Virus record (IMG/VR): IMGVR_UViG_3300029319_000132
Span: 1 to 40,732 of that record
Origin: a virus
Length of the DNA: 40,732 nt
Direction: 5' to 3' (one strand)
The translations under genes and the position numbers were made by a program. The stretch's first letter is position 1, and each line of letters starts with the position of its first letter. The notes under the pieces were generated by a model, which did not search any database, was not told the origin of the DNA, and saw only the letters and a program-made list of their open reading frames with translations. Of the stretch, positions 1 to 40,732 are shown piece by piece.

Positions 1-70
1 CAACTCTCATTACGACGAAATAATGAAACAAGTCGCAGCCGGTGACTTGACAATCGTTGACGCCGACTGA
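1..70 (+). CDS. 3' end of a gene spanning the contig junction (DUF5872-like small basic protein)
   Basis: These bases encode the last 22 residues (NSHYDEIMKQVAAGDLTIVD followed by AD) and the TGA stop of a protein with no start inside this segment. Base 1 (c) completes the gg left at base 40732 to give a glycine codon, and the joined protein runs through AYKKAGG into NSHYDEIM without a break in phase. I therefore take it as the C-terminus of the gene starting at 40386, with the window being a circular genome cut inside it. The stop overlaps the next ATG (TGATG), as in many gene pairs here. If the window is not circular, this is simply a truncated gene of unknown N-terminus. Confidence 0.8.
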   Translation, partial: NSHYDEIMKQVAAGDLTIVDAD

Positions 71-270
71 TGAAGCTGGCGATGGAACCCGTACTCAAAA
101 CCCAGATGGAACTCGAAGCGCATGAGAAAGAGTGTGCGATTCGATATGCGGCTGTCCAAGAACGACTCGACAGCTTGGACAAGCGCATGTGGCGTCTCGA
201 AGCGATGATCATGGGCAGCACGATCTTAGTTGTGGCTATGGTCGTCACAGTATTTATGGGAATTAGGTAA
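70..270 (+). CDS. Small coiled-coil protein with C-terminal membrane segment
   Basis: A 66-residue protein. Residues 10-42 are charged with heptad spacing (ERLDSLDKRMWRLEAM) and look like a short coiled coil. Residues 46-64 form one hydrophobic membrane-spanning stretch (MGSTILVVAMVVTVFMGI) with a short positive tail. This architecture is that of XhlA/holin-associated or small tail-anchored phage proteins. It lies downstream of the holin-lysozyme cluster across the genome junction and is translationally coupled to the preceding gene by a 1-nt TGATG overlap. A role in lysis or as a membrane component of virion assembly is possible. The exact function is not determined by the sequence. Confidence 0.75.
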   Translation: MKLAMEPVLKTQMELEAHEKECAIRYAAVQERLDSLDKRMWRLEAMIMGSTILVVAMVVTVFMGIR

Positions 271-272
271 TT

Positions 273-1616
273 ATGGCAGCAATCACAACAGATGATCAGC
301 TAACTTCCGAAATCGGCAAACTTGCCGGAACTCCGCTGCCCGGGGTAGCACCTGTAACCACCACGGTAGGCGCAGGCGAAGATATCTCAGCAACCAGTGG
401 TCAAATAGGCACCACTCCTGATCTGACAGCCTCACAAGTTTCTGAAACAGGCTTGACGCCTGTCACGCCAACTGCCCCTGCAGCGGACGTAGGACAGGTT
501 GCCGGGATAACGGGCATACGAACTGATCTGGAGGAACTGGGAGGAGCGCAAGCCGCACAGCTAACGCCAACAGGATCGTATGTTGACATGACGGGTGTCG
601 AGGGCACCGTGTCACCGGGAGCAACGGCAGAGGCCGCACAGGCTGAACTCGATCCTAGAGCCACCGTCCAGTACCAGCTTGGCGAGATCATGTCGAGTCT
701 TGAGTCTGGCGGTCCTATGCCAGCCTTTGCGGCCCCTGCGGTTCGTAAGGTAAACGCTGTCATGCAGGCTCGGGGTCTTGGTGCCTCGTCGATGGCAGCG
801 GCAGCTATCACGCAGGCACTCATGGAGTCTGGCGTACAGATTGCCGTACAGGACGCTAACAAATACGCTGCAGTACAGCTACAGAACCTGAACAACCGTC
901 AGCAGACGGCCCTTGCAAACGCCGCAAACGTGGCTGCAATGGACAAGGCAAACCTGTCTGCGAGGTTGCAGGGAGCCGTTACCGAGGCGCAGGCGCTACT
1001 GTCTGTAGACCTGAAAAACCTTGACAACAAACAAAAAAGTGATACACTGACATACAGTGCTTTGACGCAGGCCCTGTTCAAGGACGCTGCGGAAGACAAT
1101 GCCCGTCAACAATTCAACGCTAAGAACCAGTTGCAGGTTGACGAATTCTTTGCAGAACTAGGTTCGCAGGTCGAGACCGCTAACGCTAATCGGGTTGCGG
1201 CGATGCGGCAGTTCAACACTTCTGAGTCGAACGCTATGAAGCAGTTCAATCAGCAGGTTACTGACGCCCGTGACAAGTTCAACGCAAACATGCAGTATGC
1301 TGTGGATCAGTCGAATGCCGTGTGGCGCAGAGAAATTAACACCGCGAACACGGCGACACAAAACGAAACAAATCGTATCAACGTACAGAACCAGTACAAT
1401 GCCACGCAAACAGCCATGAACCAGTTGTGGCAGTTCTATCGTGACAACGCATCGTGGAACTTTCAGAAGTCAGAAAGCCAGCTAGGTCGTCAACACGACA
1501 TCGGCACAATGGCTATGCAGTTTGCGAACTCGACAGAAATGTACGAAAAAGAACAGAAAGACAAGGTTCTTTCAGGCATTGGTAGCTGGCTAACTAGGTG
1601 GGCAGCAACGAGTTAA
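273..1616 (+). CDS. Virion structural protein, Gln/Asn/Ala-rich (internal or tail-associated)
   Basis: A 447-residue protein without cysteine-rich or enzymatic motifs. The first 120 residues are a Thr/Pro/Ala/Gly-rich low-complexity tail. From about residue 130 it becomes helical and strongly Ala/Gln/Asn-rich, with repeated short units such as RQFNTSESNAMKQFNQQV and QFNAKNQLQVDEF. The segment around residues 150-185 (AVRKVNAVMQARGLGASSM) resembles a virion protein family I recall from many marine podo- and myoviruses. It begins two bases after the preceding stop and is followed by other probable virion genes. It could be an internal ejection protein or a tail or stem component; the sequence does not decide. 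The Shine-Dalgarno match is weak. Confidence 0.75.
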   Translation: MAAITTDDQLTSEIGKLAGTPLPGVAPVTTTVGAGEDISATSGQIGTTPDLTASQVSETGLTPVTPTAPAADVGQVAGITGIRTDLEELGGAQAAQLTPTGSYVDMTGVEGTVSPGATAEAAQAELDPRATVQYQLGEIMSSLESGGPMPAFAAPAVRKVNAVMQARGLGASSMAAAAITQALMESGVQIAVQDANKYAAVQLQNLNNRQQTALANAANVAAMDKANLSARLQGAVTEAQALLSVDLKNLDNKQKSDTLTYSALTQALFKDAAEDNARQQFNAKNQLQVDEFFAELGSQVETANANRVAAMRQFNTSESNAMKQFNQQVTDARDKFNANMQYAVDQSNAVWRREINTANTATQNETNRINVQNQYNATQTAMNQLWQFYRDNASWNFQKSESQLGRQHDIGTMAMQFANSTEMYEKEQKDKVLSGIGSWLTRWAATS

Positions 1617-1618
1617 CA

Positions 1619-2131
1619 ATGGATTTTGCAAAACTTTGGAATACTATAGAAACTTTCGTAGACCCTGTTGCTGATTTTTTGCTTGGGGAAGATGTCTACG
1701 ATGACGACGCTGTGAACGTAGCTAGTAAAAAATCACGTTCTGGCGGGTTCTTGGGTGATCTTCTGGGCAAGGGTGCAAAAGCATACATTGACTTGAAGGA
1801 TTCTGAAGATGATCCTAATTTTGCTGCCACACAATTTCAAGCTCCCAAAATAACTAGATACAGACCTACCCCTCCTAGTAGTCCCGGAGGAGCCACCCCC
1901 ATGCGAGGTCCTGTAGGTTCTACTGATCCACGTGTGCAGCGTCTCTTCCAGAACGCGAGACGAGGACGTGCATATGCCAATCCTGATATGAACGCATTTG
2001 GTAGAAACGTGCGCGTTGCTATGAATTTGCGACAGGGTCGTCTTACACAAACTGTAGAAAAGGCGTCCGTACCGTCTGTAAAAGAGGCCGCTCCAGCACA
2101 AGTTCGTAAACACTCAAAGGATGTGACGTAA
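1619..2131 (+). CDS. Hypothetical protein of the virion gene block
   Basis: A 170-residue protein counted from ATG 1619, three bases after the stop of the preceding gene; a GTG seven codons upstream would overlap that gene and is less likely. The N-terminus (MDFAKLWNTIETFVDPVADF) is amphipathic, residues 45-65 are Gly-rich, and the middle is Pro/Ser-rich and probably disordered (PTPPSSPGGATPMRGP). The C-terminal third is Arg/Gln-rich and basic. No known domain is recognised. Its last base is shared with the next start (TAATG), so it is coupled to the virion genes on both sides and is probably a small structural or assembly protein. Confidence 0.7.
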   Translation: MDFAKLWNTIETFVDPVADFLLGEDVYDDDAVNVASKKSRSGGFLGDLLGKGAKAYIDLKDSEDDPNFAATQFQAPKITRYRPTPPSSPGGATPMRGPVGSTDPRVQRLFQNARRGRAYANPDMNAFGRNVRVAMNLRQGRLTQTVEKASVPSVKEAAPAQVRKHSKDVT

Positions 2132-2688
2132 TGTCTGAAACAGATGCACAGGTTCGCGGCAGAGGTTCCATAGAAAATTTAGACCCCTTTGCATACGCTC
2201 CTCCGGGCCACTCCTTGACCCAAGATAATTCTCGTTGGCCGTGGGGAAAACCACCCCGGGATGTCGATCCGGAGAAAGCACTTAGTCGTGCTTTGGATGG
2301 TCTAGAAAAACCTGCCGTCATGGAGGAGATGACAAAACTTCTTCTTGTCGGCGTGTCCGTAGAAACTCTTGTTGAGGGCTTTCTTCTGCAAGGCTTTCAA
2401 GAGGGTAAATTTACACCAGATGTTGCGGTTCTGATAAAGCCTGTTCTCGCTCTTATGATCGGAGAGATGGCTGAAGACGCTAATATACCGTTTCGTATGT
2501 TTGAGAATGACAATGCAGGGGAGGAGGGCAAGATGGACGAGCGAACCTTCTTCCGTATGATGAGAGAAAATAATCCGCGCATGTTTGAGTATATACGCGA
2601 AAAGGTCAACTCGCAGATTCGTGAAGGAAACATACCCCGCGAACCTGAAGAAGAGACCTTCCTTGACATGAAGGGAGATCAAGAATGA
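2131..2688 (+). CDS. Conserved marine-phage virion-associated protein
   Basis: A 185-residue acidic protein. An N-terminal Pro/aromatic segment with PPGHSLTQDNSRWPWGKPPR (residues 24-43) precedes helices containing VEGFLLQGFQEGKFTPDVAV (about residues 81-100). This pattern, a Pro-rich 'PGxSLT..WPW..PP' entry followed by helices, is one I associate with conserved structural proteins of cyanophages and other marine phages. No enzymatic motif is present. It overlaps its neighbours by 1 nt upstream and by 4 nt downstream (ATGA), which places it in a tightly coupled virion operon. A role as an internal virion or connector protein is inferred from position only. Confidence 0.72.
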   Translation: MSETDAQVRGRGSIENLDPFAYAPPGHSLTQDNSRWPWGKPPRDVDPEKALSRALDGLEKPAVMEEMTKLLLVGVSVETLVEGFLLQGFQEGKFTPDVAVLIKPVLALMIGEMAEDANIPFRMFENDNAGEEGKMDERTFFRMMRENNPRMFEYIREKVNSQIREGNIPREPEEETFLDMKGDQE

Positions 2689-4712
2689 GTTTCTTGGCAT
2701 TCATAGGCGGGTCCATAAAAGAACTCAACTTGATTGAAAAAGAGAAGAGGGCTGCTGCGGCCAAAGAAGCAGAGGCTGCGGCTGAGTACGCTCTGTTCGA
2801 AAGACAGGAGAGGTTTAAGTCCGATCTTACGGAAGGCCGCAGTATAGCAGCAGGTAAACGCGAACTTGAACAATCTAAACGGGCTGATGTAGCCGAAGCT
2901 CTTCAGCAGGCTTTGGAAGACGGCACTATCACGCAGGCAGGTCTCGGAGCCATCGGAAAGGGCTTGACCACCTTTGACCCTTCATTCATCGATCTTACTA
3001 AATCTGCTTCTGCCATCGAAGCAGCCGCCACAAAATATGATGTGAAAGGCGACACCGGTACTTTTACATGGAATTTAGCAGCAGAATTGGAGTACGGATC
3101 AGGTGGGAGTCCGTACAAACGCGCACAAATCTTGTGGGATAGCTGGAATAAACAGTTAAGCACAGAACAGGGCTACAGGGATGCTCTGGATTTTTTCAAG
3201 GATGATGAAACTGCTCTCAGAAACATGGAGAGTCTAGTTAAAAAGAATGAAGGCGCTCTGCGTGTAGGCAATATCAACGCACAAAAAGCTGCAGGAGTAG
3301 AACAGACCGGTCTTAAATACATTGACCTTACAGAAAACTACACGAATGCAGCAAGGCTGTTCGACGAGCTTGGTTTTAAAAACGTAGAAGAACTCACACT
3401 AAAGGAAATCGGTCAAGCGATATACGATGTTGCAGATGACGAAGAAGCTCTGTTGTTTCCCACAAGGGACACATCAGAGGGAGGTCTGGTTGGCGGCATT
3501 TTCATACCCGTTAAAAAAACAGACATCACGCACCTAGAAACTATGGCTACGCGAACTGGCTACGAGTCTGCACAGCAGATGGTTGCAGCGTTCAACTACC
3601 GTGCCGGTGAACGACCGGAGGGTATGAGTGATCAACAATTTGCAAGTCAACAGAATGACGTGCTTTTGAAGGCGGTCCAGCTAGAGCGAAAAGGCTATGG
3701 CGACATGCTTGCAAATCCCGCTCTGATGGACGGTGCAGATGCTGCAAATTTTTACAACGACCTGAATAAGACCTTCAAGGGGGACAAGCAGGCAATGGCA
3801 CAGGCCGTGTCTCTGCTAGTGAAAACACCCGAGGGAACCTTTGTGAAAACTCGTAGATATCGTTACTCTGGCAACGTCAATCAAAAGACACAAGCTATAG
3901 GGACAGGCGCTGAGTTTGTTGAAAAAGTTACTGGTCTCAAGGCTGACGATTTCAATGAAGGATTCAAGGCACAGACAGAGGCTGTTGACTACTTAGATCG
4001 TCTTATTGAACTTGAAGATGAGATAGGTGAACAGGTTGGCACTGGCTGGATTAGAAATACGGCTGCATTCTTCGCCCGCTTCGGCATTCAAATTGCACAG
4101 GGTCCGCAAGCTATCGGCGCACTCTTCGGTGCAAACGAAGACTTCGCAGCCACCGCCCCGGGAACTAATCAGGCTGACCTACAGGCAGTCGTGAAAAAAG
4201 TCATTCCGGGCATCGACCTAAATAATATTTCAGAAGCCGAAGCTATCCGCCTTACCTTGGCGGCTAAGATGGCCCGTGCTGTCGATCCGTCAGGACGCTT
4301 GTCAAACCAAGACTTCGAGATTCAACTTCGTAGACTTGGAGATGCCGCCTTTACAACTCCGGGCGAAATCAAAAGAAAACTCACAATGATTAAGAAAGAG
4401 TTTGAGTCTGACTTAGAGTATAAGAAAATGCTCAAGCGGGTCATGGACGATCAGTCTAAGCTAACGCCACAGGTTGCTCGGACAGTTCAGGCTCACATCA
4501 AAATCAGGCAGCTAGAAGAAGGTATGTACGGGACTACAGGTCGAGAGGCCGTTGTTCAACAACAAGAAGAAGCTACTGCCAAAGTCACCACGACACAATC
4601 CGCACGAACTCTAGACGGAAATCCCCTGTATAAGGGTTCAGACGGTCTTTACTATTTGGACCCCGAAGCAACTCAAGTCGTCCCTGCAGACAGGGTCAAG
4701 GATATTAAGTAA
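2685..4712 (+). CDS. Large virion protein (probable internal/ejection protein)
   Basis: A 675-residue protein preceded by a good ribosome-binding site (GGGAGATCAAGAATG). Residues 10-60 form an Ala/Lys/Glu-rich amphipathic helix likely to be a coiled coil (EKEKRAAAAKEAEAAAEYAL). The rest is a mix of helices rich in Asp, Glu and Lys without cysteines or recognisable catalytic motifs. In short-tailed phages, long helical proteins encoded in series after the head and lysis genes are commonly the internal core proteins ejected with the DNA, and that is the inferred role here. It overlaps the preceding gene by ATGA, and the next gene starts immediately after its stop. Confidence 0.72.
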   Translation: MSFLAFIGGSIKELNLIEKEKRAAAAKEAEAAAEYALFERQERFKSDLTEGRSIAAGKRELEQSKRADVAEALQQALEDGTITQAGLGAIGKGLTTFDPSFIDLTKSASAIEAAATKYDVKGDTGTFTWNLAAELEYGSGGSPYKRAQILWDSWNKQLSTEQGYRDALDFFKDDETALRNMESLVKKNEGALRVGNINAQKAAGVEQTGLKYIDLTENYTNAARLFDELGFKNVEELTLKEIGQAIYDVADDEEALLFPTRDTSEGGLVGGIFIPVKKTDITHLETMATRTGYESAQQMVAAFNYRAGERPEGMSDQQFASQQNDVLLKAVQLERKGYGDMLANPALMDGADAANFYNDLNKTFKGDKQAMAQAVSLLVKTPEGTFVKTRRYRYSGNVNQKTQAIGTGAEFVEKVTGLKADDFNEGFKAQTEAVDYLDRLIELEDEIGEQVGTGWIRNTAAFFARFGIQIAQGPQAIGALFGANEDFAATAPGTNQADLQAVVKKVIPGIDLNNISEAEAIRLTLAAKMARAVDPSGRLSNQDFEIQLRRLGDAAFTTPGEIKRKLTMIKKEFESDLEYKKMLKRVMDDQSKLTPQVARTVQAHIKIRQLEEGMYGTTGREAVVQQQEEATAKVTTTQSARTLDGNPLYKGSDGLYYLDPEATQVVPADRVKDIK

Positions 4713-7700
4713 ATGGCACGACAGGTCACGGTAGAGGAAGTAACTGAGAAGCCAACTGGCGGCGTCTTCCCGCCTAGTGAGGGCGGTGTTGTATCCGTAA
4801 CAGAAGATGGCGGCGAACCTAAACCCGTAGGTGAAGTTCCCCGAAAAGCGGCTGCACCTCTGCAAACAGACGTTGTTCTTAGTCCTGATCCTGTACTGGG
4901 CGTATCTACGAAAGTAGTCCCCAAAGGTGACGTGACGCAAGCTGCGGGAGAAAGTGTTGCCAGACAGGTTGCGCCATCCTTCGATTCGATTCTGGAAAGC
5001 ACTACAGATACGAATGAATATATGCGCCTTCTGTCTTTACAAGAGGACGCAGAGGCTGGTGATGCTGACGCCCAGATGAGGATGCTATCCTTGACGGAAG
5101 GCACAGTTCCTCCGGGGGAAACGGTCAAGCCGTTCACTGAACAGGTTGAAGGGGCCGCGCCCGGGGTAGTTCAACCTATGAACCGTGCTACACTAGAGGC
5201 AATGTTTCCGACGCTTGTCGATCCCTTCGAGATAGATCAGGCACTCCTTGTAGGTCAACAACAGATTACACTCGACAATATGCTGCGGGAAACAGTTCCG
5301 GATGCGCGGGTGCGGCAAATTCTTGTAGAGAACGGTCTGGGTAACTTTGGCGAAGTTGTAGGAGGAAGAATTGCGGAGGCAGGGCGTGGTGGTGCCCAAT
5401 TATCTGCGATGTTGACAAGCACATCACCTCTAAATACGGCTGCGTATTATGGTGGTCTTGCTTTTCTTGATTGGTACAACGGTAGAGCGTCTAGCTTTGG
5501 GGCTGCGTACGCTTCATACTCTGCTGAAATACAGCGTGACAGTGAAAGAAATTTAGATCAACTTCAGGTGTTCACTGATGCAATCGGACTGAGCGGTCCC
5601 ACTATCGGTCGTGCTACAGATGCTTTTGTCAAGGATCAACTTCGACAAAAACTAGAAGATGGGTTGATGACCCAAGAAGAGTTTGACTCAGTTGTTTACG
5701 AAACGACAGCGGACGGTCAGCGAATTGAAAAAACTCTTGTAGACGAAGCAACAGCTAACAACATTCTTCAGCTATCTATGAATGAACTGCCCCTGCTATC
5801 AAGGTTCGGGGCTATTGCTGCTGAAAACGTAGTCACTATGGCAGGCTTTGGGGTAGGCAAAGCAGTTAAGGGTCGTAAGACCCTCAGAGAAGTTCGCAAT
5901 CTTAAAGAGCAATTCCCAGAACTTTTAAAGGGTATTGAAGACCCGGAAAGAATTTTAAGCACTGTCCAAGCTGCAGGAAAAGCCCGCAGGATAAATAAAA
6001 AGTTTCTTATGATCGGTTTGCGAGAAGAACGGCTAGATGCAACAGTTGTTCGTTTATCTAACGACATTGAGAAACTTGAAGACGATCTTGCTAATATGCG
6101 GCTCGGAGGAGCTTCCGTTAAGGGGCATCCCAAGTACGCAGAGTACATAGCTAAAAGTCAAGAATCGAACCTGTTAAAAACTCGCATGCTGAAGGGTAAG
6201 TTCATGGGACGCACCCTGCCCCTAGTCGCAGAAAACGTAGAGAACTCTTTAGTAATCTCTGCAGGACAACTTGCAGCCCGAGAATTTCTCCCCTCATTCA
6301 CAGGTCTTGAATCGGACACATCCGAATTCATGGGTGCCTTAGTTATGAGTTTGGGCGGATACAAAGTCACTAAAACAGTGGGTAAAGCAGCAGCTGGTGG
6401 TGTTTTGCGAACTGTTGAAGGTAATACTTCTGCAAAGGTAACAGGCAGCTTTGGTCGTGTTATGGACTTCCTAGCTTACGTAGGAACAGGTGGAGAAGTA
6501 GGTCGCCTCAAAAGCGCACAGGGAAAGGCACTATTTGGTGATGAAACAATAGAGGTTTACGAAAAAGGTCTGGACCGTAAGCTGACAGCGGACGAACGTC
6601 GTGGGATTACGTATGCTTCTCGTCTTATTCAGAACATGAGTCCGGATCAGCGAGAACTTGTTTTCAAAGCACAGGAACAATACTTCGACATACAAAATCG
6701 TATTGTGAATAGATTCCCTCAAGGAGATGCCCGGGAACAGGCAAAGGAATTATTCACCCTTTCTTTTGCACAGGGCGCAAGTCTCGGACCCTTGGCCGCT
6801 CTCAATCGTCTGGAAACAGGTCGCATGAGTGTTCGTTCCCTAAAGGACATGGACGCTGAAACTCTTCGCAGGCATACCGAGGCAACTGAAAAGCAAATCG
6901 ATATAACTGAAACAGCCCTCGACAACTTCGATCAACTTCTAAGAGATACGGATGGCGTGACGGGCAAGGAACAAGTTGCTACGTTCATCCTAAACGCACG
7001 GAATGCGTTGAAACAACATCAACGAAATGTTGCAGGAGAAGCACAGGATCAACTTGCCGCTTTAGATGAATTAGAAACAGCTATATTTAGTGACATAGCT
7101 ACGGAAATACCGTCTGACTTTTTCAGCACCCTTCTATCTCAACGCCGATCTTTGCACAGACAAATCGGAAAGAGTTTCGATACCAAAGAAGAGATCATAC
7201 GCTTGCAGCAGGTTTTTCAAGAGGGCCTTGAAAATCGTGTTAATATAGTTAGAGGAATGAGAGGTCGAGGGGCACAGCATCAAATCGCTCTTGCAAGTGC
7301 TGCAGAGGATATGATTGACACGCACGTCGAAACATTATTCGCGACAGGACGTGCTGCCTATGAACCTGTTGTGGAGTTTGCGAAGAATCGCTCTCCTATT
7401 GACATGTCGCCTATTGTTCGCAAGATGATAGAACAATTCAAGGCATCCAAGATTGAGAATTTCTTCTCTGCCGAGGGGGACTTCTTCAGTGGTAAACTCG
7501 GTCAACAAGCTCAAGAAGTTTTTCAGGACATGGTGGATCGTGTCATCCCTCCGGAACAAATGGATGAGATGAGAGGTTTGTTACGCGCATCCGGCTTCGA
7601 CGATAAACAACTTACGGACATTGAAGTTGCTATTCGTGCATCTGATGCTTCAGATCAACTTAACATATTTGCACAAGCGAATCCGTACGAAGTCGAAGTC

Positions 7701-9359
7701 ATGCGTCGTGCCGTTCGCGACATGGCCTTCCGACTCGATCCTCTCGATCAAAGAAACTTGAAAAGGGTTGCAACTGATTTTGCGGCTGATCTAGATAATC
7801 TTATAAAGACTCAGGATAGCCAAGTTTACGAAATGCTTTCAGAGGCTCGGGACACGTACGCAGACGAAGTCGGAGACAGACTGCGCCCGAATCAATTCCT
7901 GACAAACGTCCTAAATTCTAGAAAAGGACCGGAGAAGAGAACAAGAGGGTCCAATGATCCTTACAGATTTCTCTACGGAAAAGTAACTCCTGTCAGCGTG
8001 TTCAATCCTATAGCAGAGGCTATCGCTAAAATTGAAGCGGGAGGTCCCGGGGCAAGACTTGCACGTCAAGAACTGCCCGTGCATCTTGCTAACCTACGGA
8101 CTATTTTCGGAGAACGAGTAGATGTAGGCGACGGTACTATAGACACAGTCTTTGATTTAACAACGGATGCTGGGCGCAGCAAATTCAACACTCTGCAGAA
8201 ACTCGTATCTGAGCAAGTGTACACGCAGTGGGGTGAAAAAACTATCGCCGCAATTAAGCAACCTCGCCCTACACAGACATCCCTTGCTCGACAAGTAGGC
8301 GGATATGATTTCAAAAATTCATCCGACTGGACGGAGCTTGAAACTTTCCTACAGGTCCCTGTTAAGGAAGTCGTAGACGGACAAGTGAAAGTTCGCAACA
8401 TATCGATTGTAAAAACGGGTGAGATGATATCTTCAGAACGAGATATTGTTCGTCTCATGGATGAAAGTATACAAATAAAAAATAAGTACGATAAATTTGT
8501 CAAGGAAGTTACTACACAAACCAGTCAACTTCGTAGGGATGTAGCAACTGAAATAGAATTTGATCGTAAAACCTTTGACGATCTGGCTCCTATCCTTCGA
8601 AATCTACAACCGGATTCATTTTACACGGACTTTGTTCTCAACGGTAGTCAGGAATTGCTAGATACAACCCGAGAGAGGGCTGTGGCACTTCTTGTTAAGG
8701 GGGGCATGGACATAGATGAGGCAGCAGATAGCTTTGATTATGCTGCCAAAAGCCTTGTGACACGCGCCTTAATGGAACGTGGTGGTTTGCAAAATGTTCA
8801 GGGAAGAACTGTTACAGGCCTTAACAAACAAAAGAAAGTTGTCCGGGAGTTCACTACGCCTCAGAATATGCTTCAAGATATTCAGGAAAATAGAGAACTA
8901 CTAGACAATATCATGGGCAAAGATCATGTTGACTACTTGGAAGAAATAACCGAGTTTCTTAACATGACAGCTAAGTCAGAGGTAGGTCGCGCTTCCTTTG
9001 AAGGACTTGTTAAAGCCTACGGCACAAATGAAGCCCTTAGTCGCGTGTACAACATAGCTCGGGGAATGGTCAGTCCTTTGTACGTAACCTCTGAGTTTGC
9101 CGTCAGATTAGCAGCACAAGCAAATGTCGAGATGCTTCAACTTGCCGGTAAGGATCAGAATGCCGCCCGTATTATGACGAACATGTTGAAATATCCAGAA
9201 CTGCTGACTCGTCAGGATATGGATTATTTCGACGGAAAACTTGTAAAATTCGTTGTCGGTGAAATTCTAAAAAGACCGACAACATATCAACAAGCCGCAA
9301 GTCTAGCTGACATGCTGGGTTCTGCAGGAGAGACCACAACACAGGAGGAAGACCAGTGA
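4713..9359 (+). CDS. Giant virion protein, 1,548 aa (probable internal/ejection protein)
   Basis: The largest gene in the genome, directly abutting the preceding stop and preceded by an AAGGA box. The first 150 residues are Val/Pro/Glu-rich and probably disordered. From about residue 300 the protein is mostly helical, with long charged segments (for example residues 400-470 and 720-860) that suggest coiled coils, and a Gly/Ala-rich hydrophobic stretch near residue 370. There are no cysteine clusters and no peptidase or lysozyme motif that I can see. Size and position match the largest internal virion proteins of podoviruses, which help build the channel through the cell envelope. The assignment is by analogy. 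The gene is intact, with one start and one stop and no frame disturbance. Confidence 0.72.
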   Translation: MARQVTVEEVTEKPTGGVFPPSEGGVVSVTEDGGEPKPVGEVPRKAAAPLQTDVVLSPDPVLGVSTKVVPKGDVTQAAGESVARQVAPSFDSILESTTDTNEYMRLLSLQEDAEAGDADAQMRMLSLTEGTVPPGETVKPFTEQVEGAAPGVVQPMNRATLEAMFPTLVDPFEIDQALLVGQQQITLDNMLRETVPDARVRQILVENGLGNFGEVVGGRIAEAGRGGAQLSAMLTSTSPLNTAAYYGGLAFLDWYNGRASSFGAAYASYSAEIQRDSERNLDQLQVFTDAIGLSGPTIGRATDAFVKDQLRQKLEDGLMTQEEFDSVVYETTADGQRIEKTLVDEATANNILQLSMNELPLLSRFGAIAAENVVTMAGFGVGKAVKGRKTLREVRNLKEQFPELLKGIEDPERILSTVQAAGKARRINKKFLMIGLREERLDATVVRLSNDIEKLEDDLANMRLGGASVKGHPKYAEYIAKSQESNLLKTRMLKGKFMGRTLPLVAENVENSLVISAGQLAAREFLPSFTGLESDTSEFMGALVMSLGGYKVTKTVGKAAAGGVLRTVEGNTSAKVTGSFGRVMDFLAYVGTGGEVGRLKSAQGKALFGDETIEVYEKGLDRKLTADERRGITYASRLIQNMSPDQRELVFKAQEQYFDIQNRIVNRFPQGDAREQAKELFTLSFAQGASLGPLAALNRLETGRMSVRSLKDMDAETLRRHTEATEKQIDITETALDNFDQLLRDTDGVTGKEQVATFILNARNALKQHQRNVAGEAQDQLAALDELETAIFSDIATEIPSDFFSTLLSQRRSLHRQIGKSFDTKEEIIRLQQVFQEGLENRVNIVRGMRGRGAQHQIALASAAEDMIDTHVETLFATGRAAYEPVVEFAKNRSPIDMSPIVRKMIEQFKASKIENFFSAEGDFFSGKLGQQAQEVFQDMVDRVIPPEQMDEMRGLLRASGFDDKQLTDIEVAIRASDASDQLNIFAQANPYEVEVMRRAVRDMAFRLDPLDQRNLKRVATDFAADLDNLIKTQDSQVYEMLSEARDTYADEVGDRLRPNQFLTNVLNSRKGPEKRTRGSNDPYRFLYGKVTPVSVFNPIAEAIAKIEAGGPGARLARQELPVHLANLRTIFGERVDVGDGTIDTVFDLTTDAGRSKFNTLQKLVSEQVYTQWGEKTIAAIKQPRPTQTSLARQVGGYDFKNSSDWTELETFLQVPVKEVVDGQVKVRNISIVKTGEMISSERDIVRLMDESIQIKNKYDKFVKEVTTQTSQLRRDVATEIEFDRKTFDDLAPILRNLQPDSFYTDFVLNGSQELLDTTRERAVALLVKGGMDIDEAADSFDYAAKSLVTRALMERGGLQNVQGRTVTGLNKQKKVVREFTTPQNMLQDIQENRELLDNIMGKDHVDYLEEITEFLNMTAKSEVGRASFEGLVKAYGTNEALSRVYNIARGMVSPLYVTSEFAVRLAAQANVEMLQLAGKDQNAARIMTNMLKYPELLTRQDMDYFDGKLVKFVVGEILKRPTTYQQAASLADMLGSAGETTTQEEDQ

Positions 9360-9616
9360 AAATGAGTAAAAAGCCGAAGGGCTACGCCTACGGATCGATG
9401 GTCCGTAAGCCTATGTATGGGGGTGGCATGGCTATGCCTATGAACCCAACCACCAGACGTGAAGACAAAATGGGCATGACCGGCACTATGGCAACGGGCA
9501 TGCAGAAGTTGGCAGAGGGCACCAAGGGTAAGCTGAAAGAGTTCGCGGCTCTTGCACCGCCCTTTGACAAGGCAACCTATGCTGACAAGATTGCAGGCGC
9601 TACAAAGAACGACTAG
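9356..9616 (+). CDS. Small basic Gly/Met-rich protein, last gene of the rightward block
   Basis: An 86-residue protein starting with GTG at 9356. An AGGAGG box at 9342-9347 lies 8 bases upstream of the GTG but 14 bases from the in-frame ATG at 9362, so the GTG is the better start. The N-terminal half is unusually rich in Met, Gly and Lys (YGSMVRKPMYGGGMAMPMN); the C-terminal half is a short amphipathic helix. It resembles the other small basic Gly/Met/Lys proteins of this genome (38414, 40386) in composition. It overlaps the stop of the giant virion gene by 4 nt. Its own TAG stop lies in the CTAG palindrome shared with the converging gene. Function is unknown, possibly virion-associated. Confidence 0.7.
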   Translation: MKMSKKPKGYAYGSMVRKPMYGGGMAMPMNPTTRREDKMGMTGTMATGMQKLAEGTKGKLKEFAALAPPFDKATYADKIAGATKND

Positions 9617-9840
9617 ACGTAGCGGCCAGACTTATCGAATATCTCGTCGTTCATAGACTTGAGATATCTGATCAGGCTGGCAACTTTGTAGGTAGCCTCG
9701 TAACTAGGCATACCTGCTTCCATAGTTCTAATAAATACATCGGGGTCAACGGACTGGGTCTCCAGTTCGATGTCCCCGTTTTCATTTAGGAACACTTGTA
9801 AATTAAACAGGGTGGCCTTCGATTTCTTTTGTTTTCTCAT
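9613..9840 (-). CDS. Small hypothetical protein, end of the replication block
   Basis: A 75-residue protein starting MRKQKKSKATLFNLQVFLNE. The N-terminus is strongly basic, followed by a predicted strand-rich segment and a C-terminal helix. The ATG at 9840 is preferred over an upstream in-frame start because that would lie deep inside the preceding nuclease gene; even so the two overlap by 38 nt. It is the last gene of the leftward operon and meets the rightward operon stop-to-stop. I do not recognise a family. It may be an accessory to the nuclease-like gene upstream, which is its closest partner, but nothing in the sequence proves it. Confidence 0.6.
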   Translation of the reverse strand: MRKQKKSKATLFNLQVFLNENGDIELETQSVDPDVFIRTMEAGMPSYEATYKVASLIRYLKSMNDEIFDKSGRYV

Positions 9841-10375
9841 AGTGAGTTCGCAGGTCCGAAATAGGTAGGTTGTGGCAGTCTGCCCGTACTTCGTAGCCGT
9901 TGTCCGGATCAAGCTGACCCTTCTTCATAAACACTGACTTGTCGAAGTATTCTTCTTTGGACAGGTATCCGAGGAACCAGCCCTTAGAGAAATCTTTGAG
10001 TATGCGTGTGAAGGCGTAGATGTCACAGTCTTGCTTCGTGTTAAAGTTACTGATGCTGCATGAGTAGTGGGGCAGCGGGGTAGCAGAGGTCTGCTTTGTC
10101 TTCACCTCTACCTTCCGTCCGTCATCCAAGACGATGTCGTAGTCGTACGAATTTAGCCACGAACCCCCAAGTACGGAAAGCACCACCTGTTCGCCGAGGA
10201 AGCCCGCAACGCTACCTCCGCCTCTCAGAATAGAATTGTGTAGTAGACCCATCTCAGTGGCCTTCCTACGGCCAGCAATCAGCATCTTGTCACTTATCTG
10301 CACTTCGATCAACAGTCTTCCTCCACTCTTCATAGCATGGATGGTTGCGGGGCGGATCGTACTGAACCCATCCAT
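9803..10375 (-). CDS. PD-(D/E)XK-type nuclease-like protein
   Basis: A 190-residue protein. A conserved-looking core runs from a helix with GEQVVLSVLGG (Glu62) through the strand YDYDIVLDDG (Asp78/Asp80) to KVEVKTK (Glu90, Lys92). This E...D...ExK arrangement is typical of the PD-(D/E)XK nuclease fold. A following segment with DCDIYAFTRI and GWFLGYLSKEEYF fits the rest of that fold. Known members are structure-selective or restriction-like endonucleases; which substrate this one cuts cannot be told. It starts 32 bases after the stop of the ribonucleotide reductase gene with a GGAAGCGGGG box in front of ATG 10375. An internal ATG at 10333 is an alternative start. Confidence 0.72.
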   Translation of the reverse strand: MDGFSTIRPATIHAMKSGGRLLIEVQISDKMLIAGRRKATEMGLLHNSILRGGGSVAGFLGEQVVLSVLGGSWLNSYDYDIVLDDGRKVEVKTKQTSATPLPHYSCSISNFNTKQDCDIYAFTRILKDFSKGWFLGYLSKEEYFDKSVFMKKGQLDPDNGYEVRADCHNLPISDLRTHYEKTKEIEGHPV

Positions 10376-10407
10376 TGCCCCGCTTCCACACTGGGCGTGT
10401 TTCTTTT

Positions 10408-12405
10408 TTAGGCGGCATTGAGGTCAACTACCTCGCACACACCAGCCGTGCATGCAAGTTCACGGGAACCGGAGGTATTGTCCTCGCGCTCATATTCAGA
10501 CAAGGCTTGCCAGTCGATAGCCAGCTTGCCATATCTCTCCTGCCACTCAAGATACTCGTCCGCGTCGATGTCCTGATACGGAGCCTGCTGATACGTGTGA
10601 TCAGAGTGTGGCAGGAAAGAGACGCCCGACGCAACGTCGAAGTTGTCGTACACCCACGAACCCACTTCCATCCACTCGTCCTCCTTCACCGTAATGGTGA
10701 CAGAAGGCTTGTGTTCACACCAGTGTATTGCATACGTCTTCCACAACTCTAGCTGTTCAATAGCTGTCATCTGTGTTCGCGTGACAGCGGAGTCTGGAGA
10801 CTTCATGGCAAATGAGAAGACTGTAGTCGAGTCAGGCTTCATTACATCCGGCTCACTGTACACACCCTGTTCCTTGAGGAACTGTGTGAGGGGGTCTTTG
10901 TTGTCACCACGAACTGTGCGGATGTAATAATCGTTGTGCCTAGCGTGAATGCCGCTTGCAGCGTCCACCAGTTGCGATACAGTACCCGACGGTTTTACAC
11001 AGGTGATGGCAACCGACTGTGGAATACCAAGCGCGTTTGCGTACTTCAAATTTGTATCGACGGCGGTCTGCCGCATCTCTTCGAGCCAGCGAGGGGAATC
11101 GACGGTCTTTGATAAAATCGAGTGATCCATGATACCAGTCAAGGATACGCCCAGCAATCGTTCTTCTTCTGTGTTTGTCTTCCATATCTTCCTCAGATAC
11201 TTAAAGTCTGTGAGTGTAGACTGCAGGGTGCCCAAGATGGTTGCGAGGCGAACCTTACGCTTGAGAGAGTCGAGGGTGTCATGTTCACGCACGACAACTT
11301 CTGACAAGTTGCAGAACTGATACGGACGGAGGATGATCTCGGAGCAGGGGTTTGTGCCGAACTGGATGAAGGATTCATCGGTGCGATGAGGGTGAACTGC
11401 GTAGTGACTGTCGGTATCGTCAAGCAGAGGTCTGTCGTGAACTTTACGACGACCATTCCGCGCAGCTTGCTTCACCGCAGCTTGACGGTTGAACAGTCCA
11501 CGTTCTCCGGACTTAGACTCGTACAGAGATACCCACTCACGCATAAACGTACCCATCTCTGGCTTACCCTTGTAAGCAACAGAGTTGTTAGCCAGCGCAC
11601 GTTGACCCTCGTTTTCCCACCACGCACCAGACTTGGCATGTGCCATCTGATCGTCGTTCAAATTCGACAGGGAGATCAGAGCAGAACGACGGACGCCGCC
11701 AACCACAACGATCTCACCGATCTTGCACATCAAGTCGTGACACTCAATCGGGAAGAGGCGACGGCCCTGTGCCTTCTTGAACAGTTCGACGGTGAAGACG
11801 AACAAGTCGTTGAGCGGTCCGGGACCAGAGGCACGGCCACCCATAGTCTTCAAGCGTTCACCGGATGCGCGTACCTCTGACAAGTCCCACATGGGAATCT
11901 GCCCTGCATACAGCAACGCAATCAACTCACGCAGCGACTTGGCCCATCCGGGCTTAGAGTCACCAACCTTGATCACAGTGTCCGTGTCGTGCATCGCATC
12001 GCTGACGACAGGCAGCTTGTCCACGTTCTCCCGCTCGACAGAGAAGCCCACACCTGTGCCACACATCAATATATACATGCACTCGTCGAATGAGCGGGGA
12101 CTGTCCACCGGAATGTAACTGCAGTTGTAGCCACAAATATTATCACGAGCGAGGGCTGGTCCCGCAGTCATCATGGCCCGCATCGATGGCATAATCTCCT
12201 GCCCCAGAATAGCATCACGAATATCTTCGATGTCCTTGGCTGGCAGATCATACTGATGCTTTCCCTTTACCTGATAGGTCATAAACTTGAGATAGCGATC
12301 TACGGTTTCGCCCCAGTCTTCACGACGTTGTTTGTCATCAAGCCAACGTGCATAACGGGACTTGTGTATAAATTGTTGGTATGGTGTGGGTAGCATGTTA
12401 TTCAT
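10408..12405 (-). CDS. nrdJ: Adenosylcobalamin-dependent (class II) ribonucleotide reductase, monomeric type
   Basis: This enzyme reduces ribonucleotides to deoxyribonucleotides for phage DNA synthesis, using a B12-derived radical in the cytoplasm. The 665-residue chain shows the reductase landmarks: MCGTGVGFSVE, GGVRRSALISLSNLND, the active-site segment NPCSEI followed by YQFCNLSEV (the cysteine pair around the thiyl radical site), and a redox-active C-terminal pair in ELACTAGVCEV. The length and MLPTPYQQFIHKSRYARW entry fit the monomeric ribonucleoside-triphosphate reductase type (about 700-740 residues). No NrdA/NrdB subunits are present. ATG 12405 has a GAGGAAACC box and overlaps the preceding stop by 8 nt; an upstream TTG is less likely. 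Its presence implies that the host makes or imports cobalamin. Confidence 0.95.
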   Translation of the reverse strand: MNNMLPTPYQQFIHKSRYARWLDDKQRREDWGETVDRYLKFMTYQVKGKHQYDLPAKDIEDIRDAILGQEIMPSMRAMMTAGPALARDNICGYNCSYIPVDSPRSFDECMYILMCGTGVGFSVERENVDKLPVVSDAMHDTDTVIKVGDSKPGWAKSLRELIALLYAGQIPMWDLSEVRASGERLKTMGGRASGPGPLNDLFVFTVELFKKAQGRRLFPIECHDLMCKIGEIVVVGGVRRSALISLSNLNDDQMAHAKSGAWWENEGQRALANNSVAYKGKPEMGTFMREWVSLYESKSGERGLFNRQAAVKQAARNGRRKVHDRPLLDDTDSHYAVHPHRTDESFIQFGTNPCSEIILRPYQFCNLSEVVVREHDTLDSLKRKVRLATILGTLQSTLTDFKYLRKIWKTNTEEERLLGVSLTGIMDHSILSKTVDSPRWLEEMRQTAVDTNLKYANALGIPQSVAITCVKPSGTVSQLVDAASGIHARHNDYYIRTVRGDNKDPLTQFLKEQGVYSEPDVMKPDSTTVFSFAMKSPDSAVTRTQMTAIEQLELWKTYAIHWCEHKPSVTITVKEDEWMEVGSWVYDNFDVASGVSFLPHSDHTYQQAPYQDIDADEYLEWQERYGKLAIDWQALSEYEREDNTSGSRELACTAGVCEVVDLNAA

Positions 12406-12676
12406 CTGTGGTTTCCTCAATAAGTTTCTGTAAGTACCACTGCGCCTTTTCTAGGTCTTGTACGCCATTCTTGTATCGATAGCGCCATAGGTACTTGATT
12501 ATGTTTCCCTGCAGGTAGTATTCGTAACCGTCGCCCGTTGCGGCGCGGATGGCATCGATGCACTCAATCCCTGCCTGATTGTAGTGCGGCGGACTATTAA
12601 CCATGTCCTGTGCCCATGCAGCATTAGCTGCGCCTTGCATACTTGCCATGCTCTCTTGCTCGGCCATCTTCTTCAT
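12398..12676 (-). CDS. DUF3310-family protein
   Basis: A 92-residue protein with the hallmark of the DUF3310 family: SPPHYNQAGIECIDAI near the middle, followed by GNIIKYLWRYRYKNG and LEKAQWYLQKLIEE. Members are widespread in phages, sit among nucleotide-metabolism genes, and have been called nucleotide-kinase-like without firm proof. Here it lies between MazG and the ribonucleotide reductase, which supports a link to nucleotide pools. The start ATG 12676 is chosen because an AGGAG box lies five bases upstream; a TTG at 12694 would overlap the MazG stop. The end overlaps the reductase start by 8 nt. Confidence 0.88.
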   Translation of the reverse strand: MKKMAEQESMASMQGAANAAWAQDMVNSPPHYNQAGIECIDAIRAATGDGYEYYLQGNIIKYLWRYRYKNGVQDLEKAQWYLQKLIEETTDE

Positions 12677-12690
12677 ATACTCCTCGTGCC

Positions 12691-13026
12691 TCAACGATCA
12701 TCTCCATCACCAATAATCGTACCCTTGTTCATACGGCACTGCAACTTGTATATATTCATCTCTGCAATCTGCTGCAGGCTGTATCCTAAATCATCTGCTA
12801 GGGCTGCACAGTACCAGAGGACATCTCCTATCTCTTTTGCAATGTCTCCCTTGAAACGAGCATCATCCCGTCTATCGCGGTAAATCTTCTTCACCTTGTC
12901 CGCAACCTCACCAGCTTCTCCCGCCAACCCGAGGGCAGGGTACGTGATCTTCATGCGTTCCGGATAGATGGCATACTTACGGGCCTTCATCTGATAGCCG
13001 TTGAGGTTCCAGTTTTCTCTGATCAT
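12691..13026 (-). CDS. mazG: MazG-like nucleotide pyrophosphohydrolase
   Basis: A 111-residue protein of the MazG/all-alpha NTP pyrophosphatase fold. The metal-binding ExxE...ExxD pattern is visible: GLAGEAGEVADKVKK supplies the first pair and AKEIGDVLWYCAALADDLG the second. Such enzymes hydrolyse NTPs, dNTPs or (p)ppGpp-like nucleotides to monophosphates. In marine phages they are thought to adjust nucleotide pools or starvation signalling. A single-domain length near 110 residues is usual for phage versions. It overlaps the preceding gene by 4 nt (ATGA) and precedes DUF3310 and NrdJ, forming a nucleotide-metabolism group at the end of the leftward operon. Confidence 0.92.
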   Translation of the reverse strand: MIRENWNLNGYQMKARKYAIYPERMKITYPALGLAGEAGEVADKVKKIYRDRRDDARFKGDIAKEIGDVLWYCAALADDLGYSLQQIAEMNIYKLQCRMNKGTIIGDGDDR

Positions 13027-13370
13027 TGCTTCTTTCCAAATTCTACCTTGACGATATTCGTGTCGGGCATCTGGTTTATATCCACGCCATTACCCGTCTC
13101 CTCTGACATGGCTTCTTTTGTGGCCTCGAACTGTAGACGAGCCAAGCCTGCCTGCATGACTCTGTCGAAGTCTGACTCCATGAGTTCAACAAGTCCTGAC
13201 AGAATGACAGCCCCCGCTGGGATGTATTCGTCATCTTCATCTTCTTCTGTTGTGTCATATGCCATCATGGATACGTGATCATCATCATCTCCCTGTCGGA
13301 AGATAAGATACCATCGATCCTTCAAGAGACTTGCCCTCTCCATGTTTATTAAAAAATCGTTATCGCTCAT
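13023..13370 (-). CDS. Acidic hypothetical protein of the replication block
   Basis: A 115-residue acidic protein beginning MSDNDFLINMERASLLKDRW. It contains an Asp/Glu run (TTEEDEDDEYIPAG) in its middle and a helical C-terminal half. ATG 13370 lies twelve bases after an AGAGGAG box and overlaps the endonuclease I gene by 11 nt, a better fit than upstream starts deep within that gene. I do not recognise a domain. Position between endonuclease I and MazG, with overlaps on both sides, marks it as part of the replication/nucleotide operon. Its acidic character could suit a protein-binding or DNA-mimic role, but that is speculation. Confidence 0.68.
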   Translation of the reverse strand: MSDNDFLINMERASLLKDRWYLIFRQGDDDDHVSMMAYDTTEEDEDDEYIPAGAVILSGLVELMESDFDRVMQAGLARLQFEATKEAMSEETGNGVDINQMPDTNIVKVEFGKKQ

Positions 13371-13734
13371 TTCTGCACCACTCCTCTGGTATAGAACCTT
13401 CAGCCCACTGAAAGCCGTGCTTGGTTGCCCAGTCACCATAGGTGGTCTTGGAACCCTTGTAAATTTTATTCGAGGCGCGGATGAATACAAACCGTATGTC
13501 TAGGTCCGGATTCTGTTCCTTGACTAGCAGCATCTTCACCCTGTCACCTTTGTCGAGATGACCCTTCGTTTCCACGTACACGTCTGTGTCGGGGAAGTAG
13601 AAGTCAGGAGTGTAGGTTCGCGGCTTGGGTATGTACACCACCCGCTCTTTTTCGTACTCAAAAGATATACCCCGCTCTACAAGTTTGCGGGCGATGTTCG
13701 ACTCGAACTGTGATCTAAATTTTAATTTTCGCAT
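13360..13734 (-). CDS. T7-type endonuclease I (Holliday-junction resolvase)
   Basis: A 124-residue homologue of T7 gp3, which cleaves branched DNA such as four-way junctions and helps debranch replicating DNA before packaging. The catalytic set is intact: FRSQFE (Glu11), YTPDF (Asp44), and ETKG (Glu55, Lys57). These correspond to the Glu20, Asp55, Glu65 and Lys67 set of T7. Downstream, EQNPDLDIRFVF, KIYKGSKTTYGDW and IPEEW match the family's C-terminal half. ATG 13734 overlaps the preceding stop by 1 nt (TAATG); longer upstream frames overlap that gene and lack family resemblance. The slightly short length comes from a trimmed N-terminus, as expected for the domain-swapped dimer core. Confidence 0.95.
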   Translation of the reverse strand: MRKLKFRSQFESNIARKLVERGISFEYEKERVVYIPKPRTYTPDFYFPDTDVYVETKGHLDKGDRVKMLLVKEQNPDLDIRFVFIRASNKIYKGSKTTYGDWATKHGFQWAEGSIPEEWCRNER

Positions 13735-14126
13735 TAGTCTTGCAGCGGAAACGCCCCCTTTACCAAGTTTAGCCTCTTTAGCAGATACTGTTCTACTTTT
13801 GGGGTATATTTTCTTAAACGTGACAGTTCCTCGTTTAAGGGAATCGTCGGAATACATACAGCAGCACCCATCCTCAAGTGTTGATTGATATGTTGAAACT
13901 CTTCTTCTATGCGTACGATATCCCGGGCCTCCGTCTCTGATGTCAGGTAGCCTGACTCGGAATAATTGTTACGCAAAGTTAAGGGCAGCGAACCTTCTAT
14001 ATTTCGCACCTTGACCAGTGCGGGTTCGCCGCCCCTACTTTCGTGACTTTCTATGTATACGTGCCTGATCTGTGGATTCAGGTCCAGCAACTTGAGATCA
14101 TACGTGCTGGTATAAATGATAGGCAT
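13734..14126 (-). CDS. Hypothetical protein between two nucleases
   Basis: A 130-residue protein beginning MPIIYTSTYDLKLLDLNPQI. It has a strand-rich first half, a helical segment with ARDIVRIEEEFQHINQHL, and a C-terminal helix ending with LLKRLNLVKGAFPLQD. No motif is recognised. It begins one base beyond the stop of the Cas4/RecB-type nuclease gene and ends on the start of endonuclease I (TAATG). Tight coupling to both nucleases suggests a shared role in DNA processing or recombination, inferred from context only. Confidence 0.72.
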   Translation of the reverse strand: MPIIYTSTYDLKLLDLNPQIRHVYIESHESRGGEPALVKVRNIEGSLPLTLRNNYSESGYLTSETEARDIVRIEEEFQHINQHLRMGAAVCIPTIPLNEELSRLRKYTPKVEQYLLKRLNLVKGAFPLQD

Positions 14127-14127
14127 G

Positions 14128-15006
14128 TCATCGCTCTTTCTTCACCAGCTTTGTGTACCAAGTCATCGGGGGATTCTTGGCCTTCGATGTGATCCGGGGA
14201 TGATACTCCGCACCCTTCCAGCAGTGTTCCTTGAATGAACAGAAGGTGCAGGTCTTGGGCATGAGGCGATTGCCTGTTTCATACTTGATACCCTTCTCTG
14301 TGTATGTTTCTGGCACAGAGGTGAAGGGCACCCGAAACTTAGCGTCTGTGACTATGGCGTGAACGCGCTTGGCAGCTTCATCAAGATATGTCTTGCGATC
14401 CTCGTCTTGATTGTCCGGAGCCTCAACAAAGTCCCACTCCCCGCTCGACTTGTTGATGGCGATCCAGCCACCGAAGGGCATGCCCTGCGACTCTGAGTAT
14501 AGATATCCCTGCATGATGTATCCGAAGGGATCGTCTTCTTTGATTGCGTCGTAGCCGCCACGTCCCGAGAACTTGTTGTCAAACGACCAAGGGCTTGTGG
14601 ACTTAACGTCCCACACCTTGTCGTCAATGATAACGTCGAGAGTTCCGTTTACAGTCTGGCCTGCTATAGACAGGGAACACTTCTCTTGTTCGGATGCTAC
14701 GTTGATACCTGCAGCCTTCATAATTAAAACTGCAGATGCCTCTATCAGATCACCAATAAGAAAACGAACAATATCGTTGTAAGCGACATCCTGCTTGAGT
14801 CCCTGCTTTTCTAATTGTTGCTGGCACAGAGGACGGCCCAGCCCGGACATACGAATACGATAGTCCGAGTTGCGGCTAAACTGCTTACGTATAGCAGCCT
14901 TACAGTCCTCTCCAAAGGCTTCAATAAGATCGTCGAGACGAGAGGAGTCAATCTCCCCTCGCCCCGCCTTTTGGAGGAAGTCTTGTACTTCCAAGAGATG
15001 AAGCAT
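14128..15006 (-). CDS. Cas4/RecB-family (PD-(D/E)XK) nuclease with four-cysteine cluster
   Basis: A 292-residue predicted exonuclease. The nuclease core shows GTLDVIIDD (Asp124) and VWDVKST (Asp133, Lys135) followed by a helix with YIMQGYLY, as in the RecB/Cas4/PDDEXK_1 family. One cysteine in GRPLCQQQL (Cys61) and three near the C-terminus in CTFCSFKEHC (Cys253, 256, 262) reproduce the spacing that binds a [4Fe-4S] cluster in Cas4 and AddB. Asp replaces the commoner Glu in the ExK motif, which still fits the family. In phages such proteins act in DNA end processing or host DNA breakdown; no CRISPR array or cas genes are nearby. It is coupled to the probable ssDNA-binding gene by TGATG. Confidence 0.9.
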   Translation of the reverse strand: MLHLLEVQDFLQKAGRGEIDSSRLDDLIEAFGEDCKAAIRKQFSRNSDYRIRMSGLGRPLCQQQLEKQGLKQDVAYNDIVRFLIGDLIEASAVLIMKAAGINVASEQEKCSLSIAGQTVNGTLDVIIDDKVWDVKSTSPWSFDNKFSGRGGYDAIKEDDPFGYIMQGYLYSESQGMPFGGWIAINKSSGEWDFVEAPDNQDEDRKTYLDEAAKRVHAIVTDAKFRVPFTSVPETYTEKGIKYETGNRLMPKTCTFCSFKEHCWKGAEYHPRITSKAKNPPMTWYTKLVKKER

Positions 15007-15857
15007 CAGCTTGCGAAACGCTGCGCCAGATCGAGGTCTTCATCATTCATCGACATCTTCACAGCAGCCTTGTAGTCAGTCATAACTGACTCATTGTGGC
15101 CCTTGACCGTCTCGCCAAACATCTTAATCAGGTCTTTATCTGCGTCGGTAATCGACACTTCTTTTACAAGACTTAGTTTCGGAGTCCAGAAGATCACACT
15201 ACCGTTCTTCTTTTTCTCCGTTGACAGTTCAATCACAGCCTTCTGCATCAGGATTTTACGCCGTGTCAGTTGCTGATCGATGAAGTCTCGTACCGGACGA
15301 AATCCTGACCTCTTGAAGTACGCCATGAATGGCACGTTCTCAAGTGGCGTGGGTGTGCCGTCAGCAGCCGTAGCATCCGGCGCATCCAAGACTCCGTAGA
15401 TGACCTGATTACAATTCACTGACTGGCTCAAGACCACACGAGGATCATCGTCAGGAAGAGCTTCCTCTTCTGCCCTCGTCAGTCGTCCACACTTATTTCC
15501 GCCCTCGCTGTCAGGGAACTCTCCAGACAGGGTGGGCCGCTGCACAGACTTACAGGAGAACTTCTGTTCGTCCTGATTCCACACAGACCATTCGTAAGTT
15601 CGCATCAAGGGACGGATGTGTACCTTATCCGAGTAACTCGGTCCGGACCCATTCCAAATGCGCCAAGCACCACGCTTCAGCGTGATCCCGTCGTCGTTCT
15701 CTGCCTCGTAGTTGATCGTCAGGCGTGGCAAGCCTACACGTGGCGTAGAATCCACGTCAGCCTGCCCTGACATCTTCATCAAGGCTTCTTCGTCTCCCGC
15801 ATCAAACGCGGTCAAAAACTGATTTAGTTCGTCGTTCATTTGAAGTTCTGTACCCAT
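15006..15857 (-). CDS. Probable phage single-stranded DNA-binding protein (or conserved replication protein)
   Basis: A 283-residue acidic protein encoded directly after the DNA polymerase and before the nucleases, the slot often taken by an ssDNA-binding protein. The central portion (about residues 45-230) looks strand-rich with many aromatics (TYEWSVWNQDEQKF, CNQVIYGVL), compatible with an OB fold. The C-terminus is acidic (SMNDEDLDLAQRFAS). No signature proves the assignment. ATG 15857 follows a CGAGGATGAT box. The gene lies 27 bases downstream of the predicted start of transcription from a strong internal promoter at 15891-15920, so it would be made in quantity, which also fits an ssDNA-binding protein. 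Function is inferred. Confidence 0.75.
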   Translation of the reverse strand: MGTELQMNDELNQFLTAFDAGDEEALMKMSGQADVDSTPRVGLPRLTINYEAENDDGITLKRGAWRIWNGSGPSYSDKVHIRPLMRTYEWSVWNQDEQKFSCKSVQRPTLSGEFPDSEGGNKCGRLTRAEEEALPDDDPRVVLSQSVNCNQVIYGVLDAPDATAADGTPTPLENVPFMAYFKRSGFRPVRDFIDQQLTRRKILMQKAVIELSTEKKKNGSVIFWTPKLSLVKEVSITDADKDLIKMFGETVKGHNESVMTDYKAAVKMSMNDEDLDLAQRFAS

Positions 15858-15890
15858 ATCATCCTCGTGTTGGGTGTTGAAAGTAGAAGT

Positions 15891-15920
15891 ATTATACAGT
15901 TAACACTTCTTCTAAGTCAA
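15891..15920 (-). promoter_or_regulatory. Internal sigma-70-type promoter of the replication block
   Basis: Read on the minus strand, TTGACT (15920-15915) and a perfect TATAAT (15896-15891) are separated by 18 bases. The element overlaps the last codons of the polymerase gene and lies just upstream of the 15857 start. It is the best promoter match noticed in the window. It would let the probable ssDNA-binding protein, nucleases, MazG and NrdJ be transcribed independently of primase, helicase and polymerase. Confidence 0.75.
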
Positions 15921-17439
15921 GCCAGTTTTTTCCCATTTTTAATTCTATTCCTACAGGCATGTCGTACCGTACACCGTAACGCCGCTCCGTCTCCTGCGGT
16001 ATAGCAAGCATACTTTTTGCCATGATCTCAATGCACTGCTTCTCTTCTCCCGGGAATACGTCCATGACAATCGAGTCGTGAACTGTGTTGCAGATCACAG
16101 ACTGTAAGTTACTGTCTTTCAATAATTTATGCAACATGACAAGAGCGATGGGCAGCAGGTCTGCGGTAGCAAATCCCTGCACAGGATAATTGCAGATGGC
16201 AGTCCGGTTCGTGGCGGTGCCCCACTCCGTCCAGCGGGTTCCCGGGAAACAATACTGACGACCAGAGGGAAGACGGACGTGCCCCTTCGTCACTGCGTCC
16301 CGTTGCAGCAACTCATGCCAGTCGCTGACACCGACATACTTTTGCTTGAAGGCACGGTAGTAACGCTTCTGATCCTCAGTGCCGCTGACACCGCCGTAGA
16401 GAGGCTTGAAGGTGTGCGCCTTAGCTTCCTGACGTGTGCAGCCGATGATGCCAGCCGTGTAGTTGTGAACATCCGTGCCAGCCTCGACATCGCTGCGTAT
16501 GCCGTCATCCCCTGCAAGGAAGCCAGCAACCCGAAACTCTAGCTGCGAGTAGTCTCCCTCAAGTATCGAACCACCCTCGAACCTGCTTTCTACAGCCTTG
16601 CGTATAATGAAGGTCGAGCCTCGCGGCATATTCTGGAAGTTAGGGTTGCGAGACGACAGTCGTCCTGTCGCCGTCACACACTGCATATACTCGGTGTGGA
16701 TGAAGCCGTGAGGGTCCATGTTGTTTTCCATACCCTCGACAAAGGATCGCAGGTAAGTTCGCACAGCAGAATAACGAACGTAAGCCTCTGCAAACTCACG
16801 AGCGTCACCCCGCAGGTCTGTCATCATTTCTTCGAGGGTAGACTTGTCAGTCTTGAAACCGCCTGCTGCCGTGTCGAAAGTATCACGAGGTATCAGGCGA
16901 AACCCGGCGACCTCGTGTGTATTATGATACACAACGCCGGAGCCGCTGCACGTCCTACAGATACGAACCGCCTTGCCGGGGGTGCCGTCCTTACGAAGAG
17001 GGCTGTAGCGGCCCTTCCCGTGGCAGTCAGGACACTGTTTGCCTATGGTCTTGTACAGGACAGTAGTCTCGTTGAGAATATGCCGCTTGAACTCTCCCTT
17101 CGCCATGCGAGTTCGCTGCTTAGGCTTCTTGGTTGCGCCGCGAACCTCGTGACCAAGGTTAAAGATAGCAGCCCACCGCTTCTTGTCCTTGATAGCACAG
17201 GAGTAGAACAGACGTGACCGGTCGTCAGGACTGTCGAGATTGACAGGTGTGTCACCCATCGCGTTCGCGGCTAGTTCCTGTAGCCTACGCTCCAAGGTAA
17301 ATAGTTCGTCCTCGTACTGCTTACGAATGTCTGCAAGTGTTGCGTGATTGATCTTGATACCGTTGCGTTCGATGTCAGCAAGAACGTCAGTGACTTCAAG
17401 CGATAGACGCAAAGTGGGCAAGAGTGCCTGATTCTTCAT
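15892..17439 (-). CDS. Family-A DNA polymerase, polymerase domain with DnaJ-type zinc-finger insert
   Basis: The replicative polymerase, 515 residues from ATG 17439. Motif A is EGDYSQLEF (Asp296), motif B RQEAKAHTFKPLYGG (Arg336, Lys340, Phe344, Tyr348) and motif C TVHDSIVMD (His454, Asp455), all intact. Phe344 is at the E. coli Pol I Phe762 position. Before the fingers lies CPDCHGKGRY...CRTCSGSG (Cys136, 139, 161, 164), a pair of CxxCxGxG units as in DnaJ zinc fingers; such an insert is known from the HMO-2011 phage polymerase. The exonuclease domain is absent and encoded by the upstream gene in another frame, overlapping by 44 nt. An in-frame start at 17484 would lengthen the overlap. The start remains uncertain if frameshifting joins the two parts. 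Confidence 0.93.
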   Translation of the reverse strand: MKNQALLPTLRLSLEVTDVLADIERNGIKINHATLADIRKQYEDELFTLERRLQELAANAMGDTPVNLDSPDDRSRLFYSCAIKDKKRWAAIFNLGHEVRGATKKPKQRTRMAKGEFKRHILNETTVLYKTIGKQCPDCHGKGRYSPLRKDGTPGKAVRICRTCSGSGVVYHNTHEVAGFRLIPRDTFDTAAGGFKTDKSTLEEMMTDLRGDAREFAEAYVRYSAVRTYLRSFVEGMENNMDPHGFIHTEYMQCVTATGRLSSRNPNFQNMPRGSTFIIRKAVESRFEGGSILEGDYSQLEFRVAGFLAGDDGIRSDVEAGTDVHNYTAGIIGCTRQEAKAHTFKPLYGGVSGTEDQKRYYRAFKQKYVGVSDWHELLQRDAVTKGHVRLPSGRQYCFPGTRWTEWGTATNRTAICNYPVQGFATADLLPIALVMLHKLLKDSNLQSVICNTVHDSIVMDVFPGEEKQCIEIMAKSMLAIPQETERRYGVRYDMPVGIELKMGKNWLDLEEVLTV

Positions 17440-17980
17440 TGAATAGTTCCTCAAATGTAGTGCCGAAGGCTTCGAGTTGTGCAAGGGCTACTTGCTCGGT
17501 TGCAAGGACATCAGCCTTGCCATATGTTTCAATTATCTCCCAAGGAATGTCATAAAACGTCTTACCTTCCTTGAAATACGGCGCGACAAGGTCTGTCTCC
17601 TTTTGTACTCCACTATACTTTTCTGCAAGACTAGCAAGTCCCAAAGGCCAACGACGCGCCCGCGCCAGTAAATATTCCGCAACCATCGTGTCATAGATAT
17701 GTCCCTCGTATACGAATCCGCAGTCGCGAATCCAAGATAGATCGAACTTTATATTCTGTCCAACAATAACGTCAGCGTGGTTCAAGGCAGCTTGAAATTT
17801 TGTGAACGCACCCTCGGTCGGCGGCTGTGTCGAGTGATAGTAGCAGTCGTAGTCCACAGTGCTGTTGAGCCACTTGTAGCCTATCGACACAAGTTGGTTG
17901 CCGAAATACGGCAGGGGTGTGGACGAACCGTTCGCCTTCTCACGATGCGTTGTTTCGATGTCAAAGGTCAAGACATTCAT
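17396..17980 (-). CDS. 3'-5' proofreading exonuclease (DnaQ-like) split from the polymerase
   Basis: A 194-residue DEDDy exonuclease with all catalytic motifs: TFDIET (Asp7, Glu9), GQNIKFDLSW (Asp80) and YGKADVLA (Tyr153, Asp157). It corresponds to the N-terminal half of T7-like polymerases, which normally carry exonuclease and polymerase in one chain of about 700 residues. After the third motif it continues for about 35 residues into a tail (GTLAHFASIA) read in a frame one base from the polymerase. ATG 17980 overlaps the helicase stop (TGATG) behind an AGGGGAG box. Most likely the two proteins assemble to give a proofreading polymerase. A programmed +1 shift or a sequence error could instead produce one fused chain. 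Confidence 0.9.
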   Translation of the reverse strand: MNVLTFDIETTHREKANGSSTPLPYFGNQLVSIGYKWLNSTVDYDCYYHSTQPPTEGAFTKFQAALNHADVIVGQNIKFDLSWIRDCGFVYEGHIYDTMVAEYLLARARRWPLGLASLAEKYSGVQKETDLVAPYFKEGKTFYDIPWEIIETYGKADVLATEQVALAQLEAFGTTFEELFNEESGTLAHFASIA

Positions 17981-19221
17981 CAGTAGTATACTCCCCTGTG
18001 TACATCGATGTGACAAGTCTCCATGCCGTGCCAGCCGTTAATCTTGTTCTTCGATATGCAGATGTGGCGCACCGTGTTCTCCTCTTCAGAAGTTCCGGTC
18101 TTGCCGATACCTATGATGACATCTGCCTCACCAGCCTTACCGGTCTTCGAGTTGTCCATCATGTTGTAGTCAATAAATTGACGGTCATGTCCGTCGTTTG
18201 ACGCCTGACTGACAGCCCACACAAGCAACTTGTTACGCTTGGCAACCTCTCGGGCAAGAACATATATTTCTTTGAGGCGCTCGTCGCCCCGACTGAAGTT
18301 GCCGTCAACCCGGAACTTGTCAAGCTGATCACAGAACATCACGTCCGGTTGATTTAGCTGTGCGTAGTCATTCAATTCATCCATCGACATACCCACAGCG
18401 TCCATGACCGTCAGGTAGGGGTCCACCTCTGCCATGTACCTGTCGTTGAGTTCGTCGGATGCCGACTGCATCTCTGCCTTCGTCTGTGCAAAGTATGCCT
18501 GAATGATGCGCGTCTTTATCTTGTCGGCACGTTCCTCATTTGCCCAGTACACAACCTTTTGTTTTTGCTTGATATACTGAGAGGCAGTAAATGCACAGAA
18601 AGTTGTCTTGCCCGTTTCTGGTCGGGCAAAGATGATACCCAAGTTGCCACGGTCCATCCCCGGCAACCTGCTGGAGATGATGTCCCAGTCAAAAGGGAAG
18701 TCGGGATCACCAGCTTCGTCCTCCAAGAGTTCTGACAGACCCTTCGTCACTTCTGTGTATGTGGTCTTGTCAGACATGCGCCCATCCTCGACCATGTCGA
18801 TCAGGGTCTTGAGTTCACCGAAATGTTCTGACTCGCCGGTAAAAATGGCAATAGCCTTCTCACCTATCTGACGCGCCCTGTCACGAACCCAGAAGTTCTT
18901 GACTACGTCATACTCTAGGTCCTGCGTGTCAGAAACCTGACTCGGCAGCGTGTCAATTATTTCGTAAATCTCGTGCATAGCAGAGGCTGGCATGGCAGGA
19001 TTACGATCCGCCACGACTGCCGCTAACTGGCGGGGATGCAGGTCTGTCTTGTAATTCTGATGTGCATACTTGATGGCGTCATACAGAGTGACATGGCGTC
19101 CCTCGAACATGTCGCGAGTGATGATGTTCTTCACGCGCTCGTCGTAGAACTTGAAGTTCAGTAGGTAGCCGAGAACCTGTGTCTCAAGTGATGTACTTGT
19201 CGAAAGTGTGCTTTCGCTCAT
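17980..19221 (-). CDS. DnaB-type replicative helicase
   Basis: A 413-residue RecA-fold helicase. The N-terminal 150 residues are helical and resemble the DnaB N-domain (SLETQVLGYLLNFKFYDERV). The Walker A loop is IFARPETGKTT (about residues 197-207) with Glu where most have Gly or Ser-Val. This is followed by YWANEERADKIKTRI, Walker B PDVMFCDQLDKF (Asp298), and a C-terminal core with LLVWAVSQAS. It would unwind DNA ahead of the polymerase and associate with the primase encoded upstream, whose end it overlaps by 38 nt. The start at 19221 has a GAAGGATATGACAGACG leader with a suitable GAAGGA. The helicase is separate from the primase, unlike the fused T7 gp4. Confidence 0.92.
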   Translation of the reverse strand: MSESTLSTSTSLETQVLGYLLNFKFYDERVKNIITRDMFEGRHVTLYDAIKYAHQNYKTDLHPRQLAAVVADRNPAMPASAMHEIYEIIDTLPSQVSDTQDLEYDVVKNFWVRDRARQIGEKAIAIFTGESEHFGELKTLIDMVEDGRMSDKTTYTEVTKGLSELLEDEAGDPDFPFDWDIISSRLPGMDRGNLGIIFARPETGKTTFCAFTASQYIKQKQKVVYWANEERADKIKTRIIQAYFAQTKAEMQSASDELNDRYMAEVDPYLTVMDAVGMSMDELNDYAQLNQPDVMFCDQLDKFRVDGNFSRGDERLKEIYVLAREVAKRNKLLVWAVSQASNDGHDRQFIDYNMMDNSKTGKAGEADVIIGIGKTGTSEEENTVRHICISKNKINGWHGMETCHIDVHRGVYY

Positions 19222-19990
19222 CGTCTGTCATATCCTTCACGTCTTTATCTAAGATAACTAAGCTGGTTGGCCGGATGGCCTGTAGTCTGCGAACCAAGTC
19301 TAGTGCCTTCTTTGTGGCATCTTTGTCAAGTGCTACAATTAAGCGGTCGTAGGTTCGCAGCGTGGGTATGTGGGATTCCAGAAGGCTGGTGCCGAGCAAG
19401 GCTACTCCTGAAAGAATATTAAATACACTGCAAGCAGAAGCACAGTCTTCCAAAAGAACAGCGGTACGGCTCCTGCCGCAAATGAAAGGACGACCTGATT
19501 TTCCATATCTCCACCATTTCGGTTTCATCTGTTGATCTAAGGCTCGACCTGCTGCATCGACAACCCTGTTGTTGTGCCGGATGAGATACACCACACGATT
19601 ACTGCGGAAGTCATACCGAATATCAGCCAAGCCGTTGCGGTATGCTTCATAGGCGTTCACTCGACGAACGTAGGCTTCTGCCTCGGGTTGCCGGGACAGC
19701 GACACAAACGTGTCTGGCAGTTCGAAGTCAAGAAAAGTATTGGTAATGGAAAGAGGTTTGGTAGTGTTGTTCTTCTTGAGTAGTGGATGTAAGGGAGTAT
19801 CTTTGCGGATACGAAACCCCGTGCGTCCACGAACATCACAGTCTGCATGAAAGCAGTACCACAACCGCTCACCATTGACTTCCGACACGCTGAATGTATT
19901 CTTCTTGCCACAAGACGGGCAGTCCATGCGGAGGTTGCCTGAACCACCGATGGGCAAGTCTTCAACAAGTTCTTTGATCCAAGAGGTCAT
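19184..19990 (-). CDS. DNA primase (zinc finger plus TOPRIM-type core)
   Basis: A 268-residue primase synthesising RNA primers at the fork. An N-terminal zinc finger is visible: CPSC at 24-27 and CFHADC at 46-51. The TOPRIM-type core shows AVLLEDCASA (Glu181) and IVALDKDATKKAL (Asp222, Asp224), the acidic residues that bind metal. It is the first gene of the leftward block, with helicase, exonuclease and polymerase following in overlap. ATG 19990 begins MTSWIKELVED, a usual phage primase opening; an upstream ATG at 20008 has no better ribosome-binding site, so the start is uncertain by six codons. I could not identify a convincing promoter for it in 19991-20100. Confidence 0.9.
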   Translation of the reverse strand: MTSWIKELVEDLPIGGSGNLRMDCPSCGKKNTFSVSEVNGERLWYCFHADCDVRGRTGFRIRKDTPLHPLLKKNNTTKPLSITNTFLDFELPDTFVSLSRQPEAEAYVRRVNAYEAYRNGLADIRYDFRSNRVVYLIRHNNRVVDAAGRALDQQMKPKWWRYGKSGRPFICGRSRTAVLLEDCASACSVFNILSGVALLGTSLLESHIPTLRTYDRLIVALDKDATKKALDLVRRLQAIRPTSLVILDKDVKDMTDDERKHTFDKYIT

Positions 19991-20040
19991 GGACAACGAG
20001 TACACCATACAGGAAACTCAGTCAACAACAAAAAAATTAC

Positions 20041-20069
20041 TTGACAAGAGTGAAACGCAATCTTACTCT
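20041..20069 (+). promoter_or_regulatory. Early rightward promoter
   Basis: A perfect TTGACA (20041-20046) is followed after exactly 17 bases by TACTCT (20064-20069), in the divergent gap between the leftward primase and the rightward early genes. A short A-rich run precedes it. It would start transcripts about 25 bases before the first early gene. The -10 box is only a partial match. Confidence 0.55.
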
Positions 20070-20102
20070 CCCCTTATACTCCCCCCTGTAGGTTACCTTG
20101 TT

Positions 20103-20246
20103 ATGAAAAAAATCAATAAGATAAACCCTATAGCTAAAGAGTTACCTAAGTATGGTAGGCGGGTTGTACCTGACAAAAGAAAAAACAAGGAAGACAAAAG
20201 AATGACAAAAGAGGTACGCGATGCCAAGACCACCGAAGATAGATGA
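20103..20246 (+). CDS. Small basic phage protein (early block)
   Basis: A 47-residue strongly basic protein beginning MKKINKINPIAKELPKYGRR. The NPIAK.L....R.V...K pattern recurs in small hypothetical proteins of many proteobacterial phages. It is the first gene after the early rightward promoter and overlaps the next gene by 26 nt, within which the next gene's GAGG box lies. The frame extends upstream to a start inside the primase gene, but the promoter position argues for ATG 20103. Function is unknown. High charge suggests nucleic-acid or ribosome contact. Confidence 0.6.
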   Translation: MKKINKINPIAKELPKYGRRVVPDKRKNKEDKRMTKEVRDAKTTEDR

Positions 20247-20448
20247 ACCCACAAAAACTTACAACTTGTTGATGGCGAAGGTTCAGTATGACAAGCTGGC
20301 AACCCATGCTGCTGCCATGCAGAAACGTAGCCTCGAACAGGTCGCGGTTGCTGACTTGATACGGGATGCCATCGACATTTACTTGGAAAGTATCGAAGAT
20401 GATGACTACGAAGGTGGTGTGGGTCCTCTTGCTAGTGACAGCATTTAG
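20221..20448 (+). CDS. Ribbon-helix-helix-like DNA-binding protein
   Basis: A 75-residue protein beginning MPRPPKIDEPTKTYNLLMAK. A short strand (KTYNLLM) is followed by two helices (VQYDKLATHAAAMQKRSLEQ and AVADLIRDAIDIYLESI). This is the layout of Arc/CopG-type ribbon-helix-helix regulators, where the strand pairs between monomers and enters the DNA groove. The C-terminus is a short acidic tail. It is encoded next to the divergent early promoter region, a fitting place for a transcriptional regulator. The operator it would bind is not identified. An AGAGG box lies six bases before the ATG. Confidence 0.72.
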   Translation: MPRPPKIDEPTKTYNLLMAKVQYDKLATHAAAMQKRSLEQVAVADLIRDAIDIYLESIEDDDYEGGVGPLASDSI

Positions 20449-20599
20449 CAGCGAAGACTTTGAATTTGAACCTATTGGTGCCTACGACACGATAGCAGAG
20501 TGTCACTTTGCATCGACACAGGAATTCTGGGACGACATGCCTCTGAACAAGGAGGCTCTGTGCATGCGCGTGGAGGAACTAACTTATGAGAAAAATTAA
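20399..20599 (+). CDS. Small exported protein with signal peptide
   Basis: A 66-residue protein with two adjacent ATG codons (20399 and 20402) behind a GGAAAG box, the first at better spacing. Residues 2-18 (TTKVVWVLLLVTAFSS) form a signal-peptide-like hydrophobic stretch. The mature part is acidic and includes two cysteines (AECHFAS and ALCMRVEE) that could pair in the periplasm. The pattern of signal peptide, 'IAEC', and a late Cys resembles a recurrent family of small phage exported proteins, and the gene at 26100 looks like a relative. A role at the cell envelope, such as superinfection exclusion, is conceivable but not shown. Confidence 0.68.
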   Translation: MMTTKVVWVLLLVTAFSSEDFEFEPIGAYDTIAECHFASTQEFWDDMPLNKEALCMRVEELTYEKN

Positions 20600-20855
20600 G
20601 TTGCCAAGGGACAGAAAGGGCGACGAACTCATGCCGTACGTCCTGTCGAAGGATGGACGCCACGAAGTCGTCGCTCCTGTGTCTTCTGTCCGTATCGGAG
20701 AGACAAACAGAAACGCAGTGAAGTCAAGGCACTGTGTAGACTATCCGAGGTGGATAGCCCTGTTTGTCGGAAGAAGTGAGGCCGAATGCAAAAAGTGGCT
20801 TGACAAGTACAAAACGCAGGTGTTAAAACTGTGCATACCGTACGAGGTTTCCTAG
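20586..20855 (+). CDS. Hypothetical early protein
   Basis: An 89-residue basic protein starting MRKIKLPRDRKGDELMPYVL behind a GGAGGAACT ribosome-binding site, overlapping the preceding gene by 14 nt. The C-terminal half (YPRWIALFVGRSEAECKKWL) has an aromatic-rich strand followed by a helix. No family is recognised. Its stop codon falls inside the loop of a 12-bp inverted repeat. It is the last gene before a strong terminator, so it closes the first early transcription unit together with the regulator gene upstream. Confidence 0.72.
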   Translation: MRKIKLPRDRKGDELMPYVLSKDGRHEVVAPVSSVRIGETNRNAVKSRHCVDYPRWIALFVGRSEAECKKWLDKYKTQVLKLCIPYEVS

Positions 20856-20878
20856 CGGTTCCTTTTCCTCGTACGGTA
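20836..20878 (+). repeat. 12-bp perfect inverted repeat around a stop codon
   Basis: TACCGTACGAGG (20836-20847) and CCTCGTACGGTA (20867-20878) are perfect inverted repeats separated by 19 bases holding the TAG stop of the preceding gene. The left arm itself contains the palindrome CGTACG-like core CCGTACGAGG. No T run follows. It may be an operator, an mRNA 3'-end stabilising hairpin, or the first half of a double terminator. Confidence 0.7.
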
Positions 20879-20901
20879 GCTTCTTTGTGGTTGAAGTTGA
20901 G

Positions 20902-20941
20902 ACAGGGCTGGCAGAAATGCTGGCCCTGTTCTTTTTTGTTT
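20902..20941 (+). terminator. Strong intrinsic terminator with GAAA tetraloop
   Basis: ACAGGGCTGGCA (20902-20913), loop GAAA (20914-20917) and TGCTGGCCCTGT (20918-20929) form a 12-bp stem with two G-U pairs. It is followed by TCTTTTTTGTTT. This is a textbook rho-independent terminator capped by a stable GNRA tetraloop. It ends the first early unit, and the next promoter begins inside its T tract. Confidence 0.9.
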
Positions 20942-20968
20942 GACAGGTATGTTTGTTACCGGTATGGG
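20940..20968 (+). promoter_or_regulatory. Second early rightward promoter
   Basis: TTGACA (20940-20945) begins in the T tract of the terminator. TATGGG (20963-20968) lies 17 bases downstream. The -35 with following GG (TTGACAGG) is identical to that of the late promoter at 26045. The -10 box is weak, so activity may need help from a regulator. It would serve the genes from 20997 onward. Confidence 0.5.
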
Positions 20969-20996
20969 TTACATATCTTAAAAAGGAGATCGACAC

Positions 20997-21239
20997 ATGG
21001 AAGTAATCGTAAAAGACGACGACCGCCGACAGCTTCTGAAGGCACACAATGATCTGCGTAACATGATCACCACGATTCACGAGTGCCACGACGTTTGGAT
21101 GTCCGACGTAGGCAAGCTAGAGCATCTGCAACATCTGTTGCACCACGCGCTCAAGTTCACCCCGCCGGTTGACGATGAAGGCAAAAAGATGTGGTGGCGT
21201 GACTATGTCTACGAAGAAGAGGTGCCTATCGATGACTAG
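20997..21239 (+). CDS. Hypothetical early protein
   Basis: An 80-residue protein behind a good AAAAAGGAGAT ribosome-binding site. It is mainly helical, with many His, Asp and Glu residues (RNMITTIHECHDVWM, LEHLQHLLHHALKF) and an acidic C-terminus. The helices could form a small coiled-coil or helical hairpin dimer. No family is recognised. It is the first gene of the second early unit and overlaps the next gene by 8 nt (ATGACTAG), so the two are translationally coupled. Confidence 0.72.
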   Translation: MEVIVKDDDRRQLLKAHNDLRNMITTIHECHDVWMSDVGKLEHLQHLLHHALKFTPPVDDEGKKMWWRDYVYEEEVPIDD

Positions 21240-21513
21240 GTTGTATCAACTGGTGATGGACAGCGCAAAGAACCCGCTGTCCAACATTCCCGACGTGAAC
21301 ACCCGTCACATGATTATGCAAATCCTTGCGTGGATGTGGTGCATCGTGTTCTCGTCGTGGGTGGGATCGATTGTCGTGTTCGGCATCAGTGCGCTTGTCC
21401 ACGCAATCCTGTTGGCTGGCATCTTTATCACGCTGGGTGTGTTCGAAACGGCAAAACGTAAGCCGCAGTATTTCGGTGGACTCGGCAGGGGTAATGGGGG
21501 TGAGCATGAATAG
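21232..21513 (+). CDS. Small membrane protein with two transmembrane helices
   Basis: A 93-residue protein starting MTRLYQLVMDSAKNPLSNIP at ATG 21232, inside the end of the preceding gene. Two hydrophobic helices follow in close succession, around residues 27-49 (ILAWMWCIVFSSWVGSIVVF) and 50-70 (ISALVHAILLAGIFITLGVF). The Arg/Lys-rich C-terminus probably stays in the cytoplasm. The family is familiar as a hypothetical protein of marine phages but has no assigned role. Position in the early block, away from the lysozyme, argues against a holin and for takeover of a host membrane function. It overlaps the next start by 8 nt. Confidence 0.72.
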   Translation: MTRLYQLVMDSAKNPLSNIPDVNTRHMIMQILAWMWCIVFSSWVGSIVVFGISALVHAILLAGIFITLGVFETAKRKPQYFGGLGRGNGGEHE

Positions 21514-21658
21514 ATACTATGTAGAATTTGTGTCCCACTATGCAGAACTGAACGTCGAATCCAGAATGATATATATGTATGTCTATGCCTACAGCCCAGA
21601 GCAGGTCAAAGACATGCTAAAAGAATATCAAATCGTCGCGATTGATCAGACAGATTAG
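21506..21658 (+). CDS. Small hypothetical early protein
   Basis: A 50-residue protein, MNRYYVEFVSHYAELNVESR onward, with alternating hydrophobic residues in two strand-like segments (YVEFVSHYA and MIYMYVYAYS) and a helix containing PEQVKDMLKEY. The beta-beta-alpha layout with the first strand YYVEF suggests a small compact fold. ATG 21506 follows GGGGGTGAGC. The frame continues upstream but only inside the preceding gene, so the short form is preferred. Function is unknown. Confidence 0.65.
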   Translation: MNRYYVEFVSHYAELNVESRMIYMYVYAYSPEQVKDMLKEYQIVAIDQTD

Positions 21659-21667
21659 GGGGTGAAC

Positions 21668-21820
21668 ATGACTAAGTTATGGGACAAGGTGGTGGACTAT
21701 TACCTCACGCACGATGACATTGAGATATTCCTGTTTGTGTGCTGCTGGGCCTTCTTGGGCTGGATGATGTTTCACGCCTTCAATGGCATTATGGAAAGGA
21801 TTTACTGTTCATGCGTGTGA
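21668..21820 (+). CDS. Small single-pass membrane protein
   Basis: A 50-residue protein, MTKLWDKVVDYYLTHDDIEI onward, behind a GGGGGTGAAC box. A hydrophobic helix from about residue 19 to 38 (EIFLFVCCWAFLGWMMFHAF) contains two adjacent cysteines, and the C-terminus carries two more (YCSCV). It overlaps the following gene by 10 nt. Its placement among early genes with other membrane peptides suggests a host-envelope role; no family is recognised. Confidence 0.65.
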   Translation: MTKLWDKVVDYYLTHDDIEIFLFVCCWAFLGWMMFHAFNGIMERIYCSCV

Positions 21821-22122
21821 TTGAAAACCACGTTGAATCTTGTCACTGCTGGCACTGTGGCGGCTACGGCAAGGTATCGTACATACGAGATGGGGATGTC
21901 GAGGACTGGGGTCACTGTCACGACTGTGACGGCAGCGGGGAACTGTACCGCGCTAAGATCACACAGACGACGGTGATCCGTGCCTTCTTGACACAAGCAA
22001 AACATGCACTAGAAGACATAGACCTGATGGACAGCGACCTTGATCAGATATACACAAAGATCGATCAGGTGGTTGCTGATGTTGAAAACTACGAGAAAAA
22101 GGTAGGGACACGCGATGGGTAA
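21811..22122 (+). CDS. DnaJ-type zinc-finger protein, stand-alone
   Basis: A 103-residue protein from ATG 21811, chosen because GGAAAGG precedes it; the frame stays open upstream without a ribosome-binding site. Residues 10-45 hold CHCWHCGGYGKV and CHDCDGSGELY, two CxxCxGxG-type units that form the zinc-binding module of DnaJ. The C-terminal half is an acidic helix with a probable coiled coil (LDQIYTKIDQVVADVENYEK). The J-domain is absent, so it is not a co-chaperone in the usual sense. The same type of zinc module is inserted in this phage's DNA polymerase, so this protein may bind the replisome or mimic that insert. It overlaps the next gene by 8 nt. Confidence 0.78.
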   Translation: MRVIENHVESCHCWHCGGYGKVSYIRDGDVEDWGHCHDCDGSGELYRAKITQTTVIRAFLTQAKHALEDIDLMDSDLDQIYTKIDQVVADVENYEKKVGTRDG

Positions 22123-22285
22123 GGTAAAAGACTGGGTGATTGAGATGGAAGAGGACGCCTCGTACATGACACGTCAGGAATTCATGGACAAGCACGGCGA
22201 GACTGTTGTCGAATACTACGACGAACTGCAACTCAAGTGGCAATTCGACCACGCAGAGCCGGGAGAGCCTGACGATGTTGGCTGA
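22115..22285 (+). CDS. Small acidic hypothetical protein
   Basis: A 56-residue protein starting MGKVKDWVIEMEEDASYMTR at ATG 22115, behind the AGGGACACGCG end of the preceding gene. It is rich in Asp and Glu and mostly helical (REFMDKHGETVVEYYDELQL-like middle). The pattern 'DWVIEMEEDA...FMDKHG' is seen in small phage proteins of unknown role. Its stop codon TGA at 22283 is the first of four TGACAAA heptamers that open the accessory island, so it marks the left edge of the ordinary early genes. Confidence 0.65.
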   Translation: MGKVKDWVIEMEEDASYMTRQEFMDKHGETVVEYYDELQLKWQFDHAEPGEPDDVG

Positions 22286-22469
22286 CAAACTAGTGACAAA
22301 TGACAAACGCCATGACAAACCGACCACGCTTTCCCGCGAATATGTCTGCGATAACTGCGGCGAACCGGCGATGACCCGGGAGGGTGACCGGTTGCGCTGT
22401 CCGTCGTGCTGGCTCCGGGAACAGGGCCAGAAAATAAAACCTATTGACCGGGGCGGATATCGGCCCTAG
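22275..22469 (+). CDS. Small zinc-ribbon protein
   Basis: A 64-residue protein starting at ATG 22275 within the end of the preceding gene and after GGGAGAG. The C-terminal half carries a zinc ribbon: YVCDNCGEPAM and LRCPSCWLREQ, two CxxC knuckles 16 residues apart. The N-terminus is translated from the TGACAAA repeat cluster (TNDKRHDKP), so the repeats are part of the coding sequence. Zinc ribbons of this size often bind nucleic acid or a protein partner. The next gene starts 34 bases downstream with its own leader. Confidence 0.62.
   Translation: MLADKLVTNDKRHDKPTTLSREYVCDNCGEPAMTREGDRLRCPSCWLREQGQKIKPIDRGGYRP
22283..22319 (+). repeat. Cluster of four TGACAAA heptamers at the left edge of the island
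   Basis: TGACAAA occurs at 22283, 22294, 22301 and 22313, four times in 37 bases; the last is the start of box A. The first contains the stop codon of the preceding gene. Spacings of 11, 7 and 12 are irregular. The array sits where the base composition changes to the GC-richer island. Confidence 0.7.
22312..22330 (+). repeat. Island repeat box A
   Basis: ATGACAAACCGACCACGCT. It differs from box C at one position and belongs to a set of four close copies plus one degenerate copy confined to the island. In its own frame it encodes MTNRPR. Confidence 0.8.
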
Positions 22470-22503
22470 TCTTGCCGCATCGTTTTTAACGAAAGGAACC
22501 GCT

Positions 22504-22749
22504 ATGAAAAAACGAATCCACATAAACCAGCACGTCATCCGCGCCAACAAAAAGAATGGCACGAATGACCCGGCGATCACTGTTAAAACATCCAGAAACA
22601 ATTACTACGCTAACCGTGTGGAAATAGGCGGACCATCGTCCGTTGTATATTCACCGGACAAGCCGCTTTCATGTGGTGCGCGTGTATGGGTGGAAACTGA
22701 CGATACGGTAATGATCTACACCGGCGACGATATAAAGGTGGTGGCATGA
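22504..22749 (+). CDS. Conserved small phage protein of the accessory island
   Basis: An 81-residue protein starting MKKRIHINQHVIRANKKNGT at ATG 22504, behind the leader GAAAGGAACCGCT. The pattern 'KKRIH.NQH.IRAN...G...P.ITVKT..N.YA..V.I.GPS.VVY.P..PLSCGARVW.ET' is one I recall from hypothetical proteins of actinobacterial and rhizobial phages, where it is strongly conserved. It appears to be a compact all-beta fold. It overlaps the next gene by 4 nt (ATGA), so it is coupled to the DUF7178-like protein, its likely partner. Function is unknown. Confidence 0.78.
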   Translation: MKKRIHINQHVIRANKKNGTNDPAITVKTSRNNYYANRVEIGGPSSVVYSPDKPLSCGARVWVETDDTVMIYTGDDIKVVA

Positions 22750-22765
22750 CAAAACAGGCCACGCT
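22746..22765 (+). repeat. Island repeat box B (at a start codon)
   Basis: ATGACAAAACAGGCCACGCT, 20 bases, the only copy with one extra base. The ATG is the start of the DUF7178-like gene, so boxes B and C bracket that gene exactly. Confidence 0.8.
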
Positions 22766-23363
22766 AGTCGATCATCAAAGAATGATCCACAACATCACCG
22801 GCGTTTATCTTGATGCTGACAAAACGCAACACGCGGAAGGTCTCGTCTGGTACGAAAACGCACAGAAGGCGGCGTATCATATCGCGGTAAAATATGACGT
22901 GCCGGTTTATCTGGTGGTGGCCGTCATCGCCGCGCTTTCACCTAACAACAAATGGTCACGCAACCTGACAAACGCCGACGCTCTGATCGGCGCGTTTATC
23001 CGGGGCGACGGCATGGATTCCGTCAAGGTCTCGACCTATCACAAGATGAAGCAGAAAGCATGGGACATTTTGGCGGCGCGTCCGGGATACGATACAGCAA
23101 AAATCATGTTAAAGGGCCAGAAAATCACGTCGTTTTTCATGGATATCATGGGCGAGTTCAACGTGACAATCGACGGCCACGCACGAAACATTGCTTACGG
23201 TGAGCGCGTCGGATTGACTGACGACCGGACAAACATCGGCGTCCGCGAATACCGAGCTTTGCAAGCCGCATATGAGGCAGCAGCGGAACAGCTCGGTCTC
23301 ATGCCGTACCAGCTACAGGCGATCACTTGGCGCGTCTGGCGCGACCGGCACGGCATCAAATGA
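22746..23363 (+). CDS. DUF7178-like protein with helix-hairpin-helix glycosylase-like features
   Basis: A 205-residue basic protein. Residues 55-78 (AVIAALSPNNKWSRNLTNADAL), the segment KAWDILAARPGYD, GQKITSFFMDIMG and TIDGHARNIAYG are the landmarks I associate with the DUF7178 family of phage proteins. The order of helices, 'iaalSP...W..N...A' then 'K...F...i.G......iD.ha', is also reminiscent of the helix-hairpin-helix DNA glycosylase fold, but the catalytic Asp/Lys set is not evident. It is bounded by near-identical boxes at its start codon and stop codon, and it overlaps the preceding gene by 4 nt. A DNA-binding or base-recognition role is a guess from fold resemblance. Confidence 0.8.
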   Translation: MTKQATLVDHQRMIHNITGVYLDADKTQHAEGLVWYENAQKAAYHIAVKYDVPVYLVVAVIAALSPNNKWSRNLTNADALIGAFIRGDGMDSVKVSTYHKMKQKAWDILAARPGYDTAKIMLKGQKITSFFMDIMGEFNVTIDGHARNIAYGERVGLTDDRTNIGVREYRALQAAYEAAAEQLGLMPYQLQAITWRVWRDRHGIK

Positions 23364-23378
23364 CAAACCGGCCACGCT
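23360..23378 (+). repeat. Island repeat box C (at a stop codon)
   Basis: ATGACAAACCGGCCACGCT. The TGA at 23361-23363 is the stop of the DUF7178-like gene. Read from its own ATG it gives MTNRPR and a stop. Confidence 0.85.
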
Positions 23379-23383
23379 AAACA

Positions 23384-23402
23384 ATGACAAAAAAGCCACG
23401 CT
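23384..23402 (+). repeat. Island repeat box D
   Basis: ATGACAAAAAAGCCACGCT, 24 bases after box C, opening the non-coding stretch before the DUF932 gene. Its own frame starts MTKKPR. Confidence 0.8.
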
Positions 23403-23464
23403 ATATTTTTTGGAGTCCGCTTGCGCTATCGGGTTGCCGGGTCACTGGGACTGGGCGCGGGGCG

Positions 23465-23514
23465 GGCAACGGTGGCGGCGAGTCGCGGGGCCGCCACCAT
23501 CCCCGATCGTTGCC
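23465..23514 (+). other. Long GC-rich hairpin in the 263-bp gap before the DUF932 gene
   Basis: GGCAACGGTGGCGGC (23465-23479) can pair with GCCGCCACC (23490-23498) and, beyond an unpaired ATCCCCGATC, with GTTGCC (23509-23514). The inner 9-bp stem is perfect. A second small hairpin, GCCGAA/TTCGGC, follows at 23512-23537 with a T run inside its loop side. I see no convincing gene in 23364-23626. The structure may be an attenuator or an mRNA leader of the DUF932 gene. Confidence 0.6.
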
Positions 23515-23626
23515 GAATCGAGAAAACTTTTTTCGGCCCGGGGGTTCAACCGGTGCAAATTGTGTGCCATGATTCGGGACCGGTTAATTTTGACCGGCCA
23601 CAAGCAATGCGAAGAAAGGAACCGCC

Positions 23627-24628
23627 ATGCTTGATCTTGTAACGACGAACGCCACCGACGCTGCTATCCGCAGGGGTGATGAAATATATGCTATCCACAA
23701 CAACCCGGCAGACGTGAGCCTGTTGGAGAAATTTGCAAAGGTGGAGCGGGTGCCGCTCGAAGCCGGATGTCCTGCTCCGTGGAACGATGCGGACATAATG
23801 ACGAACCGACCCGTCGAGGGTTATTCCGCATTGTATAACCGGGCAACCGATAGCCTTCTGGATGTCCGGCCAGTGTCCCGGCACTATGCCCTAATTCCAC
23901 ATGATACGCTCTTTGCGAAACAGGCCGAGCTGCTGGCGGCGTCTCCGCTGCCGAGCGATAACGTCACCGTGACTGATCGAATCTATGGCTATGGTAAACG
24001 GGTGCATCGCACTGTGGTTTTCCATGACCTTAACACAGAGACCCGGACCCGGACCGGCAAGCCTGACCGCGTCGAGTGTCGCATGGACATTTTCAACAGT
24101 GTCGATCTGTCATGGGCCTTTCAGGTTTTCTCGGGAGCCTACCGGGACCTTTGCCGGAACTCTTTGGTATTCGGCGGCGAGAAATCCTACCATCAACGCA
24201 AAATCCACAAGGGGCATATATCGATCGACGCCATGATTGAAAAGGCATCAATGGGCCTTGATATGTGGACGAACAACCGGGACCAGATGGAAATCTGGCG
24301 GAATTCCCACTGCTCGGAATTCGACTTTCAGCGGATGTTAAAGCAATCGATCTGCCGCAAGAATACCCGGGCGGCAAAGCACGACGAGACGCTTGCAATC
24401 AACGAAAGCAAACTGAACTGGCTGCTCGAGCGGTTCAAGGAAGAGACGCCCGAATTGGGGACGACCCTGTGGGCGGCTTACAACGCCTTGACCCACTACG
24501 CCACCCACCTGCCGGGAACCCAGACGCGAAACGCTAACAAGGAACTGGTGGCGACCCGGCGCAATGACGAGGTGCGGGCCGTGATCGGTTCTAGCTTCTG
24601 GCGGGGCCTTGAACGGTCTGCGGCATAG
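23627..24628 (+). CDS. DUF932-family protein
   Basis: A 333-residue protein of the DUF932 family, found in phages and plasmids. Family landmarks visible are an early segment with VRPVSRHYALIPHDTLF (about residues 86-103), a central part with RVECRMDIFNSVDLSWAFQVF and YRDLCRNSLVFGG, and the helical region IEKASMGLDMWTNNRDQMEI. The family's biochemical role is unsettled; members often sit near nucleases, antirestriction genes or CRISPR loci. ATG 23627 follows the leader GAAAGGAACCGCC, matching 15 of 16 bases of the leader at 22491. It is the largest gene of the GC-rich island and looks intact. Confidence 0.9.
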   Translation: MLDLVTTNATDAAIRRGDEIYAIHNNPADVSLLEKFAKVERVPLEAGCPAPWNDADIMTNRPVEGYSALYNRATDSLLDVRPVSRHYALIPHDTLFAKQAELLAASPLPSDNVTVTDRIYGYGKRVHRTVVFHDLNTETRTRTGKPDRVECRMDIFNSVDLSWAFQVFSGAYRDLCRNSLVFGGEKSYHQRKIHKGHISIDAMIEKASMGLDMWTNNRDQMEIWRNSHCSEFDFQRMLKQSICRKNTRAAKHDETLAINESKLNWLLERFKEETPELGTTLWAAYNALTHYATHLPGTQTRNANKELVATRRNDEVRAVIGSSFWRGLERSAA

Positions 24629-24655
24629 CTTCTGAGGAAAGGGGGAACCACCCGG

Positions 24656-24736
24656 ATGGAAGCCTTGTATATCATCTATCGCACCGTGACTGTGGTGCTG
24701 CTTTGCCTGCTAATCTGGGCATTCTTCATCGTGTAA
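24656..24736 (+). CDS. 26-residue membrane peptide
   Basis: ATG 24656 to TAA 24736 encodes a peptide that is almost entirely one hydrophobic helix (TVTVVLLCLLIWAFFIV after a short MEALYIIYR start). A strong GGAAAGGGGGAACC box precedes it and the next gene's leader begins right after its stop, so it fits neatly in the operon. Such peptides can be toxins, regulators of membrane proteins, or antiholins. Its identity rests on spacing, ribosome-binding site and composition only. Confidence 0.55.
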   Translation: MEALYIIYRTVTVVLLCLLIWAFFIV

Positions 24737-24754
24737 AGGAAAGGAACCGAAACG

Positions 24755-25159
24755 ATGCAATATGATCCGAAACTAATCGCCGACTTTGTCGAGCTTGTTA
24801 AAGCCTTCGAGGGGACCGTCCGTGCTGACGAGCGCAAACGCCTCTTAGCTAAATTCCGGGGACGCTTCCCGGCAACCGGCAATGAGACCGGCATGCACGG
24901 GGAGCCTCTCGGCTCGCTGCCGAAATCCGGCCCGCTGCCGAACGACTTGAACAACACCCATTACCAGCTTATCAGGTGGCTTTCGGGTGGCACGTTTATG
25001 GCGGTGCCGACACTGGCGGGCCATCTCGGCATCAAGAAAGAGTCGGTCTATCACTATCTGTCCGGCTTGAAAAAGGCAGGCTATCAGCTTGAGGTGAGAT
25101 CGACCGGCAACCGCAAGGGTGGATATATCAATATCTACCGGCTTGCACAGTCTGCATAG
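24755..25159 (+). CDS. Winged-helix DNA-binding protein (probable island regulator)
   Basis: A 134-residue protein with a charged helical N-terminus (residues 1-40), a Gly/Pro-rich linker, and a C-terminal winged helix-turn-helix. In the latter, TLAGHLGIKKESVYHYLSGL (about residues 85-105) is the helix-turn-helix and YQLEVRSTGNRKGGYINIYR supplies the basic wing. It probably binds DNA and may regulate the island, whose repeated boxes are candidate targets. It starts behind the third copy of the GAAAGGAACCG leader. No ligand domain is recognised. Confidence 0.78.
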   Translation: MQYDPKLIADFVELVKAFEGTVRADERKRLLAKFRGRFPATGNETGMHGEPLGSLPKSGPLPNDLNNTHYQLIRWLSGGTFMAVPTLAGHLGIKKESVYHYLSGLKKAGYQLEVRSTGNRKGGYINIYRLAQSA

Positions 25160-25226
25160 GTTGTGCTTATAATGTGGGGCGGGCGCGGTTGCCCGCCTCA
25201 ATCTCTAGGTAAAAGGAATCTTAACA

Positions 25227-25451
25227 ATGCAAAGCACGATCAAAAACGAACTGACTACATCCGAAGCCGCAGATGTTTTCGCTGTCACCGAGCATGAAAT
25301 CCGGGTGCTGCGTCATCATCTCGATGCGATCCAGAACCAGATCAGGGGGCTTGAGTCGTTCATGGATTCAATGGGCTTCACCAGCTACATCGGCAGCAAT
25401 TCACCCCGTTCTATCAAGGTGGCTGAATATAAGGTGAAGATCGAAGATTAA
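25227..25451 (+). CDS. Small hypothetical protein, last gene of the island
   Basis: A 74-residue protein starting MQSTIKNELTTSEAADVFAV behind AAAAGGAATCTT. The middle (EIRVLRHHLDAIQNQIRGLE) is an amphipathic helix likely to form a coiled coil; the C-terminal part is strand-like with charged residues. No family is recognised. It lies 67 bases after the winged-helix gene and about 55 bases before a strong terminator, so it closes the transcription unit. Confidence 0.68.
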   Translation: MQSTIKNELTTSEAADVFAVTEHEIRVLRHHLDAIQNQIRGLESFMDSMGFTSYIGSNSPRSIKVAEYKVKIED

Positions 25452-25502
25452 GGAATCCGCCTGCCGGTGGGGCGGTAATACCCCGGCTTCCTCCCTTACC
25501 TT

Positions 25503-25537
25503 GGCCCCCGTCCTTTGTGGCGGGGGTTCTTTTTTAT
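25503..25537 (+). terminator. Strong intrinsic terminator closing the early/island region
   Basis: GGCCCCCG (25503-25510), a 10-base loop and CGGGGG (25521-25526) form a GC stem followed by TTCTTTTTTAT. It ends rightward transcription before the intergenic region. Confidence 0.88.
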
Positions 25538-25901
25538 GGCCTGCCGGGTTTATTGCTGGGCGGGCTTTGTTATTGCTGGGGAAACTGGCGGCTGATGGTT
25601 GCGGGGATTGCTGCGCTTTTTGGCCTCGGCGGGCCTCTTAAATGTTTACCGGCATGACAAATCAGCAACGCGGGTGCGCGTGCGCGGGTGTGCATGTGTG
25701 GTTGCCGGGACTGGTTGCCGGGGTTGATGACCCGGCAGGCGTCCTCACCACCTCGGCGATGCGGGACAAATGGAAAAAAATCGGCTGGCGCACGGGTGCG
25801 CGAGGGCCACCGGGGACCCCCGTACATTGTCTAGCAGTCTCGACATATTTTTTGTATTTTTAGGTTACCTGTATGGACTTCCCGGCAACCTGTTAGGGAC
25901 C
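25538..25901. other. GC-rich stretch without a convincing gene
   Basis: About 360 bases with no reading frame that I accept on either strand. It contains alternating GC/GT runs near 25671-25700, a hairpin GCCGGGGTTGATGACCCGGC at 25717-25736 (6-bp stem) and box E at 25654. Composition falls to AT-rich after about 25830. It may be residue from island insertion. Confidence 0.55.
25654..25672 (+). repeat. Island repeat box E, degenerate copy at the right edge
   Basis: ATGACAAATCAGCAACGCG matches box C at 15 of 19 positions, including the first eight. It lies about 3.3 kb from box A, near the right edge of the GC-rich stretch, and in its own frame encodes MTNQQR. Confidence 0.55.
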
Positions 25902-25979
25902 AAAAAGGCTCCCAGCGGGGGGAGCCGCGAACCTGTAAGGGAGGATTGGGGGGATATAGGGTGTATCCCCGGCGGGCTT
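25902..25979 (-). ncRNA. Predicted phage small RNA, about 78 nt
   Basis: Read on the minus strand, a promoter (26014-25986) would start transcription near 25979. The RNA begins AAGCCCGCC, then folds GGGGATA-CACCCTA-TATCCCC (7-bp stem). An apparently single-stranded linker follows, containing ACAGGTTCGCGG. The RNA ends with GGCTCCC-CCCGCT-GGGAGCC followed by TTTTT, a standard intrinsic terminator. The same hairpin on the plus strand has no T run, so it is directional. No protein is encoded. The locus lies in a dedicated gap between the island terminator and the late promoter. The linker is a candidate seed for pairing with other RNAs. The prediction rests on promoter, fold and terminator seen in the sequence; no family is recognised. 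Confidence 0.65.
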
Positions 25980-25985
25980 AACGCC

Positions 25986-26014
25986 AGTGTACAGTCAGAT
26001 TTCGCATTTGTCAA
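25986..26014 (-). promoter_or_regulatory. Promoter of the predicted small RNA
   Basis: Minus-strand TTGACA (26014-26009), 17-base spacer, TACACT (25991-25986). The -35 is perfect and shares GGTTGACA with the divergent late promoter, forming an 8-bp inverted repeat (26009-26016 and 26043-26050). Confidence 0.65.
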
Positions 26015-26044
26015 CCTTTTTCTTGCTTTTTCATCACTTTTGGG

Positions 26045-26073
26045 TTGACAGGACAGGTAACTAGCCCTAAACT
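26045..26073 (+). promoter_or_regulatory. Late promoter upstream of the packaging genes
   Basis: TTGACA (26045-26050), 17-base spacer, TAAACT (26068-26073), about 25 bases before the ribosome-binding site AAGGAG of the first late gene. The TTGACAGG -35 is the same as at 20940. It is the only clear promoter seen in front of terminase. Confidence 0.65.
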
Positions 26074-26099
26074 AATGGGTTGCAAGGAGAATTTTACCC

Positions 26100-26294
26100 A
26101 TGTTCGAAGCAATGTTACTGGTTTGTGCCCTAGCAACCCCCGACAAGTGCGTCAGATTCGACGACACACGCGGTCCGTACCAGACATACGAGCAATGTAA
26201 GGAGCGTTCGTACGAAATGGCGGAGGGTGTTGCCCAAATGTTTCCTGTTCCGGCTACCTACAGCTTCAAATGTATAGAAAGAGACTTCACATGA
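26100..26294 (+). CDS. Small exported cysteine-containing protein
   Basis: A 64-residue protein behind GCAAGGAGAATTTTACCC. The N-terminus (MFEAMLLVCALATPDKC) is a short hydrophobic export-like segment. Four cysteines are spaced along the chain (CALA, DKCVRF, YEQCKER, FKCIERD), suggesting disulphides in the periplasm. Layout resembles the exported protein at 20399. It is the first gene after the late promoter and overlaps terS by ATGA, an unusual place for such a protein. Function is unknown. Confidence 0.68.
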   Translation: MFEAMLLVCALATPDKCVRFDDTRGPYQTYEQCKERSYEMAEGVAQMFPVPATYSFKCIERDFT

Positions 26295-26695
26295 ACCTCT
26301 TACCGCAGCAAAACAACCGTAAACCCGCCCTCACAGAGAAACAGGAAGCCTTTTTGGACGCCCTGTTCGACAATGGCGGCAACATACGGGCTGCAGCGGA
26401 GGTTGCTGGCTATGCAGAAGGCTCTATCAAGTGGCTCAAAGACCGCTTGGCCGACGAAATCATTGATCGGACCAAAACCGTGTTGGCGGGACAGTCCCTC
26501 AAGGCCGCGAACAAGCTAGTAAGCCTCGTAGACGCCCCTGACATCGAGCGCGGTGACGATCTGCGGATGAAAGCAGCCGAATCTGTTCTGAACCGCGTAG
26601 GTCTTGGCAGACAAGAGACCCTGAACCACAACGTACAGGCGGTTCACGGCGTTGTCCTGCTGCCGCCCAAGAAAGAAGTAGTCATAGATGGCTAG
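26291..26695 (+). CDS. terS: Terminase small subunit
   Basis: A 134-residue protein from ATG 26291 that probably recognises phage DNA for packaging. ALTEKQEAFLDALFDNGGNI followed by RAAAEVAGYAEGSIKWLKDR (about residues 17-55) is the helix-turn-helix of terminase small subunits. The next region is a helical oligomerisation segment (LAGQSLKAANKLVSLVD), and the tail has VVLLPPKKEVVIDG. The gene overlaps terL by 8 nt, the standard arrangement. The assignment rests on the motif, size and neighbour. Confidence 0.86.
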   Translation: MNLLPQQNNRKPALTEKQEAFLDALFDNGGNIRAAAEVAGYAEGSIKWLKDRLADEIIDRTKTVLAGQSLKAANKLVSLVDAPDIERGDDLRMKAAESVLNRVGLGRQETLNHNVQAVHGVVLLPPKKEVVIDG

Positions 26696-28424
26696 TAAGC
26701 CACGTAAACGCGTCCTAGTCCCACCTGACCCGGCGACTGTGGACAAGCCGCGAACTCGCGGCAGACCCAAGAAAGACCCGAACCAGCCCAAGGCTGAGTA
26801 CAAGCTCAGTGACAGGGAGCGGGCACGACGTTCCGTCCAGATGCGTCTTCGTAATGCGAAGAAGTCGGCAGCTACCCAGCAACAGAAAGCCGAATACAAA
26901 AAGAAAAAAGTAAAAAAGCTGACACAGTCAGCAGACAAGATAGAGAAGGCACTACAGGGTGAAAAAACTAGAGTCGTTGATCAAGGGGATTTGGAACACC
27001 TACCAAGCGCAGTGGGAGACCTTGTTGATGGTAGCCCAGTTATCTTTCAGCCAAATCCGGGACCTCAAGAAGAATTTCTTAGCGCGTCTGAGCAAGACGT
27101 ACTCTACGGCGGTGCTGCCGGGGGCGGTAAATCTTTCGCTCTCTTGGCCGATCCTCTGCGCTATTGTCATAACCCTAATCATCGTGGGCTTCTTCTTAGG
27201 CGTACTCTCGACGAACTAACAGAACTTATCGACAAGTCGAAACAATTATACCCGAAGGCATTCCCGGGAGCTACCTTCCGTGAGTCGAAGTCTACATGGG
27301 TTTTCCCCTCTGGTGCAACCATGTGGTTCACCTATCTCGACAGGGATAAGGACGTAACCCGCTTTCAGGGACAGGCATTCAACTGGATCGGCATAGATGA
27401 AATTACTCAGTATCCTTCGTCCTATGTCTGGGATTACCTGCGTTCTCGCCTTCGTTCTACTGATCCTGAACTCCAGCAACAGTTGTGCATGCGCTGCACA
27501 GCCAACCCCGGAGGAGTGGGTGGTTGGTGGGTCAAGAAGATGTACATTGATCACCGCGAACCAAACAAGCCTTTTGGTGCCTACGATATAGAAACTGGAA
27601 AGACGTTTGTGTGGCCCGACGGTCACAAAAAAGCAGGTCAGCCGCTGTTCTACCGCAAGTTTGTTCCTGCGCGGCTGACTGATAATCCCTACCTGATGGC
27701 AGACGGCCAGTACGAGGCCATGCTCAGGTCGCTCCCGGATGTCGAGCGTAGACGACTCCTAGAAGGGGATTGGGACGTGGCGGAGGGAGCGGCCTTCCCC
27801 GAGTTTTCGAGGTCTAGACATGTGGTCGAACATTTTGAACTTCCAACCAACTGGCCCCGTATTCGTGCGGCGGACTACGGCTACGCTAGTCCTTCGTGCG
27901 TTCTGTGGGGGGCTATTGACTGGGATAATAATATCTGGGTTTATCGCGAACTATATGCTAAACACTTGACAGCCGAGCAACTCGCTGATAAAATACTAGA
28001 AGCAGAAGAGTTAGACCCACTACCACACTACAACGTCCTAGACTCTTCTTGCTGGAATAAGACAGGCTTCGGTCCGTCCATTGCAGAGACAATGATGCGG
28101 GCTGGTGTTAGGTGGACTCCTTCGGACCGCAACCGTCTACAAGGAAAAATGGAAGTTCACAGGCGGCTTGCTGATGACCCCTACACCAACGAACCTCGTC
28201 TACGAATATTCTCTACGTGCAAGCATATCATAGCACAACTATCGGGCATACCTCTCTCCAAAACCAACAGTGAAGATGTAGACACGAAGGCAGAGGATCA
28301 TGCGTACGATGCGTTGCGCTATATGCTTATGACGCGCACGTCGGGATACAATTCTATACACAAAACACTTCAGGGCATCAAGGATCAGGCGTTTAGGCCG
28401 ATGGATGCTACATTCGGTTATTGA
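26688..28424 (+). CDS. terL: Terminase large subunit
   Basis: The packaging motor and nuclease, 578 residues. The ATPase shows Walker A YGGAAGGGKSF (about residues 140-150), Walker B WIGIDEI (233-239) and the coupling segment CTANPGG. The C-terminal nuclease has AADYGYASPSCVLW (Asp396) and DTKAEDHAYDALRY (Asp537 region). An N-terminal extension of about 110 residues, rich in Lys, Arg and Gln (RARRSVQMRLRNAKKSAATQ), is longer than in most terminases and probably disordered or a coiled coil. It acts at the portal to pump DNA into the prohead. The stop overlaps the next gene's ATG (TGATG). Confidence 0.97.
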   Translation: MASKPRKRVLVPPDPATVDKPRTRGRPKKDPNQPKAEYKLSDRERARRSVQMRLRNAKKSAATQQQKAEYKKKKVKKLTQSADKIEKALQGEKTRVVDQGDLEHLPSAVGDLVDGSPVIFQPNPGPQEEFLSASEQDVLYGGAAGGGKSFALLADPLRYCHNPNHRGLLLRRTLDELTELIDKSKQLYPKAFPGATFRESKSTWVFPSGATMWFTYLDRDKDVTRFQGQAFNWIGIDEITQYPSSYVWDYLRSRLRSTDPELQQQLCMRCTANPGGVGGWWVKKMYIDHREPNKPFGAYDIETGKTFVWPDGHKKAGQPLFYRKFVPARLTDNPYLMADGQYEAMLRSLPDVERRRLLEGDWDVAEGAAFPEFSRSRHVVEHFELPTNWPRIRAADYGYASPSCVLWGAIDWDNNIWVYRELYAKHLTAEQLADKILEAEELDPLPHYNVLDSSCWNKTGFGPSIAETMMRAGVRWTPSDRNRLQGKMEVHRRLADDPYTNEPRLRIFSTCKHIIAQLSGIPLSKTNSEDVDTKAEDHAYDALRYMLMTRTSGYNSIHKTLQGIKDQAFRPMDATFGY

Positions 28425-30187
28425 TGGCAAAGAATCTTCAAACAGGTGCAAGTTATAAACCTCTCGCGGAAACTCTTGACCCGCGAATTGCTACTCTGCG
28501 TGACATCATAGAAGCTCATGCAAGTAGGTCTACTGTGAAAGATGGTGCCCAAACTTTCATATCCGCTTTTACAGGCAAGACTCAATTTGCCCCTATTTTT
28601 AAAGACTATCTAGATCGTCCTGCAGTAGACTTCGTAGAGACTTTTGCAGATGACGAAACAAATCCTCTCGTAAAAGTATACGAGAAAAATGAAAAGGTCA
28701 ATCCCCGTCGGGACATGTATTCTCGCGTGGGTGCCATAGAATTTCACATCAAAGATCAGCTTACTCGTGTAGGAGCTTTGGAAGAATTGTTTCCTGAAGG
28801 TATGCCTATGGCTACCGATAGGGTTGTTCGTCCGGACAAGCCAAAAGCAAAAGCACGTCGTTACAGTTACAATCCCGGTCTCATGGGAGAGTGGCTCACC
28901 GCACTAGATGAATACGGTCGCAAAAATCCAAAAGACATTGGCATCGTAAAAGCCCTAGAGGCACAAGCGCATATGGGATTGCGTACGGGAGAGATTATGA
29001 ATGCCCCAGCGAGTGCTTTTGTCCCTCCTGAAAAACGCAGTGCATCGTGGGGATTTTTTCTTGACACGGATACGCCGGGCGTCAAGATGGATGAAAACTT
29101 AAACATTGCAGTTGGTCCTCGCACATATAACATTTTACAACATGCACTTAATGTGAGTCCAGCGAATGATCGTAATCTTTTTGTAAATCCTAACGGTTCT
29201 CCTATTGGAAAGGGGGAGATGACCCGCGTTGCCAAGCTGATCAAAGTTCCCGGGATTATGACTGACGAACTTACGGGGCAAAAGCTAGACAATCTTCAAG
29301 AAGCATATGATCTTCGTCGCATGTGGGTGACCTTGGCTCTTAATGAGTTCCCGGGACAGGGAGACAGGGTTGGTGCGGCTCAAGGTCGTGCCGTTGGTGC
29401 GGTCACTAAAGGCGGTGGTGCAGTCAAGGAGTATTATTCGCCTAGTCGAGGTTTTTACGGAAAAGAAGCCACGACTGTGCCGAACGTCATGGACGAGTGG
29501 TTATTCGAGGCCCGTACAGAAGAACTTCCCGCCGCCTCTCGCCCGCCAAAAGGACAGCGTGTTTCTTACGCTACGGATTTTGTAGTTAGTGATCCTGTGT
29601 TTGAGCCTGCTGATGCCCCCATCAAAATGGGAGACTTGACGGCACGTTACGTTGAACCTGCGCCAAAGACAGAAGTGATACGCCCGGACAAACCTCCGAC
29701 AGTTTCCGAGCCTACTCCTACAGTCACTACAGACTCCCCTGATCCCAAGTCCATGAACGACCTGACTCCCGAGCTACAAGAAAAGTTAGGCAAGGGCGGG
29801 TTTGACTTGGATGCGTTCCTCAAAGGTGTTGGTAAAAAAGTGGGTGTCGCCGCTCTCATTGAAACAGGAAGACAGTTTGTTGAGGCCCCTCTTGAAACAG
29901 GCGCAGCCTTGGCTCAAGAGTATGGCATGGAAGCGGCAGCACTTGCGGCACGGGCACCCGCCTCAGTTGCGGCGGCTGTTCCTATGATCATGCAGCCGAC
30001 CGCTATCACAGGCGGCGAAATGACTCCGGAAGCACGGATGGAAGCTGCAGCTATGGAACCGGCTAACATGCTCGATGAAAGCACAGAAGATATGGAACGG
30101 ATGGCAATCGCTGATGCCGGATTCGTTTCACGAAACAGGGAACCTGAAACCTCCCCTGCCCCCGAAGCAGGTTTCATCACTCGTTAA
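28424..30187 (+). CDS. Virion-cluster protein with a tyrosine-recombinase-like domain
   Basis: A 587-residue protein encoded between terL and portal. Residues 150-345 follow the integrase pattern: AQAHMGLRTGEIMN (Arg187, box I), a Lys in TPGVKMDENLNIAVG, RTYNILQHAL...DRNLFVNPNGSPI, EAYDLRRMWVTLAL in the place of HDLRRTFAT (Tyr295, Arg298), and VKEYYSP (Tyr337/338). The first His of box II is Tyr and the LGH motif is degraded, so activity is uncertain. Residues 60-140 could be a core-binding helical domain. The C-terminal 240 residues are Pro-rich, then Ala-rich and hydrophobic (residues 505-545), ending DAGFVSRNREPE...EAGFITR, similar to tails of the other virion proteins. It is coupled to terL by TGATG. 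It could be a virion-borne recombinase or a structural protein that reused the fold. Confidence 0.72.
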   Translation: MAKNLQTGASYKPLAETLDPRIATLRDIIEAHASRSTVKDGAQTFISAFTGKTQFAPIFKDYLDRPAVDFVETFADDETNPLVKVYEKNEKVNPRRDMYSRVGAIEFHIKDQLTRVGALEELFPEGMPMATDRVVRPDKPKAKARRYSYNPGLMGEWLTALDEYGRKNPKDIGIVKALEAQAHMGLRTGEIMNAPASAFVPPEKRSASWGFFLDTDTPGVKMDENLNIAVGPRTYNILQHALNVSPANDRNLFVNPNGSPIGKGEMTRVAKLIKVPGIMTDELTGQKLDNLQEAYDLRRMWVTLALNEFPGQGDRVGAAQGRAVGAVTKGGGAVKEYYSPSRGFYGKEATTVPNVMDEWLFEARTEELPAASRPPKGQRVSYATDFVVSDPVFEPADAPIKMGDLTARYVEPAPKTEVIRPDKPPTVSEPTPTVTTDSPDPKSMNDLTPELQEKLGKGGFDLDAFLKGVGKKVGVAALIETGRQFVEAPLETGAALAQEYGMEAAALAARAPASVAAAVPMIMQPTAITGGEMTPEARMEAAAMEPANMLDESTEDMERMAIADAGFVSRNREPETSPAPEAGFITR

Positions 30188-30202
30188 TTTGGGAGAAGAC
30201 CA

Positions 30203-30415
30203 ATGAGCAACTATAACTTTGGTGCTGCATACATTATGAATTCACCGAACACTTCGGTCGATGACGCAATGGGTTCAGACCAGTTGTACCGTGAGGGACT
30301 TGAGTTCGATACCAAGACCGCACAGGGTGTTCTGACAGAGGATATGCCGAAAAAAATGACTAAAACGGCTGTCGATCCTGCTGTCATGCGTATGGCTGAA
30401 GAACGCGATTACTAA
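30203..30415 (+). CDS. Small hypothetical protein of the packaging cluster
   Basis: A 70-residue protein starting MSNYNFGAAYIMNSPNTSVD behind GGGAGAAGACCA. The sequence is polar, with a helix around DQLYREGLEFDTKTAQGVLT and a basic stretch PKKMTKTAV. It lies between the recombinase-like gene and portal, four bases from portal. Size and position suit a head-completion or portal-associated factor, but no family is recognised. Confidence 0.75.
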   Translation: MSNYNFGAAYIMNSPNTSVDDAMGSDQLYREGLEFDTKTAQGVLTEDMPKKMTKTAVDPAVMRMAEERDY

Positions 30416-30418
30416 AAT

Positions 30419-32545
30419 ATGTCAGAAGATAATTTTCTCCAACCAGCGGACGACACCGCTGTAGGTCTGCTCAATCCTGAAGAGCAGATGCCCGGGCTTG
30501 CTGGCTACGTTCAGCGCAAGTTCGAGGATTCTGAAAATGGCCGCTATGCCCACGAGCAACGCTGGCTACAGTCCTACAAGAACTTCCGTGGCATCTACGA
30601 CTCGACCACCCAGTATCGCGACTCGGAGCGGTCACAGGTGTTTATCAGGATTACCAAGACGAAAGTTCTTGCAGCCTACGGCCAGATCGTTGACATCTTG
30701 TTTGCGAACAAGAAGTTTCCGCTCGTCGTTGAGTCCACTCCCGTGCCAGAAGGCATCGCGGAGTTTGCTCACATGGAGACTCCCCTCGACCAAATCGACC
30801 AGCAGGACCCCTACGGCTTCGCTGGAGACGGTCGAGAACTTTTGCCGGGTGCCCTACAGGCCGAGGACTCAAAGGCGTTCCTAGGGGGCTTACAGGGCGA
30901 ATACGGGCAACTTCCCTTGCAAGAGGGGCGGGCACGTATGGGTGAACCCCAGATCGAACCGGCAAAGATTGCGGCTCACCGCATGGAGAAAACTATCCAC
31001 GACCAGCTTCTCGACACAAGTGCCGTAAATGTGTTGCGAAGTTCTATCTTCGAATCGTGTCTTCTGGGCACGGGCATCGTAAAGGGTCCGTTCAACTTCT
31101 ACAAGCGCATGCACCGCTGGCAGCGCGACGAGACGGGTGAGCGGGTTTACATGCCAGAGGAAAAGACGGTGCCCCGCATCGAAATGGTTTCTGCATGGGA
31201 CTTCCATCCGGACCCGTCAGCAACCAGCATCGACGACTGTGAGTACGTCATCGAACGTCACCGCATGAACCGCCAGCAACTCCGCGCTCTTATCAAGCGT
31301 CCCTACTTCATGGCCGACGCAATCGAGGAGTGCCTTGCAAAGGGGCCGAACTACGAAGACAAGTATTACGAAGACACCATCCGCGAAGACGAGACCGAGC
31401 CATACTATCAAAGCAATCGATACGAGGTCTTGGAATACTGGGGCGTCTTGGACTCCAAGCTGGCATACGATGCGGGTCTCGAAGGCTCCGACAAGATGTC
31501 AGAGTTCGACGAGGTGCAAGTCAACGTCTGGGTTTGTGGTGGCATGGTCATTCGCTGTGTCCTCAACCCGTTCACACCAGCCCGCATCCCGTATCAGGTG
31601 TTCCCATACGAAGTCAACCCCTACCAGCTTTGGGGCGTTGGTGTGGCCGAGAACATGGAAGATGCACAGAAGCTGATGAACGGCCACGTTCGTATGGCTA
31701 TCGACAATCTCGCTCTTGCTGGCAACCTTGTCTTTGATGTTGATGAAGCCAGCCTTGTGCCGGGACAGAACATGGACATCTTCCCCGGAAAGATTTTCCG
31801 TCGTCAGTCGGGTGTGACAGGCACGGCTATCAACGGCCTCAAGTTCCCGAACACTGCCGGTGAGAACTTGCAGATGTATCAGATCAGCCGCCAACTGGCA
31901 GACGAAGAAACAGGCATACCGTCCATCGTACACGGACAGACAGGGGTAACAGGAACCGGACGAACAGCCGCAGGTCTATCGATGCTGATGGGCAGTGCTG
32001 GCTTGTCGATGAAGACAGTTATCAAGAACATCGATGACATGCTTTTGAAGCCGCTGGGCGAAGCATACTTCCAGTGGAACATGCAGTTCAATGAAGATGC
32101 AGAAGACATCGTAGGTGATCTTGAAATCAAGCCACGCGGCGTAGCCGCAGTCATGCAGAAGGAGGTCCGCACACAGCGACTCACCTCTCTGCTGCAGACT
32201 GTCGCCAACCCCATGCTGGCACCCTTCATCAAGATTCCAAACCTTATGCGCGAACTGGCGATTTCACAGGACATCGATCCTGACAGTCTCGTCAACGATG
32301 CCAACGAGGCACAACTCTACGCGCAGATGCTGAAAGGGCTGATGGCAAATGTACAACAAGGAGCAAGCGAAGCTGCTGGGGCCGCTCCTAGCGAAGCCGG
32401 AGATATGGGCGGGGCTGGAGGAGTACCTCCAACTCCTGAAGGAACAGACCTTCAAGGGTCTGGTAACGGCACAATCGGAGTCGGAACTGCGCCAACTGCA
32501 GGGGAAAGCGGCTTTACTGGAAATGCTCCTCAAACTGAAGGATAA
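30419..32545 (+). CDS. Portal protein
   Basis: A 708-residue portal, the dodecameric ring through which DNA enters and leaves the head. Recognisable parts are the N-terminal segment RYAHEQRWLQSYKNFRGIYD, ITKTKVLAAYGQIVDILFAN, WDFHPDPSATSIDDCEYVIE, LWGVGVAENMEDAQKLMNGH and TGTGRTAAGLSMLM, which follow the order I know from podovirus portal families. The C-terminal 65 residues are Gly/Ala/Pro/Thr low complexity (GAAPSEAGDMGGAGGVPPTP) and coincide with a second gene in another frame. The ribosome-binding site is weak, so translation may be coupled to the preceding gene three bases away. Confidence 0.93.
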   Translation: MSEDNFLQPADDTAVGLLNPEEQMPGLAGYVQRKFEDSENGRYAHEQRWLQSYKNFRGIYDSTTQYRDSERSQVFIRITKTKVLAAYGQIVDILFANKKFPLVVESTPVPEGIAEFAHMETPLDQIDQQDPYGFAGDGRELLPGALQAEDSKAFLGGLQGEYGQLPLQEGRARMGEPQIEPAKIAAHRMEKTIHDQLLDTSAVNVLRSSIFESCLLGTGIVKGPFNFYKRMHRWQRDETGERVYMPEEKTVPRIEMVSAWDFHPDPSATSIDDCEYVIERHRMNRQQLRALIKRPYFMADAIEECLAKGPNYEDKYYEDTIREDETEPYYQSNRYEVLEYWGVLDSKLAYDAGLEGSDKMSEFDEVQVNVWVCGGMVIRCVLNPFTPARIPYQVFPYEVNPYQLWGVGVAENMEDAQKLMNGHVRMAIDNLALAGNLVFDVDEASLVPGQNMDIFPGKIFRRQSGVTGTAINGLKFPNTAGENLQMYQISRQLADEETGIPSIVHGQTGVTGTGRTAAGLSMLMGSAGLSMKTVIKNIDDMLLKPLGEAYFQWNMQFNEDAEDIVGDLEIKPRGVAAVMQKEVRTQRLTSLLQTVANPMLAPFIKIPNLMRELAISQDIDPDSLVNDANEAQLYAQMLKGLMANVQQGASEAAGAAPSEAGDMGGAGGVPPTPEGTDLQGSGNGTIGVGTAPTAGESGFTGNAPQTEG

Positions 32546-32573
32546 CCACGAGGCTATAATCAAGAATGGCTGA
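32349..32573 (+). CDS. Small helical protein nested in the 3' end of the portal gene
   Basis: A 74-residue protein read in a different frame within the last 197 bases of the portal gene and extending 28 bases past the portal stop. The sequence (LLKEQTFKGLVTAQSESELR, then QLQGKAALLEMLLKLKDNH) is an orderly amphipathic helix pair, of a type I recall as a small conserved protein encoded after portal in podoviruses ('RQLQG.A..L..LL'). In contrast, the portal frame here is low complexity. Its stop overlaps the next ATG by 8 nt (ATGGCTGA), and its start is ATGTACAACAAGGAG. These points support a real overprinted gene, perhaps a portal-tail adaptor or assembly factor. Confidence 0.75.
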   Translation: MYNKEQAKLLGPLLAKPEIWAGLEEYLQLLKEQTFKGLVTAQSESELRQLQGKAALLEMLLKLKDNHEAIIKNG

Positions 32574-35184
32574 TCGTCTGTTTCTTTTTGATGATGATGA
32601 TACTGACACGGAAGTAACTCCCTTCCGGTTCACGGGACAGCGCGGGCTGAGTGTCGAAGACTATGAAGGTGGTCGAGTTAACTTTGGTAGTCAGTTCCTA
32701 CAGTTGCCAGACCTAGAAGCACAGACAGGTATCGACGTAGACCCTGATGAAGACATCACGGAGTTGGCGGAGCCTGCAAAGCGAGAAGAAGACGACGATC
32801 CGAGCGATGTCCTTAGTGGCACACTAAATGTCCCACTCTTCGGGGGCGCAGAGGGACAGGTACGAGAAGGCACTGAGGTTACATTTTACGATGACTTCAG
32901 GATTAACACCACAGGTGGGATATTCGACTCCTATTCAGACTACTTGAAGTCCGAATCTCAACTGGCTGACAGGGTCAATCTGGTTCAGAACCTCATCGAA
33001 CCGGCTTTTACAGATAGAGAAATACAATTCGGAGAAGCTGTCAAGAAAACGGGTGAACAAACAGGAAGACAGATCGGTGAAGAAGTTGCTGAAACACCGT
33101 CTCGTTTTGAAAGACTCATCAAGGGAGAACTTGACGCAGAGGATTCGGCGAAGCTGGCTGGCGGGGCGATGGCTTTAGCAGGAGCGGCCGGTGCTGCAGG
33201 AAGCACCCTCATCGGGGGCAAACCAGTCAGGAATGCCTTTGGCAAGAATAGTTTCCGTCCTGCTGGACTTTTAGGTCTTGCAGCGGACATGGTTCACTCA
33301 ATTCAGTACGATCACCTGAAACAGATACGCGCCGTGAGGGCTGCGAACTTTCCGGTGTATGATTCCGCCCTTGGCAGAATGGTGGCACCTAAAGGTGTGG
33401 ACACAGGCTTTGCCATGACCATTGGCAACTACGGTATCACCCGCGCACCCGGGGGCAGGAGCTACACCGGCAACACTCGGGGCATGAACATCGATCAGCT
33501 TGTCGCTTTGGAAGCTATCAGCAAGGGCTACGATCCCGGCAACAGCGCAGGAACCAACGCCTTCAACTCTGCTAAGTTTGGGACAGTTGAAGAGCAGGGC
33601 GGCATGTTCATATCCGACAACAAGATGGCCGGTTTCTTTCGTCCTAACGGCAGTTTCTACGATCCGCGCTTTGGAAGGTCGGGAGCATACTCCACACAGA
33701 AACAGGCAGAGACAGCGGCGAAGACAGCCGGTGTTAGTTACGATCAGTTCCAGAACGCACTTGCTCAAGCAAGAAGCGGTAAAGTCACTCTTCAACAAGC
33801 CCTTACAAGCATCAAGGCTGCAGAGGCAGCAGCGCAAAGAGCCGCAGAACAAAGGTTGAAAGACCAGCAGGCAGCAGAACGTGCGCGGAAATTGCGGGAA
33901 GAGCGGGAAGAACGTCTACGGAAAATACGAGAACGAGATCAAAAAGCGCAAGCAGAGCTACGTCAGCGTCAACAAGAAGCTGCCGCTGCTGCAGACGCCG
34001 CTGCTAGAGATAGAGATAGAGATAGAGACGAGGATGGTGGTCCCTCTGGAAATGAGTACGGTTTTGACAGCGGTCAATCTTTTGGCGTCGGGTCTTCAGG
34101 AGGATTTGCCGGTGCCCTTGCAGAAGGTGGCCGTGTCGGTCTTGCAATGGGTGGCGCACCCCGCGTGGCATCTGGCTTTGTAGACCGTCCGCCTGATCAA
34201 GTACCTGAAGATCAGACTGTCGCAGACAATCGCCCGACTCAACTGCCCGAGGGCGCGTTCGTTATCAACGCTGCAGCAGCCGAGTTCATGGGAACCTCTG
34301 ATGTTCGCAAGATGCTTATAGACGCGCATGAAGAAGCACTTAGACGCGGAATAGTAGTTGACAAACGAGGAAACGGTGCTAAACTAATAGACGTGGCGAT
34401 TTCTAGCGGCGAAGTCGTGGTCGCTCCTCACCTTGCTAAAATTATCGGCTATGATCGCCTGAACAAGATCAACAATCGCGGCATGGCCGAAACCCGCGAA
34501 CGTATCCGCGAGAACGGTCAGGATCAAGCCCCGGCAACAATGCAGGCTGCTACGGGCATGTTGATTTCAGGACAGATGGTAAAACCTACGCTGACGCAAC
34601 AAGACTTGCGTGAGCAGGGTTTCCTCTCCCGAGAATATCCTGCGATGCCGGATACCCCTATTCCATCTCGGGATGAAGACACCTACTTCGGCTACCGCTT
34701 TGGCTCTATCAAAGACGCTATCAAGAGTGTCGAAATCAAAGGGTTCGAAGACAATCCCTTCATCTTCACTGGTGTTCGCAAGAAGGGTGGCAAGTCTTCT
34801 TCTGCCTTTGGCCCTATGCAGATAACGTCAAGCACCCTACGTGATTTCAAAGAACGCAGTCCTGAATACAATTTTCTAGACGATTCCGGTAAGAAATACG
34901 TAGATGACTTGATACAGCAGGGCGATGATAAAGTCAACATTGATTTGTATCAAAAGATTTACAGAAATAAAAAAGCGCAGCCCACGTCGAAAGAAACTAA
35001 GCAGAAGTTCGGACGCTACGGGCAGGGCGTGATTCCAAGAGAGGCCCATGAAAAACACTACAATGTAGTGGCAGACATGGTTCTTCGACTCAAATTATCA
35101 GATCACGAGAACATCAGGGATGCAATAGCCTCGTATGGAGAGGGTTCTGCATACGCGAATAAAGTTCTCAAAAGTCTGGAATAA
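32566..35184 (+). CDS. Large virion protein with C-terminal lytic-transglycosylase-like domain
   Basis: An 872-residue protein. An acidic N-terminus (FDDDDTDTE) is followed by a mixed region and a Gly/Ala-rich stretch near residue 200. A long Ala/Arg/Glu coiled coil (about residues 415-490) ends in RDRDRDRDED, encoded by an AGAGAT microsatellite. Then come AEGGRVGLAMGG and SGFVDRPPDQ. At the C-terminus, VEIKGFEDNPF (Glu723) and SSAFGPMQIT (about 745-755) match the catalytic Glu and the S.AxGxxQIT motif of soluble lytic transglycosylases, with SYGEGSAYANKVL near the end. It probably degrades peptidoglycan during DNA entry from within the virion. The gene overlaps the nested gene by 8 nt. Confidence 0.82.
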   Translation: MADRLFLFDDDDTDTEVTPFRFTGQRGLSVEDYEGGRVNFGSQFLQLPDLEAQTGIDVDPDEDITELAEPAKREEDDDPSDVLSGTLNVPLFGGAEGQVREGTEVTFYDDFRINTTGGIFDSYSDYLKSESQLADRVNLVQNLIEPAFTDREIQFGEAVKKTGEQTGRQIGEEVAETPSRFERLIKGELDAEDSAKLAGGAMALAGAAGAAGSTLIGGKPVRNAFGKNSFRPAGLLGLAADMVHSIQYDHLKQIRAVRAANFPVYDSALGRMVAPKGVDTGFAMTIGNYGITRAPGGRSYTGNTRGMNIDQLVALEAISKGYDPGNSAGTNAFNSAKFGTVEEQGGMFISDNKMAGFFRPNGSFYDPRFGRSGAYSTQKQAETAAKTAGVSYDQFQNALAQARSGKVTLQQALTSIKAAEAAAQRAAEQRLKDQQAAERARKLREEREERLRKIRERDQKAQAELRQRQQEAAAAADAAARDRDRDRDEDGGPSGNEYGFDSGQSFGVGSSGGFAGALAEGGRVGLAMGGAPRVASGFVDRPPDQVPEDQTVADNRPTQLPEGAFVINAAAAEFMGTSDVRKMLIDAHEEALRRGIVVDKRGNGAKLIDVAISSGEVVVAPHLAKIIGYDRLNKINNRGMAETRERIRENGQDQAPATMQAATGMLISGQMVKPTLTQQDLREQGFLSREYPAMPDTPIPSRDEDTYFGYRFGSIKDAIKSVEIKGFEDNPFIFTGVRKKGGKSSSAFGPMQITSSTLRDFKERSPEYNFLDDSGKKYVDDLIQQGDDKVNIDLYQKIYRNKKAQPTSKETKQKFGRYGQGVIPREAHEKHYNVVADMVLRLKLSDHENIRDAIASYGEGSAYANKVLKSLE

Positions 35185-35270
35185 TTCGTCAGCTACCCGC
35201 AGGTTCGCGGCCCTGACACAACCGGAGCGGCTACCCACAGCCAAGTGGCCCCGCATATGAGGTAAAACAA

Positions 35271-36164
35271 ATGGCAAAAAAAGTAAGAGGCCACCGTGCC
35301 AACAAGCCGAATGATTCCTTCGGCACTATCAACAGCGAAACGCTGTATCGTGGAAAGTACCGTGATGAAGTCTACAAAGATGAAGACGATGAAGCGGAAG
35401 AGTCTGTAGAAGCACAGGATGCGGACCCCCAAGAGGCTACTCCGCAAGAGCAAGCAGACAGCTTTGTTGAAACAAAGAAAGAAGAAACCCACGATTACAA
35501 AAAACGGTATGACGACTTGAAGCGTCACTACGATGAAAAGGTCGGAGAGTTCAAGACTGAAATCGAAAACCTTCGTAGGACCATGACTCAACACGCAGAA
35601 GAAATGCCGCGTGGAGTCTCACCGCCAAAGACTGCGGAAGAACTGGAAGAGTTCAAGCAACGATATCCAGACGTGTTCGAGGTGGTGCAAACCGTATCAA
35701 GTCTGCAGACCGAATCACAGGTTGCACAACTCCGCGAAGAACTTGGTTCTATCAAGGAGCGGGAACAGGAGCTAGAAAAGCAGAAAGCCTTTGAGGAACT
35801 GCTTCGTCTCCAGCCCGACTTCAACGAGATCAAGACGGATGAAAAATTCCTCACTTGGCTCGAAGAGCAACCAACATCAATCTCAGACGGCATCTACAAA
35901 AACAATAAGGATGCTCGATGGGCGGCACGGGTCATAGACCTCTACAAGGCCGACACCGGTCTTACCAAGAAGAAAACCAAGTCTTCGTCTGCTGCTGAAG
36001 CTGTCACAAAAACTCCTGTACGGGAAGTAAGGACAGAGGCAACAGACGGAAAAAGGATTTGGAAGGCTTCTGAAATCGGTCGGATGAAACCGTGGGAGTT
36101 CGAGAAGAATGAAGCTGAACTCGACACTGCACGGGCAGAAGGCCGAATAGACTACAACTCTTAA
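35271..36164 (+). CDS. Scaffolding protein
   Basis: A 297-residue highly charged helical protein directly before the major capsid gene. After a basic start (MAKKVRGHRANKPNDSFGTI) come acidic low-complexity residues 35-75, a coiled coil with RYDDLKRHYDEKVGEFKTEI, a second with AQLREELGSIKEREQELEK, and a basic C-terminus (AEAVTKTPVREVR, IWKASEIGRMKPWEFEKNE). Size, charge pattern and position are those of internal scaffolding proteins that shape the prohead and then leave. An 86-base untranslated gap upstream holds ACCGGAGCGGC and one AGGTTCGCGG word. ATG follows ATGAGGTAAAACAA. Confidence 0.88.
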   Translation: MAKKVRGHRANKPNDSFGTINSETLYRGKYRDEVYKDEDDEAEESVEAQDADPQEATPQEQADSFVETKKEETHDYKKRYDDLKRHYDEKVGEFKTEIENLRRTMTQHAEEMPRGVSPPKTAEELEEFKQRYPDVFEVVQTVSSLQTESQVAQLREELGSIKEREQELEKQKAFEELLRLQPDFNEIKTDEKFLTWLEEQPTSISDGIYKNNKDARWAARVIDLYKADTGLTKKKTKSSSAAEAVTKTPVREVRTEATDGKRIWKASEIGRMKPWEFEKNEAELDTARAEGRIDYNS

Positions 36165-36189
36165 ACCTCAACAAAGGAAGGACAGACCA

Positions 36190-37164
36190 ATGGCTTTTGG
36201 TACTGCTGCAGGTTATGGTAACCTGCCTTCCGGTAACTTTACACCGGAAATCTTTAGCCAAAAGGTTCTCAAATTCTTCCGTCGCGCTTCGGTTGCAGAA
36301 GATATTACGAATACCGACTACGCTGGCGAAATTGAGAACTTTGGCGACACCGTCCGCATTATCAAGGAGCCGACAATCACCGTCTCCTCGTATACTCGCG
36401 GCTCGGTAGTGAACGCACAAGACCTTGCTGACGATCAGATCACTATGGTGGTCGATCAGGCAAACGCCTTTTCGTTCAAGATTGACGACATCGAAGAGCG
36501 TCAGTCTCACGTAAACTTCGAAGCACTTGCGACTTCTTCGGGTGCATACTCCCTGAAGCGTAAGTACGACGCTAACGTCCTCGACATCATGGCGACTGAC
36601 GCAGGTCTCAATGGTGAAACCACTGCTGCCACTACCCAAATCTCGGGTATCGGTACGCTCGGTTCTGCCCTTGACATCGGTGGTGCATCTAGCCCCGGCG
36701 ATACTGCTGTCAACACCATGCTGAAGATGGCAGAGGCACTCGACAACGAATCGGTTCCGGAAGAGAACCGCTGGTTCGTTGCTCCCCCAGCATTCTACAA
36801 GCACCTCTTCTCGGCTGGTGCGAAGTTCGCAGAAGTTCAGGTAACTGGCGATGCGACTTCCCCGCTGCGTAACGGTCTTGTTTCGCTGGGCAACATCGCT
36901 GGCTTCCAGTGCTACAAGTCCACCGCCCTCGTATCGACCGGCGGCACGGATCAGGTAACGCTGACTGGCCTTGCTACGGACGGCTCTGAGAACGTGATTC
37001 TCGGTGGTCACATGTCCTCAACGGCTACCGCTTCGCACATTGCGAAGACCGAGGTTGTCCGTTCGACTGAAACCTTCAGCGACATCGTTCGCGGTCTGCA
37101 TGTCTTTGGTCGGAAAGTTCTCCGTCCGGAAGCCATCGTCCGTGGCGTTGTTAGCCTCGACTAG
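36190..37164 (+). CDS. Major capsid protein
   Basis: A 324-residue protein behind a strong AAAGGAAGGACAGACCA ribosome-binding site. Segments such as NFTPEIFSQKVLKFFRRASV, ENFGDTVRIIKEPTITV, SFKIDDIEERQSHVNF, RWFVAPPAFYKHLF and PLRNGLVSLGNIAGFQCYKS follow the order of P22-like/HK97-fold coat proteins of podoviruses. The C-terminal part has GGHMSSTATASHIAKTE. Codon use is visibly biased to GC-ending codons, as expected of a very highly expressed gene. It forms the icosahedral shell around the scaffold and portal. Confidence 0.93.
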   Translation: MAFGTAAGYGNLPSGNFTPEIFSQKVLKFFRRASVAEDITNTDYAGEIENFGDTVRIIKEPTITVSSYTRGSVVNAQDLADDQITMVVDQANAFSFKIDDIEERQSHVNFEALATSSGAYSLKRKYDANVLDIMATDAGLNGETTAATTQISGIGTLGSALDIGGASSPGDTAVNTMLKMAEALDNESVPEENRWFVAPPAFYKHLFSAGAKFAEVQVTGDATSPLRNGLVSLGNIAGFQCYKSTALVSTGGTDQVTLTGLATDGSENVILGGHMSSTATASHIAKTEVVRSTETFSDIVRGLHVFGRKVLRPEAIVRGVVSLD

Positions 37165-37180
37165 TAGGGAGGACTGAGTA

Positions 37181-37648
37181 ATGGCTACTTATGATCGTAC
37201 TATTACCGGCGGCGGTACTGTAGGGCATCCGGGCAACTTGCCCCGTCCGTACATCGTCACCTCCCCGGTTTACGACGCGGTGGATAACACCTCGCTCGCT
37301 GGCGCTGACATCGTCAAGCTCATCGATCTGCCTGCAGATACGATGGTGATCGGCGGCTGTCTGGAAGTCCTTGAGGCTTCGGGCAACGCTTCCGTGACGC
37401 TTGACGTAGGCACCAGCGATGATGTTGACGCCTTCGTTGACGGTGGCGCAAGTAACGCTGCCGCAATCCTTCAGTTCAATCTGAAGGCGACGGCAAACAA
37501 CATGGTCACTTCTGCTGACTCTGTTCAGGTGACTGTGCTTGACTCCGGATCGTCCGGTACGACTGCACTGCGTTTCCGTGTACACGCCGTCCTGTGCGAC
37601 GTGTCGCAGAACCCTGTTGAGTCTGCTACGGTCTCGACCGGCACATAA
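37181..37648 (+). CDS. Capsid-associated (decoration-like) virion protein
   Basis: A 155-residue protein 16 bases after the capsid gene, behind GGGAGGACTGAGTA. MATYDRTITGGGTVGHPGNL and VMIGGCLEVLEASGNASVTL-type strands (residues 60-75) indicate an all-beta protein rich in Gly, Thr, Asp and Ala without Lys-rich segments. Similar small proteins follow the coat gene in many marine podoviruses and are taken to be head decoration or head-fibre proteins. High-expression codon use is shared with the coat gene. A terminator hairpin follows ten bases after its stop. Confidence 0.8.
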   Translation: MATYDRTITGGGTVGHPGNLPRPYIVTSPVYDAVDNTSLAGADIVKLIDLPADTMVIGGCLEVLEASGNASVTLDVGTSDDVDAFVDGGASNAAAILQFNLKATANNMVTSADSVQVTVLDSGSSGTTALRFRVHAVLCDVSQNPVESATVSTGT

Positions 37649-37657
37649 CAAACTTGT

Positions 37658-37695
37658 CAGGGGGGCGTGTTGCCCCCTTGACTAACTTTCTTTTA
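37658..37695 (+). terminator. Probable terminator after the capsid genes
   Basis: CAGGGGGGC (37658-37666), loop GTGTT and GCCCCCTTG (37672-37680) form a 9-bp stem with one G-U pair. T-rich sequence (CTTTCTTTTA) follows only after six bases, so termination may be partial. The -35 of the next promoter overlaps the end of the stem. Confidence 0.68.
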
Positions 37696-37706
37696 TGTGA
37701 TAAAAG
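37678..37706 (+). promoter_or_regulatory. Late promoter for the downstream virion/lysis genes
   Basis: TTGACT (37678-37683), 17-base spacer, TAAAAG (37701-37706), with an extended -10 TG just before it (TGATAAAAG). It sits between the terminator and the AGAGGA ribosome-binding site of the next gene. Confidence 0.58.
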
Positions 37707-37749
37707 CAGGAATCCCCTGCCGGGGTAAACCCCTAGAGGAGTGTTCCTG

Positions 37750-38436
37750 ATGAACTACATCACAAGTAATGTGCCGTATTTTAAGGCGTGGGTGCGGCGC
37801 GAGTATACAACAAATCACGACAGATATCATGGTGAATTCTTACATGCCATGATCATCGGTGTAACCACCCTGCCTATGCGTACCCTGTCTTTTCAAGTTC
37901 TATTTACGGGTTGCGAGGAAGATGAAAACGTACACGGCGGAGCGATGTGGGCGCGTATGCCCCTCACAGCCTTAGTAGGGGATACACCCTTAGATGAGTG
38001 GCCTGAACCTATACCTACTTATCTGGCACAGCCGTGGGACTGTCAGTCACATCACCACTCAGTATTTGTACTCAACAGAGGCACACCGTGTCCGTGGCTG
38101 GCTAAGATAGACGGAGAGTTCTATCCGGCTAAGTATTACTTCACTGTAGACTACACAGACACTGAAGTAGCGGACGATCCAGCACAACACAAGCAGAGTC
38201 ATGTACTCGAACTGCTAGACGCTGGCAAGTGGACAGGCAACATGGTTGCCCTTCCTAATAACCGAGTCAGGGTAACTAACCCTGCGTGGTTTGTAACGGG
38301 CGACGGCCCGCCGGATTTCACTCCTAGTCAGTGGGTCCATCATTCAAAGCAAGACCCGAACTACGTCAGTGATACGGCACGGGTATTCGACAACCTCTAT
38401 GCGGAGAACAGTTATGAAGAAGATGATGAAGAGTAA
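37750..38436 (+). CDS. Conserved hypothetical virion-block protein
   Basis: A 228-residue protein from ATG 37750, nine bases after AGAGGA; a GTG three codons earlier lies too close to the box. It has an aromatic and His-rich middle (CQSHHHSVFVLNRGTPCPWL, KYYFTVDYTDTEVADDPAQH) and a C-terminal part with WFVTGDGPPDFTPSQWVHHS and an acidic end. I associate this with a conserved protein of marine podo- and pelagiphages whose role is unknown. The GAMWARMPL and AQPWD segments suggest a beta-rich fold. It is the first gene after the terminator and promoter, and overlaps the next gene by 23 nt. Confidence 0.75.
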   Translation: MNYITSNVPYFKAWVRREYTTNHDRYHGEFLHAMIIGVTTLPMRTLSFQVLFTGCEEDENVHGGAMWARMPLTALVGDTPLDEWPEPIPTYLAQPWDCQSHHHSVFVLNRGTPCPWLAKIDGEFYPAKYYFTVDYTDTEVADDPAQHKQSHVLELLDAGKWTGNMVALPNNRVRVTNPAWFVTGDGPPDFTPSQWVHHSKQDPNYVSDTARVFDNLYAENSYEEDDEE

Positions 38437-38638
38437 AGGCATGGCAAAAGGCGGAATGCGCGGCGGTCGTAAGATGATGATGCGTAAGGGCGGTCGTACT
38501 GCCATGAAGTCTAAAGGCTATGCAAAGGGTGGCGCAGTAGGCGGCAAGAAAAAGAAGGCGGCAAAGAAGCCAGCTATGACTCTTGCACAAGTTCGTGCCG
38601 CAGCTAAAGCAAAAGGCTACAAGCTCGTAAAGGCGTAA
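38414..38638 (+). CDS. Small Lys/Gly/Met-rich basic protein
   Basis: A 74-residue protein starting MKKMMKSKGMAKGGMRGGRK at ATG 38414. Repeats of the type K[GS]xAKGG and MMxRKGGR make up its first two thirds; the tail is an Ala/Lys helix (TLAQVRAAAKAKGYKLVKA). About half of the residues are Lys, Gly, Met or Arg. Such 'AKGG' peptides are frequent in marine phage structural regions and may neutralise packaged DNA. An upstream frame extension lies entirely in the preceding gene and is not used. Confidence 0.7.
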   Translation: MKKMMKSKGMAKGGMRGGRKMMMRKGGRTAMKSKGYAKGGAVGGKKKKAAKKPAMTLAQVRAAAKAKGYKLVKA

Positions 38639-38642
38639 GCTG

Positions 38643-38795
38643 ATGGCGAAACGTCCCGGACTATACGCCAACATTGCAGCCAAGCGTCGTCGCATCAAAG
38701 CAGGTAGCGGCGAGAAGATGCGTAAGGCTGGCAGTAAAGGCGCACCAACAACCGGCAACTTTAAACGTGCGGCTCAAACTGCAAGGAAGAGATAA
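38643..38795 (+). CDS. Small basic conserved phage protein (50 aa)
   Basis: ATG 38643 to TAA 38795 encodes MAKRPGLYANIAAKRRRIKA followed by GSGEKMRKAGSKGAPTTGNF and KRAAQTARKR. This RPGLYANI...RI..GSGE.MRK.G..GAP....F..A..TA pattern is widely conserved in phages of different types; its role is unknown. It is strongly basic and lies four bases after the previous stop, sharing its last base with the next start (TAATG). Confidence 0.85.
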   Translation: MAKRPGLYANIAAKRRRIKAGSGEKMRKAGSKGAPTTGNFKRAAQTARKR

Positions 38796-39079
38796 TGGCA
38801 CGTAAAGCCGACAAGATGCCTGCCCGTAATAAAAAGAATTTTCGCCCCACCAAGAAGGGCGCGGGTATGACGGAAGCCGGGGTAAAAGCGTATCGTCGCA
38901 AGAACCCCGGCTCTAAACTCAAGACTGCGGTCACAGGCAAAGTTAAGCCCGGAAGCAAGGATGCAAAGCGACGTAAGTCGTTCTGTGCCCGCTCTGCAGG
39001 TCAGATGAAGAAGTTTCCGAAGGCTGCAAAGAATCCGAATAGCCGCCTGCGACAGGCGCGGAAGAGGTGGAAATGCTAA
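38795..39079 (+). CDS. DUF6321-like basic protein
   Basis: A 94-residue very basic protein. The landmarks TKKGAGMTEAGVKAYRRKNP, GSKLKTAVTGKVKPGS, RRKSFCARSAGQMKKF and NPNSRLRQARKRWKC match a family (DUF6321, from memory) known from cyanophages and other marine phages. In it, the 'RRKSFCAR' and terminal 'RKWKC' segments are the most conserved. The two cysteines could bind metal or pair. A role in the virion or in host takeover has not been established. It overlaps the holin-like gene by 7 nt. Confidence 0.82.
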   Translation: MARKADKMPARNKKNFRPTKKGAGMTEAGVKAYRRKNPGSKLKTAVTGKVKPGSKDAKRRKSFCARSAGQMKKFPKAAKNPNSRLRQARKRWKC

Positions 39080-39456
39080 GTGCATTGATCGGCCCACTGT
39101 CTAGCCTTGCAAGTACGTGGCTAGAGGGCAAGGTCGAAAAGACAAAGGCCGAGACCGGTGCAAAGGTTGCACGAGCGAAAGCAGAAGCAACCATCATGGA
39201 GAAGAAAGCAACCGGTGAAATCGACTGGGACTTGGAAGCGATCAAGGGTAGCCAATCCTCGTGGAAGGACGAGTGGTTGGTTATTTTGTTTTCGGTTCCT
39301 TTAGTTCTTGCATTCATTCCGGGTATGGAGGGGGTAGTAGCCAATGGATTCCAGCAACTCGAAGCTATGCCGCAATGGTATCAATATTCTTTGGGGGTTA
39401 TCGTTGCTGCCTCATTTGGCGTTCGTTCAGCTACTAAATTCTTTGGGAAGAAGTAG
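39073..39456 (+). CDS. Holin-like membrane protein (GTA-holin/3TM type)
   Basis: A 127-residue protein from ATG 39073; an in-frame GTG at 39067 is an alternative start. An N-terminal hydrophobic segment (MLSALIGPLSSLASTWL) is followed by an Ala/Lys/Glu-rich helix (KVEKTKAETGAKVARAKAEA) and two further membrane helices around residues 71-90 (WLVILFSVPLVLAFIPGMEG) and 104-122 (YQYSLGVIVAASFGVRSATK). The layout is that of the three-helix holin family found in gene-transfer-agent-like and marine phages. It lies three genes before a lysozyme, as expected for control of lysis timing. Confidence 0.8.
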   Translation: MLSALIGPLSSLASTWLEGKVEKTKAETGAKVARAKAEATIMEKKATGEIDWDLEAIKGSQSSWKDEWLVILFSVPLVLAFIPGMEGVVANGFQQLEAMPQWYQYSLGVIVAASFGVRSATKFFGKK

Positions 39457-39458
39457 GC

Positions 39459-39668
39459 ATGGCCGAAGTCACTATGGAGCGCATACTGAAGTGGAAGATA
39501 CTCCCCCGTTTGATGATGTTGGGGATGTCGATCTCGGCATGGCGCGTGGTGGAGTGGTTCATGGGACTAGCGGACCCGACAAGTCAACAGGCTGCACTTG
39601 TAAGTGTGGTGACGGGGGCGATGACGGGAGCGTTCGCAGTGTGGATGGGACATGAGACGAACAAATGA
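39459..39668 (+). CDS. Small two-helix membrane protein of the lysis cluster
   Basis: A 69-residue protein directly in front of the lysozyme gene, which it overlaps by 4 nt (ATGA). Hydrophobic helices lie around residues 14-33 (ILPRLMMLGMSISAWRVVEW) and 43-62 (QQAALVSVVTGAMTGAFAVW). It could be a second holin, an antiholin or a lysis accessory. The family is common in marine phages beside lysozyme genes. A GGAAGAAGTAGGC leader provides a modest ribosome-binding site. Confidence 0.75.
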   Translation: MAEVTMERILKWKILPRLMMLGMSISAWRVVEWFMGLADPTSQQAALVSVVTGAMTGAFAVWMGHETNK

Positions 39669-40150
39669 AATATAACACATCACATTTCTTAGATAAGCTG
39701 ATTGCACATGAGGGCTTGGTCCTCACCGTGTATCAGGACACTCTCGGCATCGACACTATTGGTATCGGGCGCAATTTGAAAGACCGGGGGATCAGTAAAG
39801 AAGAACTCGATTACATGGACATTCCGTCGATGGCTATCGTGTACGAACACGGTATCACAGAAGCGGATGCACGTTATCTTGCCATGAACGACATCAAGAT
39901 CGTAGAGGACGAGTTGTGCCGTGTGCAACCTGTCGTCAACGACTTGGATGCCGTACGTCAGTTGATCCTGATGGACATGGCTTTCAATATGGGTGTGCCA
40001 CGCCTCTGTAAATTTAAGAAGATGTGGGCTGCGATCCACGAGCGTAAGTTCGACGCCGCTGGGCGGGAGATGCTCGATTCCAGATGGGCGAAACAAGTAG
40101 GTTCGCGGGCCACAAAACTCTCGGACGCGATGAAGAAGGGTGAATTCTAA
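39665..40150 (+). CDS. Endolysin, T4-type lysozyme (glycoside hydrolase family 24)
   Basis: A 161-residue lysozyme cleaving the glycan strands of peptidoglycan at the end of infection. The catalytic triad is in place with the spacing of T4 lysozyme: LIAHEG (Glu16), YQDTLG (Asp25) and IDTIGIG (Thr31). The C-terminal lobe has LILMDMAFNMGVPRLCKFKK and AAGREMLDSRWAKQVGSRAT, typical of the family. No signal peptide or SAR helix is present, so it depends on a holin for release, consistent with the two membrane proteins encoded just upstream. No spanin genes were recognised. Confidence 0.95.
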   Translation: MKYNTSHFLDKLIAHEGLVLTVYQDTLGIDTIGIGRNLKDRGISKEELDYMDIPSMAIVYEHGITEADARYLAMNDIKIVEDELCRVQPVVNDLDAVRQLILMDMAFNMGVPRLCKFKKMWAAIHERKFDAAGREMLDSRWAKQVGSRATKLSDAMKKGEF

Positions 40151-40386
40151 TGGGCAAGCGTAAGAACACCACCATGAGTGGCATAGAAAGAGACGAAAAG
40201 AACTATGGTCTGCGAGAGTTTTTAGATGACTACGGACCAGTCTCAAATTTTATTCGTCTACTCAGGGGGCATGACGAAAAAAAACCTGCTATGCCCCCCG
40301 GATTAGGTGGAAAGGGGTTTGATGCTATCAACCCAAGTTCTCCTAAAGGACGTAAAGCCTCTAGTAGTGCAGAGAAGCCTGACTGA
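40150..40386 (+). CDS. Small hypothetical protein after the lysozyme
   Basis: A 78-residue protein starting MGKRKNTTMSGIERDEKNYG. A helical middle (LREFLDDYGPVSNFIRLLRG) is flanked by a basic N-terminus and a Pro/Gly/Ser-rich tail ending KGRKASSSAEKPD. It shares single bases with its neighbours on both sides (TAATG and TGATG). No family is recognised; the low-complexity tail is unlike that of an enzyme. It may be virion-associated like the genes that follow across the junction. Confidence 0.7.
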   Translation: MGKRKNTTMSGIERDEKNYGLREFLDDYGPVSNFIRLLRGHDEKKPAMPPGLGGKGFDAINPSSPKGRKASSSAEKPD

Positions 40387-40732
40387 TGCCCTTAACTAAA
40401 AAAGGTAAAGACATCATGCAGTCAATGAAACGTACCTACGGGGGCCGTAAGGGTGAGCAAGTCTTCTACGCAACACGCAACGCCGGAAAGATTGAAGGCG
40501 TGGAGAAAGAACAAGAACTCAAGAAGGGTGGCCGGGTTAGAAAAGCTGGCAAATCGTCGCGCCCTAAAAAGAAGAGCAAGAGTAGAGTTAATGAGGCTGG
40601 CAACTACACTAAGCCCGGAATGAGAAAGCGACTCTTCAACCGTATCAAGGCTGGTGGCAAGGGCGGACGCCCGGGACAGTGGTCGGCGCGTAAAGCCCAG
40701 ATGCTTGCGTCAGCCTACAAAAAAGCAGGGGG
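40386..40732 (+). CDS. 5' part of the junction-spanning gene (DUF5872-like basic protein)
   Basis: 115 complete codons from ATG 40386 to the window end, plus two bases of the next. The protein starts MPLTKKGKDIMQSMKRTYGG, contains ATRNAGKIEGVEKEQELKKG and a Lys-rich linker, and then the conserved block KAGGKGGRPGQWSARKAQML. The latter I associate with DUF5872-like proteins of marine phages, which end shortly afterwards with 'YK..GG'. Here that end, YKKAGG, runs straight into the fragment at bases 1-70 when the ends are joined, giving 138 residues. Function is unknown. Confidence 0.8.
   Translation, partial: MPLTKKGKDIMQSMKRTYGGRKGEQVFYATRNAGKIEGVEKEQELKKGGRVRKAGKSSRPKKKSKSRVNEAGNYTKPGMRKRLFNRIKAGGKGGRPGQWSARKAQMLASAYKKAG

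Follow-up and report, generated by a model that had tools for sequence, protein, structure and literature searches.

What is a tyrosine recombinase doing between the terminase and portal genes of a phage? The question is raised by an open reading frame (ORF) at positions 28424–30187 on the plus strand of the window, by which we mean the whole 40.7-kb viral contig analyzed here; fold, profile matches and alignment assign its 587-aa product as a tail-fused tyrosine recombinase. The window comes from a podovirus of the broad HMO-2011-type group: its portal shares 45–52% identity with the portals of HTVC033P, HTVC115P and HMO-2011. It is probably less than a whole genome. Primase (19184–20008), helicase, DNA polymerase and ribonucleotide reductase are encoded on the minus strand. 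The plus strand carries, in order, the small terminase subunit (terS; 26270–26695, PHROG match), the large subunit (terL; 26688–28424, PHROG 5e-63), the recombinase ORF, a 70-aa ORF (30203–30415) with a similar-sized counterpart in most relatives, the portal (30419–32545, PHROG 1.8e-80), an 872-aa virion-type protein (32566–35184), and the major capsid protein (36190–37164, PHROG 1.1e-62). As an earlier note on this DNA had claimed, the ORF spans 28424–30187, lies within the packaging/portal cluster and is coupled to terL, its ATG at 28424 overlapping the terL stop codon (TGATG). An in-frame TTG at 28421 was disregarded as a start because relatives begin at the ATG, from which residues of the window protein are numbered.

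The window protein alone gave a weak match to the phrog_1 integrase profile (E 0.011) in the PHROG profile search and no integrase match in Pfam. A first IMG/VR scan returned 13 loci, six of which (L007–L009 and L011–L013) matched the tail only and had different N-terminal parts; the four tail-only loci that were scanned matched PF00589 (E 1e-4 to 1e-3) and phrog_1 (1e-6 to 4e-4). PF00589 matches at E up to 0.1 were found for 24 of 35 relatives and for 3 of 10 members of another set. The PF00589 scores seen were below the 27.1-bit gathering cut-off, except for one relative at 27.5, and this weakens the best explanation. A profile built from 35 cores matched the PDB integrase 3nkh (E 4.8e-7) and XerH (4.8e-4), so that the affinity to tyrosine recombinases foreseen in the earlier note holds for the family and is weak for the single sequence. 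Matches to the Fic protein IbpA in the PDB profile search covered the N-terminal half only and were taken as spurious.

The AlphaFold model of the window protein, built with 42 relatives, had 10-residue mean confidence values of about 77–97 at residues 11–320, falling below 50 at residues 325–334 near the putative catalytic Tyr. Foldseek analysis of this model returned XerH (7e-5), lambda Int (4e-4), Tn1549 Int, 3nkh, Flp and Cre, with a probability of 1.00 for XerH, lambda Int and Tn1549 Int, and its best matches in the viral library were phage integrases; a model of the divergent A3 group matched Cre (probability 0.97–1.00, E 1.5e-3). The predicted recombinase core occupies residues 1–345 (28424–29458) and comprises an N-terminal helical domain and a catalytic domain, as defined by AlphaFold and Foldseek. 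Judged from sequence and modelling, the product of the ORF thus consists of a tyrosine recombinase core followed by a disordered tail, in line with the fold first suspected, and an ordinary structural protein with chance motifs was rejected on the grounds of the fold, the profile and the invariant active site.

The residues named earlier were all present: R187, K221, Y295, R298 and Y337/Y338. The only invariant columns in a full-length alignment of 42 sequences were M1, R187, R298, Y337 and G583. R187, the Arg I residue (codon 28982–28984), lies in GLRTGE, and K221 (29084–29086) lies in GVKMD, in a predicted beta-hairpin between strands 210–213 and 226–229. Box II consists of Y295-D-L-R298 (29306–29317), and the nucleophile Y337 (29432–29434) is part of KEYYSP. 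We counted these residues in 103 distinct cores, each at least 400 aa long, which fall into about 23 core types at 45% identity. Arg I and Arg II were each found in 102 of 103 cores and the Lys in 92, and the nucleophile Tyr in nearly all; rows lacking an aligned Tyr had one a few residues away, except for one truncated sequence, and one member of the A3 group had Lys in place of the aligned Tyr. The first position of box II varied (Y, S, A, R, K or T). The A3 group showed the catalytic pattern R-K-[STKG]-R-H-Y, with His in the box III region of 26/26 members. In the LGH region, the L007 type has H, the L012 type W-R, and the window R322 of AAQGRA (29387–29389), which aligns with the LGH His or LTWR region of relatives; those aligned in the column region of the window QGR had MGH, LQGR or LTWRP. 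LGH is indeed absent from the window protein, as noted before, a QGR variant being a better description than a lost motif. Because the Arg and Tyr residues were kept at identities between core types as low as 10–25%, selection for catalysis is indicated; catalysis, which had been left open, is likely kept in the slot recombinases on this pattern of conservation, and the structural matches together with the alignment suggest that the active-site residues cluster.

To define how general the arrangement is, we counted clade loci carrying terL at 77% identity or more plus a portal, and compared them with two sister clades of the window clade. The clade is a large uncultured phage group from marine and estuarine sources, and the wider group is common, with at least 600 matches in one scan. 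The gap between terL and portal was at least 1.5 kb in 110 of 110 clade loci, and in nearly all of them an ORF of 500–777 aa starts no more than a few bases away from the terL stop codon; at L122 the ORF in this slot is split by a frameshift. In the control groups, terL abuts the portal in 75 of 80 HMO-2011 loci, and the gap in the HTVC033P group contains small ORFs only. The slot is thus fixed clade-wide. A collection of isolate phages contained no match for the window protein or for five other core types.

Comparison of closely related contigs revealed that terL and portal form the 5' and 3' flanks of a swapped cassette. L002 and L029 are 99.5% identical at the terL end and 99.3% at the portal start, but their cores share only 28% identity. 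L036 and L038 share 98.3% identity in terL, 97.0% in the portal and 98.3% in the tail, with cores not alignable beyond 46 aa, and the pairs L041/L043 and L048/L049 likewise have near-identical backbones and unrelated cores. Between the window and L008, identity is 97% as far as 28427, immediately beyond the ATG; their cores are unrelated, and identity returns, at 96.5%, from 29718. In such pairs with unrelated cores, homology ends at the start codon and returns in the tail or at its end, at a point that varies between pairs. L345 (window-type core) and L346 (L036-type core) are alike in tail and portal, and the reverse case was also found: L011 and L022 share a core at 95% identity on more diverged flanks (terL 89%, portal 82%). 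Mapping the 23 core types on the terL tree required 62 changes, against a mean of 75.5 and a minimum of 69 for shuffled labels. Core DNA had a lower GC content than the adjacent terL at every locus measured, by a median of 5 points. Assembly breakage at the slot was rejected, as contig ends were not concentrated there. The core is thus swapped wholesale between near-identical phages while the tail is kept. Core swapping and clade-wide fixation of the slot were both beyond what the earlier note could see.

The exchangeable tail module (residues 431–587, 29714–30184), delimited by tail comparison and pLDDT, is mostly predicted to be disordered (pLDDT <50 for residues 479–587) and abounds in Ala, Gly, Pro and Glu; it includes an Ala-rich stretch of moderate hydrophobicity. 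It contains GFVSR at residues 566–570 (30119–30133) and ends in GFITR at residues 583–587 (30170–30184). The earlier description of a virion-type Pro/Ala-rich tail with these motifs applies, although other genes have the tail too, as a module joined to unrelated cores; in L007–L009 it is 97% identical on an unrelated core. G583 was invariant and F584 conserved at 90% or more in the 42-sequence alignment, and GF plus a small or hydrophobic residue occurred within the last 12 residues of 49 of 66 distinct proteins, against 0.94 after shuffling, a contrast inflated by relatedness. Among ten IMG/VR tail matches, those whose frames were read were recombinase fusions, and none of these showed the tail fused to another kind of domain. 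GF[VIL]xR occurred four times in the window, against 0.37 expected for a motif picked after it had been seen; two copies lie in the recombinase and two (GFVDR and GFLSR) in the 872-aa protein, the sole other carrier among the window proteins checked. The motif shared by the recombinase tail and the 872-aa protein is a hint only. Homology of the tail to other virion proteins of the window was rejected, since no significant alignment was obtained beyond the short GF[VIL]xR, and a 38-nt direct repeat between the tail and the 872-aa gene was compatible with chance.

Searches with phrog_1 and PF00589 found no second tyrosine recombinase in the window and 13 long clade contigs, which are possibly incomplete, and in some clade contigs not even the slot gene scored as a tyrosine recombinase. 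The phrog_1 integrase was found in all six HMO-2011-type records (HMO-2011, CRP-2 and four relatives), each at E <1e-35. In HMO-2011, an integrase of about 300 aa lies directly upstream of the primase, unlike in the window, where no integrase was found at that position. The integrase gene of HMO-2011-type phages has been placed upstream of the replication module (PMC9038755). A recent move of this canonical gene into the slot was considered and rejected: profile comparison between the slot family and the canonical integrase was not significant, so direct descent is not demonstrated.

Neither an att, lox-like or palindromic site, nor an inverted repeat of at least 22 nt or a long palindrome, was found in the 40.7-kb window, and an Rfam tRNA search gave no tRNA fragment that could act as attP. 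An att site inside the gene was rejected, as synonymous conservation stayed within the shuffled 95% limit except in two marginal intervals (L038 group, codon 25, 0.87 vs 0.86; L061 group, 0.97, at the limit). In comparisons of pairs of the window/L008 type, no flanking site moved with the swapped core over about 10 kb. Swapping of a core without a travelling site is unusual for an integration cassette. No repressor-type HTH_3 domain scored above the cut-off in 16 records, some of which may be partial contigs, and no clade prophage was found among 84,980 GTDB species genomes, in which the host may be unsampled; one GTDB metagenome-assembled genome (MAG) contig carried a terL at 53% identity, with the slot gene absent. 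Across terL and codons 1–60 of the slot gene, L037 matches L005 at 99.7% identity; it then becomes a bacterial yejE/yejF operon, with 32.6% GC vs 48% in the phage part. Both sides of the junction appear to share CAAAGATT. This junction may mark integration within the recombinase gene, or it may be a metagenome chimera, which is favoured by the GC contrast and the single occurrence.

The position of the gene and its tail suggest late synthesis and virion docking, and the active site suggests strand exchange. Our leading reading, held tentatively and at somewhat less than even confidence, is of a catalytically competent, late-made recombinase that is docked by its tail, is probably carried in the virion and integrates or circularizes DNA at entry with an exchangeable specificity. 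The recombinase would be produced together with the late genes; its N-terminal 345–430 residues would bind to DNA and cleave it at a specific site, and its C-terminal ~160 residues would form a flexible tail docking it to the virion or an assembly partner. The virion would probably carry the protein and eject it along with the genome, so that recombination on entry would require no fresh gene expression. The likely task would be that of the canonical HMO-2011 integrase, namely host integration or circularization of the incoming genome, as the failure to find a second integrase suggests. The negative searches for sites, for an HTH_3 repressor and for a clade prophage, the swapping of cores without a flanking site, and the lack of overall similarity between the tail and other window proteins count against this reading. 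Populations would circulate many cores of differing specificity, exchanged by homologous recombination through terL, tail and portal. Late expression, packaging and ejection are proposed from the gene position, the conserved tail and the weak motif in common with the 872-aa protein, and both the target DNA and the differences in specificity between cores are likewise presumed. Given an active enzyme, we put packaging at slightly under even odds, and a role in integration or circularization a little lower still. The wider proposition of a clade-wide, virion-delivered modular recombinase, in which an interchangeable specificity core and a conserved docking tail allow the target to be changed by a one-cassette swap at a fixed locus, is possible but rather doubtful.

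The gene could instead encode an ordinary intracellular integrase relocated beside terL, unpackaged, with a tail that affects only stability or partners. Integration-specificity swapping between related phages is known generally, and such an enzyme would account for the want of another tyrosine recombinase in the clade contigs where HMO-2011-type relatives have one. CRP-3, of the same broad group, is able to integrate (PMC9038755). We nevertheless regard an ordinary integrase as unlikely, though well worth keeping in view: the gene sits in a packaging operon, no attP was found beside it or moving with the core, neither an HTH_3 repressor nor a prophage was found, and the conserved extreme C-terminal motif resembles docking rather than catalysis. 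The extreme diversity of the cores, with about 23 types scrambled relative to terL, goes far beyond that of the canonical integrases, which diverge in step with terL (44–92% identity), and would also fit a recombinase that acts on host or competitor-phage DNA, with core diversity as the trace of an arms race, or one that resolves multimers in packaging. The fixed position beside terL and the failure to find a site in the phage agree with such targets; however, concatemer cutting is normally done by the terminase and such a multitude of cores would be superfluous for a universal role in packaging, and we consider these targets distinctly unlikely.

The fold might also have been co-opted for a structural or ejection role with catalysis given up. 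The earlier note had entertained a structural reuse, and the structural-gene neighbourhood, the virion-like tail and the variable first residue of box II speak for it. It is opposed by the presence of both Arg residues and the Tyr in essentially all 103 cores, at identities down to about 15%, and of the Lys in the great majority, and appears improbable. In favour of a protelomerase or a phage DNA invertase (shufflon or phase variation) is the presence of TelA among the weaker Foldseek matches. Either is very improbable: XerH and the integrases matched more strongly, and neither a long palindrome nor an inverted repeat of at least 22 nt was found in the window, probably not a whole genome.

If a recombinase is indeed carried in the particle, the integration or circularization step would precede any gene expression, whereas a phage integrase is normally produced only once the entering genome is expressed. 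We found no report of a late, tail-fused or virion-borne tyrosine recombinase in the literature searched, subscription papers and preprints lying outside the search. The clade also provides a naturally occurring collection in which unrelated recombinase cores share a single tail and backbone; these could be used as specificity modules, together with a portable loading tag. The window protein resembles XerH, lambda Int and Tn1549 Int (PF00589) in fold and in the set, order and spacing of R-K-x-R-x-Y, but differs from them in its ~160-residue disordered virion-type tail, its location between terL and portal, and QGR instead of LGH in box III. The HMO-2011-type integrase (YP_008320271.1; CRP-2, CRP-3) is, like the slot protein, a phage tyrosine recombinase from the same broad group, but is about 300 aa long, lacks a tail and tracks terL. 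Cre of phage P1 circularizes incoming DNA at lox and so illustrates recombination at entry as a possible way of working, the A3-group model resembling it also in structure; however, Cre is known neither as a virion protein nor to carry a tail of this kind, and no lox-like site was found here. Mu gpN and the T7 internal proteins are ejected virion proteins encoded by late genes and delivered with the DNA, which gpN protects and circularizes non-covalently. They are not tyrosine recombinases, in contrast to the slot protein, for which a comparable delivery is what we propose.

The recombinase gene between terL and portal appeared disrupted in L037 and L122. At L037:7091–7764, that of a phage contig was interrupted at approximately codon 60 and bacterial sequence, comprising a yejE-type ABC permease gene and yejF, continued from there on; GC content was 33% on the bacterial side versus 48% on the phage side, and CAAAGATT appeared to be common to both sides at the junction. 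This break may represent an integration junction or a chimera. In L122 (5989–7891), a frameshift after about 90–140 codons divided the gene, reflecting either a sequencing error or a decaying allele.

The window and L008, its near-identical relative with an unrelated recombinase core, were otherwise 96–97% identical, and a second short non-homologous segment (window 33,823–34,126) was located within the gene of the 872-aa virion-type protein. Between the replication and packaging modules lay genes for DUF7178 (22,746–23,363) and DUF932 (23,627–24,628) proteins. For a 231-aa ORF in the late cluster (37,741–38,436), the PHROG comparison gave a family that bears the label ferredoxin (E = 1e-24), and Pfam gave nothing at 0.01. 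Five plus-strand ORFs at 273–9359, one of 1548 aa, had no PHROG match at 0.001, and the four searched against Pfam had none at 0.01; these probably encode tail or ejection proteins.

In L114 (6747–9338), from a MAG contig labelled Blastopirellula, TerL contained an intein-like insertion of ~300 aa, and portal followed directly, without a recombinase. In Sinorhizobium phage phiM6 (L017:4250–5857), a protein annotated as SGNH/GDSL hydrolase is encoded immediately 5′ of portal; thus the terL–portal interval can hold genes other than a recombinase.
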